Source of the DNA: a virus | Reading direction: 5' to 3' (one strand) | DNA: 53,511 nt | IMG/VR virus record: IMGVR_UViG_3300042339_000355 | Location: 1-53,511 of that record | In this document: piece by piece, positions 1 to 53,511 of the stretch | Layout: each line of letters opens with the position of its first letter | Position numbering within the stretch: the stretch's first letter is position 1 | Position numbers and translations under genes: made by a program | The notes under the pieces: generated by a model | Seen by the model: only the letters and a program-made list of their open reading frames with translations | Database searches by the model: none | What the model was told of the DNA's origin: nothing

Positions 1-2
1 CA

Positions 3-3000
3 GTTTTTGCAACAACAGCTAATATTTCCGGTAACGTAAATGCAGGTAATGCTAATCTAGGCAATTTAGTTACTGCAAATTTCTTTAGTGGTAATGGTAG
101 TTTATTAACAGGTATTACAGTAAGTGATGGTAATTCAATTGTAAATGGAAATAGCAACGTACTTGTATCTGCTAACGGAAATGTAACTACTAGTGTTGCA
201 GGTAATGCAAATATTTTAGTTGTAACTGGTACAGGGGTTAACGTAGCCGGTACATTAAATGTAATTGGTAACACTACGGTAGCTAATTTATCAACTACGG
301 GTAGTGGTGGTAACATCAGCAATGTAAATGTTGTTTCAGCTAATACATTTACTGCTAGCGGTAATATAACCGCCGGTACACTAAATGTTACCGGTAACGC
401 TAATGCAGGTAACATTGGTGCAACTACTGGAGTATTTACTGCGGTAACGGGTTCGTTAACAACTGCGGCACAACCAAATATAACTAGTGTTGGTACACTA
501 ACAGGTATAACAGTATCAGGATCAGGTTCATTTGGTGCTAATGTTAATTTAAACAGCTTTAATATTACAAATTTAGCAACACCTGTTGCAAGCACAGATG
601 CCGCAACAAAACAATATGTTGATGATGTTGCTCAAGGACTAAACGTACACGATGCAGCCGCCGCCGCAACACCAGATACATTAGCTAACGTTACTACTGG
701 TACAATAACATACAATAACGGCTCTAGTGGGGTAGGTGCAAATCTAACTACTACTGGGACATTCAACTTAATTGATGGTGTAAATGTACAAACATCAGGT
801 ACTCGCATCTTAGTTAAAAATGAAGCAAATGCAGTATTAAATGGTATCTATACTTGGAGTAACGCTACTGTTATTACACGTGCAACAGACTATAACAGTG
901 TACCAGAAGTAGAAGCAGGTGATTTTATATTCGTAACCAGTGGTACATTGTATGACAACACCGGATGGGTACAAACAAGTACAGTAACTGCCATTGGTAC
1001 TCCTGGTAATAACATTGAGTTCACTCAATTTAGTGGAGCTGGTACATACCAAGCAGGTACAGGATTAACATTAACTGGTAGTACTTTTAGCGTTAACGCA
1101 AGTCAAACACAAGTTACAAGTGTTGGTACATTAACTGGTTTAGCGGTGAATGGAGACATAACAGCTGCCAATATAACTGCTAATACAGGGGTATTCACGG
1201 GTAACGGATCTGGATTAAGTTCAATTGCAGGTGCTAATGTTACAGGACAAGTGGGCAATGCATTAATCTCAGGTACAGTATATACGGCGGCACAACCCAA
1301 TATAACAAGTGTTGGAACACTAACTAGTTTAGCAGTTACTGGTAATATAAGTTCAGGTAATGCTAACTTAGGAAACTTAGTTACAGCTAATTTCTTTACT
1401 GGTAATGGTAGTCTATTAACTGGTATTACAGTAAGCGCAGGTAATACAATTACAAACGGAAATAGTAATGTATTAGTAGCCGCAAACGGTAATGTAACAA
1501 CTAGTGTAGCCGGTAATGCAAACATTGTGATTGTAACTGGTACAGGTGTTAATGTCGCAGGCACATTAAACGTTACAGGAAATGCTACTGTTGGTAATAT
1601 CGTTACATCTGGTAGCGGTGGTAATATATCTAACGTCAATGTTATTAGTGCAAACACATTCATTGCTAGTGGTAATATCACCGCCGGCAATATTAATACT
1701 ACTGGCTCAGGTGGTAATATTGGCAATGCTAATGTTATCTCAGCTAATACATTTATTGCTAGTGGTAATATCACTGCGGGTAACGCTAATTTGGGTAATG
1801 CGGTAACTGCTAATTACTTCATTGGTAATCTCTATGGAACAGCTAACTTAGCTACATATGCTACAACAGCTAATGCGGTAGCAGGTGCTAATGTATCTGG
1901 TCAAGTAGCCAATGCATTAGTAGCAGGTACTGTCTATACGGCAGCGCAACCTAATATTACATCAGTCGGTACATTAACTAGTGTAACTGTATCTGGTACA
2001 TCTAACTTAGGTCCTGTAGGTAATGTAACAATTACTGGTGGAACAAATGGTCAATATCTACAAACAAATGGCTCAGGTGTATTAAGTTGGGCAAATGTAG
2101 CAAGTGGATCGTCAAGTAACATCAGTAACGGAAATAGTAATGTAAATATACCATCTGCAAACGGCAATATTAATATCAGTGCTGTAGGCAATGCTAATAT
2201 TCTAGTAGTTACTGGAACCGGAGCTAACATATCTGGTACATTAAATGTCACTGGAAATGCTACAGTTGGTAATATTGTTACATCTGGATCAGGTGGTAAT
2301 GTCAGCAATGTTAATGTCATTTCAGCCAATACCTTTATTGCTAGTGGCAATATCACCGCCGGTAATATTAATACTACTGGTAGTGGTGGTAACATTGGTA
2401 ATGCTAATGTTATTAGTGCAAACACATTTATTGCTAGTGGTAATATTACTGCCGGTAACGCTAACTTAGGCAACAGTGTTACTGCTAACTTTTTTATAGG
2501 TAGTGGAGCTAACTTAACAAGTTTACCAGCTGGCAACGTTTCTGGTCAAGTAGCTAACGCATTAGTGTCAGGTACAGTTTATACTGCGGCTCAACCAAAT
2601 ATAACAAGTGTTGGTACACTAACAGGTATAACAAGTACAGGTACTGCTAACTTAATAGGTGCCAGTAATGTATCTTTGGGCCCGGTTGGTAATGTAAAAA
2701 TCACAGGTGGTTCTAATGGTCAATATCTACAAACAGATGGCTCTGGTACATTAACTTGGTCTACTGTTAGTTCAGGTGCCGCAAGTAACATAAGTAATGG
2801 AAATAGTAATGTAAATATACCATCTGCAAACGGCAATATCAATTTTACTGCTGTTGGTAATACAAATATGGTAATTACCGGTACAGGTGTTAATGTTGCC
2901 GGTACATTGAATGTAACCGGAAATGCAACTGTTGGTAATTTAATTACAGCTGGTTCTGGTGGTAACGTCAGTAACGTCAATGTTATCAGCGCAAACACAT

Positions 3001-5114
3001 TCATCGCTAGTGGCAATATTACAGCCGGCAATATTAATACTACTGGCTCAGGTGGTAATATTGGTAATGCTAATGTTATCTCGGCAAATACTTTTATTGC
3101 TAGTGGTAATATTACAGCTAGCAATGCTAATCTTGGCAATGCAGTAACCGCTAACTACTTCATTGGTAATTTCTACGGAACAGCTAACTTAGCTACATAT
3201 GCAACAACTGCAAATGCAGTAGCAGGTGGTAATGTTTCTGGACAGGTAGCTAACGCATTAGTAGCCGGCACAGTATATACAAATGCTCAACCAAACATTA
3301 CGTCAGTTGGTACATTAACAAGTTTAGCTGTTACGGGTAATATCACATCCGGTAATGCTAATTTAGGTAATTTGGTTACAGCTAATTTCTTTAGTGGTAA
3401 CGGCAGTTTACTAACTGGTATTACAGTAAGCGCAGGTAATACAATTGTAAGTGGAAATAGCAATGTAGTAGTACTAGCAAATGGTAATGTAATAACTAGT
3501 GTAGCGGGTAATGCAAATATATTAGTAATCACAGGTACTGGTGCAAACATTACAGGTACTGCAAATGTAACCGGTAATCTAACTGCGGGTAATATCATTG
3601 CTGGATCTGGTAGTGGTGGAAATATTACAGGTGGTAATGTCATATCGGCTAATACATTTACTGCGTCCGGTAACATAACAGCCGCTAATGCAAATTTAGG
3701 CAATAGTGTAACTGCTAATTACTTCATTGGTAACTTCTATGGTACAGCTAATTCAGCTACAACTGCAGGCACAGTAACAACTGCGGCACAACCAAATATT
3801 ACATCAGTTGGAACATTAACTGGACTAACAAGTAATGGAATAGTAAACTTTGCTAATACAAGTAATACAACACTTGGTGCAGTAGGTAATGTACGTATCA
3901 CTGGCGGTAGTAATGCATATGTATTAAGTACTGACGGTTCAGGTAATCTCTCTTGGGTAGCACAGTCAGGTGGTGGTGGAAGTAGTATTAGTAATGGAAA
4001 TAGTAATGTAAATATTCCAACTAGTAATGGTAATATTAATTTTACTGCGGTTGGTAATACCACAATGGTCATTACTGGAACAGGTGTTAATGTAGCAGGT
4101 ACATTAAATACTACTGGTAATCTAACTGCGGGTAATATCACTGCTGGCGCAGGCACAGGTGGTAATATTACAGGTGGTAATGTTATATCAGCTAATACAT
4201 TTACTGCAAGTGGTACTATCACTGCAGGTAATGCTAACTTAGGTAATGCAGTAACAGCTAATTTCTTTATTGGTAACTTATATGGAACAGCCAACTTAGC
4301 TACATATGCTACAACTGCTAACAGTGTAGCAGGCGGCAATGTCTCGGGTCAAGTAGCTAATGCACTAGTGTCAGGTACTGTTTATACTGCGGCTCAACCT
4401 AACATTACAAGTGTTGGTACACTTACTGGTATAACAAGTACAGGTACTGCTAACTTAATAGGTGCTAGCAATGTTTCATTGGGCCCAGTTAGCAATGTAA
4501 AAATTACAGGTGGTTCTAATGGTCAATATCTACAAACAGATGGATCAGGTACATTAACTTGGTCTAATGTAGCAGGTGGTTCGTCAAATAGTATAAGTAA
4601 CGGCAACAGCAACATAAGTATTGCAACCGCTAATGGCAACATTACAATGAGTGCTGTAGGTAATGCTAATATTGTAACTGTTACCGGTACCGGAGTAAAT
4701 GTAGCAGGTACATTAAACGTTACTGGACAAACTAATTTAGGAGCAGTAGGTAACGTTAAGATTACTGGTGGCTCAAACACATATGTATTAAGTACTGACG
4801 GTTCAGGAAACTTAAGTTGGACAGCACCGCCGGCCGGAGCAAACGTAACAGTAGATAACTTTACTGGTAATGGTGTACAAACAATATTTACTTTAAGTAC
4901 GACACCAACAAGCATAAATCAAACTAGTGTTAACTATAACGGTGCAACAGTATTACGAACAGATTACACATTAGCTAACGCTAATATAACATTCAGTAGT
5001 GCTCCTGCAAATGGTAGTTATATAGAAGTAACAACAATCAATCTAACTGCAGGTGGAGGTGGTGGAGCATCAGCAGCGGCCGCAGTAGGCTATTCATTAA
5101 TATTCGGAGGATAA
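3..5114 (+). CDS. Repeat-rich phage tail fibre protein 1 (5' end missing)
   Basis: The reading frame is open from the first bases of the window, so the gene starts upstream; an ATG at 948 is internal. The product is a long Asn/Gly/Ser/Thr-rich fibre built from recurring modules such as GNANLGNxVTANFF, TAAQPNITSVGTLT and SNGNSNVNIPSANGNI. At about 549-1100 lies a distinct non-repeat domain containing ATPVASTDAATKQYVDDV and GTRILVKNEANAV, of a type widespread in phage fibres. The C-terminus has an FTGNGVQTIFTLSTTP module, then a Gly-rich stretch and a short hydrophobic tail. Module order and composition suggest an elongated trimeric beta-rich fibre contacting the host surface. It is paralogous to the genes at 7741 and 16982, with DNA identity in places. 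The next gene starts one base after its stop, with a GGAGG ribosome site inside this gene's 3' end. Fibre identity is by family resemblance; the receptor is unknown. Confidence 0.85.
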   Translation, partial: VFATTANISGNVNAGNANLGNLVTANFFSGNGSLLTGITVSDGNSIVNGNSNVLVSANGNVTTSVAGNANILVVTGTGVNVAGTLNVIGNTTVANLSTTGSGGNISNVNVVSANTFTASGNITAGTLNVTGNANAGNIGATTGVFTAVTGSLTTAAQPNITSVGTLTGITVSGSGSFGANVNLNSFNITNLATPVASTDAATKQYVDDVAQGLNVHDAAAAATPDTLANVTTGTITYNNGSSGVGANLTTTGTFNLIDGVNVQTSGTRILVKNEANAVLNGIYTWSNATVITRATDYNSVPEVEAGDFIFVTSGTLYDNTGWVQTSTVTAIGTPGNNIEFTQFSGAGTYQAGTGLTLTGSTFSVNASQTQVTSVGTLTGLAVNGDITAANITANTGVFTGNGSGLSSIAGANVTGQVGNALISGTVYTAAQPNITSVGTLTSLAVTGNISSGNANLGNLVTANFFTGNGSLLTGITVSAGNTITNGNSNVLVAANGNVTTSVAGNANIVIVTGTGVNVAGTLNVTGNATVGNIVTSGSGGNISNVNVISANTFIASGNITAGNINTTGSGGNIGNANVISANTFIASGNITAGNANLGNAVTANYFIGNLYGTANLATYATTANAVAGANVSGQVANALVAGTVYTAAQPNITSVGTLTSVTVSGTSNLGPVGNVTITGGTNGQYLQTNGSGVLSWANVASGSSSNISNGNSNVNIPSANGNINISAVGNANILVVTGTGANISGTLNVTGNATVGNIVTSGSGGNVSNVNVISANTFIASGNITAGNINTTGSGGNIGNANVISANTFIASGNITAGNANLGNSVTANFFIGSGANLTSLPAGNVSGQVANALVSGTVYTAAQPNITSVGTLTGITSTGTANLIGASNVSLGPVGNVKITGGSNGQYLQTDGSGTLTWSTVSSGAASNISNGNSNVNIPSANGNINFTAVGNTNMVITGTGVNVAGTLNVTGNATVGNLITAGSGGNVSNVNVISANTFIASGNITAGNINTTGSGGNIGNANVISANTFIASGNITASNANLGNAVTANYFIGNFYGTANLATYATTANAVAGGNVSGQVANALVAGTVYTNAQPNITSVGTLTSLAVTGNITSGNANLGNLVTANFFSGNGSLLTGITVSAGNTIVSGNSNVVVLANGNVITSVAGNANILVITGTGANITGTANVTGNLTAGNIIAGSGSGGNITGGNVISANTFTASGNITAANANLGNSVTANYFIGNFYGTANSATTAGTVTTAAQPNITSVGTLTGLTSNGIVNFANTSNTTLGAVGNVRITGGSNAYVLSTDGSGNLSWVAQSGGGGSSISNGNSNVNIPTSNGNINFTAVGNTTMVITGTGVNVAGTLNTTGNLTAGNITAGAGTGGNITGGNVISANTFTASGTITAGNANLGNAVTANFFIGNLYGTANLATYATTANSVAGGNVSGQVANALVSGTVYTAAQPNITSVGTLTGITSTGTANLIGASNVSLGPVSNVKITGGSNGQYLQTDGSGTLTWSNVAGGSSNSISNGNSNISIATANGNITMSAVGNANIVTVTGTGVNVAGTLNVTGQTNLGAVGNVKITGGSNTYVLSTDGSGNLSWTAPPAGANVTVDNFTGNGVQTIFTLSTTPTSINQTSVNYNGATVLRTDYTLANANITFSSAPANGSYIEVTTINLTAGGGGGASAAAAVGYSLIFGG

Positions 5115-5115
5115 C

Positions 5116-5487
5116 ATGGCAGCACCAAACATAATCAGTGCAACAACAATCAATGGTAAAACAACGGGTGCAAACCTAACAAGTACGAGTGCAACCACAG
5201 TATTAAACAATGCTAGTGGTAGTGGTAAATGCTTAAAAGTAAATGTATTAAACGTAGCAAACTATGGTAGCTCAACCGCAAACGTAACAATAGGTTATTA
5301 TAATGCTGCCAACGTTGGTGGAACACTATTTCAATTAGTTGGTAATGTAAATGTTCCTGGTAATAGTACATTAAACGTAATTGACAAAACAAGTCAATAT
5401 TACTTAGAAGAAAACAGTAGTTTAGGAGCCACAGCTGGTACAGCTAATACATTATGTGTTACTTGCAGTTATGAGGATATAAGCTAA
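5116..5487 (+). CDS. Small virion-associated protein, unknown function (123 aa)
   Basis: A 123-residue, Asn/Thr/Ala-rich protein beginning MAAPNIISATTING. It has no signal peptide or membrane segment and reads as a single beta-sandwich-like domain (alternating hydrophobic residues in VLNVANYGSSTANVTIGYYN). The start is fixed by GGAGG at 5106-5110. It sits between a fibre and two adhesins, one base from each neighbour, so it is probably a small structural or fibre-capping subunit made from the same mRNA. Its overall style resembles the 109-aa protein at 11956, which occupies the same position after the second fibre. No enzymatic motif is visible. Confidence 0.7.
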   Translation: MAAPNIISATTINGKTTGANLTSTSATTVLNNASGSGKCLKVNVLNVANYGSSTANVTIGYYNAANVGGTLFQLVGNVNVPGNSTLNVIDKTSQYYLEENSSLGATAGTANTLCVTCSYEDIS

Positions 5488-5488
5488 A

Positions 5489-6400
5489 ATGGTTAAAAGA
5501 TATTATGGTGGTGTAATATCTGCTACCCAAGTTGTTACTAATGCTATCTCAGCATCTGGATTTTTTAATACAAGTCAACAGATGCAAGCTACGCAATCTG
5601 GTAATTGGCCTACTTCTAAAACCTCGGCGGTAGAATATCTAGTAGTTGCAGGTGGCGGCGCCGGCGGCTACGGCTACTATGGCGGTGGCGGTGGCGCAGG
5701 TGGTTATAGAACAGCTACCGGTCTTTCAGTTACTTCTGGTTCGCCTATTACTGTAACAGTGGGTGCAGGTGGAACATCATCTGGAAGTATTTCGGTTAAT
5801 TCCGGCAATGGTTCTAATTCTGTTTTCGGGACAATAACTTCAGTCGGTGGAGGCGGGGGAGCATCCAGAAGTGCTAGTAGTAATGGTAATAACGGCGGAA
5901 GTGGTGGCGGATCTTCTTATGCAGGTTATTCAGGTGGTACAGGTACAGCAGGACAAGGTAATAATGGTGGTGGTAGCGGTGGTACTACTTATGGATCATC
6001 CGGTGGCGGCGCCGGAGCCGCCGGCACTACAGCGGGTTCACAAGTTGCATCCCCTGGCGCCGTAGGTTTAGCATCAAGTATTTCAGGAACATCAACATAC
6101 TATGCAGGTGGTGGCGGCGGTGGTAAAGACGGGGTCGTATCCTCAGGCGGAAATGGTGGCGGTGGCGCCGGCGGCACTTATCAAGGAGCATCAGCCGTTG
6201 CAGGTACACCAAATACCGGCGGCGGTGGTGGCGGAGGTGGTAGTACAGTAGATGGGGGCGGAGGTGGCTCCGGTATTGTAATTATTCGTTATGCAGATAC
6301 ATTTGACCCCGCCGTAAGTACAACCGGTAGCCCAACAATAACTGTATCAGGTGGATATAGAGTGTATAAATGGACTAGTAGTGGGTCGATAACGTTTTAA
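5489..6400 (+). CDS. Glycine-rich adhesin-like tail protein A
   Basis: A 303-residue protein. Residues 1-45 form a non-glycine N-terminal head, then VEYLVVAGGG opens a domain dominated by poly-Gly runs. Such domains occur in phage receptor-binding adhesins (compare the glycine-rich loops of T-even gp38-type tips) and in secreted glycine-rich proteins. Within it is a Tyr-containing segment, VGLASSISGTSTYYAGGGG, and the protein closes with GSGIVIIRYADTF and a GYRVYKWTSSGSITF-type tail. It is a tandem paralogue of the next gene: the N-terminal heads differ while the glycine-rich domain and C-terminal tail are shared. This suggests duplication followed by head exchange. Likely role: receptor-binding tip of a fibre. 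The adhesin role is inferred from composition and position. Confidence 0.75.
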   Translation: MVKRYYGGVISATQVVTNAISASGFFNTSQQMQATQSGNWPTSKTSAVEYLVVAGGGAGGYGYYGGGGGAGGYRTATGLSVTSGSPITVTVGAGGTSSGSISVNSGNGSNSVFGTITSVGGGGGASRSASSNGNNGGSGGGSSYAGYSGGTGTAGQGNNGGGSGGTTYGSSGGGAGAAGTTAGSQVASPGAVGLASSISGTSTYYAGGGGGGKDGVVSSGGNGGGGAGGTYQGASAVAGTPNTGGGGGGGGSTVDGGGGGSGIVIIRYADTFDPAVSTTGSPTITVSGGYRVYKWTSSGSITF

Positions 6401-6408
6401 GGTATAAA

Positions 6409-7311
6409 ATGGCAATAACTTTTTCAGGCGTAACAATAACAGGTGGATGGAATATACTTGGTAGTGATGGCCCGTCAATTACACCTACTGTTGAATATCT
6501 AGTAGTTGCTGGCGGCGGCGGCGGCGGTAAGGGAGGCGGTGGCGGAGGTGGCGGAGGTGCCGGTGGTTATAGAACTGCTGTTGATTTTGCTGTTTCTTCA
6601 GGTTCCGCAATAACTGTAACAGTGGGTGCAGGTGGCGCAGGTTCTACATCTACATATTCTGCTGGTGGAAACAACGGAAACCCTTCTGTGTTTTCATCTA
6701 TTACCTCAGCAGGTGGAGGTTATGGTTCTTCTGCAAATAGTAGCACTGAATACGGAAGTCCTGGTGGTAATGGTGGTTCTGGTGGCGGTGGCGCACAAAG
6801 AAATTCAGGCGCAACAGGTGGTTTAGGTAACACACCTTCAACAAGCCCTAGTCAAGGTAATAACGGCGGTAATGGTTGGTTAGCTAATGGTGCAGACGCC
6901 GGAGGAGGTGGTGGCGGTGCAGGTGCTGTAGGTACAGCCGCACCTACTAGTGTTAATGGTGGAGCCGGTGGTATTGGTTTAGCTAGTTCAATTAGTGGTA
7001 CAAGTACTTACTATGCAGGTGGTGGTGGAGGTAGCGGAAACAATATTGGTGCAGCAGGTGGAACCGGTGGAGGTGGAACCGGTGGAGGAGAGAACGGTGG
7101 CACTACAGCCGGCACTGCAAATACCGGTGGTGGCGGTGGAGGTAATGGTAGATCATCGGCTAACGGATCAGCTGGTGGTTCCGGCATCGTAATCATTCGC
7201 TATGCAGACACATTTGCAGCCGCAACAACAACAACTGGTAGCCCAACAATAACAACTGCAGGTGGATATAGAGTATATCAATGGACCAGTTCAGGTTCAA
7301 TAACATTTTAA
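6409..7311 (+). CDS. Glycine-rich adhesin-like tail protein B
   Basis: A 300-residue tandem paralogue of the upstream gene, starting eight bases after its stop with AAGG upstream of the ATG. The first 30 residues (MAITFSGVTITGGWNILGS) differ from paralogue A. From VEYLVVAGGGGGG onward it follows the same plan: poly-Gly loops, SGSAITVTVGAGG, GLASSISGTSTYYAGGG, IVIIRYADTF, and a tail of the GYRVYQWTSSGSITF type. Length and order of the Gly runs differ, as expected if the tip diversifies by expansion, contraction or recombination between the two copies. Probable receptor-binding tip protein; no catalytic motif. Confidence 0.75.
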   Translation: MAITFSGVTITGGWNILGSDGPSITPTVEYLVVAGGGGGGKGGGGGGGGGAGGYRTAVDFAVSSGSAITVTVGAGGAGSTSTYSAGGNNGNPSVFSSITSAGGGYGSSANSSTEYGSPGGNGGSGGGGAQRNSGATGGLGNTPSTSPSQGNNGGNGWLANGADAGGGGGGAGAVGTAAPTSVNGGAGGIGLASSISGTSTYYAGGGGGSGNNIGAAGGTGGGGTGGGENGGTTAGTANTGGGGGGNGRSSANGSAGGSGIVIIRYADTFAAATTTTGSPTITTAGGYRVYQWTSSGSITF

Positions 7312-7328
7312 TTAAAGGAAAATAAACA

Positions 7329-7682
7329 ATGAGTCATTTTGCACAAATAGATGAAAATAACATCGTAACACAGGTAATCGTAATAGAACAAGATGTAGTA
7401 GATACTGGTCTATTCGGTGATCCAAATAGCTGGATTCAAACAAGCTATAACACATCGGGTGGTGTACACTTATTAGGTGGTACACCATTACGTAAAAATT
7501 ATGCAGGTATAGGCTATACATATGATAGTACTAGAGATGCATTTATACCACCTAAACCCTTTAACAGTTGGGTATTAAATGAAACTAGTTGTTTGTATGA
7601 AGCGCCTACACCAATGCCAACTGATGATAAAATCTATAGTTGGGATGAAGATACTACTGCTTGGATTGAAATAACAGCATAA
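7329..7682 (+). CDS. Small phage tail protein, marine-phage family (fibre/chaperone-like)
   Basis: A 117-residue protein starting MSHFAQIDENNIVTQVI and containing SWIQTSYNT, LRKNYAGIGYTYD, AFIPPKPFNSWVLNE and TPMPTDDKIYSWDE. This is a conserved small protein I recognise from marine T4-like and other aquatic phages, where it lies among tail-fibre genes; it is annotated there only as a tail or hypothetical protein. AAAGGAAA about ten bases upstream sets the start. It shares its opening pattern with the protein at 20305 (MANYAHIVDGNIEGV), which carries a tail-assembly-chaperone-like C-terminus. A role in fibre assembly or as a minor fibre subunit is plausible but unproven. Confidence 0.75.
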   Translation: MSHFAQIDENNIVTQVIVIEQDVVDTGLFGDPNSWIQTSYNTSGGVHLLGGTPLRKNYAGIGYTYDSTRDAFIPPKPFNSWVLNETSCLYEAPTPMPTDDKIYSWDEDTTAWIEITA

Positions 7683-7701
7683 ACTTTATAGATTAAATTG
7701 G

Positions 7702-7709
7702 ATTAAATA
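7702..7709 (+). promoter_or_regulatory. Possible degenerate late promoter box
   Basis: ATTAAATA, one change from the T4-type late consensus TATAAATA, lies 31 bases upstream of the second fibre gene in one of the few real intergenic gaps (58 bases). Placement is right for a gp55-type late promoter, but in AT-rich DNA a one-mismatch octamer can occur by chance. Confidence 0.3.
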
Positions 7710-7740
7710 CATAGATAGATTATATTAAGAGATTTACTAC

Positions 7741-10700
7741 ATGGCAATTACAAAGTTACAACCGTTTAATTTAGATGCAACCGCTAACTACACCTTTGCC
7801 AATATTTTCACAGATAATGCTAATTTGGGTAACGCGGCAACTGCAAATTTCTTTATTGGTTCAGGTAATAATTTAAGTAATATTCAGGGTAGTAACGTAT
7901 CTGGCCAAGTAGCTAATGCTCTAATTTCAGGTACTGTATATACAAATGCACAACCAAATATTACAAGTGTAGGTACTCTAACTGGTTTGACTTCAACTGG
8001 TACTGCTGATTTAACCGGGGCAAGTAATGTAGCATTAGGCCCAGTTGCAAATGTACATATTACAGGTGGATCTAATGGTCAATATCTACAAACCGATGGT
8101 GCAGGTATATTAAGTTGGTCTACCGTAAGTTCAGGTTCTACAAGTAATATTAGCAATGGCAATAGTAATGTAAGTATTGCTACTGCAAATGGCAATATTA
8201 CAATGAGTGCTGTGGGTAATTCTAATATTGTAGTCGTAACTGGTACAGGTGTTAACGTAGCCGGCACATTAAATGTAAGTGGTAATACCACTGTAGCTAA
8301 TTTATCAACTACAGGTAGTGGTGGTAACATCAGTAATGTAAATGTTGTTTCCGCTAATACATTTACTGCTAGTGGTAATATTACAGCTAGCAATGCTAAT
8401 CTTGGCAATGCAGTAACCGCTAACTACTTCATTGGTAATTTCTACGGAACAGCTAATCTAGCAACATATGCAACTACTGCAAATGCAGTCGCTGGTGCTA
8501 ATGTTTCTGGTCAAGTAGGTAATGCATTAATATCCGGGACAGTATATACAAATGCACAGCCAAATATTACATCAGTCGGCACATTAAGTAGTTTAACAGT
8601 AACAGGTAATGCTACAGTTGGCAATATTGTTACATCTGGTTCAGGCGGTAATATTGGCAATGCTAATGTTATCTCAGCTAATACATTTATTGCTAGTGGT
8701 AATATCACTGCGGGTAATGCTAACTTGGGTAATAATGTATCAGCTAACTTTTTTACCGGTAATGGTGTATATTTAACAGGAATAACAACTGCTGGATTAT
8801 CAAACGGCAATAGTAATATAAATATACCAAGCTCTAATGGTAATATTAATTTTACTGCTGTTGGTAATACAAATATGGTAATTACCGGTACCGGTGTTAA
8901 TGTTGCCGGTACATTAAATGTTACTGGTAACGCTAATCTAGGTAATTTAGGTGTAACCGGTGTTACTGCAACAACATTAAGTGGTTCGTTAACGACAGCC
9001 TCACAGCCAAATATAACAAGTACCGGTACTTTAACTAGTATAACAGTATCAGGATCAGGTTCATTTGGCGCAAACGTCAATATGAACAGCTTCAATATTA
9101 CAAATCTTGCGACACCGGTTGCAAGTACTGATGCCGCAACAAAACAATATGTTGATGACGTTGCCCAAGGACTAAACGTACACGATTCAGTAGCAGCCGC
9201 AACACCAGATACATTAGCAACTATTACTGGTGGAACGATAACATACAATAACGGCTCTAGTGGTGTAGGTGCAACTTTAACTACCACTGGTATTTTCAAC
9301 TTAATAGATGGAGTAAATGTACAAACTAGTGGTACTCGTATTTTAGTAAAAAATGAAGCTAATGCAGTTTTTAATGGTATCTATACTTGGAGTAATGTTA
9401 CTGCTATTACACGTGCCGCTGATTACAACAGTGTACCGGAAGTAGAAGCCGGTGATTTTGTATTCTGTATAGGTGGTACACTATATGACAATACCGGTTG
9501 GGTACAAACAAGCACAATTAGTGCAATTGGTACTCCTGGCAATAATATTGAATTCACTCAGTTTTCCGGTGCTGGTACATATCAAGCAGGTACTGGTCTA
9601 ACATTAACCGGTACTACATTTAGTGTCAATGCTAGTCAAACACAAATCACAAGTTTAGGAACATTAACAGGTTTATCAGTAAATGGTAATATAACTGCCG
9701 CAAACGTCACTGCTAATACCGGTGTATTTACTGGTAATGGATCTGGATTAAATGCCATAGCCGGAGCTAATGTAACCGGAGCAGTATCTTATGCTACAAC
9801 AGCAAATAGTGTAGCTGCCGCAAATATAACAGGAACAATAACAGCAACTACCGCCGGCACAGTAACAACTAATGCACAACCAAATATTACTAGTACTGGT
9901 ACGTTAACAAGTTTATCAGTTACGGGTAATATTACATCTGGCAATGCTAATTTAGGCAACACAGTCACAGCTAATTTCTTTACAGGTAATGGTATCTATT
10001 TAACTGGAATTACATCTTCTGGTGTAGCAAATGGTAATAGTAATATTAGTATACCAAGTGCTAATGGTAATATAAACTTTAGTGCAATCGGTAATGCAAA
10101 CATATTAGTTGTAACTGGCACAGGCGTTAATGTAGCCGGTACATTAAATGTAACAGGTAATACAACAGTCGGGAACTTAATCACAAGTGGTTCGGGTGGT
10201 AATGTATCTAATGTTAATGTCATCTCAGCAAACACATTCATTGCGTCCGGCAACATAACTGCAGGTAACGCCAATTTAGGAAATGCTGTTACAGCTAATT
10301 TCTTTATTGGATCAGGAAATAATTTAAGTAATATTCAGGGTGCAAATGTCTCTGGGCAAGTAGCTAATGCATTAATCTCAGGTACTGTATATACAAATGC
10401 ACAACCAAATATTACTAGTACTGGTACGTTAACAAGTTTAGCAGTAACTGGTAACATAACAGCCGGTAATGCTAACTTAGGTAACTTAGCAACAGCTAAT
10501 TTCTTTAGTGGTAACGGTAGTTTATTAACAGGTATTATTGTAAGTGCAGGTAATACAATTGTAAATGGGAATAGTAATGTAACGGTAACTGCAAACGGAA
10601 ACGTCAACACAAGCGTAGCCGGTAATGCCAATATATTAGTTGTAACTGGCACAGGTGCAAATATTGCCGGTACATTAAATGTAAGTGGTAATACTACAGT

Positions 10701-11946
10701 AGCTAATTTATCAACTACGGGTAGTGGTGGTAACATCAGCAATGTAAATGTTGTTTCAGCTAATACATTTACTGCTAGCGGTAATATTACATCTGGTAAT
10801 GCTAACTTAGGTAATGCAGTAACAGCTAATTTCTTTGTAGGTACTCTCTACGGAACAGCTAATTTAGCAACATTTGCATCAACTGCAAACAGTGTAGCCG
10901 GCGGTAATGTCTCTGGTCAAGTAGCTAATGCATTAGTAGCAGGCACAGTATATACAAATGCACAGCCAAATATTACTAGTACTGGTACATTAACAAGTTT
11001 AGCAGTTACTGGTAATATTACATCTGGTAATGCTAACTTAGGTAATGCAGTAACAGCTAATTTCTTTATTGGTACTCTCTACGGAACAGCTAATTTAGCA
11101 ACATTTGCATCAACTGCTAATAGCGTAGCAGGTGCAAATGTCTCTGGTCAAGTAGCTAATGCATTAATCTCAGGTACTGTATATACAAATGCACAACCAA
11201 ATATTACATCAGTTGGCAGTTTAACTGGCTTAACAATAAGCAATGCAACCGGTATAGTTGATTTTACAACTACAGCTAACGTCACGTTAGGCGCAGTAGG
11301 TAACCTACACATATCAGGTGGTACAAATGCATATGTATTAAGTACAGATGGTTCAGGTAATCTTTCTTGGGTAGCACAAACAGGGGGCGGTGGCGGCGGA
11401 AGTAGTATTAGTAATGGAAACAGTAACGTAAATATCCCAACAGCAAACGGCAATATCAATTTTACTGCAGTTGGTAATACAAATATGGTAATTACCGGTA
11501 CCGGTGTTAATGTTGCCGGTACATTGAATACTACTGGTAATGTAGCACTTAGTGGTGCTAATGTAAGTTTAGGAAATGTAAGTAATTTACACATAACCGG
11601 TGGTTCAAATACATATGTATTAAGCACCGATGGCGCCGGCAATCTAAATTGGGTAATAGGATCAAGTACAAGTATCGGTGTAGATAACTTTACTGGTAAT
11701 GGGGTACAAACAAGTTTTACCCTATCAACTACACCGGCAAACATAAATTGCACACTTGTAAGTCTTGCTGGTTTGTTCCAGCCAAGAACAGTATATTCAT
11801 TAACAGGTAACATAATCACGTTTAGTTCTGCACCGGCAAATACAGCACCTATTGAAGTAACAACATTTACTTCTAGTAACGGTGGCGGTGGTGGTGGAAT
11901 AACAGCGCAAGATTTATTAAGTCCATTCTTGTTAATGGGAGCATAA
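7741..11946 (+). CDS. Repeat-rich phage tail fibre protein 2 (complete)
   Basis: A 1401-residue fibre protein. The N-terminus (MAITKLQPFNLDATANYTF) resembles that of the fibre at 16982 and probably anchors to the tail. Repeats of the GNANLGNxVTANFF, QPNITSVGTLT and SNGNSN types follow, interrupted at about 9067-9640 by the same ATPVASTDAATKQYVDD / TRILVKNEANAVFNG domain as in fibre 1. Two GNGVYLTGI-like segments and a C-terminal FTGNGVQTSFTLSTTP module come next, ending in a Gly-rich stretch and LLSPFLLMGA. Stretches of about 90 bases are identical to fibre 1, implying recent duplication or gene conversion. It is likely a homotrimeric host-recognition fibre. Fibre 1 and fibre 2 each have a small protein immediately after them, so the pair looks like a duplicated cassette. 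Confidence 0.88.
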   Translation: MAITKLQPFNLDATANYTFANIFTDNANLGNAATANFFIGSGNNLSNIQGSNVSGQVANALISGTVYTNAQPNITSVGTLTGLTSTGTADLTGASNVALGPVANVHITGGSNGQYLQTDGAGILSWSTVSSGSTSNISNGNSNVSIATANGNITMSAVGNSNIVVVTGTGVNVAGTLNVSGNTTVANLSTTGSGGNISNVNVVSANTFTASGNITASNANLGNAVTANYFIGNFYGTANLATYATTANAVAGANVSGQVGNALISGTVYTNAQPNITSVGTLSSLTVTGNATVGNIVTSGSGGNIGNANVISANTFIASGNITAGNANLGNNVSANFFTGNGVYLTGITTAGLSNGNSNINIPSSNGNINFTAVGNTNMVITGTGVNVAGTLNVTGNANLGNLGVTGVTATTLSGSLTTASQPNITSTGTLTSITVSGSGSFGANVNMNSFNITNLATPVASTDAATKQYVDDVAQGLNVHDSVAAATPDTLATITGGTITYNNGSSGVGATLTTTGIFNLIDGVNVQTSGTRILVKNEANAVFNGIYTWSNVTAITRAADYNSVPEVEAGDFVFCIGGTLYDNTGWVQTSTISAIGTPGNNIEFTQFSGAGTYQAGTGLTLTGTTFSVNASQTQITSLGTLTGLSVNGNITAANVTANTGVFTGNGSGLNAIAGANVTGAVSYATTANSVAAANITGTITATTAGTVTTNAQPNITSTGTLTSLSVTGNITSGNANLGNTVTANFFTGNGIYLTGITSSGVANGNSNISIPSANGNINFSAIGNANILVVTGTGVNVAGTLNVTGNTTVGNLITSGSGGNVSNVNVISANTFIASGNITAGNANLGNAVTANFFIGSGNNLSNIQGANVSGQVANALISGTVYTNAQPNITSTGTLTSLAVTGNITAGNANLGNLATANFFSGNGSLLTGIIVSAGNTIVNGNSNVTVTANGNVNTSVAGNANILVVTGTGANIAGTLNVSGNTTVANLSTTGSGGNISNVNVVSANTFTASGNITSGNANLGNAVTANFFVGTLYGTANLATFASTANSVAGGNVSGQVANALVAGTVYTNAQPNITSTGTLTSLAVTGNITSGNANLGNAVTANFFIGTLYGTANLATFASTANSVAGANVSGQVANALISGTVYTNAQPNITSVGSLTGLTISNATGIVDFTTTANVTLGAVGNLHISGGTNAYVLSTDGSGNLSWVAQTGGGGGGSSISNGNSNVNIPTANGNINFTAVGNTNMVITGTGVNVAGTLNTTGNVALSGANVSLGNVSNLHITGGSNTYVLSTDGAGNLNWVIGSSTSIGVDNFTGNGVQTSFTLSTTPANINCTLVSLAGLFQPRTVYSLTGNIITFSSAPANTAPIEVTTFTSSNGGGGGGITAQDLLSPFLLMGA

Positions 11947-11955
11947 GGAAATAAC

Positions 11956-12285
11956 ATGGCAATCACATATAAAGTTTTAGGGCAAAGTAACCCGGCAGCA
12001 AATACAAACACAGATTTGTACACAGTACCAGCAACTACTTCAGCAGTATGTAGTACAATCGTAATTTGTAATCAGGCAGCGAGTGCCGCAACATTTCGTA
12101 TTGCTGTAAGACCGGCCGGAGCATCAATTGGAGCTTCACAATATATTTCATACGATAGTAACTTAAATGCTAATGATAGTATTACAATGACTATTGGTAT
12201 TACATTGGCTACAACAGATGTAATAACAGTAAGAGCTAATACAACAACTGTAAGTTTTAGTTTATTTGGGTCTGAATTAACATGA
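11956..12285 (+). CDS. Small virion-associated protein, unknown function (109 aa)
   Basis: A 109-residue protein starting MAITYKVLGQSNPAANTN, with AAGGAA shortly upstream of the ATG. It contains TDLYTVPATTSAVCSTIVICNQ and ends in FSLFGSELT. Alternating beta strands and the absence of charged clusters or membrane segments suggest a small beta-sandwich. I recognise the general family (short proteins with LYTVPA and a central IxxCN) from marine phage tail regions, where it is uncharacterised. Its stop overlaps the start of the large LamG gene (ATGA), so the two are probably translationally coupled and may act in the same fibre or baseplate appendage. Confidence 0.7.
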   Translation: MAITYKVLGQSNPAANTNTDLYTVPATTSAVCSTIVICNQAASAATFRIAVRPAGASIGASQYISYDSNLNANDSITMTIGITLATTDVITVRANTTTVSFSLFGSELT

Positions 12286-15200
12286 GTATAACCTCAGTTA
12301 TCAATGACACCGTAACCAGTGTAAGTTTTGTTAACGCACAAAAACCTTTACCGCCAACTATCTCTGGATATAGTGTTGGTGGGTTAGATGACACAGCATT
12401 AGATCCAGCCGGCGGACAAACAGTACAGATTAATGGTACTGGCTTTTTAGCTGGTGCAACTATTACATTTGATGGTAGTGCAGTAGCAGTAGTAACATTT
12501 AGTAGTGCTAATCGTTTAACTTTTACAAGTCCTGCAAAAAGTGCAGGCACATATACAATCTATGTTGTAAACCCAGACGGTGGTACAGCAATATATATTC
12601 CCGGTATTATCTATAGTGTATTACCAACATGGACAACAAGTGCTGGTACATTAGGCAGTTATTATGAAACAACAAGTATATCAAATACTGTTATAGCTTC
12701 AGGTGATGCACCAATCACGTATTCATTATATTCTGGATCATTACCGACTGGTTCTACATTATATGCTAACGGTGTCATAACTGGCACAGCTCCTGTTGAT
12801 AGCAGTAGTACAACATATTCATTTACGATACAAGCAACTGATGCACAATTACAAGATAGTACAAGAAGTTTTAGTTTAACAATCAATGTTGATGCTGTTA
12901 CTTGGGTTAGTCCAGCAAATAATACAACATATACAAGTGCTGTAGATAGTGCTATAGCCAATGTAACATTAAGTGCTACTGATGCCGCTGGTTATAATGT
13001 TACATATAGTGCAAATGCATTGCCGACTGGATTGAGTTTAACTGGTTCTAATATAGCAGGTACACCAACTGTTATTGCCGATAGTAGTACATTGTTAACA
13101 GCTACGGCTGCAACAACAAATCGTAGTGCCGTAAGAACTATCAATTGGAGTATTACAGTAGCGAATGATCCTTACTTTGAGTACAACACATTATTGATAC
13201 CGGGTGCAAGTACAACATTTGTAGATGATGCTAGTACAAATAACTTTGCGGTGACTATTAATGGTGACACTAAGCCAAATAGTTTTAATCCATATACACC
13301 GGGTTATTATTCCAACTACTTTGATGGTAGTGGAGACAGAATTGTTTTATCAGGTTCAAACTTTAGTCTTACTGGTGATTTCACATTAGAAGCATGGGTT
13401 TATATTGGAAGCCTAGCAACAACAAGACCAATTGTATGCATGGGAGATGATAGATTCAGTCCGGGCGGGCTCTTTGCAATAAACACTTCAGGAAAATTAT
13501 ATTTATTTGCAAGTAATACTGCAATTTTTACTGGAACAGGAACAAGCGTTGTTGCTAACTCATGGACTCATGTTGCATTTGTGCGCTCGGGTAGTACTAT
13601 AACCGGTTATGTAAATGGTGTAGTTCAAGGTACATCTACTAGTGCAATAAGCATTGGTGGTACTGCTTCTTACATCGGTTATGAACTATATAACAGCGGC
13701 ACAGGTGTAGAATATTTAGGCAACATTTCTAATTTGCGTATTGTAAATGGTACTGCTGTTTACACATCAGCGTTCACACCATCAACCACACCATTGACTG
13801 CGATCAGTGGGACAATATTATTGACTTGTCAATCAAATACCTTTGTTGACAATAGTTCTTCACCAAAAACTTTGACAGTTGTAGGCAATACATTAATAAG
13901 TTCATTTGATCCCTTTGTACCAAACAGTAGCTATAGTACATATGGTAGTGGATACTTTGATGGTAATGATTATCTAGATGTACCAATAAATTCAGCACAA
14001 TTTGGTACAGGTGCTTTTACTATTGACTTTTGGGTATATCCAACAACATTGGCCAATACGCCAGCGATTATTGATTTCAGATCAAGTGTTACTGCAATAT
14101 TTGGGCAGATATATATTGCCGCCAACGGCACAGTTCATTTTTATTTACCGGTTGATATTGCTACAACAAATACAGTTACTGTTAATACCTGGAATCATGT
14201 TGCTATCAGTCGTACCGCAGGAACATTAAAAATGTTTATTAATGGTGTTTCTGGGTACTCGTCGGCAAGTACAGGAACATACAATGCTTCAGCAGTTTAT
14301 ATAGGCGTTAGTTCCAGTGGGTCAGGCGGTATTGTTGGATATCTATCAGATATGAGGTTTGTAATAGGCACAGGTGTTTATACTACAGATTTCACTCCAC
14401 CCTCTGCTCCATTAACAGCAATAGCAAATACAAGTTTATTAGTATTACAAAACAATCAATCAGTAAATAATAGTGTTTTCTTAGATAACAGTACAAATAA
14501 CTTTTTAGTAACAAGAGCGGGTAATACTACTCAAGGTACATTTAGTCCTTATGGTGGTAACTGGAGTAACTACTTTGATGGTGCTAGTGATTATATAAGA
14601 AAAGCAGGAGCAGGGGTTTTAACTGCTAGCGGTGATGTTACCATTGAATGTTGGATATATCCTTTATCTAGCACAGTAATTGGGTTATTTGATGGCGGGC
14701 CCAATGAAGGGGACATTATGAGAAACTGGCCTGCTAATAGAATTGGCAAAGTGGCTGGCAGTGATAATCCCACATTTACAGTTACAGCAAATCAATGGCA
14801 ACATTTTGCTTGCACATTCAGTAGCGGCAATATCAAAGTTTTTATTAACGGAACTTTAAATGCTTCCGGGACATATGCCGGTGGATATTCTGCTGGTTCA
14901 AATTTTGACATAGGCACAATCAATGCCGGCGGTGATGGCTCATTTAATGGTTATATCAGTAACTTTAGAGTTACCAAATCAATACTATATACAACTACAT
15001 TTACACCCAGCACAACACCACTAACACCTATCACAAATACAAGTTTATTAACCTGCCAAAGTAATCGTATAATAGATACTAGTATAAACAACTTTACTAT
15101 CACAAAGAACGGTGATGTTTCGGTACAGCGTTTCTCACCATTCAATCCATCATCATTGACCCCAACAAGTTATAGTGGTTATTTTGATGGTAGTGGGGAT

Positions 15201-16928
15201 TATTTAACTGCTCCTGCAAACGCGGCATATCAATTTGGTACTGGTGATTTTACAATTGAATATTGGATTTATCAAACAGTATCCGGAAGTTATAGAACAG
15301 TTTTGGATACTAGAACATCAGGAACAGCAAGTCCATGGGCATGTCTTATTAACTCTAGTAATCAACCTTATATTTTAATTACCTCAGATTTAACCAGCAG
15401 TATTGCTATAAATATTAATGCTTGGAATCATGTTGCTATAGTTAGATCTGGAACAAATTTATCTATCTATGTAAATGGTGTAAGTGGATTAAGCACTACA
15501 AATTCAACAAACATAAGTCCAACTGGGTCATTACGAATTGGTCTTACAGTTGATGCTGTATATCCAATCATTGGCTATTTGTCAAACATTCGTATTGTTA
15601 AAGGTACCGCAGTATACACAGGTGCATTTACTCCTCCAACAAGTCCACTAACTGCAATTGCCAATACAAGTTTATTGACATGTCAATCACCTACATTTAT
15701 AGATAACAGTACAAACAACTTTACAATCACTGCATTTGGTAATAGTCAGCCAACACAACAAAATCCATTCGGGTTTACTAGTGCAACTACAAATGGCTAT
15801 ACGGTTAGTACAATAGGCGGTAGTGGGTACTTTGATGGTACTGGAGATACTTTGAGTGTACCTGCAAATCCAGCATTTCAATTCACAGGTAATTATACTA
15901 TAGAATTTTGGATATATTTTACAAGTGTTGCTGGTGTACAGGATTTAGTTGCAAATTATGTATCAAGTGCGGCTCCTGATTGGACTATTCTTATAGCCCC
16001 GTCATTTCAATATTATCCGAGTAGTGCTGCATCATATGTTAATGGGCCCACTCCAGTTGCAAATAGATGGTACCATGTTGCCGCAGTTAGATCGGGGACA
16101 ACTTGCTCATTATACATTGACGGAGTATCAGTGGGTACTCCATTAACTTTCTCCGGAACATTAGGAGATGCTACAAGACCAGTATATATAGGTTCAAGAG
16201 GCGGTAGTAGCGGTTTTACCTTAGGTTATATGTCAGATGTAAGAATTGTTAGGGGTACAGCAGTTTACACCAGTAACTTTGTACCACCATCTGCACCCTT
16301 AACCGCAGTACAAAACACAAGTCTACTAACTAATATGACCAGTGCTGGTATATACGATGCCGCAATGATGAATAACATGGAAACAGTTGGTAATGCACAA
16401 CTAAGTACAGCAATAAGTAAATTCGGTGGGAGTAGTATGTATTTTGATGGTACCGGGGATTATTTAAGTTTACGATCAAATCCACTATATGCTTTTGGCA
16501 CTGGAGATTTTACAATTGAAGGTTGGCTATACCTTACAACAAATCAAAATTTTGGCGCAATGTTTATTTCATCAACAACTGGTACAGGAGACGCCCTTCA
16601 TATACAAATTAGTAATGCAAATAAAGTAAGAGTAACCAATGAAACTACTCAACTTTTATTAGCAACTAACGCAATATCTCTTACCACTTGGACACACATT
16701 GCTGTTGTTCGATCCGGAACTACACTGGCAATCTATCAAAACGGGATTTTAAATGGATCAACAACTAATAGTACCAGCTTTATTCAAAATGGTGCAGTAG
16801 TTGGGTATGAAATGGTAGGCGGTAATTTTTATTACACTGGCTACATAGACGATTTAAGAATAACAAAAGGTTATGCTCGTTATACAAGTAACTTCACACC
16901 ACCAACAAGTGCATTCCCGATATATTAA
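12282..16928 (+). CDS. Multi-domain adhesin: IPT/TIG, Ig-like and six LamG-like lectin domains
   Basis: A 1548-residue protein. Residues about 28-110 form an IPT/TIG domain (GGQTVQINGTGFLAGATITF); about 115-290 hold two putative-Ig (He_PIG-type) domains. Six concanavalin A-like/LamG domains follow, each opening with a YFDGxGD motif, at about residues 342, 554, 761, 964, 1181 and 1384. Each has a DFTIExWIY strand and a TWxHVAxVRSGTTLxIYxNG core, and successive domains are joined by DNSTNNFxIT linkers. LamG-like folds bind carbohydrate in many extracellular proteins, so this is probably a glycan-binding side fibre or spike. No catalytic motif is visible. The start overlaps the previous stop by ATGA. 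Spacing of 203-217 residues per unit and sequence divergence indicate old internal duplication. It could alternatively be structural decoration. Confidence 0.85.
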   Translation: MSITSVINDTVTSVSFVNAQKPLPPTISGYSVGGLDDTALDPAGGQTVQINGTGFLAGATITFDGSAVAVVTFSSANRLTFTSPAKSAGTYTIYVVNPDGGTAIYIPGIIYSVLPTWTTSAGTLGSYYETTSISNTVIASGDAPITYSLYSGSLPTGSTLYANGVITGTAPVDSSSTTYSFTIQATDAQLQDSTRSFSLTINVDAVTWVSPANNTTYTSAVDSAIANVTLSATDAAGYNVTYSANALPTGLSLTGSNIAGTPTVIADSSTLLTATAATTNRSAVRTINWSITVANDPYFEYNTLLIPGASTTFVDDASTNNFAVTINGDTKPNSFNPYTPGYYSNYFDGSGDRIVLSGSNFSLTGDFTLEAWVYIGSLATTRPIVCMGDDRFSPGGLFAINTSGKLYLFASNTAIFTGTGTSVVANSWTHVAFVRSGSTITGYVNGVVQGTSTSAISIGGTASYIGYELYNSGTGVEYLGNISNLRIVNGTAVYTSAFTPSTTPLTAISGTILLTCQSNTFVDNSSSPKTLTVVGNTLISSFDPFVPNSSYSTYGSGYFDGNDYLDVPINSAQFGTGAFTIDFWVYPTTLANTPAIIDFRSSVTAIFGQIYIAANGTVHFYLPVDIATTNTVTVNTWNHVAISRTAGTLKMFINGVSGYSSASTGTYNASAVYIGVSSSGSGGIVGYLSDMRFVIGTGVYTTDFTPPSAPLTAIANTSLLVLQNNQSVNNSVFLDNSTNNFLVTRAGNTTQGTFSPYGGNWSNYFDGASDYIRKAGAGVLTASGDVTIECWIYPLSSTVIGLFDGGPNEGDIMRNWPANRIGKVAGSDNPTFTVTANQWQHFACTFSSGNIKVFINGTLNASGTYAGGYSAGSNFDIGTINAGGDGSFNGYISNFRVTKSILYTTTFTPSTTPLTPITNTSLLTCQSNRIIDTSINNFTITKNGDVSVQRFSPFNPSSLTPTSYSGYFDGSGDYLTAPANAAYQFGTGDFTIEYWIYQTVSGSYRTVLDTRTSGTASPWACLINSSNQPYILITSDLTSSIAININAWNHVAIVRSGTNLSIYVNGVSGLSTTNSTNISPTGSLRIGLTVDAVYPIIGYLSNIRIVKGTAVYTGAFTPPTSPLTAIANTSLLTCQSPTFIDNSTNNFTITAFGNSQPTQQNPFGFTSATTNGYTVSTIGGSGYFDGTGDTLSVPANPAFQFTGNYTIEFWIYFTSVAGVQDLVANYVSSAAPDWTILIAPSFQYYPSSAASYVNGPTPVANRWYHVAAVRSGTTCSLYIDGVSVGTPLTFSGTLGDATRPVYIGSRGGSSGFTLGYMSDVRIVRGTAVYTSNFVPPSAPLTAVQNTSLLTNMTSAGIYDAAMMNNMETVGNAQLSTAISKFGGSSMYFDGTGDYLSLRSNPLYAFGTGDFTIEGWLYLTTNQNFGAMFISSTTGTGDALHIQISNANKVRVTNETTQLLLATNAISLTTWTHIAVVRSGTTLAIYQNGILNGSTTNSTSFIQNGAVVGYEMVGGNFYYTGYIDDLRITKGYARYTSNFTPPTSAFPIY

Positions 16929-16954
16929 ACAGATAACATACCATGAATAAAAAG

Positions 16955-16962
16955 ACTAAATA
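16955..16962 (+). promoter_or_regulatory. Possible degenerate late promoter box
   Basis: ACTAAATA lies in the 53-base gap before the S74 fibre gene, 19 bases upstream of its ATG. It keeps the TAAATA core of the late consensus but not the first two bases. Position is suggestive only. Confidence 0.28.
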
Positions 16963-16981
16963 TAGTATAACAGGATAAAAG

Positions 16982-19882
16982 ATGGCTTTAATACAGATAG
17001 AACCGTACGTCATAGATTCAACAGAAAATTTTACGTTCAATAACGTAAATGCTACGGGTAACCTATCTTCATTAAACGCTAATTTGGGTAATCTAGCAAT
17101 AGCTAATTTCTTCAGCGGATCAGGTGCAAATCTAACAAGTTTACCAGCCGGTAACATCTCTGGACAAGTAGGTAATGCTCTAATTTCAGGTACAGTATAT
17201 ACAAATGCACAACCAAATATTACTTCACTAGGTACATTATATAGTGTAACCGTAACAGGTAATGGTTCATTTGGTAATATATTAGGACCACACTCAAATG
17301 GCAATAGTAACGTAAATATCCCAAGTGCAAATGGAAATATTAACCTAACAGCTGCCGGTAACACAACAATGGTTATTACTGGTGTCGGTATTAATGTTGC
17401 CGGTAATATATCCGGTAATTACTTTATTGGTAATGGTAGTCAGTTGACCGGAATAGATGCTGCCGGTAGAGTGGTCAATGGAACAAGTAATTTAACTATT
17501 GCAACCTCAGGTGGAAATGTAACTACTAGTGTAGCCGGTACCGCAAACATTATGGTTGTAACGAGTACCGGTGTTAACGTTGCAGGCTATGCAAATGTCA
17601 CTGGTAACATTAATGCCCCGTACTTCATCGGTAATGGTGCATTCTTAACCGGTGTAGACACAAACCCAGCTAATATTTCAAATGGCAATAGTAATGTAAA
17701 TATTCCAACCGCTAACGGGAATATCACATTCAATGCGGTTGGCAATGCTAATATAATGAAAATTACCGGTACAGGTGTTAACGTTGCAGGCTATGCAAAT
17801 ATTACTGGTAATGTTAATGCTCCATACTTCATTGGTAATGGTGCTTTCTTAACGGGTGTTGATGTGACCCCGGCAAGTATGTCAAATGGCAATAGTAATG
17901 TAAATATTCCCTCTGCTAACGGGAATATAACATTTAGCGCAGTCGGTAACGCAAACATTATGATTGTAACTGGCACTGGTACTAATGTAGCAGGAACATT
18001 AAATGCTACGGGTAATGCTAACGCAGGTAATATAGGTGCTACCGGTGGTTATTTTACTACAGTATCTGGTTCATTGACAACAGCGGCACAACCAAATATA
18101 ACTTCAGTTGGTTCGTTGACTGGTTTAACAGTAAGTAACGCAACAGGAATAGTTGATTTTACAACCTCTGCTAACGTAACATTGGGCGCAGTTAGTAATT
18201 TGCATATCTCGGGTGGTACTAGTGGTTATGTATTACAAACAGATGGCTCAGGGACATTAAGTTGGGTAGCACAATCCGGAGGAGGTGGCGGAAGTAATAT
18301 TGCAAATGGTAATAGTACTGTAAATATACCTACAGCAAATGGTAATATTAATTTTACTGCAGTTGGCAATACAATTATGGTAATTACTGGCACCGGTGTT
18401 AATGTTGCCGGTACATTAAATACTACCGGTAATGTAGCACTAAGCGGTGCTAATGTATCGTTAGGTACAGTTGCTAATGTACGTATTACGGGCGGTACTA
18501 ATGGCTATGTATTACAAACAGACGGTGCTGGTAACTTAAGTTGGGTTCCTGCTGGCGGCGGTGGCGGCGCCGCATATATTAGTAACGGTACAAGTATTGT
18601 TGACATTGCGACAGCCGGTGGAAATGTAACTACAAGTGTAGGTGGTAACGCAAACATTGTAGTTGTAACTAGCACGGGTGCAAATATTAATGGTACTGCT
18701 AATATTACAGGCAACGTAGCATTTGGTAGTAATGTAACATTAACAGGCAGCAATATATCCGGAGCTAATGATATTAGTGCTAATACATTTACTGGTACAT
18801 TAACAACAGCCTCACAACCAAATATTACAAGTGTTGGTACATTATCAAGTTTAACTGTGTCGGGATTATTAACTGGTAATACAGCAAACTATAGCGGTAA
18901 CGTAGCAGTTAGCAATCTTAGTGCAGGATCTGGTACTGGTGGTAGTATTACAGGTGCTAACTTAATTAGTGCAAATTATTTTACAGGTGTATTCAGTAAT
19001 GGCAATAGTAACATAAGCATACCGGCTGCTAACGGAAATGTAACAGTTGGCGTTGGCGGTAATGCTAATGTATTGATTGTTACAAGCACTGGTGCAAACG
19101 TTGCAGGCAATGCTAATATTACAGGTAATATTATTGCTGGTGCGGGCGCAGGCGGTAACATTATTGGTGCTAACTATATTAGTGCTAATTACTTCTATGG
19201 TACAATTGTATCAGGGGCATCAAGTCAACCAAACATTACAAGTGTTGGTACACTAACTGGTTTAACAGTAAGCAATGCAACGGCTAATATTAGCTTTACT
19301 GCTAATGTAGCTAACTTTGCAAACGTGACAACAGTTGAGTTTCAAAACTCAAGCAATATTAACTTGGGTGCAGTAGCTAACTTACGTATTGCTAACGGGA
19401 CCGCTAATCAATTTTTACAGACAAATGGTTCTGGAAATGTAACTTGGGCCCAAGCCACTCCAATAATCACTGATAATACAAGTTCTGGTTCAACTTTTTA
19501 CCCTGTATATGCAACAAGTACTTCTGGTGGGTTATTAACTGCTGGTATAACAACAACTAAACTACAGTTTATTCCAAGTACAGGACAATTAACTGTACAG
19601 GATTTAAACACATTGTCTGACGCAACACTAAAAGAGAACCCTCAATCAATCACAGATCCAATGTCAATATTGTCACAGTTGTTTGGTATGGGTTTCAATT
19701 GGACAGACAGTAAGAAAAAATCATATGGTTTAATGGCGCAAATGGTTGAAAAAATATTACCAGAGTTAGTAAGTACTAATAGTCAAGGTAAAAAAGCTGT
19801 TAACTATATACCCATTATAGCATTCTTAATCGAGGCTGTTAAAAAACAGCAAGAGGATATAGACGCTCTCAAAAAAAGATAA
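16982..19882 (+). CDS. Repeat-rich tail fibre protein 3 with C-terminal S74 intramolecular chaperone
   Basis: A 966-residue fibre. The N-terminal MALIQIEPYVIDSTENFTF segment matches the anchor of fibre 2. Fibre repeats follow (GNGxxLTGVD, SNGNSNVNIPxANGNI and QPNITSVGxLTGLTVSN types). The last about 88 residues are a Peptidase_S74 domain. Its LSDATLKEN motif provides Ser879 and Lys884, matching in spacing the catalytic Ser-Lys pair of endosialidase-type chaperones, followed by GFNWTDSKKKSYGLMAQ and a C-terminal helix with coiled-coil character (LIEAVKKQQEDIDALKKR). In this family the chaperone trimerises the fibre and then releases itself by cleavage just before the serine; the mature fibre here would end near residue 878. 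Fibres 1 and 2 lack this domain. The last codons and stop overlap a TAAATA element. Confidence 0.9.
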   Translation: MALIQIEPYVIDSTENFTFNNVNATGNLSSLNANLGNLAIANFFSGSGANLTSLPAGNISGQVGNALISGTVYTNAQPNITSLGTLYSVTVTGNGSFGNILGPHSNGNSNVNIPSANGNINLTAAGNTTMVITGVGINVAGNISGNYFIGNGSQLTGIDAAGRVVNGTSNLTIATSGGNVTTSVAGTANIMVVTSTGVNVAGYANVTGNINAPYFIGNGAFLTGVDTNPANISNGNSNVNIPTANGNITFNAVGNANIMKITGTGVNVAGYANITGNVNAPYFIGNGAFLTGVDVTPASMSNGNSNVNIPSANGNITFSAVGNANIMIVTGTGTNVAGTLNATGNANAGNIGATGGYFTTVSGSLTTAAQPNITSVGSLTGLTVSNATGIVDFTTSANVTLGAVSNLHISGGTSGYVLQTDGSGTLSWVAQSGGGGGSNIANGNSTVNIPTANGNINFTAVGNTIMVITGTGVNVAGTLNTTGNVALSGANVSLGTVANVRITGGTNGYVLQTDGAGNLSWVPAGGGGGAAYISNGTSIVDIATAGGNVTTSVGGNANIVVVTSTGANINGTANITGNVAFGSNVTLTGSNISGANDISANTFTGTLTTASQPNITSVGTLSSLTVSGLLTGNTANYSGNVAVSNLSAGSGTGGSITGANLISANYFTGVFSNGNSNISIPAANGNVTVGVGGNANVLIVTSTGANVAGNANITGNIIAGAGAGGNIIGANYISANYFYGTIVSGASSQPNITSVGTLTGLTVSNATANISFTANVANFANVTTVEFQNSSNINLGAVANLRIANGTANQFLQTNGSGNVTWAQATPIITDNTSSGSTFYPVYATSTSGGLLTAGITTTKLQFIPSTGQLTVQDLNTLSDATLKENPQSITDPMSILSQLFGMGFNWTDSKKKSYGLMAQMVEKILPELVSTNSQGKKAVNYIPIIAFLIEAVKKQQEDIDALKKR

Positions 19883-19885
19883 ATA
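19878..19885 (+). promoter_or_regulatory. Possible late promoter box overlapping a stop codon
   Basis: GATAAATA includes the TAA stop of the S74 fibre gene and lies 27 bases before the ATG at 19913. Seven of eight bases match the late consensus TATAAATA. Distance and position fit a late promoter for the gene at 19913. Confidence 0.35.
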
Positions 19886-19912
19886 GTAGTAGCCGAGTTC
19901 AAAGGAGCGAAG

Positions 19913-20305
19913 ATGGCAATTAAAGTAATCGGGTCGACCGTAATTGACGACAATAAGGTATTTTTACCAAACAATTCAGCAGAAGTTAGTGCGACTGCTA
20001 CTATTAGTGCCGGCGTTTTAACACTAAATTTAAATATCGCTACTGTATTCAATGTCGCTTTAAATTCTAACATCACATCTATCACATTCTCTAACATACA
20101 ATCAGCAGGTAGAGCAAGTTCATTTGTACTAGTTTTCACTGCTGATGGTACTGCTCGTTCAGTTACTTGGCCTGCTAGCTTTCACTGGCCAGGAGGAACT
20201 GCTCCTACATTAACATCAAGTAATAACAAAGAAGATGTATTCACCTTTTTTACTACTGATGGTGGTATAAATTGGCAGGCATTTGTTTCAGGACAAAATT
20301 TATAA
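19913..20305 (+). CDS. Small phage tail-associated protein (130 aa), unknown function
   Basis: A 130-residue protein starting MAIKVIGSTVIDDNKVFLP, preceded by the strong site AAAGGAGCGAAG. It contains repeated beta-strand patterns (ATVFNVALNSNITSITF, SFVLVFTADG) and ends with a WPASFHWPGGTAPTLTSSNN segment and a Trp-containing C-terminus. Proteins with a VFNVxL / ITSxTF / SFxLxFTADGT pattern are common next to tail fibres in aquatic phages and often serve as a virion-tip or fibre-attachment module. No enzyme motif is present. Its stop overlaps the next start as TAATG, giving translational coupling. Confidence 0.72.
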   Translation: MAIKVIGSTVIDDNKVFLPNNSAEVSATATISAGVLTLNLNIATVFNVALNSNITSITFSNIQSAGRASSFVLVFTADGTARSVTWPASFHWPGGTAPTLTSSNNKEDVFTFFTTDGGINWQAFVSGQNL

Positions 20306-20814
20306 TGGCTAATTATGCTCATATTGTTGACGGTAATATAGAAGGTGTATACGACCTTATTCCAAATAATTGGAAAAATATCAGTAATTTTTATGCACTT
20401 ACAGAAGAAGAACGTTTATCATTTGGTTGGTATACATTAGTAAAAGCATACCCTGAATATAATCCAGAAACACAAAAAATAGATAATCCTAGACAGTATT
20501 TTACTGATGGTGTTGCGTATGAAACAATGGATATTATTGAGCTACCTAAATCAGTGATATACGAACCCTCGCCTGAAGATATACAGCTACAACAAGAACT
20601 ACGTACTAGAGATCAATGGAATTTGATAAGAGGTGAACGTGATACAAAGATGAAAGATTTTGAATGGCGATACACTCGATATGATAGACAACTTAGATTA
20701 GGTGAACCCACTGTAGATGATTTAACATTAATGGATGCATATATGCAAGCATTAGCAGATATTACTACGCAGACAGATCCTTTTAATATTATTTGGCCTA
20801 TGTTTGGTGGTTAA
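20305..20814 (+). CDS. Tail fibre assembly chaperone-like protein
   Basis: The start is taken at the ATG of the TAATG overlap with the previous stop, giving 169 residues beginning MANYAHIVDGNIEGVYDLIP; a longer frame from 20272 would add 11 unlikely residues. The N-terminal half describes a small beta domain. The C-terminal part runs ELRTRDQWNLIRGERDTKMKDFEW and later ALADITTQTDPFNIIWP. This follows the pattern of phage tail assembly chaperones (a paired R..RD helix, then RQAL-x-DI-T-Q and a P-x-x-I-x-WP end). Such proteins fold or attach fibre tips. Lying directly before the giant RCC1 gene, it may serve that protein. The family call is from motif pattern only. Confidence 0.65.
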   Translation: MANYAHIVDGNIEGVYDLIPNNWKNISNFYALTEEERLSFGWYTLVKAYPEYNPETQKIDNPRQYFTDGVAYETMDIIELPKSVIYEPSPEDIQLQQELRTRDQWNLIRGERDTKMKDFEWRYTRYDRQLRLGEPTVDDLTLMDAYMQALADITTQTDPFNIIWPMFGG

Positions 20815-20817
20815 AAT

Positions 20818-23800
20818 ATGTTATTAGAAAAATGGTTATTAACAGTCCAACCATCAACCGGCGGTGATATTGAATCATTATATATGTTCGGTGACAACAC
20901 TTGGGGTCAACTCGGAACAGAAAATACAGTTTTTAAATCTAGTCCAGTATTAATCGGTACACAATCATGGAGCCAAGTTGCAAGTGGATTAAGTCATACT
21001 ATAGGTATTCGTAGTGACGGTAAACTATTTGGATGGGGCGCCAATACATATGGTCAATTAGGCAATAATGATCTTACATTAGCACATCGTAGTAGCCCAG
21101 TACAGATAGGTGTTAATAATTGGAGTGCGGTTAGTACTAACGGTGATACTTCTTATGCTATTAATAATGATGGATTAATGTTTGCTTGGGGATTAGGGTT
21201 TAACGGTCAACTTGGTAATAATAGTATGTTATCATCTTGGGCGGCAAACAGTTGGACTCAAGTACTGGCCGGAAATACTATAGGTATAGAATCTGATGGT
21301 ACAATGTGGGCTATCGGTGGTATTAATAGCCAAGGACAATTGGGCCTTAATGACACAGTACATCGCAGTAGTCCAGTACAAATTGGTACAAGTACTTGGT
21401 CTGCATTAGGCGGAAGTGGCGGAACAACACGCACAGCACTACGTTCTGATAGTACACTGTGGGTATGGGGTAGTGCTGGTCAAGGGCAAGGAGGTAATAA
21501 TAATACAAATAATCTTTCAAGCCCTACCTTAACTGGTTCATTAACTTCAGTTCAAATCCAACAGTCATATGTATCTAGTATAGCTACTACACAACTTAGT
21601 TGGACAGCAGTATCGTATGGTGCCGCATGGTCAATGTTTGCTATAAGAAATGATGGTGCATTATTTGCTTGGGGACTTAATACTTATGGTAATTTGGGAT
21701 TAAATGATATTGTTAGACGTAGTAGCCCAGTACAAGTTGGTACTAGCAGTTGGTCTAGCGTATCTGCTAACGGATTTGCTACACTTGCAATACGAGCAGA
21801 CAATACTTTGTGGTCATGGGGGTATAATGCAGCCGGGCAGTTGGGATCAAATAACATTATTAATAGAAGTAGTCCAGTACAAGTTGGTACCGCTACTATT
21901 TGGAGTAAAGTAATAACTAACGGTGCGGTTAGTCAGGATAACGTTGCTGCCATAGACACAAACGGTGCATTATGGGTTTGGGGAAATAACACTAATGGAC
22001 AATTAGGTCTCAATGACGTTGGTGTACATCGCAGTAGTCCAGTTCAACTAGGCACAAGTAGTTGGACTATGGTCAGTGCTGGTTCTGGCATGACCGCCGC
22101 CATAACTACTACAGGTAACTTATTTACGTGGGGTGTTAATACTAATGGTCAATTGGGTGACACCACATTAGTTGCAAAATCTAGCCCAATACAAATTGGT
22201 ACAAGTAGTTGGACTATGGTCACTAGTGGAACAAGTGTCACAATGGGAATAACTACAGATGGTGCGTTGTATTCTTGGGGCACAGGTACCTATCTTGGTG
22301 AAGGACTGGGGATAAACAAAAGTAGTCCAGTACAAATAACTTCAATTAGAACATCAGCACAACAACAAACATATTTAACTACCATAGGAGTAACACCGCT
22401 TAGTTGGACTACTGTAGCCAATTTGACATTTACTACAGGTAGTAATACTAGATTGGCATTACGTAGTGATGGATTGTTATTTTCATGGGGACAAAATACT
22501 ATAGGACAATTAGGTCTAAATGATTTAGTACATCGTAGTAGCCCTGTGCAAATCGGTACAAGTAGTTGGGCTGCAATTGCTGGAGGCACATCATATGCAG
22601 CCGCAATCAAAATAGATGGAACATTATGGACATGGGGTCGTAATGATGAAGGTTCATTAGGACAAAATAATCAAATACATCGCAGTAGCCCGGTACAGGT
22701 CGGTACTGATACTGATTGGATAAAACTAGCATCCGGATCATCCATAGGACCGATGGCCGCTATTAAAAGTGGCGGTGGTTTATGGGCTTGGGGAGCTAAT
22801 ACAGTAGGCCAATTAGGACTAAATGACGCAGTAAATCGAAGTAGTCCGGTACAAGTTGGTAGTAGTAGTTGGACTATGGTAGCAAGCGGCACTAATTTTG
22901 GTACAAATTTAGCTGCCATACGAACAGACGGTGCTTTATTTATATGGGGTGATAATACACTGGGGCAGTTAGGATTTAATGATGCAGTAGCTCGTAGTAG
23001 CCCAGTTCAACTAGGCACAAGTAGTTGGACTATGGTTGCGTTAGGCGGGTCATTCACTGGTGCTATAAGTAGTAATGGTGCATTGTTTACTTGGGGGGCT
23101 AATGGGTCTGGTCAATTAGGGGCAGCCAGTTCAGTGCATCGTAGCAGTCCCGTACAAGTTGGAACTAATACATGGAATTATGTCAACAGTTGGACATCTA
23201 CTATGTATGGAATACGTAATGATGGTGCATTGTTTGCTTGGGGTTTAAATACTAACGGCGAATTGGGTGATAATACAACTGCTAATAAAAACAGCCCAGT
23301 ACTAATAGGTAGTAGTAGTTGGACTTTTGTTAATGGAGCTACTGCAATAGATAGTAACGGTGTGTTGTTTACTTGGGCAGGCAACACACAAGGTGGTGTA
23401 GGTGATAATACTATATTGCAACGTTCTAGCCCAGTATTTATTCGTGCAGGTATATTTGATTCATGGACTTATGTAAGTTCAGGTACAGATGAATATGGAG
23501 CTGTGCGTAGTGATGGTTTGTTATTTAGATGGGGATATAATGGATTTGGTGCGTTAGGTGGCAACCCAGGTAACCAATCATTACCATTACAAGTTACTAC
23601 TAGTAGTTGGACTATAGTACCGGCTGGGTCATCAGGCGGTATGGGTATTACTTCAGCCGGTCAATTATATACTTGGGGTATTGGTACTGACGGCCAAATA
23701 GGTGACGGTAACATGGTAACTATGTCTACACCTGTATTCATTCGCTCTATGAATGATTCTTGGACAAGTATAGGTGAAGGAAGTTTTAACTCAAACCATG

Positions 23801-26800
23801 TCGCTGGTATACGTAATGATAATACACTTTGGCTTTGGGGTCTAGGGACTAGTGGTCAATTAGGACAAAATAATGTTATAAATAGATCCCAACCAATACA
23901 GTTAGGTAAAGATTTATTAAGTTGGACATATCTATCAGGATCTAGTATGCCAGTAGATGGCACACAAACTGCGGCAGGCATAAGAAGTGATGGTAGTTTA
24001 TGGTCTTGGGGTAGTAATACATACGGTCAATTAGGTACAAATAATCAAATACATCGTAGTAGCCCTGTGCAGATTGGTACTAGTAGTTGGACTATGGTTA
24101 GTGCTGGACAAGGATTTTTATTTGCTATACGTAGTAGTGACAAATCACTTTGGTCATGGGGAACTGATAATTCATTAGGTGCATTAGGTGCAAACGTTAG
24201 TGGTCTTCTCAGAAGTAGTCCTGTACAGGTTGGTACAAGTAGCTGGAATATGGTTTCTGCTGGAAGACTAACTCCCATCGCTATACGTATTGATGGTACG
24301 TTATGGGCTTGGGGTTTCAATAATTCAGGACAAATAGGAGATAATACTGTTGTAGCTCGTAGTAGTCCAGTACAGATTGGTAATTTACTTTGGACCTCAG
24401 CGGTGTCAGGATTGGATTCATCGTCCTATGGTATACGATTAGATGGAACATTGTGGTCATGGGGTAAAAATACCGTAGGGGAGTTAGGAGAGAATGATGG
24501 TATTAATAGAAGTAGTCCAGTACAAATAGGTACCGGTAGTTGGAAACAACTAGCGGCAGGCTTCGGTAATGCTTTTAGTATTGACACTAATAATTATTTG
24601 TGGTCATGGGGACTTAATAGCCAAGGACAATTGGGCCTTAATGACACAGTACATCGCAGTAGTCCAGTACAGGTTGGTACAAGTAGCTGGATTATGGTTA
24701 GTGCAGGACAATCTGGTGATATTGGAAATGCATACGTTGTTTCTGCAATAAGAAGTGATGGAGCCTTATTTACTTGGGGTAATAATACGTATGGTGGATT
24801 AGGTGACAACTCAATTGTAAATAAATCTAGTCCAGTACAAATTGGTTCAAGTAGTTGGACTATGGTTGCTGGACGCATGGGAATAATACAGGACTACACT
24901 AATGGTAATGGGTATTTATACGCATGGGGCGGTAATACAGTCGGTGAATTAGGTATTAACAGTGTAGTAGATACTAGTAGCCCAGTGCAAGTAAATGCAA
25001 CTATTAATACTTGGTACCAAGTTGCACAGGGTGATACATTTACCGCGGCCATTCGTAATGATAAAACATTATGGTCATGGGGTAATAATGATGTTGGTCA
25101 ATTGGGGGACAACACCGTCATACTAAAATCAAGTCCAGTACAAGTTGGTACAAGTAGCTGGACTATGATAAGCACCGGCTCTACTCATACATTAGCTTTA
25201 ACCATGGACAATGTTTTATACGGTTGGGGCAATAATGATAATGGTCAATTGGGTACAGGTAATGCTCCAGGAACAATCTTATTACCTGTAATAATTTCAT
25301 CACTAATTACATTAGCTGATGAAATTGCTTGGTCAACTAGTACAGGTAAACCTAGAACATTGAGTTGGACTACAGTAACCGCAGGTGCATCTACTTCATT
25401 TGCTATTCGTAGCGATAGTAAGTTATTTGCATGGGGAACTAACAGTATCGGACAACTTGGTTTAAATGATATTCTACACAGAAGTAGTCCGGTACAAATA
25501 GGAACAAGTAATTGGAGTGGTATTGCTGCTGGCATAAGCCATACTTACGCTATTAGAAGTGACGGACTATTATTTGTTTGGGGTGGCAATTTTAATGGTC
25601 AACTTGGTCTAAATGATTTAGTACATCGTAGTAGCCCAGTTCAACTAGGCACAAGTAGTTGGTCAGTTGTACCATCTAATAGTACAACTAACGCTACATC
25701 TACCTTTGCTATTACGTTGGATGGAAAATTATATGGTTGGGGAGTCAATGGTTCTGGTAATCTTGGAGTAAACGATATTATCGCTAGAAGTAGCCCAGTA
25801 CAAGTAGGTACGGGTAACAGCTGGACATTAGTAACAGCAAATGGTAACAGCACATTTGCAATACGAACTGATAGTAAATTATTTGCATGGGGATTAAATA
25901 CAGCCGGTGAGCTTGGCATCGGTGACTCAATTTCACGCAGTAGCCCTGTACAACTTGGTACAAGTAATTGGAATATTGTTGCTACACAAGCATCTGGTAC
26001 AACAGCAGGTATAATGGCTAACAATACATTGTACACGTGGGGTTCTGGTTCAGGTGGTGCATTAGGGGATAGAACTGTAGTTGCTCGTAATAGCCCTGTA
26101 CAAATTGTTTCGTTCTCTTCACCTGCAGAACAACAGGCATATTTGACAAAGACAAGTAAGACTGGTTACAGTTGGTCTACTGTGGTAAATACCAATAATA
26201 CAATGTTTGCTATTCGTAATGACGGCTTATTGTTTGCATGGGGTAATAACATCAATGGCGCATTAGGTCTAAATGACATAGTGCATCGTAGTAGTCCTGT
26301 ACAAGTTGGTACTAATAGCTGGTTGACAGTATCAGCAGGAGCATCATTCACGGCTGCCATACGTAGTGATAATACATTATGGACTTGGGGAGTTAACACT
26401 GCAGGTACTGTAGGTGATGGTACACAGGCTCATCGTAGTAGCCCGGTACAAGTTGGTACAAGTAGTTGGACTGCTGTTGCAACAGGACCGTTTAACACTA
26501 CCGGCGGTACAGTATTAGCGGTTCGTAGTGATGGTACATTATGGAGTTGGGGTGCTAATGATGTAGGTCAACTGGGATTAAACACAGTAGTAGCTCGTAG
26601 TAGTCCAGTACAAATCGGTACTGAAAACACATGGTCAAAAGTTTATTCTGCAAATAATAGAAGTAATGCTATACGTACTACTGGCGCATTATATGCATGG
26701 GGAGTAAACACATTTGGACAACTAGGTGATGGCACTGCTCTAAATCGTAGTAGCCCAGTACAAATTGGTAGTAGCAGTTGGACTGCAGTAGCATCTGGTT

Positions 26801-29800
26801 TATCATGGACAGTAGCAATTCTCAGTGATGGTTCATTATTCACTTGGGGTGCAGGTACTAGTGGTGTGTTAGGAACTCCGGATTCTACCCAACATCGTAG
26901 TAGTCCTGTACAAATTGGTACAAGTAGTTGGAGTGTAGTAACTGCAGGCGGCACAGTCACAGCCGGTATAAGTGGTAATTTACTATATATGTGGGGTAGT
27001 GGAGCTAATGCACAGTTTGGTAATAACTCACTAGTGAACACATATTTTAGTCCAACACTTACTACAGGTACAAGTAGTTGGACTACCGTTAATGCAGGTA
27101 GTGCAATAGTCGCACTTGATGCAAATGGGCAAATGTTTACATGGGGAACTACTGCAGGTGGGGATGGCGTTATTGGTAATGGTGTTGTTGCCGGTAGATC
27201 CAGCCCAGTATTCATTCGTTCAGTAGCAGATTCTTGGACTGCAATTGGTACAGTTGTTGCAGGATTATCAGGAATACGAAGTGATGGTTTACTGTTTGCT
27301 TGGGGAAATAATACTGCTGGATCATTGGGTGATGGTACCACAGTTGCTAAATCATTCCCTGTACAAATTGGTGCAAATAGTTGGACAATGGTAACTGGCT
27401 ATACTAACATTTTAGGTATTACTGCAGCCGATACAGGTAACGCATTATTTACTTGGGGACTTGGTACTAGTGGAGAATTGGGTATATTAGGAATTACCAG
27501 CCGCAGTAGCCCGGTATTCATTCGCTCAATGAATGATTCCTGGATTAGCGTTGGCGCTGGACAAAGCTTGTCATCAGCTATTAGATCCGATGGAAAACTA
27601 TTTACTTGGGGAATTAATACAACTTTTGGACAGTTGGGTGATAATTCTACAACTAGTAAATCATATCCTACTCAAATAGGTAATAATAGCGACTGGGCAA
27701 GTGTTAGTGCTGCCGGTTCAGGAATAACCAATGCAATCACAACTACTGGTATAGCATATATATGGGGTAATAACACTAATGGAGCACTAGGATTAGCATT
27801 TAATCCAACAACTATATCAGGTAGTTGGTTAGAACATCGTAGTAGCCCAGTACAAGTTGGTGCAACACCATACTCAAATAGCCCAACACAAATAGGTGCT
27901 AGCAGTTGGTCACAAGTTAGTGCAGGTATAAGTCACGTGCTTGCTATTTCTAGTACTAATAAATTATTTGCCTGGGGTAATAATAGTTCATATCAGGTAA
28001 ATAATGAGGGATTACATCGTAGTAGTCCAGTACAACTTGGTACTAGTAGTTGGTCACAAATAAGTGCTGGCAACGTACATTCACTTGCTATTGCATCAGA
28101 TAATACATTGTATGGGTGGGGATTACAATATCAACAATGGCCATATAATCCAACATTAAGTCCCACAAACTTTATATTGCCGGTTAATTCTCCAACATCT
28201 TGGTCAATATTGACTGGACAAAATTTACGATTCACTGGTATTCGTAGTGACGGTAGTTTATGGACTTGGGGAGCTAACGAATCTGGACAATTAGGACTGA
28301 GTGATATATTTCATAGAAGCAGTCCAGTACAAGTTGGTTCTAGTAGTTGGATACAGGTTAATTCGGAAACATCTTGGACTACAGCTATACGCAGTGATGG
28401 TACATTGTGGGCTTGGGGTAACAACACTGACGGATATTTAGGGTTAAATGATTTAGTCCACCGCAGTAGTCCAGTTCAAATTGGTACCGATACTACTTGG
28501 AGTAAAGTAGGTGGACTTGGGGCTATACGTAATGATGGTAGTTTATGGACTTGGGGATTAGGTACTAGTGGTCAACTAGGGGATAGTACAATACTTAGTA
28601 GAAGTAGCCCAGTACAAATTGGTACAAGTAGTTGGACTTTAATTAATAGTAAGGCAGCTACAACTATGGCTGGTATACGTAGTGATGGTTTGTTATTTAC
28701 ATGGGGTATTAACGGCATCGGTGGTCTTGGTTTAAATGATACTGTCAATAAAAGTAGTCCAACCCAAGTAGGATCGATATATTCTCTTGCACAGCAAAAT
28801 AGTTATTTAACTGCAACTGGAACAACAACATTTAGTTGGTCTGTAATAAGCTCCGGTGGTGTAAATGGTATGACTGCAGCCATACGTAATGATGGAGCAT
28901 TATTCACGTGGGGAACTAATAACAACGGCGGTGTAGGAGATAATACTATCATCCATCGTAGTAGTCCAGTACAAATTGGCACAAGCAGTTGGACTCAGGT
29001 AGCAGTGGGAGATTTTTCTACATATGCTATACGTAACGATGGAGCATTATTTGTGTGGGGTCTAAATACTAGTGGACAATTAGGTACAACTGATGTATTG
29101 CCACGCAGTAGTCCAGTACAGATTGGTACTAGTAGTTGGACAAGTGTTGCGGCAGGGATATCGACTGTAACTGCAATACGACTTGGTGGTGCTTTATTTG
29201 CCTGGGGAATTAATGCTAGTGGTCAACTAGGACTAGGTGATCTTGTAGCTCGTAGTAGTCCTGTACAAGTTGGTACAAGTAGTTGGACACAGGTTAGTAC
29301 TAATGGTGCTATAACTGCCGCATTGCGTAGTGACGGCGGACTATTCACTTGGGGAATTAATACAAACGGACAGTTAGGTGATAATACCGTAGTAAGTAAA
29401 TCTAGTCCTGTAAAACTTGGTGCAGGTAGTTGGAGTCAAATAGCAGTTGGTTACTCACACATGGTAGGACTACTAAACAATAATACATTGTGGTCATGGG
29501 GCATTAATACTAATGGTGGTTTAGGTTTAACTAATGTTCTCCCTAGAAGTAGTCCAGTACAGATTGGTACTAGTAGTTGGACAAGTGTTAACGCAGGTAA
29601 TCAATACTCAGTTGCTATTCGTAGTGATAATACATTATGGGGCTGGGGACTAAACACAAACGGTCAATTAGGAGATAGTACTGCTATCTCCCGATCTAGT
29701 CCGGTACAAATTGGTACTAGTACTTGGTATAAGGTTAGTGGATTATATATTAATACGGCAGCTATAGATAACACAAGCAGGCAATTATTTGTATGGGGGC

Positions 29801-32800
29801 AAAATGCTGTTGGTGCAATAGGCAATAATACTGTTACACAATCTACTAGCCCGGTGTTCATTCGTACTGCTAATGAGTCTTGGTCACAAGTATCAATGAA
29901 TGTAAACACTGCGGCTGCAATACGCAGTGATAGTTTATTATTTGTATGGGGGCAAAATGCTAATGGACAATTAGGTTTAGGTGATCTAGTCCACCGTAGT
30001 AGTGCAACCCAACTTGGTACAAGTAGCTGGTCACAAATTACTGTTGGTCAAAGCCATATGGTAGGGTTAACTTCTACTAAGTTACTATATACTTGGGGTG
30101 GTAACGGCAGCGGAGAATTAGGTATTAACTCTGTTGTTGCTACATCTAGCCCAACATTAGTAAGTTTAAGTAGTTGGTCTATAATTGGTACTGGATCTAC
30201 TAATAGTTACGGTGTGCTCGATGGTAATCTATTGTTTTATGGTTGGGGTTCGGGTGCTAGCTACGGCGCTATTGGTGATAATACTGTAGTAAGTAAATCT
30301 AGTCCAGTACAAATTGCTAGCTACCAACCAATGCCTACACAAATCACAGGAGATACATGGAGTAAAATTAGTGCAGGTTATAGCCATAATGTAGGTATAA
30401 AGACAAATAACAAATTGTATGGTTGGGGTAACCCTGCCGCTAATACGTTTACCGCATATAGTTGGACTGCATTATCTAGCTCAGCCGGACATTTTGCAGG
30501 TATACGTAGTGATGGTGCACTATTTACTTGGGGTAATAACGCAGTTGGTAATTTGGGTGATGACACTATATTACATCGTAGTAGCCCAGTTCAAATAGGT
30601 ACAAGTAGTTGGACTACTGTTAGTGCAGGTGGAATAACAGCAGGAACCGACTTTACAACTTTAGCATTAACCGCAGACAACGTATTATATGGTTGGGGTG
30701 CAGGTGCTAGTGGACAACTTGGTCAACTGTTTGTGGCTAACAAGAGTAGCCCAGTACAAATTAGTTCATTTACAAATAACACTCTACAAAGTACTTACTT
30801 AACTGCTACCGGTAAAACAGGATTCAGTTGGACCAAAATCAATGCAGGTGGGTCTATTGGGAGTTCAGCGGCAATACGTAGTGACGGAGCATTGTTTACT
30901 TGGGGAATTAATTCATTTGGACAGCTAGGACAAAATTCGACTGTTAATACAAATAGTCCAATACAATTGGGTACAACTAGCTGGTCTCAGATATCAATAG
31001 GCAATAATGCAATGTATGCAATCCGTAATGATAATACGTTGTGGTCATGGGGATTAAATACAATAGGACAATTAGGTCAAAATGACTTAGTACATCGCAG
31101 TAGTCCTGTACAAGTTGGTACAAGTAGCTGGACTATAGTTTCAGGAAGTGTTGCAACAGGAACTCTTGTAAGTACTCTGGCTTGTGTTGGTGCAATACGT
31201 AGTGATGGTGCATTGTTTACTTGGGGTAATAATAACGCCGGACAATTAGGTGATGGCACTATACTACATCGTAGTAGTCCTGTACAAGTTGGTACAAGTA
31301 GTTGGACAAAGGTTAGTGCCGGAGATGTAAGTGTATATGCTATACGTTTGGATGGTGCTCTTTTCTCCTGGGGAGATAATACTAGTGGACAATTAGGATC
31401 AACTACTATCGTGCCACGCAGTAGTCCAGTACAAATAGGTACAAGCAGTTGGTCTAGTGTGTCAGCCGGACTGTCGTATGCTATGGCTATCCGAACTAAC
31501 TCTACACTGTGGTCTTGGGGTATTAATGCTAATGGTCAACTAGGAGACAATACAATATTACCTCGTAGTAGTCCAGTACAAATTGGTACAAGCAGTTGGT
31601 CTGTTATATCAACTGGATTTGCTACAACCACTGCCTTACGTCTTGACAACACTCTTTGGTCTTGGGGTATTAATACTAATGGTCAACTAGGAGACAATAC
31701 AATATTACCTCGTAGTAGTCCAGTACAAATTGGTACAAGCAGTTGGTCACAGGTTAGTATAGGCACGTCTCCTGGAGTAACTATGGCGTTGACTTATACT
31801 GATAATCAACTTTTCATTTGGGGACAAAATAATAATGGACAGCTTGGATTAAGTGAATCTCTTGGAGCCAGAAGTAGTCCAGTATTTATCCGATCAATAA
31901 ATGAGTCATGGAATGCAGTAAGCTCAGGTGGAACTACATCATATGGTATACGTATTGATAACTTGTTATTTGCTTGGGGTCTTAACGCTAGTGGTCAAAT
32001 AGGTGATACTACTATCATATCTCGATCTGCTCCGGTACAAATTGGCGCAAGTAGTTGGGCACAAATAAGTGCAGGCGTAACTTTTGTGGGTGGAATTACA
32101 TCTGATAATAGATTGTTTACTTGGGGTATTAATACTACAGGACAACTTGGAGATACTACAGTATTATCCCGCAGTAGTCCAGTTCAAGTTGGTACAAGCT
32201 GGAATATAGTAAGTGCTGGACAAAGCTCAACTTCTGCAATTAATACAAATAATTTATTATATGTTTGGGGCGGTAATGCTAGTGGACAATTAGGAGATAG
32301 ATCCATTGCTAATAGGTCTAGTCCAGTACAAGTAAATTCATTCACAAGTGCAGAGATACAACAGACATACTTGACTACTACAAGCAAACCTGCAGCCTTA
32401 AGCTGGAATACAATATCAACTGGACTGTCTACTAGTGCTGCCATTCGTAGTGACGGTGCATTGTTTATGTGGGGTTTAGGTACTAGTGGACAACTAGGTC
32501 TAAATGATACAATATCTCGTAGCAGTCCAGTACAAATTGGCACAAGCTCTTGGACTGCTGTTGGTTTATTTACTACATCAACCGTCGCTATTCGTATTGA
32601 CGGTGGATTGTTTACTTGGGGTGATAACGCATCAGGACAACTAGCATCAAATAATTTAGTACATCGTAGTAGTCCAGTACAAGTTGGTACAAGTAGTTGG
32701 ACCACCGTATCTTCATCAACAGGTCTTGCAAACTTTATGGCTCTTGATGCTACTAATAAACTATGGGCTTGGGGTATTAATACAAACGGTGAATTAGCAC

Positions 32801-33972
32801 AAAATGATACAGTCTCTCGTAGTAGTCCAGTACAAATTGGCGTTGGTACTGTTTGGACAAGTATTTCTAAAAATACATCACGTGGTGCAATACGTAGTGA
32901 TGGTGCACTATTTATGTGGGGACTTGGTACTAATGGTCAAATAGGTGACAATGCTATATTAAGCAGAAGTAGTCCTGTGCAAATAGGTACAAATAGCTGG
33001 AGTATTATTTCAGCCGGTAGTGTTGCAACAGCAGCCATTACTAGTGATGGACTATTATATGTTTGGGGAAATAATGCTAGCGGACAACTAGGAACAAACG
33101 ATGTGATACTAAGAAGTAGTCCGGTACAACTAGGCACTATTAGTTGGACATCTGTTAGTTCTGGTGTAAACTATATGGCTGGTGTACGTAGCGATAACTT
33201 ATTATTTACATGGGGATTAGGTACTAGTGGTCAATTAGGGGATAGTACAATAATTTCAAAATCAAGCCCAATACAAATTGGTACAAGTTCATGGGCTATG
33301 GTCTCAGCTGGTGGTCTATTTACTATTGGATTAGATCAGTTATATGGTTTATATACTTGGGGAACTAATACCAATGGTGAATTGGGAATTAATTCAGTAA
33401 CATCTGCATTAAGTCCAATATTCTTGCCCACAGCAACCGATTCTTGGACTATCACTTCAACAACTGGTGCAAGTCAATTTGCTATACGTAGTGATGGCTA
33501 TTTGTTTACTTGGGGTAATAATGCTAATGGTCAATTAGGATTATTAGACATTCTATCTAGATCAGCTCCGGTACAACTTGGTACTTCTATATATACTAAT
33601 TTAAATAAAGGTGGATCCAATATAAATTCATCGATGGCTACTCGCAATGATAACAAACTTTATGTTTGGGGTCTTAATACTAGTGGTCAACTTGGTCTAA
33701 ATGATAGGATCTCTAAATCCAGCCCAGTTCAATTAGGCACTAATCAAGCATATACTCCTCCTAATATGTATAGTGTGCCTACACAAATTGGTACATCATC
33801 TTGGACACAGGTATCTGCGAATTTTAATAGTACTTTTGTCATAGATCCTAACAATGTATTATACGAATGGGGATTCAACGACAATCGCCCATTAATACCG
33901 GCAATTACGTCGGTTGGTTACTCTGCAGTGACCGTATCAAATGGCTTTAATCACTTCGGGTTTACTAAGTAA
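20818..33972 (+). CDS. Giant RCC1-repeat (beta-propeller) virion protein, 4384 aa
   Basis: A single uninterrupted 4384-codon frame starting three bases after the previous stop. After a 16-residue leader (MLLEKWLLTVQPSTGG), essentially the whole protein is RCC1-type repeats of about 52 residues. Their consensus is LFxWGxNxxGQLGLND - RSSPVQIGTSSWT - VSAG - AIRSDGA; I count about 84 copies of the LxxWG...G core. RCC1 repeats form seven-bladed beta-propellers, so about twelve propellers could be stacked. Seven linkers with a QQxYLTxTxK-type core (21541, 22338, 25297, 26112, 28776, 30766, 32341) and VFIRSxNDSW variants divide it into super-units. No signal peptide or enzymatic domain is visible. 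From its place at the end of the fibre cluster, before a late promoter, it is probably an exposed tail appendage or adhesin. Function is inferred. Confidence 0.85.
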   Translation: MLLEKWLLTVQPSTGGDIESLYMFGDNTWGQLGTENTVFKSSPVLIGTQSWSQVASGLSHTIGIRSDGKLFGWGANTYGQLGNNDLTLAHRSSPVQIGVNNWSAVSTNGDTSYAINNDGLMFAWGLGFNGQLGNNSMLSSWAANSWTQVLAGNTIGIESDGTMWAIGGINSQGQLGLNDTVHRSSPVQIGTSTWSALGGSGGTTRTALRSDSTLWVWGSAGQGQGGNNNTNNLSSPTLTGSLTSVQIQQSYVSSIATTQLSWTAVSYGAAWSMFAIRNDGALFAWGLNTYGNLGLNDIVRRSSPVQVGTSSWSSVSANGFATLAIRADNTLWSWGYNAAGQLGSNNIINRSSPVQVGTATIWSKVITNGAVSQDNVAAIDTNGALWVWGNNTNGQLGLNDVGVHRSSPVQLGTSSWTMVSAGSGMTAAITTTGNLFTWGVNTNGQLGDTTLVAKSSPIQIGTSSWTMVTSGTSVTMGITTDGALYSWGTGTYLGEGLGINKSSPVQITSIRTSAQQQTYLTTIGVTPLSWTTVANLTFTTGSNTRLALRSDGLLFSWGQNTIGQLGLNDLVHRSSPVQIGTSSWAAIAGGTSYAAAIKIDGTLWTWGRNDEGSLGQNNQIHRSSPVQVGTDTDWIKLASGSSIGPMAAIKSGGGLWAWGANTVGQLGLNDAVNRSSPVQVGSSSWTMVASGTNFGTNLAAIRTDGALFIWGDNTLGQLGFNDAVARSSPVQLGTSSWTMVALGGSFTGAISSNGALFTWGANGSGQLGAASSVHRSSPVQVGTNTWNYVNSWTSTMYGIRNDGALFAWGLNTNGELGDNTTANKNSPVLIGSSSWTFVNGATAIDSNGVLFTWAGNTQGGVGDNTILQRSSPVFIRAGIFDSWTYVSSGTDEYGAVRSDGLLFRWGYNGFGALGGNPGNQSLPLQVTTSSWTIVPAGSSGGMGITSAGQLYTWGIGTDGQIGDGNMVTMSTPVFIRSMNDSWTSIGEGSFNSNHVAGIRNDNTLWLWGLGTSGQLGQNNVINRSQPIQLGKDLLSWTYLSGSSMPVDGTQTAAGIRSDGSLWSWGSNTYGQLGTNNQIHRSSPVQIGTSSWTMVSAGQGFLFAIRSSDKSLWSWGTDNSLGALGANVSGLLRSSPVQVGTSSWNMVSAGRLTPIAIRIDGTLWAWGFNNSGQIGDNTVVARSSPVQIGNLLWTSAVSGLDSSSYGIRLDGTLWSWGKNTVGELGENDGINRSSPVQIGTGSWKQLAAGFGNAFSIDTNNYLWSWGLNSQGQLGLNDTVHRSSPVQVGTSSWIMVSAGQSGDIGNAYVVSAIRSDGALFTWGNNTYGGLGDNSIVNKSSPVQIGSSSWTMVAGRMGIIQDYTNGNGYLYAWGGNTVGELGINSVVDTSSPVQVNATINTWYQVAQGDTFTAAIRNDKTLWSWGNNDVGQLGDNTVILKSSPVQVGTSSWTMISTGSTHTLALTMDNVLYGWGNNDNGQLGTGNAPGTILLPVIISSLITLADEIAWSTSTGKPRTLSWTTVTAGASTSFAIRSDSKLFAWGTNSIGQLGLNDILHRSSPVQIGTSNWSGIAAGISHTYAIRSDGLLFVWGGNFNGQLGLNDLVHRSSPVQLGTSSWSVVPSNSTTNATSTFAITLDGKLYGWGVNGSGNLGVNDIIARSSPVQVGTGNSWTLVTANGNSTFAIRTDSKLFAWGLNTAGELGIGDSISRSSPVQLGTSNWNIVATQASGTTAGIMANNTLYTWGSGSGGALGDRTVVARNSPVQIVSFSSPAEQQAYLTKTSKTGYSWSTVVNTNNTMFAIRNDGLLFAWGNNINGALGLNDIVHRSSPVQVGTNSWLTVSAGASFTAAIRSDNTLWTWGVNTAGTVGDGTQAHRSSPVQVGTSSWTAVATGPFNTTGGTVLAVRSDGTLWSWGANDVGQLGLNTVVARSSPVQIGTENTWSKVYSANNRSNAIRTTGALYAWGVNTFGQLGDGTALNRSSPVQIGSSSWTAVASGLSWTVAILSDGSLFTWGAGTSGVLGTPDSTQHRSSPVQIGTSSWSVVTAGGTVTAGISGNLLYMWGSGANAQFGNNSLVNTYFSPTLTTGTSSWTTVNAGSAIVALDANGQMFTWGTTAGGDGVIGNGVVAGRSSPVFIRSVADSWTAIGTVVAGLSGIRSDGLLFAWGNNTAGSLGDGTTVAKSFPVQIGANSWTMVTGYTNILGITAADTGNALFTWGLGTSGELGILGITSRSSPVFIRSMNDSWISVGAGQSLSSAIRSDGKLFTWGINTTFGQLGDNSTTSKSYPTQIGNNSDWASVSAAGSGITNAITTTGIAYIWGNNTNGALGLAFNPTTISGSWLEHRSSPVQVGATPYSNSPTQIGASSWSQVSAGISHVLAISSTNKLFAWGNNSSYQVNNEGLHRSSPVQLGTSSWSQISAGNVHSLAIASDNTLYGWGLQYQQWPYNPTLSPTNFILPVNSPTSWSILTGQNLRFTGIRSDGSLWTWGANESGQLGLSDIFHRSSPVQVGSSSWIQVNSETSWTTAIRSDGTLWAWGNNTDGYLGLNDLVHRSSPVQIGTDTTWSKVGGLGAIRNDGSLWTWGLGTSGQLGDSTILSRSSPVQIGTSSWTLINSKAATTMAGIRSDGLLFTWGINGIGGLGLNDTVNKSSPTQVGSIYSLAQQNSYLTATGTTTFSWSVISSGGVNGMTAAIRNDGALFTWGTNNNGGVGDNTIIHRSSPVQIGTSSWTQVAVGDFSTYAIRNDGALFVWGLNTSGQLGTTDVLPRSSPVQIGTSSWTSVAAGISTVTAIRLGGALFAWGINASGQLGLGDLVARSSPVQVGTSSWTQVSTNGAITAALRSDGGLFTWGINTNGQLGDNTVVSKSSPVKLGAGSWSQIAVGYSHMVGLLNNNTLWSWGINTNGGLGLTNVLPRSSPVQIGTSSWTSVNAGNQYSVAIRSDNTLWGWGLNTNGQLGDSTAISRSSPVQIGTSTWYKVSGLYINTAAIDNTSRQLFVWGQNAVGAIGNNTVTQSTSPVFIRTANESWSQVSMNVNTAAAIRSDSLLFVWGQNANGQLGLGDLVHRSSATQLGTSSWSQITVGQSHMVGLTSTKLLYTWGGNGSGELGINSVVATSSPTLVSLSSWSIIGTGSTNSYGVLDGNLLFYGWGSGASYGAIGDNTVVSKSSPVQIASYQPMPTQITGDTWSKISAGYSHNVGIKTNNKLYGWGNPAANTFTAYSWTALSSSAGHFAGIRSDGALFTWGNNAVGNLGDDTILHRSSPVQIGTSSWTTVSAGGITAGTDFTTLALTADNVLYGWGAGASGQLGQLFVANKSSPVQISSFTNNTLQSTYLTATGKTGFSWTKINAGGSIGSSAAIRSDGALFTWGINSFGQLGQNSTVNTNSPIQLGTTSWSQISIGNNAMYAIRNDNTLWSWGLNTIGQLGQNDLVHRSSPVQVGTSSWTIVSGSVATGTLVSTLACVGAIRSDGALFTWGNNNAGQLGDGTILHRSSPVQVGTSSWTKVSAGDVSVYAIRLDGALFSWGDNTSGQLGSTTIVPRSSPVQIGTSSWSSVSAGLSYAMAIRTNSTLWSWGINANGQLGDNTILPRSSPVQIGTSSWSVISTGFATTTALRLDNTLWSWGINTNGQLGDNTILPRSSPVQIGTSSWSQVSIGTSPGVTMALTYTDNQLFIWGQNNNGQLGLSESLGARSSPVFIRSINESWNAVSSGGTTSYGIRIDNLLFAWGLNASGQIGDTTIISRSAPVQIGASSWAQISAGVTFVGGITSDNRLFTWGINTTGQLGDTTVLSRSSPVQVGTSWNIVSAGQSSTSAINTNNLLYVWGGNASGQLGDRSIANRSSPVQVNSFTSAEIQQTYLTTTSKPAALSWNTISTGLSTSAAIRSDGALFMWGLGTSGQLGLNDTISRSSPVQIGTSSWTAVGLFTTSTVAIRIDGGLFTWGDNASGQLASNNLVHRSSPVQVGTSSWTTVSSSTGLANFMALDATNKLWAWGINTNGELAQNDTVSRSSPVQIGVGTVWTSISKNTSRGAIRSDGALFMWGLGTNGQIGDNAILSRSSPVQIGTNSWSIISAGSVATAAITSDGLLYVWGNNASGQLGTNDVILRSSPVQLGTISWTSVSSGVNYMAGVRSDNLLFTWGLGTSGQLGDSTIISKSSPIQIGTSSWAMVSAGGLFTIGLDQLYGLYTWGTNTNGELGINSVTSALSPIFLPTATDSWTITSTTGASQFAIRSDGYLFTWGNNANGQLGLLDILSRSAPVQLGTSIYTNLNKGGSNINSSMATRNDNKLYVWGLNTSGQLGLNDRISKSSPVQLGTNQAYTPPNMYSVPTQIGTSSWTQVSANFNSTFVIDPNNVLYEWGFNDNRPLIPAITSVGYSAVTVSNGFNHFGFTK
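21323..21380 (+). repeat. 58-base exact repeat, copy 1 (RCC1 gene)
   Basis: These 58 bases, covering the coding sequence for an NSQGQLGLNDTVHRSSPV segment, recur without change at 24614-24671. The surrounding blades are diverged, including at synonymous sites, which suggests recent copying between distant repeats of the same gene. Confidence 0.85.
24614..24671 (+). repeat. 58-base exact repeat, copy 2 (RCC1 gene)
   Basis: Exact partner of 21323-21380, about 3.3 kb downstream in the same reading frame and the same position in the RCC1 repeat. Confidence 0.85.
31510..31748 (+). repeat. Near-perfect tandem duplication of one RCC1 repeat (147-base period)
   Basis: The 92 bases at 31510-31601 recur at 31657-31748 with a single difference (aatgct versus aatact). 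The 147-base period equals 49 codons, one propeller blade, so the frame is kept. Neighbouring blades show much less DNA identity, marking this as a young duplication or conversion tract. Confidence 0.85.
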
Positions 33973-33988
33973 AAATTAATTAATTTCG

Positions 33989-34030
33989 TTTTTTGTATAT
34001 AAATAACTTTACAGTTTTATATACAAAAAA
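33989..34030. promoter_or_regulatory. 15-bp perfect inverted repeat around a late promoter
   Basis: The left arm TTTTTTGTATATAAA (33989-34003) and right arm TTTATATACAAAAAA (34016-34030) are perfectly complementary, with a 12-base loop. The late-promoter octamer at 33998-34005 spans the end of the left arm. The structure separates the RCC1 gene from the glycan island. The U-run lies 5' of the stem and an A-run 3' of it, so it does not look like a standard intrinsic terminator on the + strand. An RNA hairpin in read-through transcripts or a DNA dyad is possible. Confidence 0.65.
33998..34005 (+). promoter_or_regulatory. T4-type late promoter (TATAAATA)
   Basis: An exact match to the late consensus TATAAATA in the 84-base gap before the glycan island, 51 bases upstream of the ATG at 34057. 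It leaves room for a leader with the ribosome site CGGAGAA. T4-like phages read such boxes with a gp55-type sigma factor, so the island is probably transcribed late, together with structural genes. Confidence 0.65.
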
Positions 34031-34056
34031 CCAACACAACACATAACGGAGAAAAT

Positions 34057-35778
34057 ATGCACGAAATAGATATGATGCTCAAGCTTCAATTAGAAGGTAA
34101 ACATCTAGAAGCCAGAATATTATCAGATAAATTAGAAAACATAGGCCCTGAAAAAATAGTAGACGCTAAAGGACAAAATACAGAAGATATTTGGATGCGT
34201 CATTGCTTTAACCGTGGTTGGTTTATGATTCAAGACGGTGACTATAGAAAAGGCTGTCAACTATTAGAGAATGGTCGCTTCTTAAATGTATACGGTAGCC
34301 CTCCTCTTAAAACAGATGCACCTATTTTTAACCCAGAAAAACATTCTATCAACGATAAATCTATTATTGTATCACTAGAAGGTGGGTACGGAGATGAAAT
34401 CATTCACGCACGTTTTGCTACTAGCTTTAAAAAACAAGGTGCAAAATCAGTATACATCGCTTGTGCACCTGAACTAGTATCAGTATTTGAACGTATTGAA
34501 GGTGTAGATAAAGTTATACTACGAAATCAATCACATACTGTACCTCATGATTATTGGGTTCCTGGATTTAGTGCCGGATGGGTAGCTGGTCACGAATTCT
34601 CAAACTTTCCAAACGATCCTTATCTAACTGCTAAAGCTGATAGTATTGAAATTTGGAAAACATTCGTCAACAGCGAAAAAATTAAAGTTGGTATTCGTTG
34701 GGCAGGCAATCCTAAATTTGAACATCAACAATTTAGAAAGTTTCCAGAGAACTTTATCACTAACTTAGCAAAATATGATGAACTACAGGTATATAGTTTG
34801 CAAAAGGATCATAACATTATTCAACTACCTGAAAATGTAACTGACTTGCAACACTTCTTGTTAAGCTGGGAAGATACAATGGCAGCTATTGCTAATATGG
34901 ATATCGTTATCTCATCTTGTACAAGTGTAGCACACTTAGCAGCCGCAATGGGTAAAGAAACATGGGTCATCGTTCCTATACTCCCGTATCATACGTGGAC
35001 ACCAGGCTCACCTGATGCTAACACAAGCCCATACTACAAATGTGTACAAATCTTTAGACAAACAGATCCAAAGAAATGGGACCCAACATTCCAAAGTCTT
35101 TACACTGCACTAGAAGCACGTTTCAACTTAAAACATATCGATCAACCAAATGAGGATCGTGTCACTAAGAAACTTAACTTGGGTTGTGGCTTTAAGAAAT
35201 TTGATGGATTTGTTAACGTTGATAAATCACCATTCATTGATGCCGATGAACAGGTTGATTTAAGTGTTCTACCTTGGCCATGGAAAGACAACGAATACTC
35301 ACACGTTGTAGCTAAAGATATATTAGAACATCTAGGAGAAACTGGTAGAGACTTCATTGATGTTATTAAAGAACTATATCGTGTAAGTGAGAATGGTGCT
35401 GTTTGGGAAATACAAACTCCACATTGGCGCTGTGATACTGCATTAGATGACCCAACACATAAACGATTGATTACTGTTGCTATGTTTAACTTGTTTAACA
35501 AACGTCATATGTTTGAAAAAGCAAATAAAGGTGAAAGTGATTCATTACTAGCATTTGAAGAAGATATTGATATCGAAGTATGTGATACTCAGTTTGAGTA
35601 TACTGATCCATATCAACAACGTCTATCTAATGGCAAAATAACGCAAGAAGAACTTACTCATGCCCTAAATCACTTGAATAATGTAGCATTATCAACTAGA
35701 ATGTTAATTCAAGTACACAAACCTGGTCGTATTGACTACAGTGAATTTAAACGGGCATTAGATGGACACAAATCTTAA
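34057..35778 (+). CDS. TPR/GT9-like glycosyltransferase fused to SAM methyltransferase
   Basis: A 573-residue fusion. Residues 1-90 are helical and TPR-like (LKLQLEGKHLEARILSDKL; FNRGWFMIQDGDYRKGCQLL). Residues about 100-355 form a GT-B glycosyltransferase of the GT9/TPR type: GGYGDEIIHARF near 109, VGIRWAGNPK near 212, and the nucleotide-sugar site SSCTSVAHLAAAMGKETW near 286. Residues about 368-573 form a methyltransferase with LNLGCGFKKFDGFVNVD as motif I and AKDILEHL as the post-motif. GT9 includes ADP-heptose transferases; related TPR-GT enzymes modify proteins or glycans. An enzyme that adds and then methylates a sugar would fit. CGGAGAA precedes the start, and it is the first gene after a late promoter. 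The next gene starts 17 bases before its stop. Acceptor and donor are not known. Confidence 0.8.
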   Translation: MHEIDMMLKLQLEGKHLEARILSDKLENIGPEKIVDAKGQNTEDIWMRHCFNRGWFMIQDGDYRKGCQLLENGRFLNVYGSPPLKTDAPIFNPEKHSINDKSIIVSLEGGYGDEIIHARFATSFKKQGAKSVYIACAPELVSVFERIEGVDKVILRNQSHTVPHDYWVPGFSAGWVAGHEFSNFPNDPYLTAKADSIEIWKTFVNSEKIKVGIRWAGNPKFEHQQFRKFPENFITNLAKYDELQVYSLQKDHNIIQLPENVTDLQHFLLSWEDTMAAIANMDIVISSCTSVAHLAAAMGKETWVIVPILPYHTWTPGSPDANTSPYYKCVQIFRQTDPKKWDPTFQSLYTALEARFNLKHIDQPNEDRVTKKLNLGCGFKKFDGFVNVDKSPFIDADEQVDLSVLPWPWKDNEYSHVVAKDILEHLGETGRDFIDVIKELYRVSENGAVWEIQTPHWRCDTALDDPTHKRLITVAMFNLFNKRHMFEKANKGESDSLLAFEEDIDIEVCDTQFEYTDPYQQRLSNGKITQEELTHALNHLNNVALSTRMLIQVHKPGRIDYSEFKRALDGHKS

Positions 35779-36481
35779 TTTATTCTATAAACGTGATTTT
35801 GAAGTAGAACACGCTTACATCATTACTGTAAAAGGTAATGAATCATCTGAACGGTATTCTAAACGATGCCAACTCAGTTGTATGAATGTAGGTATGCAAT
35901 ATAAAGTATGGGATGCCTTCAACGGCATTGGCTCTGAAATTACAGTACCTGACCACAGCGTAGGTGATTCAGTAATCAAAATGCTAAAGATTACAGACCA
36001 TTACTTAACTAGAGGTGAAGTTGCTTGTGCATTAAGTCACATCAGCCTGTGGGTTCATTGCGCCAAGATTGATAAGCCTATTGTTATCTTAGAACACGAT
36101 AGCATTATGACTAAGAAGTTTACTTCATATGATTCAGTTAACTCAATATGTTACCTAGGCGGTGCTGAGTGGGCAGAGCAAGGATGGAAAATACATCCAA
36201 CTATACCACCTCACGCTAGTGAAGGACCTAATTATCTGTTTATCTGTCGTGCCCACGCATATGCATTAGACCCATTAATGGCAAAGAACTTAATCTCGCA
36301 CGTATTAAAAATGGGTATATGTGCTCCGTTAGATATTATGATGAGAGCAGACTTGTTTAATATTACACATCAAGGTATGTTCGCTTATGATAAAAACATA
36401 AACGTAACTACTGACACTACAATTCTAGCTAGACCATTAACCGGTAGAACTACGGAACGTAACGATAAACTTAAAACATGA
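35762..36481 (+). CDS. Glycosyltransferase family 25 (LPS-type)
   Basis: A 239-residue protein. Motifs of GT25 (LOS/LPS glycosyltransferases) appear in order: AYIITVKGNESSERYSKRC near residue 20, YKVWDAFNG, LTRGEVACALSHISLW near residue 85, and KPIVILEHDS, where the acidic pair takes the place of the metal-binding DxD. YLFICRAHAYALDP matches the later conserved core. Family members add galactose, glucose or related sugars to LPS or to proteins. Both ends overlap neighbours (17 bases upstream, ATGA downstream), so it is in one operon with the GT-methyltransferase fusion. Length is near that of the family. Confidence 0.82.
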   Translation: MDTNLNLFYKRDFEVEHAYIITVKGNESSERYSKRCQLSCMNVGMQYKVWDAFNGIGSEITVPDHSVGDSVIKMLKITDHYLTRGEVACALSHISLWVHCAKIDKPIVILEHDSIMTKKFTSYDSVNSICYLGGAEWAEQGWKIHPTIPPHASEGPNYLFICRAHAYALDPLMAKNLISHVLKMGICAPLDIMMRADLFNITHQGMFAYDKNINVTTDTTILARPLTGRTTERNDKLKT

Positions 36482-37083
36482 GATATGTTAAAGAAGCATT
36501 TGATGTAACCACAATCACTCAGGCAATGAATGTGGTTCTCAGCTTTGAATCTGATAAACCAGAAAAGTTCCACAAAGAAACACATTTCTTAGTTGATACA
36601 ATATATAATGAAAACATTATTACTAATCAATCAACTGTATTAGACTTTGGTTGTGGTATGGGTCGTGTTAGTAAAGAACTAATTACTAAGTTTGATTGCT
36701 CTGTATTGGGTTTTGATATCAGTGAAAGTATGAAAACTTTTGCTACCCTATATGTTTCTAACCCAAGGAAGTTTAAAATAATATCACAACTACCCGATGA
36801 AAATTCAGTAGATGTATGTTTAGCGGTATTTGTATTACAACACGTAGAGAACCCACAACAAGAGATAGAAAAGATAGTCAATACGCTAAAACCAAACGGT
36901 TACTTAGTTTTAATAAATGAAGATAACAGATTCATACCCAGTGATGTAGACTCTAAGGGCTTTGTTATCTGGGATAATGACTACTTCAATGTGTTTACTG
37001 CAATAGAGAAACTCTTAACTAAAGTAAAAGAAACACCCTATATCAATCCTGAGAAGAATATAGTTATATATAGAAAGCAATAA
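36478..37083 (+). CDS. SAM-dependent methyltransferase (class I)
   Basis: A 201-residue class I methyltransferase. Motif I is VLDFGCGMGRVSKEL at about residues 54-68, followed by the acidic VLGFDISESM loop; DENSVDVCLAVFVLQHV matches motif IV/post II and LKPNGYLVLINED the Methyltransf_11 motif VI region. The substrate cannot be read from sequence. Location between a GT25 and another methyltransferase implies O- or N-methylation of sugars or of a glycan terminus. The start is set by the ATGA overlap with the previous gene and the stop overlaps the next start as TAATG. Confidence 0.82.
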   Translation: MRYVKEAFDVTTITQAMNVVLSFESDKPEKFHKETHFLVDTIYNENIITNQSTVLDFGCGMGRVSKELITKFDCSVLGFDISESMKTFATLYVSNPRKFKIISQLPDENSVDVCLAVFVLQHVENPQQEIEKIVNTLKPNGYLVLINEDNRFIPSDVDSKGFVIWDNDYFNVFTAIEKLLTKVKETPYINPEKNIVIYRKQ

Positions 37084-37688
37084 TGTACAAATTTAGCATG
37101 GATTTTAATTGTGGTAAGGGTGCAATGACTAATGTTGGTCACTTAGTAAACACATACGGAGTACCAAATACAATTGTAGAAATTGGTGTGTTTGAAGGCT
37201 CTACAACATTTTGGATGAGTGACCAACTTACACCGTATAATCCTAACCTGAAAATATATGCAATAGACCCGCATATTGGTAGTAATGATATGAGCGAGGA
37301 TTTTAATATTGTAAAACAAAACTTCTTAGATAATCTTGGGTTCAATAAAAATAACAATGTAACTTATATACAAAAACATAGTACAGATGGACTAATTGAT
37401 TTGATTAATAACAACGTCAACGCAGAGTTTATATATATTGACGGAGATCACAAAGCAAGCGAAGTATTAACAGACTTGGTATTAGCTTGGAAAATACTAC
37501 GTGTAGGTGGAGTTATTTTATGTGACGATACCACTACTTGGCGTTATACCGACAAAAATGGCACACAATCAGCACAGATGAGTGTGCGAATGGCAGTGGA
37601 GATGTTTATACAATGCAATTGGCATAAGTTAAACATATTGAATATTCCAGACGGATCACAGACATCATTTATTAAGACACAAGAATGA
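37083..37688 (+). CDS. SAM-dependent methyltransferase (Methyltransf_24 type)
   Basis: A 201-residue protein with IVEIGVFEGSTTFWMSD (motif I, Gly replaced in part by Val/Phe as in TylF/CmcI-type enzymes) at about residues 30-46. IYAIDPHIGS follows, then the characteristic AEFIYIDGDHKASEVLTD and LRVGGVILCDDTT. The IDGDH and DD acids bind Mg2+ in sugar O-methyltransferases of this family, so sugar O-methylation is the best guess. It overlaps both neighbours (TAATG and ATGA), and so shares their expression. It is not closely similar to the methyltransferase just upstream, so the pair is not a local duplication. Confidence 0.8.
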   Translation: MYKFSMDFNCGKGAMTNVGHLVNTYGVPNTIVEIGVFEGSTTFWMSDQLTPYNPNLKIYAIDPHIGSNDMSEDFNIVKQNFLDNLGFNKNNNVTYIQKHSTDGLIDLINNNVNAEFIYIDGDHKASEVLTDLVLAWKILRVGGVILCDDTTTWRYTDKNGTQSAQMSVRMAVEMFIQCNWHKLNILNIPDGSQTSFIKTQE

Positions 37689-38509
37689 AAACGGCAGCAT
37701 ATACAATCTGTAAAAATGAACTTCAATACGTAGAGAAGTGGTTATACTATACCAAAAAATTTACATATAGAGTGATACTTGATACCGGTTCAACTGACGG
37801 GACTTGGGAAATGTTTCAAGAGGCTGCAAAGGTCGATCCTAATCTGATTATTGAGCAAAAGATATTCACCCCATGGATATTTAATGTAGCACGTAACTAC
37901 AACTTAGATATGATTCCTACTGACGTAGATTGGTGTTTAAGTCCGGATCTAGATGAATATTTCAGTATCAATGTGTTAGCTGAAATGAAAAACACAATGG
38001 AAGCTAATCCTACTGTTACTAACATATCGTGTGATAGATTAGATTTATATACAGAAAATGTTAGAGTAGGTCCTCCTAACTTTTTAGGTACAAACAAAAT
38101 ACATCGTAGACACGATTATACTTGGGCACAACCTATCTATGAACATCTTTGGTTTAAGCACAAAGATAGATATGAAGTTGAAATATATAATGAAAATATC
38201 TATCTAATACATGACCAAGATTTTAAAAAACAATCTCGCCCTGAATTGTATATAAAAATGTTAAAAGATGAGTTTGAAAGCAATCCAACTAACTGTTGGA
38301 CTTTATGGTACTTGTTGGCGCATTATTATAAAATAGAAGATTTAGAAAACTATGTTACTTGCGGGATAGTGTTTATCAATCACACTCACAAAGATGAAAG
38401 ATATACACAGGTACGCGGCATATTAACTTACATCTATCAGAATGTACCATTAGACATATTATTGAAATCAAAATTATTAGAAACTTTAGGAAAAAATCCA
38501 CCTAACTGA
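37685..38509 (+). CDS. Glycosyltransferase family 2-like (GT-A)
   Basis: A 274-residue protein. It opens MKTAAYTICKNELQYVEKW, typical of the GT2 branch that starts with AxxxCKNE, then has VILDTGSTDGTWEMF (nucleotide-sugar site, about residues 30-44) and SPDLDEYF with Asp88 and Asp90 as the metal-binding DxD. The rest includes a histidine-rich middle (IHRRHDYTWAQPIYEHLW) and a helical C-terminal part (CWTLWYLLAHYYK), again typical of this branch. It is the last gene of the tight run begun at 34057; a 62-base gap with a new late promoter follows. Donor and acceptor are unknown. Confidence 0.82.
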   Translation: MKTAAYTICKNELQYVEKWLYYTKKFTYRVILDTGSTDGTWEMFQEAAKVDPNLIIEQKIFTPWIFNVARNYNLDMIPTDVDWCLSPDLDEYFSINVLAEMKNTMEANPTVTNISCDRLDLYTENVRVGPPNFLGTNKIHRRHDYTWAQPIYEHLWFKHKDRYEVEIYNENIYLIHDQDFKKQSRPELYIKMLKDEFESNPTNCWTLWYLLAHYYKIEDLENYVTCGIVFINHTHKDERYTQVRGILTYIYQNVPLDILLKSKLLETLGKNPPN

Positions 38510-38543
38510 TATTTTAGTTATACAAAAAAACAAGAAAAGTTAA

Positions 38544-38551
38544 TATAAATA
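38544..38551 (+). promoter_or_regulatory. T4-type late promoter (TATAAATA)
   Basis: Exact TATAAATA in the gap after the GT2 gene, 20 bases before the ATG at 38572, with AAGGAA between promoter and start. The 5' leader would be very short. Confidence 0.55.
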
Positions 38552-38571
38552 TAATATAAGGAACATTTAAA

Positions 38572-38991
38572 ATGAGTACAATTAAAACAGGATATTGGGT
38601 AAGGGTAATAGATAATTCAGTAACAGACTGCTGGGACTCCGCACCACCTGCAGGTCAAGATGGTTGGAATGAAGCAGTTGAAATAATCCCTGATCTAATA
38701 CAAAATCGTGAAATAATGACCACACACACATTTGATCTTAGTAAAAGTCCAGTTGAAATTATTTGGGGTAAACGTGATTTAGAAATAGATGAACGCAAAG
38801 GTTCGTTAATCGGACAAGCTAATGGATTATTTCAGCAGGTTGTTTACCAACAAATACAACTACAACTGAGTGCTAATCCTGCAGAAGAATTTGATACTAG
38901 TTTGGTTAGTGCTGCCAAAGAAACATTATTAGCAAAAATAGCTCAAATTGAAGCCGCTACGACACATGAAGAAGTAGACGCTTTGATGTAA
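38572..38991 (+). CDS. Small tail-fibre-type protein with helical C-terminus, unknown function
   Basis: A 139-residue protein. Residues 1-45 (MSTIKTGYWVRVIDNSVTDCW ... GWNEAVEIIPDL) look like a small beta domain. Residues 50-85 carry VEIIWGKRDLEIDERKGSLI, and the end is helical with coiled-coil character (ETLLAKIAQIEAATTHEEVDAL). The VDL-x-x-ERK-x-x-LI style of the middle recalls small phage tail proteins, so it may be a stray member of the fibre-assembly set now inside the glycan island. AAGGAA precedes the ATG and a consensus late promoter lies just upstream, supporting a virion-related role. I cannot name the family. Confidence 0.65.
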   Translation: MSTIKTGYWVRVIDNSVTDCWDSAPPAGQDGWNEAVEIIPDLIQNREIMTTHTFDLSKSPVEIIWGKRDLEIDERKGSLIGQANGLFQQVVYQQIQLQLSANPAEEFDTSLVSAAKETLLAKIAQIEAATTHEEVDALM

Positions 38992-39015
38992 AATAAATGG
39001 TTATACTGTCTCTAT

Positions 39016-39023
39016 TATAAATA
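39016..39023 (+). promoter_or_regulatory. T4-type late promoter (TATAAATA)
   Basis: Exact TATAAATA in the 48-base gap after 38991, 16 bases before the ATG of the mini-ORF at 39040, with AGGAAA between. It should drive the mini-ORF and the coupled glycosyltransferase and mutase genes. Confidence 0.55.
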
Positions 39024-39039
39024 TTTTACAGGAAATAGT

Positions 39040-39126
39040 ATGACACCACGTATTCTTATTACGGGCTTACCGAGCTCGGACAAAATCCATCTAGCACATA
39101 TTTGCAAGAGTTTAGGCTTGAAGTAA
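39040..39126 (+). pseudogene. 28-codon mini-ORF, likely P-loop kinase remnant or leader peptide
   Basis: The ORF runs MTPRILITGLPSSDKIHLAH to ICKSLGLK. It has a consensus late promoter (39016), an AGGAAA ribosome site and an ATG, and its stop overlaps the next ATG as TAATG (39124-39128). RILITGLPSSDKI looks like the start of a P-loop nucleotide kinase, whose Walker A should read GxxxxGK[ST]; here the Gly is Asp and the Ser/Thr is Ile, so it cannot bind nucleotide normally. Two readings remain. It may be a decayed gene whose promoter and start now serve the downstream glycosyltransferase, or a leader peptide that couples translation. The P-loop resemblance is short. Confidence 0.5.
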
Positions 39127-39926
39127 TGCAAAAACTAAATGTGGTATTAAGGACCTGTGATAAAGCCTCATTGGCAAGTAATCGCATTGTGCCAAAAGAC
39201 GAATGTGTAAAAAGATGTTATAACTCACTAGTAACGTCATTAACTAATTATAATAACCCTTTTAGTTTACACGTAATTGATGATGATTCTTCCATTGAGA
39301 CTAAACAGTTCTTACATAACCATTTTGCTAATGCTACAATACAAGATGTAGTAGTTGATCCAACAATTGAATTTAAAGATATTAAACAAAAATCTAGATA
39401 TAGTTTAAAGATTGCATTAGACTACATTAGTCAGTTACCGGACGATGAACTTGTTTATCTAGTAGAAGATGACTATTTGCATTATCCAAATAGTATTGCT
39501 ACAATGATAGATGCAAGAAACTATTTAGAATCTATTAGTCCTGAGTTAACTATATGTATTTTTCCTCAAGATTTTAATCAACTATACTATCATCCACAGA
39601 ATCCCTTCAACGGAACATATGTTTATCCCTGTATGGTTATACCAGGACCAGATAGATATTATAGAAATACTTGGTTTACACACGAATCATTTTTAATACC
39701 AGTAAATTTATTTAAAAAATATAAAGAAGAATTTTATAGTTTATTGGATATCGGCACAATAGAAGGCTATTGGGAAGGTAACACAATAAGTAAAGTATGG
39801 CAACAACCTGAAGTTAGGATGATGATGCCTATGAAAACTTTAGCTATTCATTTAGGGGAAGCTAAAGATATATCTTTTTATGTAAAAGATTTGGAAGAAT
39901 TATGGGAACAAAACAAAATATCTTAA
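39126..39926 (+). CDS. GT-A fold glycosyltransferase
   Basis: The start is the ATG in the TAATG overlap with the mini-ORF, giving 266 residues (MQKLNVVLRTCDKASLASNR); a TTG start eight codons upstream is less likely. It begins with a nucleotide-sugar-binding strand (LNVVLRTCDK), has FSLHVIDDDSS as the first acidic turn and VYLVEDDYLHYP with Glu114-Asp115-Asp116 as the metal-binding motif. The C-terminal half contains NTWFTHESFLIP. Together these indicate a metal-dependent inverting or retaining GT-A enzyme of uncertain family. It overlaps the UDP-galactopyranose mutase gene by 25 bases, so it may be a galactofuranosyltransferase that uses the mutase product; this is inferred from position. 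Confidence 0.7.
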   Translation: MQKLNVVLRTCDKASLASNRIVPKDECVKRCYNSLVTSLTNYNNPFSLHVIDDDSSIETKQFLHNHFANATIQDVVVDPTIEFKDIKQKSRYSLKIALDYISQLPDDELVYLVEDDYLHYPNSIATMIDARNYLESISPELTICIFPQDFNQLYYHPQNPFNGTYVYPCMVIPGPDRYYRNTWFTHESFLIPVNLFKKYKEEFYSLLDIGTIEGYWEGNTISKVWQQPEVRMMMPMKTLAIHLGEAKDISFYVKDLEELWEQNKIS

Positions 39927-40906
39927 TAGTAGGGGCAGGCTTTGCTGGTAGTGTAGTAGCGAGAGAACTTGCAGAAAACAATTACAACGTAATAGTTATT
40001 GATAATAGAGACCATATTGGTGGTAATGCATATGACTATATCAATGAACACGGATTACGCATTCATAAATATGGACCGCATATCTTTCATACTAGTAACA
40101 AAAAAGTATTTGATTGGGTTAGTAAATTTACCGAGTGGACATTCTATGAACATCACGTGTTGGCGTTACTGGAAAGTGGCAAATATGTACCGTTTCCGGT
40201 TAACACAATCACATTAGAAACAGTAAAAAAAGAAGATATAAACAATACATTTTTTGAACCCTACAGTAAAAAGATGTGGGGAGAACATTATAAAACACTA
40301 AGCAAAGACGTATTAAATCGAGTTAGTACTAGAGATAATGACGACAGTAGATATTTTAGAGATGAATATCAATATCTACCGACACACGGATATACGACAT
40401 TATTCACTAATATATTAAATCATCCAAACATTACCGTTAAGTTGAATACGATGTTTGATAAGAGTATGGAAGATAATTATGATCATATCTTTAATTCTAT
40501 GCCCATAGATGTATATTATGATTTCATATACGGGGAATTACCATATAGGTCTATTAAATTTCATTCAATAACGTTTCCCTCACCCAGTATGTTACCTACT
40601 ACCGTAGTTAATTTTACTGATAATGGTTCGTTTACCAGAATGACTGAATGGAATAAACTACCCAATAATATTAATACGGGTAATACAACATTAACATTTG
40701 AAGAACCTTGTGATTATAAAGACAATAATAATGAACGTTATTATCCAATTGATACATATAGAGAGTTATATAAGAAGTATAAAGCTATCGAAAATACAAA
40801 AAATACGTTTATTGGACGTTGTGGAATGTATGTGTATATTGATATGCATATGGCTATTAGTTCATCATTAGAAACTGCCCATCAATTTTTGGAACAAAAA
40901 GCTTGA
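39902..40906 (+). CDS. glf: UDP-galactopyranose mutase
   Basis: A 334-residue flavoenzyme that interconverts UDP-galactopyranose and UDP-galactofuranose. The FAD-binding Rossmann motif ILIVGAGFAGSVVARELAE starts at residue 7 and RDHIGGNAYDY follows. GLRIHKYGPHIFHTS, YVPFPVNTI, a FIYGELPYRSIKF segment and the C-terminal GRCGMYVYIDMHMAI match the family along its length; the enzyme is usually about 365-390 residues, so this one is slightly short. A GGAAG site sits before its ATG inside the upstream glycosyltransferase. Galactofuranose occurs in LPS O-antigens and capsules of many bacteria. Presence here implies that the phage makes or alters a Galf-containing glycan. Confidence 0.92.
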   Translation: MGTKQNILIVGAGFAGSVVARELAENNYNVIVIDNRDHIGGNAYDYINEHGLRIHKYGPHIFHTSNKKVFDWVSKFTEWTFYEHHVLALLESGKYVPFPVNTITLETVKKEDINNTFFEPYSKKMWGEHYKTLSKDVLNRVSTRDNDDSRYFRDEYQYLPTHGYTTLFTNILNHPNITVKLNTMFDKSMEDNYDHIFNSMPIDVYYDFIYGELPYRSIKFHSITFPSPSMLPTTVVNFTDNGSFTRMTEWNKLPNNINTGNTTLTFEEPCDYKDNNNERYYPIDTYRELYKKYKAIENTKNTFIGRCGMYVYIDMHMAISSSLETAHQFLEQKA

Positions 40907-40931
40907 TATTTACTACAGGTTATGTTAGAAT
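40903..40931 (+). promoter_or_regulatory. Possible sigma70-type promoter before the heptose genes
   Basis: TTGATA (40903-40908), a 17-base spacer and TAGAAT (40926-40931) resemble a good -35/-10 pair. The ATG of the following gene is only six bases after the -10 box, so any transcript would be nearly leaderless, and no ribosome site is seen. The -35 overlaps the end of glf. It may be chance in AT-rich DNA. Confidence 0.35.
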
Positions 40932-40936
40932 AGTGT

Positions 40937-41344
40937 ATGAAAGTTTTTGTTAATGGAACGTTTGATATATTACATATGGGTCATTTAGACTTATTAAACT
41001 ATGCAAAGAGTTTAGGCACATATCTATTGGTTGCAATTGATTCTGATAATCGTGTAACCGAGAAAAAAGGTAGTGATAGACCATTCAACAAAATAGATAA
41101 TAGGGTAGCATTACTCAGTAATTTAAAAGCAGTAGATAAGGTATTAGTATTCAATACTGATTTTGAGTTAGAGAGTATCATTGAACAATACAAGCCGAAC
41201 ATTATGATAGTCGGAAGTGATTGGAAGAATAAAAAAGTAATAGGTTCGGAGTATGCTGAGGAATTAGTATTCTTTGATAGGGTAATAGATGAATCAACCA
41301 CAAAGACAATTGAAAATTATATTAATAGGCGACACCTGCATTGA
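40937..41344 (+). CDS. hldC: D-glycero-beta-D-manno-heptose-1-phosphate adenylyltransferase-like
   Basis: A 135-residue nucleotidyltransferase of the HldE C-terminal/RfaE2 family. NGTFDILHMGHLDLL gives the HxGH catalytic signature (His13, His16). VAIDSDNRVTEKKGSDRPFN covers the substrate loop, IMIVGSDWKNKKVIGSEYA the conserved central motif, and ESTTKTIENYI the usual C-terminal nucleotide loop. In bacteria this domain turns heptose-1-phosphate into ADP-heptose, and is often fused behind the kinase. Here it is a separate gene placed before the kinase, with a 56-base overlap. Length fits the single-domain form. A glycerol-3-phosphate cytidylyltransferase is the main alternative; the neighbouring kinase argues for heptose. 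Confidence 0.82.
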   Translation: MKVFVNGTFDILHMGHLDLLNYAKSLGTYLLVAIDSDNRVTEKKGSDRPFNKIDNRVALLSNLKAVDKVLVFNTDFELESIIEQYKPNIMIVGSDWKNKKVIGSEYAEELVFFDRVIDESTTKTIENYINRRHLH

Positions 41345-42044
41345 TGAATATCAATATGGTACAGTAGATAGAATGAGCCCTGAAGCTCCTGTACCTGTTT
41401 TTGTTCCTAAACACACTGAAACTAAATCAGGTATGGGAAGTAATGTTAAAGAAAATCTATTAGCATTGGGACTAAATGTCACCTCATTCTTGGGAGACCC
41501 ATCTAAAAAGAAACGTTTAATAGATGCAAAGTCTAAGCAACATTTAATGCGTATAGATGATGATGTAAAGTCTAATCCCTGCAATTTAGATTATGTAATG
41601 AAATTTCTAGAAGGTAGTGATGCTGTAGTTATATCTGATTATGCTAAAGGATTTGTCACAGAAGATTTTATTAAGGGTATTAGACAACAGTATGAAGGTC
41701 CTATCTTTGTTGATACCAAGAAACGTGATTTAAAACTATTTGAAGGTTGCATTGTAAAGATTAACGAAACAGAATATTCTAGTAGAATTAGTGATTGTTC
41801 TAATATGGTATTAACACGTGGTAGTAGCGGGGTATCATATAATAATAAAACATTTAGTGTACCTAAAGTAGATGTGTTTGATGTTTGTGGAGCGGGGGAC
41901 ACCTTCTTATCAGCGTTAACATATGGCTACTTAGTAGCAGACGATATGGAACAAGCAATAGAGTTTGCCATCAGAGCTAGTTCTATTACAGTGCAACACG
42001 TTGGTGTATACGCACCTACATTGGAGGAAATAAATGCGACTTGA
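41289..42044 (+). CDS. hldA: Heptose-7-phosphate kinase-like (PfkB family, HldE N-terminal type)
   Basis: A 251-residue PfkB-family kinase that should phosphorylate D-glycero-D-manno-heptose-7-phosphate at C1. IILIGDTCIDEYQYGTVDRM and SPEAPVPVF are hallmarks of the heptose kinase domain. SGMGSNVKENLLALG covers the substrate-binding glycines, VISDYAKGF the middle motif, and DVCGAGDTFLSAL the PfkB signature 2 with Asp204 as catalytic base. It is shorter than the usual 310-330 residue HldE kinase half, mainly by loss between the SGMGSNV motif and the central core, so activity needs testing. The start is inside the adenylyltransferase gene; TTG at 41310 is an alternative. GGAGG near its end serves the next gene. 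Confidence 0.82.
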   Translation: MNQPQRQLKIILIGDTCIDEYQYGTVDRMSPEAPVPVFVPKHTETKSGMGSNVKENLLALGLNVTSFLGDPSKKKRLIDAKSKQHLMRIDDDVKSNPCNLDYVMKFLEGSDAVVISDYAKGFVTEDFIKGIRQQYEGPIFVDTKKRDLKLFEGCIVKINETEYSSRISDCSNMVLTRGSSGVSYNNKTFSVPKVDVFDVCGAGDTFLSALTYGYLVADDMEQAIEFAIRASSITVQHVGVYAPTLEEINAT

Positions 42045-42390
42045 AGGATTTGTAGAAAAAGGTTGGGGCCACGAATTGATATGGGCTACTACTGATAAGT
42101 ATTGCGGCAAGTTATTGAAATTCAATAAGGGTGCAAAATTCAGTATGCATTTTCACGCTGAAAAGGATGAAAGTTGGTATATATTAAGTGGATTATTTAT
42201 GATTAAATTCATTGAAACGCAAGATGCTAGCTTACACGATGTTACATTAAAAGAGGGTGAAGTATGGCGCAATAGACCACTTCAACCTCATCAGGTTATA
42301 TGCTTAGAAGAAGGTACTATTATTGAAGTTAGTACACCTGATAGTGTAGAAGATAACTATAGAGTATTACCGGGAGACAGTCAGAAATGA
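42034..42390 (+). CDS. Cupin-domain protein (sugar isomerase/epimerase-like)
   Basis: A 118-residue single-domain cupin. KGWGHELIW near residue 9 is the opening often found in type II mannose-6-phosphate isomerase cupins. Cupin motif 1 is GAKFSMHFHAEKDESWYILSG in two pieces (His39, His41, Glu46 as metal ligands) and motif 2 follows around RPLQPHQVICL with a further His. It overlaps the kinase gene by 11 bases, has its GGAGG site there, and joins the next gene by ATGA, placing it in the heptose operon. Its substrate cannot be told from sequence; sugar phosphate isomerisation or epimerisation is likely. Nothing else here supplies the GmhA isomerase step, but GmhA is not a cupin. Confidence 0.72.
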   Translation: MRLEGFVEKGWGHELIWATTDKYCGKLLKFNKGAKFSMHFHAEKDESWYILSGLFMIKFIETQDASLHDVTLKEGEVWRNRPLQPHQVICLEEGTIIEVSTPDSVEDNYRVLPGDSQK

Positions 42391-42680
42391 AAATTATAGT
42401 AGATATTGATGGTACTATTTGTACTACAACTAATGGAGATTATGCAAACGCAGAACCGTATCTATCACGTATAGAACATTTTAATAAGTTATATGACGCA
42501 GGCAACGAGATACATTATTGGACAGCACGTGGCAGTAATACAGGTAAGAATTGGCTTGAACTTACACTTAAACAATTGAATGATTGGGGTGTTAAGTATA
42601 CTACGGCTGAGGTAGGTAAACCTGCATATGATATGTGGATAGATGATAAAGCTTTTAATGTAGGTACATATTTTAGATGA
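42387..42680 (+). CDS. Small HAD-family phosphatase
   Basis: A compact 97-residue HAD hydrolase. Motif I is KIIVDIDGTI with Asp6 (nucleophile) and Asp8, motif II Thr46 in HYWTARG, motif III Lys78 in VGKPAYD, and motif IV Asp86-Asp87 in WIDDKAF; all key residues are present. The lack of a large cap suggests a substrate that is open to the active site. From its place between heptose kinase and epimerase it could be the heptose-1,7-bisphosphate 7-phosphatase (GmhB role), although GmhB proteins are about twice this length. Small capless HADs are also common in capsule loci. ATGA overlaps at both ends show tight coupling. Confidence 0.78.
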   Translation: MKIIVDIDGTICTTTNGDYANAEPYLSRIEHFNKLYDAGNEIHYWTARGSNTGKNWLELTLKQLNDWGVKYTTAEVGKPAYDMWIDDKAFNVGTYFR

Positions 42681-43453
42681 AAATACTATTAACTGGACAC
42701 AACGGCTTTATTGGCAGTTATATGCTTAAAGCACTAAAAGAACACGATGTTACGACATTTGAATGGTCAGATGGAATTAGACCTAGCGTAATGGAATTCG
42801 AATGGGTCATTCATATGGGAGGAATCAGTAGCACCACTGAGCGTGATATAGATAAGATACTTAGACAGAATACAGAGTTTAGCATAGACTTATATGAAGA
42901 ATGTAAGACGTTTGGAGTTAATATGCAATATTCTAGTAGTGCAAGCGTGTATGGATTAGGGACTGATTTTAGTGAAACAGCACCTGTAGATCCAAGAAAT
43001 CCATACGCTTGGAGCAAGTATTTGTTTGAAAGATATGTAGAGAAACATCCTACAGGCAGTATAGTACAAGGATTTAGATATTTCAATGTATACGCATCTA
43101 ATGGTGTAGGCGAAGAACACAAAGATAAGCAAGCAAGTCCATTCTTTCAGTTTTATGAACAATCAAAAACAGGTGAAATACGTGTATTTGAGAATAGTGC
43201 AGATCATAAAAGAGATTTTGTACCGGTAGAAGAAGTGATAGATACGCATTTACAGTTTTTAAATATTAAAGAATCAGGTATATTTAATATAGGTAGTGGG
43301 AAACCTATTAGCTTTTTAGATGTAGCAAACACATTTAATGTAAAAGTAGTAGAGATTCCTATGCCGGAGATATTGAAAGCTAGTTATCAGAAGTATACGT
43401 GTGCTGATATGACTAAAACAAGGAAAACGTTAGCTAATATTGAAAAAAGATAA
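42677..43453 (+). CDS. hldD: ADP-L-glycero-D-manno-heptose 6-epimerase-like (NAD-dependent)
   Basis: A 258-residue extended short-chain dehydrogenase/epimerase. ILLTGHNGFIGSYML is the NAD(P)-binding GxxGxxG. HMGGISSTTERDIDKI corresponds to the HldD HxGAxSSTTE signature, QYSSSASVYG carries the catalytic Ser/Thr, and Tyr110-x-x-x-Lys114 (PYAWSKYLFE) is the catalytic pair. FRYFNVYASNGVGEEHKDKQ and DHKRDFVPVEEV match the HldD substrate loop. The family converts ADP-D,D-heptose to ADP-L,D-heptose, the donor for LPS inner-core heptosyltransferases. It is shorter than E. coli HldD (310 residues), with the loss mostly in loops and the C-terminus. It is the last gene of the heptose operon. Confidence 0.85.
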   Translation: MKILLTGHNGFIGSYMLKALKEHDVTTFEWSDGIRPSVMEFEWVIHMGGISSTTERDIDKILRQNTEFSIDLYEECKTFGVNMQYSSSASVYGLGTDFSETAPVDPRNPYAWSKYLFERYVEKHPTGSIVQGFRYFNVYASNGVGEEHKDKQASPFFQFYEQSKTGEIRVFENSADHKRDFVPVEEVIDTHLQFLNIKESGIFNIGSGKPISFLDVANTFNVKVVEIPMPEILKASYQKYTCADMTKTRKTLANIEKR

Positions 43454-43463
43454 GTAGTTATCT
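43448..43463 (+). promoter_or_regulatory. Short palindrome directly before a start codon
   Basis: AGATAA-GTAG-TTATCT is a perfect 6-bp stem with a 4-base loop. It spans the stop of hldD and lies two bases before the ATG at 43465, which has no ribosome site. A 14-base relative with one change stands directly before the ATG at 52809. Confidence 0.4.
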
Positions 43464-43464
43464 A

Positions 43465-43902
43465 ATGAATATATTTCAATCGTCTTATGACAATAGATTA
43501 CAAAGCTGGTACAAATTACGCAATAAAATCAAAAATCTTGATTTATCTCAACAATGTGTAGAAGTAGATAAATGGTGGCAAAATGCACCATTAATTAACT
43601 ATCATCTTCACCCAAATGAAGTCAGTGAGTGGCCCGGTCCTTGGGATCTTTTGGTAGAAAACACCTACTGTACACTTGCAAGGGGTCTAGGAATGTGTTA
43701 TACTCTACTGTTAATGGATATTTCTGATATAGAATTTGTATTAGCAACGGATGTACAGGGCGATGACATATCATTAGTCTTGGTTGACAACGCAAAATAT
43801 ATACTGAATTACTGGCCAGATACGGTGATAAGTAATAATCTAAAAGATTTTAAAATAGTACGCAAGTTAGATATAACAACAATTAATAAGAATATAGGGT
43901 AA
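43465..43902 (+). CDS. Conserved phage protein of unknown function (145 aa)
   Basis: A 145-residue acidic protein without signal or membrane segments. Notable conserved-looking parts are VEVDKWWQNAPLINYHLHPN, SEWPGPWDLL and NTYCTLARGLGMCYTLLLMD. The last resembles the Cys-containing helix start of transglutaminase-like and papain-like folds, and DIEFVLATDVQGD with LVLVDNAKYILNYWP could provide further residues of such a fold. I recall similar uncharacterised proteins in aquatic T4-like phages close to nucleotide-metabolism genes. No ribosome site precedes the ATG; a palindrome does. Gene order puts it just before nrdA (three bases after its stop). Confidence 0.6.
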   Translation: MNIFQSSYDNRLQSWYKLRNKIKNLDLSQQCVEVDKWWQNAPLINYHLHPNEVSEWPGPWDLLVENTYCTLARGLGMCYTLLLMDISDIEFVLATDVQGDDISLVLVDNAKYILNYWPDTVISNNLKDFKIVRKLDITTINKNIG

Positions 43903-43905
43903 AAA

Positions 43906-46227
43906 ATGAAAATACACGTCACCAAACGAGATGGGACAAAAGAGCCATTAATGTTAGAAAAATGGCAAGCACAAGTGGCAAAAATATGTGTAGGGATAGC
44001 AGATGTTAGCCCGTCAATGGTAGAAATAAAATCACAACTACACTTCTATGATGGGATTTCAACCAGACAAATTGACGAAATTACTCTACGTGCTGTAGTT
44101 GACTTGATTGACGTAGAAAATAATCCAGATGTAGGACATACAAATTATCAATATGTAGCAGGTAAACAACGTCTGTCTATGTTACGTAAAGATGTTTATG
44201 GGGATTATTCACCTCCCAGTCTTTATAATATTGTAACAACTAATGTAGCTACTGGTTTATATACACCGGAGTTACTAGAATGGTATACTGAAGAAGATTG
44301 GAACAAAATGGATGACCTGCTTGACCACTCTAAGGATGAACAATATAGTTATGCCGCTATTGAACAATTGATTGAAAAATATCTTGTCCGCAACCGTTCA
44401 ACAAAACAAACATATGAAACACCACAAGTTAGATATATGATCGCAGCCGCAACAGTATTTCATAAAGAAGAACCTAACAACGCAAGGCTGCGCTATATAA
44501 AGGAATATTATAATGCCGCAAGTGATGGATTATTTACTCTGGCTACTCCCGTCCTTGCTGGTCTCGGCACCCCTACTAAACAATTCAGTTCGTGTGTACT
44601 TATTCGCAGTGATGATGACTTGGATAGTATTTTTGCTTCTGGTGAAATGATGGCAAAATATGCTAGCAAACGTGCTGGCATTGGTCTCGAAATTGGTAGA
44701 CTACGACCATTAGGATCACCCATTCGCGGTGGCGAAATTATGCACACCGGCATGATTCCGTTCTTAAAGAAATGGTTCGGTGATTTAAGAAGTTGCTCAC
44801 AAGGAGGTATCCGCAATGCAAGTGCTACTGTTTTTTATCCTATTTGGCATCATCAGTTTGATGATCTTATTGTCCTTAAAAACAATCAAGGAACAGAAGA
44901 AACCCGAGTCCGTCATATGGATTATGGGGTTGTGCTTAGTGCATTCTTCTGGAGACGATTTAAAAACAAAGAACAAATAACATTCTTTGACCCCAATGAA
45001 GTTCCTGATTTATACGAAGCATTTTACAAAAACACAGAACTATTTGAAGAACTATACGTAAAATATGAAAAACGTAAAGACTTAAGAAAGAAAACAATGT
45101 CTGCTGAAGAAGTATTCAAGTCAGGCATATTAAAAGAACGAACAGATACAGGACGTATCTACTTAGTGTTCGTTGATAACGTTATGAATCAAGGTCCATT
45201 TGATCCTGAATATCATACAATTTACCAGAGTAATTTATGCTGTGAAATTCTTTTACCTACTAAATCCTTTAAACGTTTGGATGACAGCGATGGTCGTATC
45301 GCTCTTTGCACATTGGGCAGTATCAATTGGGGTGCGTTCCGTAACCCAGAAGATATGCGCCGTGCTTGTCGCATATTGCATCGTAGCCTCAATAACATTC
45401 TTGACTATCAAGACTTTCTATCCATTCAGTCTAAACTATCAAACGATGAAATCAGACCTCTTGGAATTGGAATTACTAATCTTGCCTACTGGCACGCCAA
45501 GCGAAGTCTTAAGTACGGAGAAAAAGACTCCTTGGCTGAAGTCAAGACGTGGATGGAACACTTATCCTTCTACTTAACTGAAGCAAGTGTAGAACTAGCA
45601 CAGGAACGCGGTAGATGTGAACATAGTGATAAAACAAGATATGGTCAAGGTATCTTCCCCTGGGAACTAAGAGCTAAAGGTGTTAACGAATTAGCTAACT
45701 TTGAACCCGAATTAAACTGGGAAGGACTACGTGCTATGATGCGTAGTCATGGTGTCCGTAATGCTACACAAATGGCTGTAGCTCCTGTAGAATCTAGTTC
45801 AGTAGTAATTAACTCTACTAATGGTATTGAAATGCCAATGAGTTTAATTAGTGTAAAAGAAAGTAAAGCAGGAAGTTTTGTACAAGTTGTTCCAGAATAT
45901 CATAAGTTAAAAAACAAATATCAATTGATGTGGGATCAAAAAGATTGTGATGGTTACTTAAAGACAGCGGCTGTGATTGCAGCCTATGTGGATCAAAGTA
46001 TATCAACTAATACTTTCTACAATCCAGCACATTTCCCTGAACGTAAAGTCCCAACAACATTGATTGCTAAGAACTTGATGCAGGCACATATGTGGGGATT
46101 AAAAACATTCTACTATAGCTTGATTAACAAAGCAGGTAGTAAGAGTCAAGATGAAACTGTATTAGATTTGCCAAGCGGCTTTAATGATATGGATGAAGAG
46201 GAAGATTGCTTGTCCTGCAAGCTTTAA
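43906..46227 (+). CDS. nrdA: Ribonucleoside-diphosphate reductase class Ia, alpha subunit
   Basis: A 773-residue catalytic subunit that makes dNDPs from NDPs for phage DNA synthesis. It begins with an ATP-cone (VTKRDGTKEPLMLEKWQAQV) for allosteric control. Key residues align with E. coli NrdA: Cys230 (C225) in QFSSCVL, Asn443/Cys445/Glu447 (N437/C439/E441) in SNLCCEI, Cys468 (C462) in ALCTLGSINWG, and Tyr736-Tyr737 (Y730-Y731) in KTFYYS. The C-terminal tail DCLSCKL has the redox Cys pair Cys768 and Cys771, here CxxC rather than the longer E. coli spacing. Length is close to the family's 761. An AGGG site precedes the start, nrdB follows nine bases later, and a glutaredoxin after that. Confidence 0.96.
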   Translation: MKIHVTKRDGTKEPLMLEKWQAQVAKICVGIADVSPSMVEIKSQLHFYDGISTRQIDEITLRAVVDLIDVENNPDVGHTNYQYVAGKQRLSMLRKDVYGDYSPPSLYNIVTTNVATGLYTPELLEWYTEEDWNKMDDLLDHSKDEQYSYAAIEQLIEKYLVRNRSTKQTYETPQVRYMIAAATVFHKEEPNNARLRYIKEYYNAASDGLFTLATPVLAGLGTPTKQFSSCVLIRSDDDLDSIFASGEMMAKYASKRAGIGLEIGRLRPLGSPIRGGEIMHTGMIPFLKKWFGDLRSCSQGGIRNASATVFYPIWHHQFDDLIVLKNNQGTEETRVRHMDYGVVLSAFFWRRFKNKEQITFFDPNEVPDLYEAFYKNTELFEELYVKYEKRKDLRKKTMSAEEVFKSGILKERTDTGRIYLVFVDNVMNQGPFDPEYHTIYQSNLCCEILLPTKSFKRLDDSDGRIALCTLGSINWGAFRNPEDMRRACRILHRSLNNILDYQDFLSIQSKLSNDEIRPLGIGITNLAYWHAKRSLKYGEKDSLAEVKTWMEHLSFYLTEASVELAQERGRCEHSDKTRYGQGIFPWELRAKGVNELANFEPELNWEGLRAMMRSHGVRNATQMAVAPVESSSVVINSTNGIEMPMSLISVKESKAGSFVQVVPEYHKLKNKYQLMWDQKDCDGYLKTAAVIAAYVDQSISTNTFYNPAHFPERKVPTTLIAKNLMQAHMWGLKTFYYSLINKAGSKSQDETVLDLPSGFNDMDEEEDCLSCKL

Positions 46228-46236
46228 GGAAAAACA

Positions 46237-47337
46237 ATGTCAAAACAACAATACAACCTAAACACTAAGACAGATTATTTGAATAGAAAAATGTTTTTGG
46301 ACCCGGAAGGTCCCGTAACCATTCAAAGGTTTGAGGAGGTGAAATATAAAAAGATTGCAGACTTTGAAACAACGGCACGTGGTTTCTTTTGGATTCCAGA
46401 AGAAATTTCTCTAACCAAGGATGCCAATGATTTCAAAGATGCAAGCGATGCGGTAAAGCATATCTTTACTAGTAATCTATTACGACAAACAGCATTAGAT
46501 AGTTTGCAAGGACGAGCACCAAGTCAAGTGTTTACTCCTGTTGTATCATTACCCGAACTAGAAGCATTGATCTATAACTGGAGCTTCTTTGAGACTAACA
46601 TCCATAGTCGTTCGTATAGTCACATCATTCGTAATATCTACAATGTGCCTAAAGATGTATTCAACACTATCCACGACACAAAAGAAATTGTAGATATGGC
46701 AAGTAGTGTTGGACTTTATTATGATGAGTTACATCAAGTTAATTGCCGTAAAGAGTTAGGTATAGATGTAAATGAAAAAGAACACATCAAAGCCATCTAT
46801 ATGGCATTACACGCTAGTTACGCATTAGAAGCATTCCGCTTTATGGTATCATTTGCTACAAGTCTAGCAATGGTTGAGAACAAAATCTTTATTGGTAATG
46901 GTAACATTATCAGTTTAATTCTCCAAGATGAATTGTTACATAAAGGCTGGACTGCTTACCTTATTAATCAAGTAGTAAAAGAAGATAGCAGATTTGCACA
47001 AGTAAAATCAGAATGTGAAGCTGAAGTATATCAACTTTACCTAGATGTAATTAAAGAAGAAAAAGATTGGGCTGACTATTTGTTTAAACTGGGACCAGTT
47101 ATTGGATTGAATGCAACTGTGTTAAAAGACTTTGTAGATTATACTGCTGTAGGAGCATTGAAAGAAATCGGTATACGATATAATAATCCTGCGCCAAAGA
47201 GTACACCTATTCCTTGGTTCAATAAACATAGTGACACAAGTAAAAAACAATCTGCATTGCAGGAAACCGAATCAACAAATTACGTTATAGGTGTAATGAG
47301 TGAATCATTAAACTATGATGACTTGCCAAATATATAA
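46237..47337 (+). CDS. nrdB: Ribonucleoside-diphosphate reductase class Ia, beta subunit
   Basis: A 366-residue radical-generating subunit. The di-iron ligand helices are visible: LPELEALIYNWSFFETNIHSR with metal-ligating Glu and His, and Tyr127 in SRSYSHII matches the radical Tyr122 of E. coli NrdB. The later helices ALEAFRFMVSFA and LILQDELLHKGW hold the remaining Glu/His ligands. The tail ESLNYDDLPNI matches the C-terminal peptide that docks in NrdA. AAGGAA is the ribosome site. Forms the active alpha2beta2 enzyme with the nrdA product; the adjacent glutaredoxin probably recycles it. Confidence 0.96.
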   Translation: MSKQQYNLNTKTDYLNRKMFLDPEGPVTIQRFEEVKYKKIADFETTARGFFWIPEEISLTKDANDFKDASDAVKHIFTSNLLRQTALDSLQGRAPSQVFTPVVSLPELEALIYNWSFFETNIHSRSYSHIIRNIYNVPKDVFNTIHDTKEIVDMASSVGLYYDELHQVNCRKELGIDVNEKEHIKAIYMALHASYALEAFRFMVSFATSLAMVENKIFIGNGNIISLILQDELLHKGWTAYLINQVVKEDSRFAQVKSECEAEVYQLYLDVIKEEKDWADYLFKLGPVIGLNATVLKDFVDYTAVGALKEIGIRYNNPAPKSTPIPWFNKHSDTSKKQSALQETESTNYVIGVMSESLNYDDLPNI

Positions 47338-47349
47338 GGAGAATAAAAA

Positions 47350-47580
47350 ATGAAAGCAATCGTATGGAGTAAATATCACTGCCCTTACTGCGACCAAGCA
47401 AAGGCATTGTTAAATCAAAAAGGTATCCAATTTGAAGAAAAGAAAATCGGAGACGGGTATACAAAAGAAGAACTATTAGAAGAAATTCCATCAGCAAGAA
47501 CAGTACCTCAAATCATCTTAGATGGTGTACTGATCGGTGGTTTCACCGAACTAAAACAAAAATTAACAGAAAGTAATTAA
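47350..47580 (+). CDS. Glutaredoxin
   Basis: A 76-residue glutaredoxin with the active site Cys11-Pro-Tyr-Cys14 (YHCPYC). The cis-Pro and glutathione-binding loop is RTVPQIILDG and the terminal GG motif is IGGFTEL, all in canonical order. Length fits the small Grx3/NrdC type. It likely reduces the C-terminal disulfide of the phage ribonucleotide reductase encoded just upstream. AAGGAG is placed well before the ATG. Its stop overlaps the next start as TAATG, tying it to a protein of unknown role. Confidence 0.93.
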   Translation: MKAIVWSKYHCPYCDQAKALLNQKGIQFEEKKIGDGYTKEELLEEIPSARTVPQIILDGVLIGGFTELKQKLTESN

Positions 47581-47885
47581 TGCAAATAGCAATCCATCCA
47601 AATACAGTGTACACATTTAAGCTTAATTCCGGGGAGGAATTAATTGCAAAGGTAATTCAATCAGGTTCAGAGTTTATTCAGATTGAAGAACCAGTATCTA
47701 TTGCCCCATCACAACAGGGTATGCAAATGATTCCAAGTATTTTTACTGCAAATCCAAAGGGTGAATTTAAGCTAAATACTACTAGTGTTGCAATGTATGC
47801 TGAAACTGATGATAACATCAAAGACAAGTACTTAGAAGCAACAACTGGTATTAAAGTACCTAGTAAAAAAATCGTATTGGGATAA
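47580..47885 (+). CDS. Small beta-rich conserved phage protein (LSm-like?)
   Basis: A 101-residue protein. IHPNTVYTFKLNSGEELIAKVI and SEFIQIEEPVSIAPS look like the first strands of an Sm/LSm-type barrel (a turn with SGEELIAKV, then IxIEEPVxI). The C-terminal half has FKLNTTSVAMYAETDDNIKDKYLEATTGI. Proteins with this LNSGEELIAKV...EEPVSI pattern occur in marine T4-like phages, near the ribonucleotide reductase or tail genes, and have no known function. The start is the TAATG overlap with the glutaredoxin stop. RNA binding is a guess from fold likeness only. Confidence 0.65.
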   Translation: MQIAIHPNTVYTFKLNSGEELIAKVIQSGSEFIQIEEPVSIAPSQQGMQMIPSIFTANPKGEFKLNTTSVAMYAETDDNIKDKYLEATTGIKVPSKKIVLG

Positions 47886-47886
47886 A

Positions 47887-48180
47887 ATGGCACAATTAAG
47901 TCGTATAGGTGATGCAAATCAAGTTGGCGGTACTATCATTAGAGGTGCCGGCACTGTGTTTGCCAATGGAATTTCTGTTGGATTACACGTTAGTCAAATC
48001 ACTCCACACGCTCCTTGGCCACAAAAAAGAAACAACCCCCATCCACCACACGCGGCAGCAACTACTACAGAAGGTAGTCCTACAGTTTTTGCCGAAGGTA
48101 GTCCGGTACTTAGAGTAGGATCAGGAAACAGTTGCGGTCATAGTATCGTACAGGGTAGTCCTGATGTATTTTGTCCATGA
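47887..48180 (+). CDS. PAAR-domain tail spike-tip protein
   Basis: A 97-residue PAAR protein: LSRIGDANQVGGTIIRGAGT, SVGLHVSQITPH, GSPTVFAEGSPVLRVGSGNSC and GHSIVQGSPDVF show the paired PAAR repeats with His and Cys residues suited to bind a metal at the tip. PAAR proteins cap the central spike of contractile tails (T4 gp5.4) and type VI secretion, sharpening the point that crosses the outer membrane. This supports a contractile-tailed phage. The stop overlaps the next start as ATGA, so the following protein may belong to the baseplate hub. Confidence 0.88.
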   Translation: MAQLSRIGDANQVGGTIIRGAGTVFANGISVGLHVSQITPHAPWPQKRNNPHPPHAAATTTEGSPTVFAEGSPVLRVGSGNSCGHSIVQGSPDVFCP

Positions 48181-49430
48181 GTGATTCAGCTAAACAAAGT
48201 CCATTAGGTGTTAATACATTAAGCTCATTATTGCAAAATATTGGGTTTAATATTAATCCCATAATGGTAAACTTTGTTGGATCTAGTACTAGTACATCAT
48301 CTGCTGCCAACTTGGGTAATATTGTTAACGATACCTGTTTACGATTACTTACATATGCTATTAATGATGCTTATAGTAGAGGCGCACCAAATGTTACTGT
48401 TGTTGCAGGAAACTTTACTGTGGGATCCAGTTATACTATTACATATATAGGTACTACTAACTTTGTAGCTATTGGTGCATCTAGTAATACAGTGGGAGTG
48501 ACATTTACTGCATCCGGTATAGGATCTGGTACAGGCACAGCAACTACCACTACGTCATATACAGTTGATAGCACAACATACAATAATTTAATATCTATCG
48601 GATCTAATAGTATTCCTGCATTAGGTAATAGTCCTCCGTCAACGTTTAATTGGACTGGTTATCCTAATTGGGCAAGTAACTACAATTACACTAATGAAGT
48701 AACACGATGGGGTTATACTAGATTATTTGCATTGCAAGGTTATAACGAGTTTAATTACAACAGCGGAATATCAGCCGATAGTGGAGCCTATAAAGATTTT
48801 CTATCTGGGTTTATGACAGCATATAGTTTTATTGAATACAGTAATAGTACTATACTAGCAGTAAATAATTCACAAGAATTTTTAGATGGTACTTATAGTA
48901 ATATGGATGACTTAATTACCGGTGATATTGCCGGTGTAAGTATAGCAACAACTGTATTTGGTCAAGATTTAATTGCTAGTGGCAAAGCTATAAATTTACA
49001 ATCTATATCAACATTTGGTTTACCTAGTAATTTATTATCAACGTTACAACAAAATAATGCAGTCACTAAATCAGTAAGTCTTGCATTAATTGCAAGTGGC
49101 ATAACAGTAGCTGAATTGGGAGAAATATTAGGTAACATACAACCAGTTACCAAAGAACAAGAACGTAAAATATACGGAGCATTTGGTATTATTTTGGGAC
49201 AAGATTTAAAAGATATATTAGTATCATTAAATTGTAAGACTATAGGGTTAGAATCATTGTGTGATTTACTCAATCCCATAAAATTATTCCCAAATAGCTA
49301 TGCAACATTAACAGTTCCAGTGTATAATACAGTAGGTGGACCTGCTAATAGTAAGATATATTATCCTATATATAGTAATGGTGGCCTGAATAGTAATTTA
49401 ACTTCTCCTACAGCGCAAGGAATAGTGTAA
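48177..49430 (+). CDS. Virion/baseplate-type protein with beta module, unknown function
   Basis: The start is the ATG in the ATGA overlap with the PAAR gene, giving 417 residues; an upstream TTG would add two. Residues 1-70 include LSSLLQNIGFNINPIMVNFV. At about residues 73-123 sits a Gly/Thr-rich module, NFTVGSSYTITYIGTTNF followed by VAIGASSNTVGVTFTASGIG, of a type often inserted into phage virion proteins. The C-terminal part contains KEQERKIYGAFGIILGQDLKDI. Its place after the PAAR spike-tip gene suggests a baseplate hub or spike-attached component; no recognised hub motif was found. Gene joins the next by TAATG. Confidence 0.6.
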   Translation: MSDSAKQSPLGVNTLSSLLQNIGFNINPIMVNFVGSSTSTSSAANLGNIVNDTCLRLLTYAINDAYSRGAPNVTVVAGNFTVGSSYTITYIGTTNFVAIGASSNTVGVTFTASGIGSGTGTATTTTSYTVDSTTYNNLISIGSNSIPALGNSPPSTFNWTGYPNWASNYNYTNEVTRWGYTRLFALQGYNEFNYNSGISADSGAYKDFLSGFMTAYSFIEYSNSTILAVNNSQEFLDGTYSNMDDLITGDIAGVSIATTVFGQDLIASGKAINLQSISTFGLPSNLLSTLQQNNAVTKSVSLALIASGITVAELGEILGNIQPVTKEQERKIYGAFGIILGQDLKDILVSLNCKTIGLESLCDLLNPIKLFPNSYATLTVPVYNTVGGPANSKIYYPIYSNGGLNSNLTSPTAQGIV

Positions 49431-50932
49431 TGGCAGGCATTTTTAATCAAAATTTAAGAGATGATATAAGTGCACCTAGTAGTAGCGCATATGCAACTAC
49501 CGGCACATCCACTACCAACGTATTACCTGATTCAGGAACAACACAATCAAACATAACAAACATTCAAGTTATCCCACAAGGATTTGGTGCATATTTAGAT
49601 GGCATATTACCTCCTGATATTGCTACAGCTGCCGGTTCGTTTAGTGTATCAATGCAACAGATTAAAAACATATCAAGTATACCAATTGAAAAGTTTGCAC
49701 AAGTAGTTAATAGTTTAGAAACAACTAAGGGATTAAATGTCAATGGCTCTAGTGTTCCTACTGATACAACGTTAGCAAGTCAGGGATTAGCGTTAATTGC
49801 GTTAGGCAATGGACCGTATAATACATATACGATGAGTAACTTCTTAGGATGTATGAGTGGATTACCCTATCTTGGTATAAACATTACACCTCTCATTCAG
49901 CAATTAGAAACAACTAATCTATATACGATTTATAAAAATTTATATCTAGCAGTAACTTGGGAACAAGCAACTGCTACTTGGAATGGTACAACATTTACTT
50001 ATACAAACAAAGGTGGTGGATATGCATCTGCACCAACAGTTACAGTAGGTGGCAATCCAGCAACAGCAACAATAGGTACAGATCCTAATAATATAACTAC
50101 TTTTGGAAGAATTATATCTATAAGTTATTCAGGCGTAGCCGGCACTGTGGTGATTAATGCACCTCCCGGTGGTGGTTGGCCTACTATGAATACTACGGTA
50201 CAGACTTATATTGATGCCGCTAATGCAGAGATAGCAAGTATCAGAAATGCACAACCTGCACTTGCGCAACAATTAATAACTAATTGGAATACCACTGGAA
50301 CATTATTATCAATAGAACAACGTGCAATTGCAACAGGATTAGCAATTGGTGTACCTAATAGTTCTCCTGATTATGAGAGAGAACCTACGATAGCTAGCTA
50401 TCCTGGCACTCAATATGCATTTGTTGATACTATACCTAATTATGCAATGTTTACTCAACCTAATATGTATTCACAAACATTAGAAGCTATTGCAAATTAT
50501 AATACGGTCGGCGGAAGAAGTATAGTAGCAATGTTACGTCAAGCACGTAATCAAGCTAGATTACAAGAAGCTGGTATTCCATTAGATAACAACATAGATA
50601 ATACATTAACTAAAAATCAACAATCAGAGTTAATTGCAAACGGTACATTGGCAGGTAGTGCACCGGCAACATTAATAACTGACATTGGATCTCCTGATCC
50701 ATATGGTTATTATGACCCAACTACTGAACTTTATTATAGTGACGGTGTTGCAATAGATACCGGTCAAGCAAATGAACCAGGCAGCTTTGCTGGTTCACGT
50801 TATCAGAACTTAATAAGTCCTGAACTTTCAGTAATATATACTTCTGATATATTATTACCCGCAACTTATCCTGTACAAGAAGCAATTGATGAAGTAATTC
50901 GTTGTAATTGCGATTGTTGGGATAACATTTAA
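49430..50932 (+). CDS. Virion/baseplate-type protein, unknown function (500 aa)
   Basis: A 500-residue protein starting in a TAATG overlap. The N-terminal third has IQVIPQGFGAYLDGILPPDI and helical runs (FAQVVNSLETTKGLNVNG). At about residues 184-250 is a Gly-rich module, TNKGGGYASAPTVTVGGNPA, found as an inserted repeat in many phage structural proteins. The rest has IVAMLRQARNQARLQEAGIP and ends with an unusual Cys cluster, CNCDCWDNI. It is located between a PAAR-linked protein and a cell-wall hydrolase, so a role in the tail tip is likely. The cluster of three cysteines could bind metal or form disulfides; that is inference. Confidence 0.58.
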   Translation: MAGIFNQNLRDDISAPSSSAYATTGTSTTNVLPDSGTTQSNITNIQVIPQGFGAYLDGILPPDIATAAGSFSVSMQQIKNISSIPIEKFAQVVNSLETTKGLNVNGSSVPTDTTLASQGLALIALGNGPYNTYTMSNFLGCMSGLPYLGINITPLIQQLETTNLYTIYKNLYLAVTWEQATATWNGTTFTYTNKGGGYASAPTVTVGGNPATATIGTDPNNITTFGRIISISYSGVAGTVVINAPPGGGWPTMNTTVQTYIDAANAEIASIRNAQPALAQQLITNWNTTGTLLSIEQRAIATGLAIGVPNSSPDYEREPTIASYPGTQYAFVDTIPNYAMFTQPNMYSQTLEAIANYNTVGGRSIVAMLRQARNQARLQEAGIPLDNNIDNTLTKNQQSELIANGTLAGSAPATLITDIGSPDPYGYYDPTTELYYSDGVAIDTGQANEPGSFAGSRYQNLISPELSVIYTSDILLPATYPVQEAIDEVIRCNCDCWDNI

Positions 50933-50969
50933 TACCATATTGCTTAGTAATAAGCAGAAAGGAAACATT

Positions 50970-51587
50970 ATGTTTTTATGGAAATTCAACCTCCCTCAAA
51001 AAATACTAACTATAATAGTATTGTGTATGGGTCTATTAACTGCAGGATCAACTAATATAAATTTGGCTAAGGAAAAACAAGAAGAAAAAGTTGTTGAAGT
51101 TGTTGCTAAATTAGTAGATCCAAAACAATTAAAATGTTTAGCTAAAAATATATTCTATGAAGCAGGTGGTGAACCGTTGATTGGGCAAGCGGCAGTAGCA
51201 CGGGTAGTGATGAATAGAATAGCATACGGTTTTGAAAAGAACCCTTGTGCAGTTATATATCAATCAAATATGATAGATAGGTTAGTTGACGATGAAATAC
51301 AAAAAGTAAAACTATGTCAGTTTAGTTGGGTTTGTGAAGGTAAAGGGGAACCTAATCAAAACAACCCAACATATAAACAAGCTGAACGTGTTGCATATGA
51401 AGTATTAGCATATGATGCTTATATAGATGTACTGCCAAAAACAGCATTGTTTTTTCATAACTTGCAAGTGGATCCATTATGGCCATATAAGCAAGTAGCT
51501 AAGATCGGTAATCATATCTTTTACAGTAAAAATAAGAAGACAAAAAATTCCCAAAAGACTGTAGCTTCTAATGAAAATAAGATATAA
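50970..51587 (+). CDS. Cell-wall hydrolase, SleB/Hydrolase_2 family (putative endolysin)
   Basis: The start is set at 50970, where AAAGGAAAC precedes the ATG; a frame from 50940 would add ten residues and lacks a site. The 205-residue product starts with a basic, then hydrophobic segment (residues 1-27, KILTIIVLCMGLLTAGS), a signal peptide or signal anchor. CLAKNIFYEAGGEPLIGQAAVARVVMNRI is the Hydrolase_2 core with the catalytic Glu, followed by QFSWVCEGKG and ALFFHNLQVDPLWP. SleB-type enzymes cleave peptidoglycan glycan strands. The N-terminal export segment suggests lysis via the Sec route, as a holin-independent or SAR-like endolysin; a virion-borne muramidase is also possible. Confidence 0.85.
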   Translation: MFLWKFNLPQKILTIIVLCMGLLTAGSTNINLAKEKQEEKVVEVVAKLVDPKQLKCLAKNIFYEAGGEPLIGQAAVARVVMNRIAYGFEKNPCAVIYQSNMIDRLVDDEIQKVKLCQFSWVCEGKGEPNQNNPTYKQAERVAYEVLAYDAYIDVLPKTALFFHNLQVDPLWPYKQVAKIGNHIFYSKNKKTKNSQKTVASNENKI

Positions 51588-51593
51588 TATACA

Positions 51594-52070
51594 ATGATTG
51601 AAAAACCAAATTCAGCTAACGGTGTCAGTAGTTATGATTCTACTAGTTCCGGATCGTTGATACATTTCTTTAATCGCAACGTAACACCATATGCTACTGA
51701 AAGTTCAGGACCTAAATTTGATTTAGTACCAGTAGAAAAACATAAAGACATTATGCTTAATGTAGCACGTTTACATGCCAAACAAGAGTATGATAGAATC
51801 ATGGAACTGGTTGAAGTATTACAAAAGCAAGCTGAACAGATTAAACATAGACTTGATTTGACTGATATGGTTCACGCCGCTAAATATGATTTTCAATTAT
51901 CAAATGGTAACATATATTGGTTACTCTTTGATATACGTAAACAGTTTACAAGATTAAGTATTCATGGACCTAATGATTGGTCTGCTGGTAAGCCGATTGA
52001 CTATGAATATATTTGCAAAGTTAAATGGTTAGGTGACCACACTTGGATAGAGGTAGAAGATGATAAGTAG
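51594..52070 (+). CDS. DUF2452-like protein
   Basis: A 158-residue soluble protein. The middle is a long helix with heptad character (YDRIMELVEVLQKQAEQIKHRLDL). The C-terminal part, FQLSNGNIYWLLFDIRKQF and LSIHGPNDWSAG, matches the DUF2452 pattern (a NF.x.xxG.xYxLY core before SxxxPxxW). The function of the family is unknown. No strong ribosome site; the ATG is 6 bases after the previous stop. Overlap of 11 bases with the next gene suggests joint expression. Confidence 0.7.
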   Translation: MIEKPNSANGVSSYDSTSSGSLIHFFNRNVTPYATESSGPKFDLVPVEKHKDIMLNVARLHAKQEYDRIMELVEVLQKQAEQIKHRLDLTDMVHAAKYDFQLSNGNIYWLLFDIRKQFTRLSIHGPNDWSAGKPIDYEYICKVKWLGDHTWIEVEDDK

Positions 52071-52626
52071 TAGTCCAGATAGAAATACTTTTCAAAAAGA
52101 AGGTTATATTAAACGTTGTGAAGAAAAAGGTGAAGAGCCTAATCCCGACTATATTCAAATGTATAAAACTTGGCAAGAACAAGATGAAGCTAATATCGTA
52201 GATCCCGACTGGCAAAAAGACAACATGGAGTATGACCTTCGTAGTACTCAATGGATCGTAGACAAAGCTAAATTAGACGATGTTTATGCACAACATTTGT
52301 ATGCCTCAATGTGTAACAATGATTTTATTAAAAATGATGTGTGGCCCATACTAACTGAGAAACGTTGGAGTTGTAGTTGGAGACACGCCGGCGGTATTAT
52401 TGCTGATATGCAAGGCAAGGGTGATTACATTGACTGGTACTGCAGTGGTATCAGGGATGCCAAGATACTAGATGATGATGAATTTCGTGCCCTTACTAAG
52501 GAACTGCAAGAAGCATATATACAAAGTAAAAAGTTTGTACCAGAAAGTTGTGTAACTGATGAAATACGAGAAGATTTGTTAAAGTTAGGTTGGATAGTAG
52601 TAGACGAAGAAGCTGAAGCATACTAA
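52060..52626 (+). CDS. Conserved phage protein of unknown function (188 aa)
   Basis: A 188-residue acidic protein with many Trp and Asp residues. Its most conserved-looking part is DVYAQHLYASMCNNDFIKNDVW, continuing to RWSCSWRHAGGIIADMQGKG and DYIDWYCSGI. I recall proteins with this YAQxLYAAxCNNxF...WSCSWRxAGGIVA pattern from marine T4-like phages, without known role. The C-terminus is helical and acidic (EDLLKLGWIVVDEEAEAY). An AGAGG site lies in the overlapping upstream gene. No membrane segment or nucleotide-binding motif is visible. Confidence 0.68.
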   Translation: MISSSPDRNTFQKEGYIKRCEEKGEEPNPDYIQMYKTWQEQDEANIVDPDWQKDNMEYDLRSTQWIVDKAKLDDVYAQHLYASMCNNDFIKNDVWPILTEKRWSCSWRHAGGIIADMQGKGDYIDWYCSGIRDAKILDDDEFRALTKELQEAYIQSKKFVPESCVTDEIREDLLKLGWIVVDEEAEAY

Positions 52627-52629
52627 ATA
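52622..52629 (+). promoter_or_regulatory. Possible late promoter box overlapping a stop codon
   Basis: ACTAAATA includes the TAA stop of the 188-aa gene and lies 24 bases before the ATG of the 38-aa mini-gene, with AAGGAG between. Core TAAATA matches the late consensus; the first two bases do not. Confidence 0.35.
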
Positions 52630-52653
52630 CAATACATACAAGGAGTATATATC

Positions 52654-52770
52654 ATGTTAGAAACATTATTTTGGTTAGCACTAGGTGCTTTTATTGGTTG
52701 GAATTTCCCTCAACCTCAGTTTGCAAAGAACATTCAAACAAAGATTTTGACTATGTTCAAAAAGGATTGA
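52654..52770 (+). CDS. 38-aa membrane mini-protein
   Basis: Starts at an ATG 8 bases after AAGGAGT, a clear ribosome site. The peptide begins with the hydrophobic segment MLETLFWLALGAFIGWNFP (a single membrane span near the N-terminus), then QPQFAKNIQ and a basic tail ending MFKKD. Tiny proteins with this LGAFIGWNxPQP plan are frequent in aquatic T4-like phages, so it is likely real though short. Role unknown; candidates include a small lysis-related or membrane-regulating peptide. Confidence 0.65.
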   Translation: MLETLFWLALGAFIGWNFPQPQFAKNIQTKILTMFKKD

Positions 52771-52795
52771 TAATCCTCACAAACGGGCGCACCTA

Positions 52796-52803
52796 GATAA
52801 ATA
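52796..52803 (+). promoter_or_regulatory. Possible degenerate late promoter box at the HNH gene
   Basis: GATAAATA ends five bases before the ATG at 52809. If it is used as a late promoter, the transcript would start inside the gene, so its sequence resemblance may serve something else. It is part of a 14-base element shared with 43448. Confidence 0.25.
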
Positions 52804-52808
52804 GTTAT

Positions 52809-53414
52809 ATGAAAAATAAATATGGCTTATTAATATGTTGCTCGCATTGTGGAATTGGGTTTATAACTAAACCTAGATTTTTAGAGTTTTGTTCAACTCC
52901 TTGCAAAAACCCGATAAATCGAGTAGGCAATATACCTTGGAACAAGGGTATAAAAATGACACCTGACCAAAAGTCTAAATTAAACACAGAAGGTCTTAAA
53001 AAGGGTCATGGATGGAACAAGGGGAAAGATAATCCAAGACAAAAAGAAAAATGGACTGGTTCATCAAATCCAAATTGGGAAGGAAAATTAAACGTTCAAC
53101 GACCTAAAAAACAAATAAATGATGAGTTAGTTAAATACAAGAGAGAATGTAATAAAGCAACACGCCGGACTCTATATAGACTTAGAGAGCAAAATCTAAT
53201 GCCAGTTACTGGCAAAAGGAAAACAGATATTCAATTGGATCATATCATACCTTTTAAACAGGGATATGAACTTAAAATTGATCCTATGATTATAGGACAT
53301 CTATGTAATTTAAGATTTATAACAGGTGAAGAAAACAGAAAGAAATGGGACACGTTTCAATCTGAGGAAATAGTTAATAGTATATTGGAGAACTATAATG
53401 GCATATTCAGATAA
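52809..53414 (+). CDS. Freestanding HNH homing endonuclease with NUMOD3 motifs
   Basis: A 201-residue protein. The N-terminus has a small zinc-finger-like CCSHCGIGF ... FCSTPCKN. NUMOD3 DNA-binding motifs follow: GNIPWNKGIKM near residue 38, GHGWNKGKDNP near 70 and SNPNWEGKL near 92. The nuclease core LDHIIPFKQGY...IGHLCNLRFITGEENRKKW carries the paired DH and the final N/H residues of HNH enzymes. Such genes move by cutting homologous sites in phages that lack them, with no need of an intron. Its last 17 bases overlap the start of iscU. No ribosome site is seen; the start is preceded by the AGATAAATAGTTAT element. Confidence 0.88.
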   Translation: MKNKYGLLICCSHCGIGFITKPRFLEFCSTPCKNPINRVGNIPWNKGIKMTPDQKSKLNTEGLKKGHGWNKGKDNPRQKEKWTGSSNPNWEGKLNVQRPKKQINDELVKYKRECNKATRRTLYRLREQNLMPVTGKRKTDIQLDHIIPFKQGYELKIDPMIIGHLCNLRFITGEENRKKWDTFQSEEIVNSILENYNGIFR

Positions 53415-53511
53415 AGTAGTTGACCACTACGAAAACCCACGAAATGTGGGAACTTTTGATAAGGAGGACACGCACGTTGGGACTGGTATGGTAGGAGCCC
53501 CGGCGTGTGGT
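53398..53511 (+). CDS. iscU: Fe-S cluster assembly scaffold IscU (3' end beyond window)
   Basis: Only the first 38 codons are visible. The peptide MAYSDKVVDHYENPRNVGTF leads to GTGMVGAPACG, essentially the bacterial IscU N-terminus; Cys37 is the first of the three cluster-ligating cysteines. IscU receives sulfur from IscS and builds [2Fe-2S] clusters for delivery to apoproteins. It has a GGAG site inside the HNH gene, which it overlaps by 17 bases. The visible coding stretch is noticeably richer in G and C than the surrounding genes, suggesting acquisition from a host. Whether the rest of the gene is intact cannot be seen. Confidence 0.85.
   Translation, partial: MAYSDKVVDHYENPRNVGTFDKEDTHVGTGMVGAPACG

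Follow-up and report, generated by a model that had tools for sequence, protein, structure and literature searches.

One polypeptide of 4384 amino acids, encoded in a 53.5-kb linear IMG/VR record (the whole stretch of DNA analysed here, hereafter the window), is likely to form a tree of twelve seven-bladed RCC1 propellers and to act, most plausibly as a virion protein of the tail fibre complex, in multivalent binding to the host. The repeats, junctions, counts, conservation and gene order described below are as read from the sequences, and the features of the window are collected in Table 1.

A giant RCC1 gene is intact and conserved

The open reading frame (ORF) is intact over 4384 codons from its ATG start, and it confirms the preliminary description of an uninterrupted 13-kb frame. 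Searching the protein with PF00415 (RCC1) gave 77 matches, the best at 1.0e-14, of which 76 exceeded the curated cut-off (four only together with their neighbours), and none of 14 control genomes was positive in the same search. A profile built from the protein's own repeats resolved 84 blades of ~49 residues each, so that the repeat number of about 84 proposed earlier stands whilst the proposed spacing of about 52 residues was slightly high. Since three other IMG/VR contigs carry the same ORF without interruption between ATG and stop (L011, L012 and L009, with 0, 0 and 2 amino-acid differences respectively), the frame is no assembly accident. A more distant homologue in L013 has 4388 amino acids and 84 blades, is 67.6% identical over 4353 aligned residues and carries the same kinds of linker at the same positions. 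For 60 of the 84 window blades the best match in L013 is the same-numbered blade, indicating that blade order is stable between the two proteins, and a dN/dS of ~0.32 between them indicates purifying selection on the frame; the corresponding values are 0.28 for the neighbouring S74 fibre and 0.05 and 0.03 for two downstream genes. A nucleotide search with the window matched no near-identical DNA in phages, and the terminase family PF03237 was found in none of four records (three of the window phage and one of L013), with 4 of 16 other records positive.

Table 1. Features of the window, with the rings and branches of the giant RCC1 protein as assigned from its junctions.
Feature	Position	Strand	Basis
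Giant RCC1 protein, 4384 aa, 84 blades	20818..33972	+	ORF, PF00415, own blade profile
N-terminal peptide MLLEKWLLTVQ... before first blade; candidate docking peptide	20818..20874	+	loose start pattern, 34/37
First part of core ring (blades 1-3); blade 1 with c,d alone, blade 3 without d	20875..21240	+	
Branch 1, blades 4-45 (6 x 7), separating strand c from strand d in core blade 3	21247..27861	+	
Ring P1, part 1 (blades 4,5)	21247..21540	+	
Ring P1, other parts	23758-23907 (blade 20), 25006-25299 (28,29), 27538-27861 (44,45)	+	
Ring Q1, part 1 (blades 6-10) and part 2 (18,19)	21598..22344; 23461-23748	+	
Ring R1 (blades 11-17), within Q1	22429..23445	+	
Ring Q2 (blades 21-27), within P1	23920..24996	+	weakest marks
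Ring Q3, part 1 (blades 30-34) and part 2 (42,43)	25363..26106; 27232-27528	+	
Ring R2 (blades 35-41), within Q3	26170..27222	+	
Core blades 46, 47, preceded by displaced strand d of core blade 3 (ATPYSNSPTQIG)	27862..28164	+	
Branch 2, ring P2, part 1 (blades 48-51) and part 2 (59-61)	28195..28776; 29878-30318	+	
Long opening linker, modelled helix (model residues 206-216)	28777..28833	+	AlphaFold2
Ring Q4 (blades 52-58), within P2	28834..29868	+	UVR8 match of model
Core blade 62, preceded by displaced strand d (SYQPMPTQITG)	30319..30432	+	
Branch 3, ring P3 (blades 63,64,72-74,82,83) enclosing Q5 and Q6	30460..33741	+	
Rings within P3: Q5 (blades 65-71) and Q6 (75-81)	30826-31896; 32401-33429	+	
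Displaced strand d, core blade 84, C-terminal strands a,b (would complete blade 1)	33742..33969	+	
Tail fibre assembly chaperone, directly 5' of giant gene	20272..20814	+	PF16778, phrog_4912
Tail fibre protein	19913..20305	+	phrog_9017
Tail fibre / baseplate-type protein, C-terminal S74 chaperone	16982..19882	+	PF13884
573-aa gene directly 3' of giant gene, conserved, locus anchor	34057..35778	+	phrog_6636 methyltransferase

Bracket-like junctions divide the blades into twelve groups of seven

Each blade carries four strand motifs, a (SWTQVSAG), b (HTAAIRSDG), c (LFAWG) and d (SSPVQIG), and variation within the blade peaks at columns 10-12, 27, 29-30 and 35-40, that is, between these motifs. 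The termini of the window protein are complementary half blades, with strands c,d at the start and a,b at the end, a layout shared by the small phage RCC1 proteins examined. Two kinds of junction, seven of each, interrupt the series: blades 5, 10, 29, 34, 51, 64 and 74 are each followed by a long linker (AEIQQTYLTxTGK...SW type), and junctions of the type SPVFIRxxxDSW follow blades 17, 19, 41, 43, 58, 71 and 81, the last reading SPIFLP. Taken as opening and closing brackets, the two kinds balance. Strand d is missing from blades 3, 47 and 62, and an extra d-like strand precedes blades 46, 62 and 84. When these marks are combined with the brackets and with the junctions KDLL and NATI, the weakest-marked pair, which bound the Q2 insertion, all 84 blades are accounted for by twelve groups with exactly seven members (the core group of blades 1, 2, 3, 46, 47, 62 and 84, and P1-P3, Q1-Q6, R1 and R2), eleven of which sit inside loops of other groups. 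When the 14 main junctions were placed at random 500,000 times, the rule of seven was never satisfied, a figure that overstates the case because the junction classes were picked after inspection of the data.

Seven inserted rings were also compared pairwise, and shift 0 gave the best register for 17 of the 21 pairs, among them most of those involving the two split rings, the first and last blades of these inserted rings themselves bearing the defining linkers. Blade similarity at fixed lags gave no lag-7 signal (2.40, within a range of 2.31-2.47); its maximum of 2.47, at lag 24, fits a duplicated Q1R1/Q3R2 block. Of 74 RCC1 ORFs searched by pattern, only those of the window and L013 showed the pairing of long linker and VFIR junction at more than one site.

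Relatives mostly vary by whole rings and appear to nest by displaced strands

Relatives were gathered by scans with the giant protein and with the conserved downstream gene, and RCC1 ORFs were present in 76 of the 85 loci examined first, a set in which seven loci had been chosen by RCC1 itself and some contigs occur twice. Their proteins range upwards from 418 aa (L120). In the split gene G012 the second ORF reaches 7937 aa, and G017, whose frame is open at its start, has at least 8626 aa; both occupy the corresponding locus, and they weaken the earlier suggestion that the window protein would be one of the largest single virion polypeptides. Single chains among the relatives seen hold 7 to 95 blades, and the relatives span 1, 2, 3, 4, 5, 6, 11, 12 and 13 rings' worth. 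The 418-aa protein (L120, 8687-9940) has eight blades and perhaps forms an eight-bladed ring, and in L028/L029 (3621-12487) six RCC1 genes are clustered, each of about one ring (446-473 aa) with its own N-terminal stretch.

The simplest relatives help to explain the others. A 1407-aa protein of 28 blades (L042) lacks strand d in blades 3, 12 and 20 and has an extra d after blades 10, 19 and 27, which places three seven-blade rings inside a seven-blade core; L043 (1059 aa, 21 blades) has a core with two inserted rings, and L070 (1783 aa, 35 blades) has, by eye, four rings in a core, ring 12-18 being weakly marked. In L140 (2118 aa and 42 blades, the same in each of three contigs) an automatic rule found five openings and five closings that yield six groups of exactly seven, five deep, an outcome that 200,000 random placements never produced. 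Parsing by pattern succeeded for L140 and L042 and failed for L043 and L070, whilst a profile-based parser resolved L043.

The profile-based rule, in which a missing strand d is an opening and an extra strand d a closing, was then applied to 43 proteins of at least 14 blades, a set in which split ORFs, close relatives and lectin-insert proteins are represented. Exactly seven blades were owned by 57 of 119 closed inserts and some other number by the remaining 62, compared with a mean of 5.5 of 97 when labels were shuffled under the same rule (maximum 12 in 200 shuffles); at the strictest of six thresholds the figures were 39 of 92 against 4.2 of 79. Complete parses numbered 4 of 43 at the loosest threshold (L042, L043, L044 and L140, two of them near-identical) and 3 of 43 at the others (L043, L044 and L140). 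The window protein is not completely parsed by this rule and needs the second junction type and the weak Q2 marks.

Blades were counted in 61 proteins, after removal of entries with the same first 25 residues and of repeated contigs; from these, 16 split or RCC1-adjoining entries, one near-duplicate and one three-blade protein were left out. Blade totals were divisible by seven in 19 of the 26 large unsplit proteins (binomial P about 2e-11), or 17 of 24 once the window/L013 and G006/G009 pairs were collapsed, and missed a multiple of seven in the other 7 of 26. Among small RCC1 proteins, 13 of 17 had exactly seven. All 23 seven-blade fragments fell into one seven-blade register on L043 in MAFFT, and likewise on L140; global alignment of full-length L042 and L070 onto L043 misplaced the core, and contiguous pieces were used instead. 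By BLAST, core pieces b1-3 and b11-12 of L042 found their best match on the window at the expected sites, and L042 pieces b20 and b28 and all three L043 core pieces did not. One scan of bacterial genomes with L140 gave three weak relatives (22-28%), and for this reason no host is named.

Several giant genes are split mid-blade, between strands c and d (L057, L065, L078, L097, L099, G005, G010, G011, G012 and G016), some with an overlapping stop/start (ATGA) or direct abutment. Two complete split pairs add up to 105 and 56 blades, each a multiple of seven, and the split genes possibly encode two chains joined through one shared blade. Many inserts of about 220-270 aa occur in G012 (L133+L098), G017 (L138+L059) and the split pair in L027. 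Those portions of these inserts that were searched contain Laminin_G_3 lectin domains, which lie among the blades in 1, 9 and 7 stretches of the three sequences tested, two of which are partial.

A structure model places a closed ring on an inserted group

Structure prediction, put forward in the preliminary description as a check on the propeller fold, was carried out for blades 48-61. AlphaFold2 with 27 sequences gave a model with pLDDT 89.2 and pTM 0.80 in which the long linker is a helix. In VIA-align the eleven UVR8 entries listed match the model between residues 215 and 569, over 343-352 residues at an rmsd of 1.3-2.1 A, and because blades 52-58 correspond to model residues 222-566 the closed ring is predicted to be the inserted one, as nesting predicts, though the ends of the alignment rows were chosen by hand and may favour the 52-58 register. 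The modelled seven-bladed fold concerns blades 52-58 only; the outer ring P2 (blades 48-51 and 59-61) would close around the insertion. A two-sequence AlphaFold2 run on blades 63-84 was unusable (pLDDT 36.7). Matches of the blade 48-61 model in BFVD include RCC1-type proteins of giant viruses (Pithovirus, Hyperionvirus and others) and of uncultured Caudovirales phages, the latter up to 1342 aa.

These results bear on the arrangement of the rings. The preliminary description had expected about twelve seven-bladed propellers, which the twelve groups of seven, the seven-fold counts and the one modelled ring support, but had set them in a string. Twelve consecutive propellers (blades 1-7, 8-14 and so on), forming a long flexible appendage, would also fit 84 = 12 x 7, and the protein UTS52180 of Synechococcus phage BUCT-ZZ01 has 14 regular blades with no visible insertion marks. 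However, the linker phase modulo 7 is not constant, the linkers nest as brackets, strand d is displaced in relatives, and a linear chain would put ring borders near model residue 370, whereas the model closes its ring at blades 52-58 and not at 48-54 and 55-61. Linear tandem propellers were therefore rejected on junction phase, relatives and model, and we regard them as improbable.

Gene neighbourhood and virion data for homologues point to the tail

The tail fibre gene (phrog_9017) and then the tail assembly chaperone precede the giant gene, the chaperone scoring 29.5 bits with PF16778 (cut-off 26.6). A chaperone-sized ORF lies directly upstream in 6 of 9 relatives examined, PF16778 exceeds its cut-off in 6 of 7 upstream genes tested (the BUCT-ZZ01 gene falling just under), and genes lying upstream in L042, L043 and L120 are matched by tail fibre families. 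In the Pseudomonas phages PollyC and Ppr_SeaP3, RCC1 repeats occur in a protein of 865-867 aa with a Phage_T7_tail-like N-terminus (23 bits, just below the cut-off of 25.2). A PHROGs scan found no known tail-attachment domain in the window protein, whose repeats are preceded only by a short N-terminal peptide; a loose MLLEKWLL-like pattern recurs in 34 of 37 first-ORF starts and in 2 of 11 second ORFs. The window protein gives matches to three RCC1 families of PHROGs, phrog_4219 with 1161.5 bits over 28 stretches, and the remaining PHROGs matches are weak or unnamed. Three phrog_4219 RCC1 proteins were identified by mass spectrometry (MS) in virions of phage W70, and the RCC1-type GAP32 gp1 was identified by MS as a structural protein, according to the parts consulted of the respective reports (PMC11370258; PMC5259590).

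Three further observations concern the window itself. The same tail cluster encodes a 1548-aa protein (12282-16928) that has six Laminin_G_3 stretches together with a putative Ig domain family; genes for a UDP-galactopyranose mutase, a heptose nucleotidyltransferase-like protein, a phosphoheptose isomerase-like protein and a sugar epimerase lie downstream (39902-43453), with a possible role in surface-sugar remodelling; and two adjoining glycine-rich proteins (Gly_rich_2) are encoded at 5489-7311, where local G+C reaches 0.47.

The gene neighbourhood, the T7-type fusion, the MS of virion homologues and the lectin inserts in relatives favour an adhesin linked to the tail fibre. The earlier proposal of a tail appendage thus gains support from neighbourhood, fusion and the virion MS of single-ring homologues, and the window protein itself is probably a virion component. 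A secreted or intracellular multivalent binder, such as a decoy or host-takeover factor, would fit the finding that RCC1 families are the only named strong PHROGs matches in the protein, but it sits poorly with the tail gene neighbourhood, the tail-fibre fusion and the MS of homologues, and we think it decidedly unlikely, somewhat more so than the linear chain. Least probable of all is an RCC1 protein that orders packaged DNA within the capsid, as the name suggests and as was proposed for the eleven RCC1-like genes of jumbo phage phAPEC6 (PMC7247149) and repeated for W70, whose virions contain RCC1 proteins (PMC11370258; both sources seen in part), since the window gene and its counterparts in relatives adjoin genes for tail fibre and tail chaperone, RCC1 repeats follow a T7-type tail fibre N-terminus in two phages (just below cut-off), the giant gene evolves like the S74 fibre, and relatives bear inserted lectin domains. 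The sections consulted of PMC7029224 yielded no mention of RCC1 under 'chromosome condensation'.

A branched adhesin compared with known RCC1 proteins

For the tree that we favour, we propose that a single chain would fold into twelve seven-bladed propellers around a core ring closed by pairing of its N-terminal strands c,d with its C-terminal strands a,b. Three core blades would be opened between strands c and d to admit branches of 42, 14 and 21 blades, and these would bear further inserted rings to a depth of four. Assembly may be aided by the chaperone encoded just upstream and docking may proceed through the N-terminal MLLEKWLL peptide, and the many loop surfaces displayed together would allow multivalent attachment to the host surface, where host glycans are the candidate ligands. 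The giant protein would presumably resemble a fibre-tip adhesin such as gp38 of S16-like phages.

RCC1 rings in phages are already known, and so, from the parts consulted of PMC10830417, is domain insertion in an RCC1-like ring, that of UBR5. Single-ring phage proteins of PHROGs 4219, 7220 and 16766 share the RCC1 blades, mostly seven per protein, and include W70_237-239, GAP32_001 and S-SRM01 gp335/337/344, the last with an adjacent tail fibre gene; they differ from the window protein in having one ring per gene with no nesting seen. With three matching PHROGs families and many phage RCC1 proteins in BFVD, the earlier view that such phage proteins are rarely described is weakened. PollyC gp12 and Ppr_SeaP3_12 have few blades and a T7-type N-terminal attachment in place of the short peptide. 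BUCT-ZZ01 UTS52180 (700 aa) has the same gene order, following a tail fibre and a chaperone-like gene, and two rings' worth of blades. The inserts of UBR5, a eukaryotic ubiquitin ligase, are UBA and dSBB domains rather than propellers and are placed without recursion, as described in the parts consulted of PMC10830417. UVR8, RCC1 and HERC1/2 rings share the predicted fold of blades 52-58, but have unrelated cellular functions, and the solved chains compared are single rings. Eukaryotic RCC1 is a Ran exchange factor that binds Ran and nucleosomes, whereas the RCC1 name in PHROGs is an annotation of phage proteins and not a tested function. A search of open-licence papers found no description of nested or branched RCC1 propellers, and propellers repeatedly inserted in propellers to give a tree are thus apparently undescribed.

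More broadly, and with a little less assurance than for the window protein, we think that phages of this group encode recursively branched proteins in which propellers sit in the loops of propellers to a depth of four to five, a gene-encoded dendrimer that varies by whole rings, can bear lectin domains in its loops and would give tunable multivalent binding to the host. If so, a branched, tree-shaped protein can arise from one linear chain by repeated domain insertion, and relatives with 1-6 and 11-13 rings' worth of blades would provide ready-made stages; the architecture could also serve protein design and folding studies as a modular scaffold. The label 'regulator of chromosome condensation' would then be misleading and stand corrected, and a group of uncultured phages would gain a plausible multivalent adhesin.
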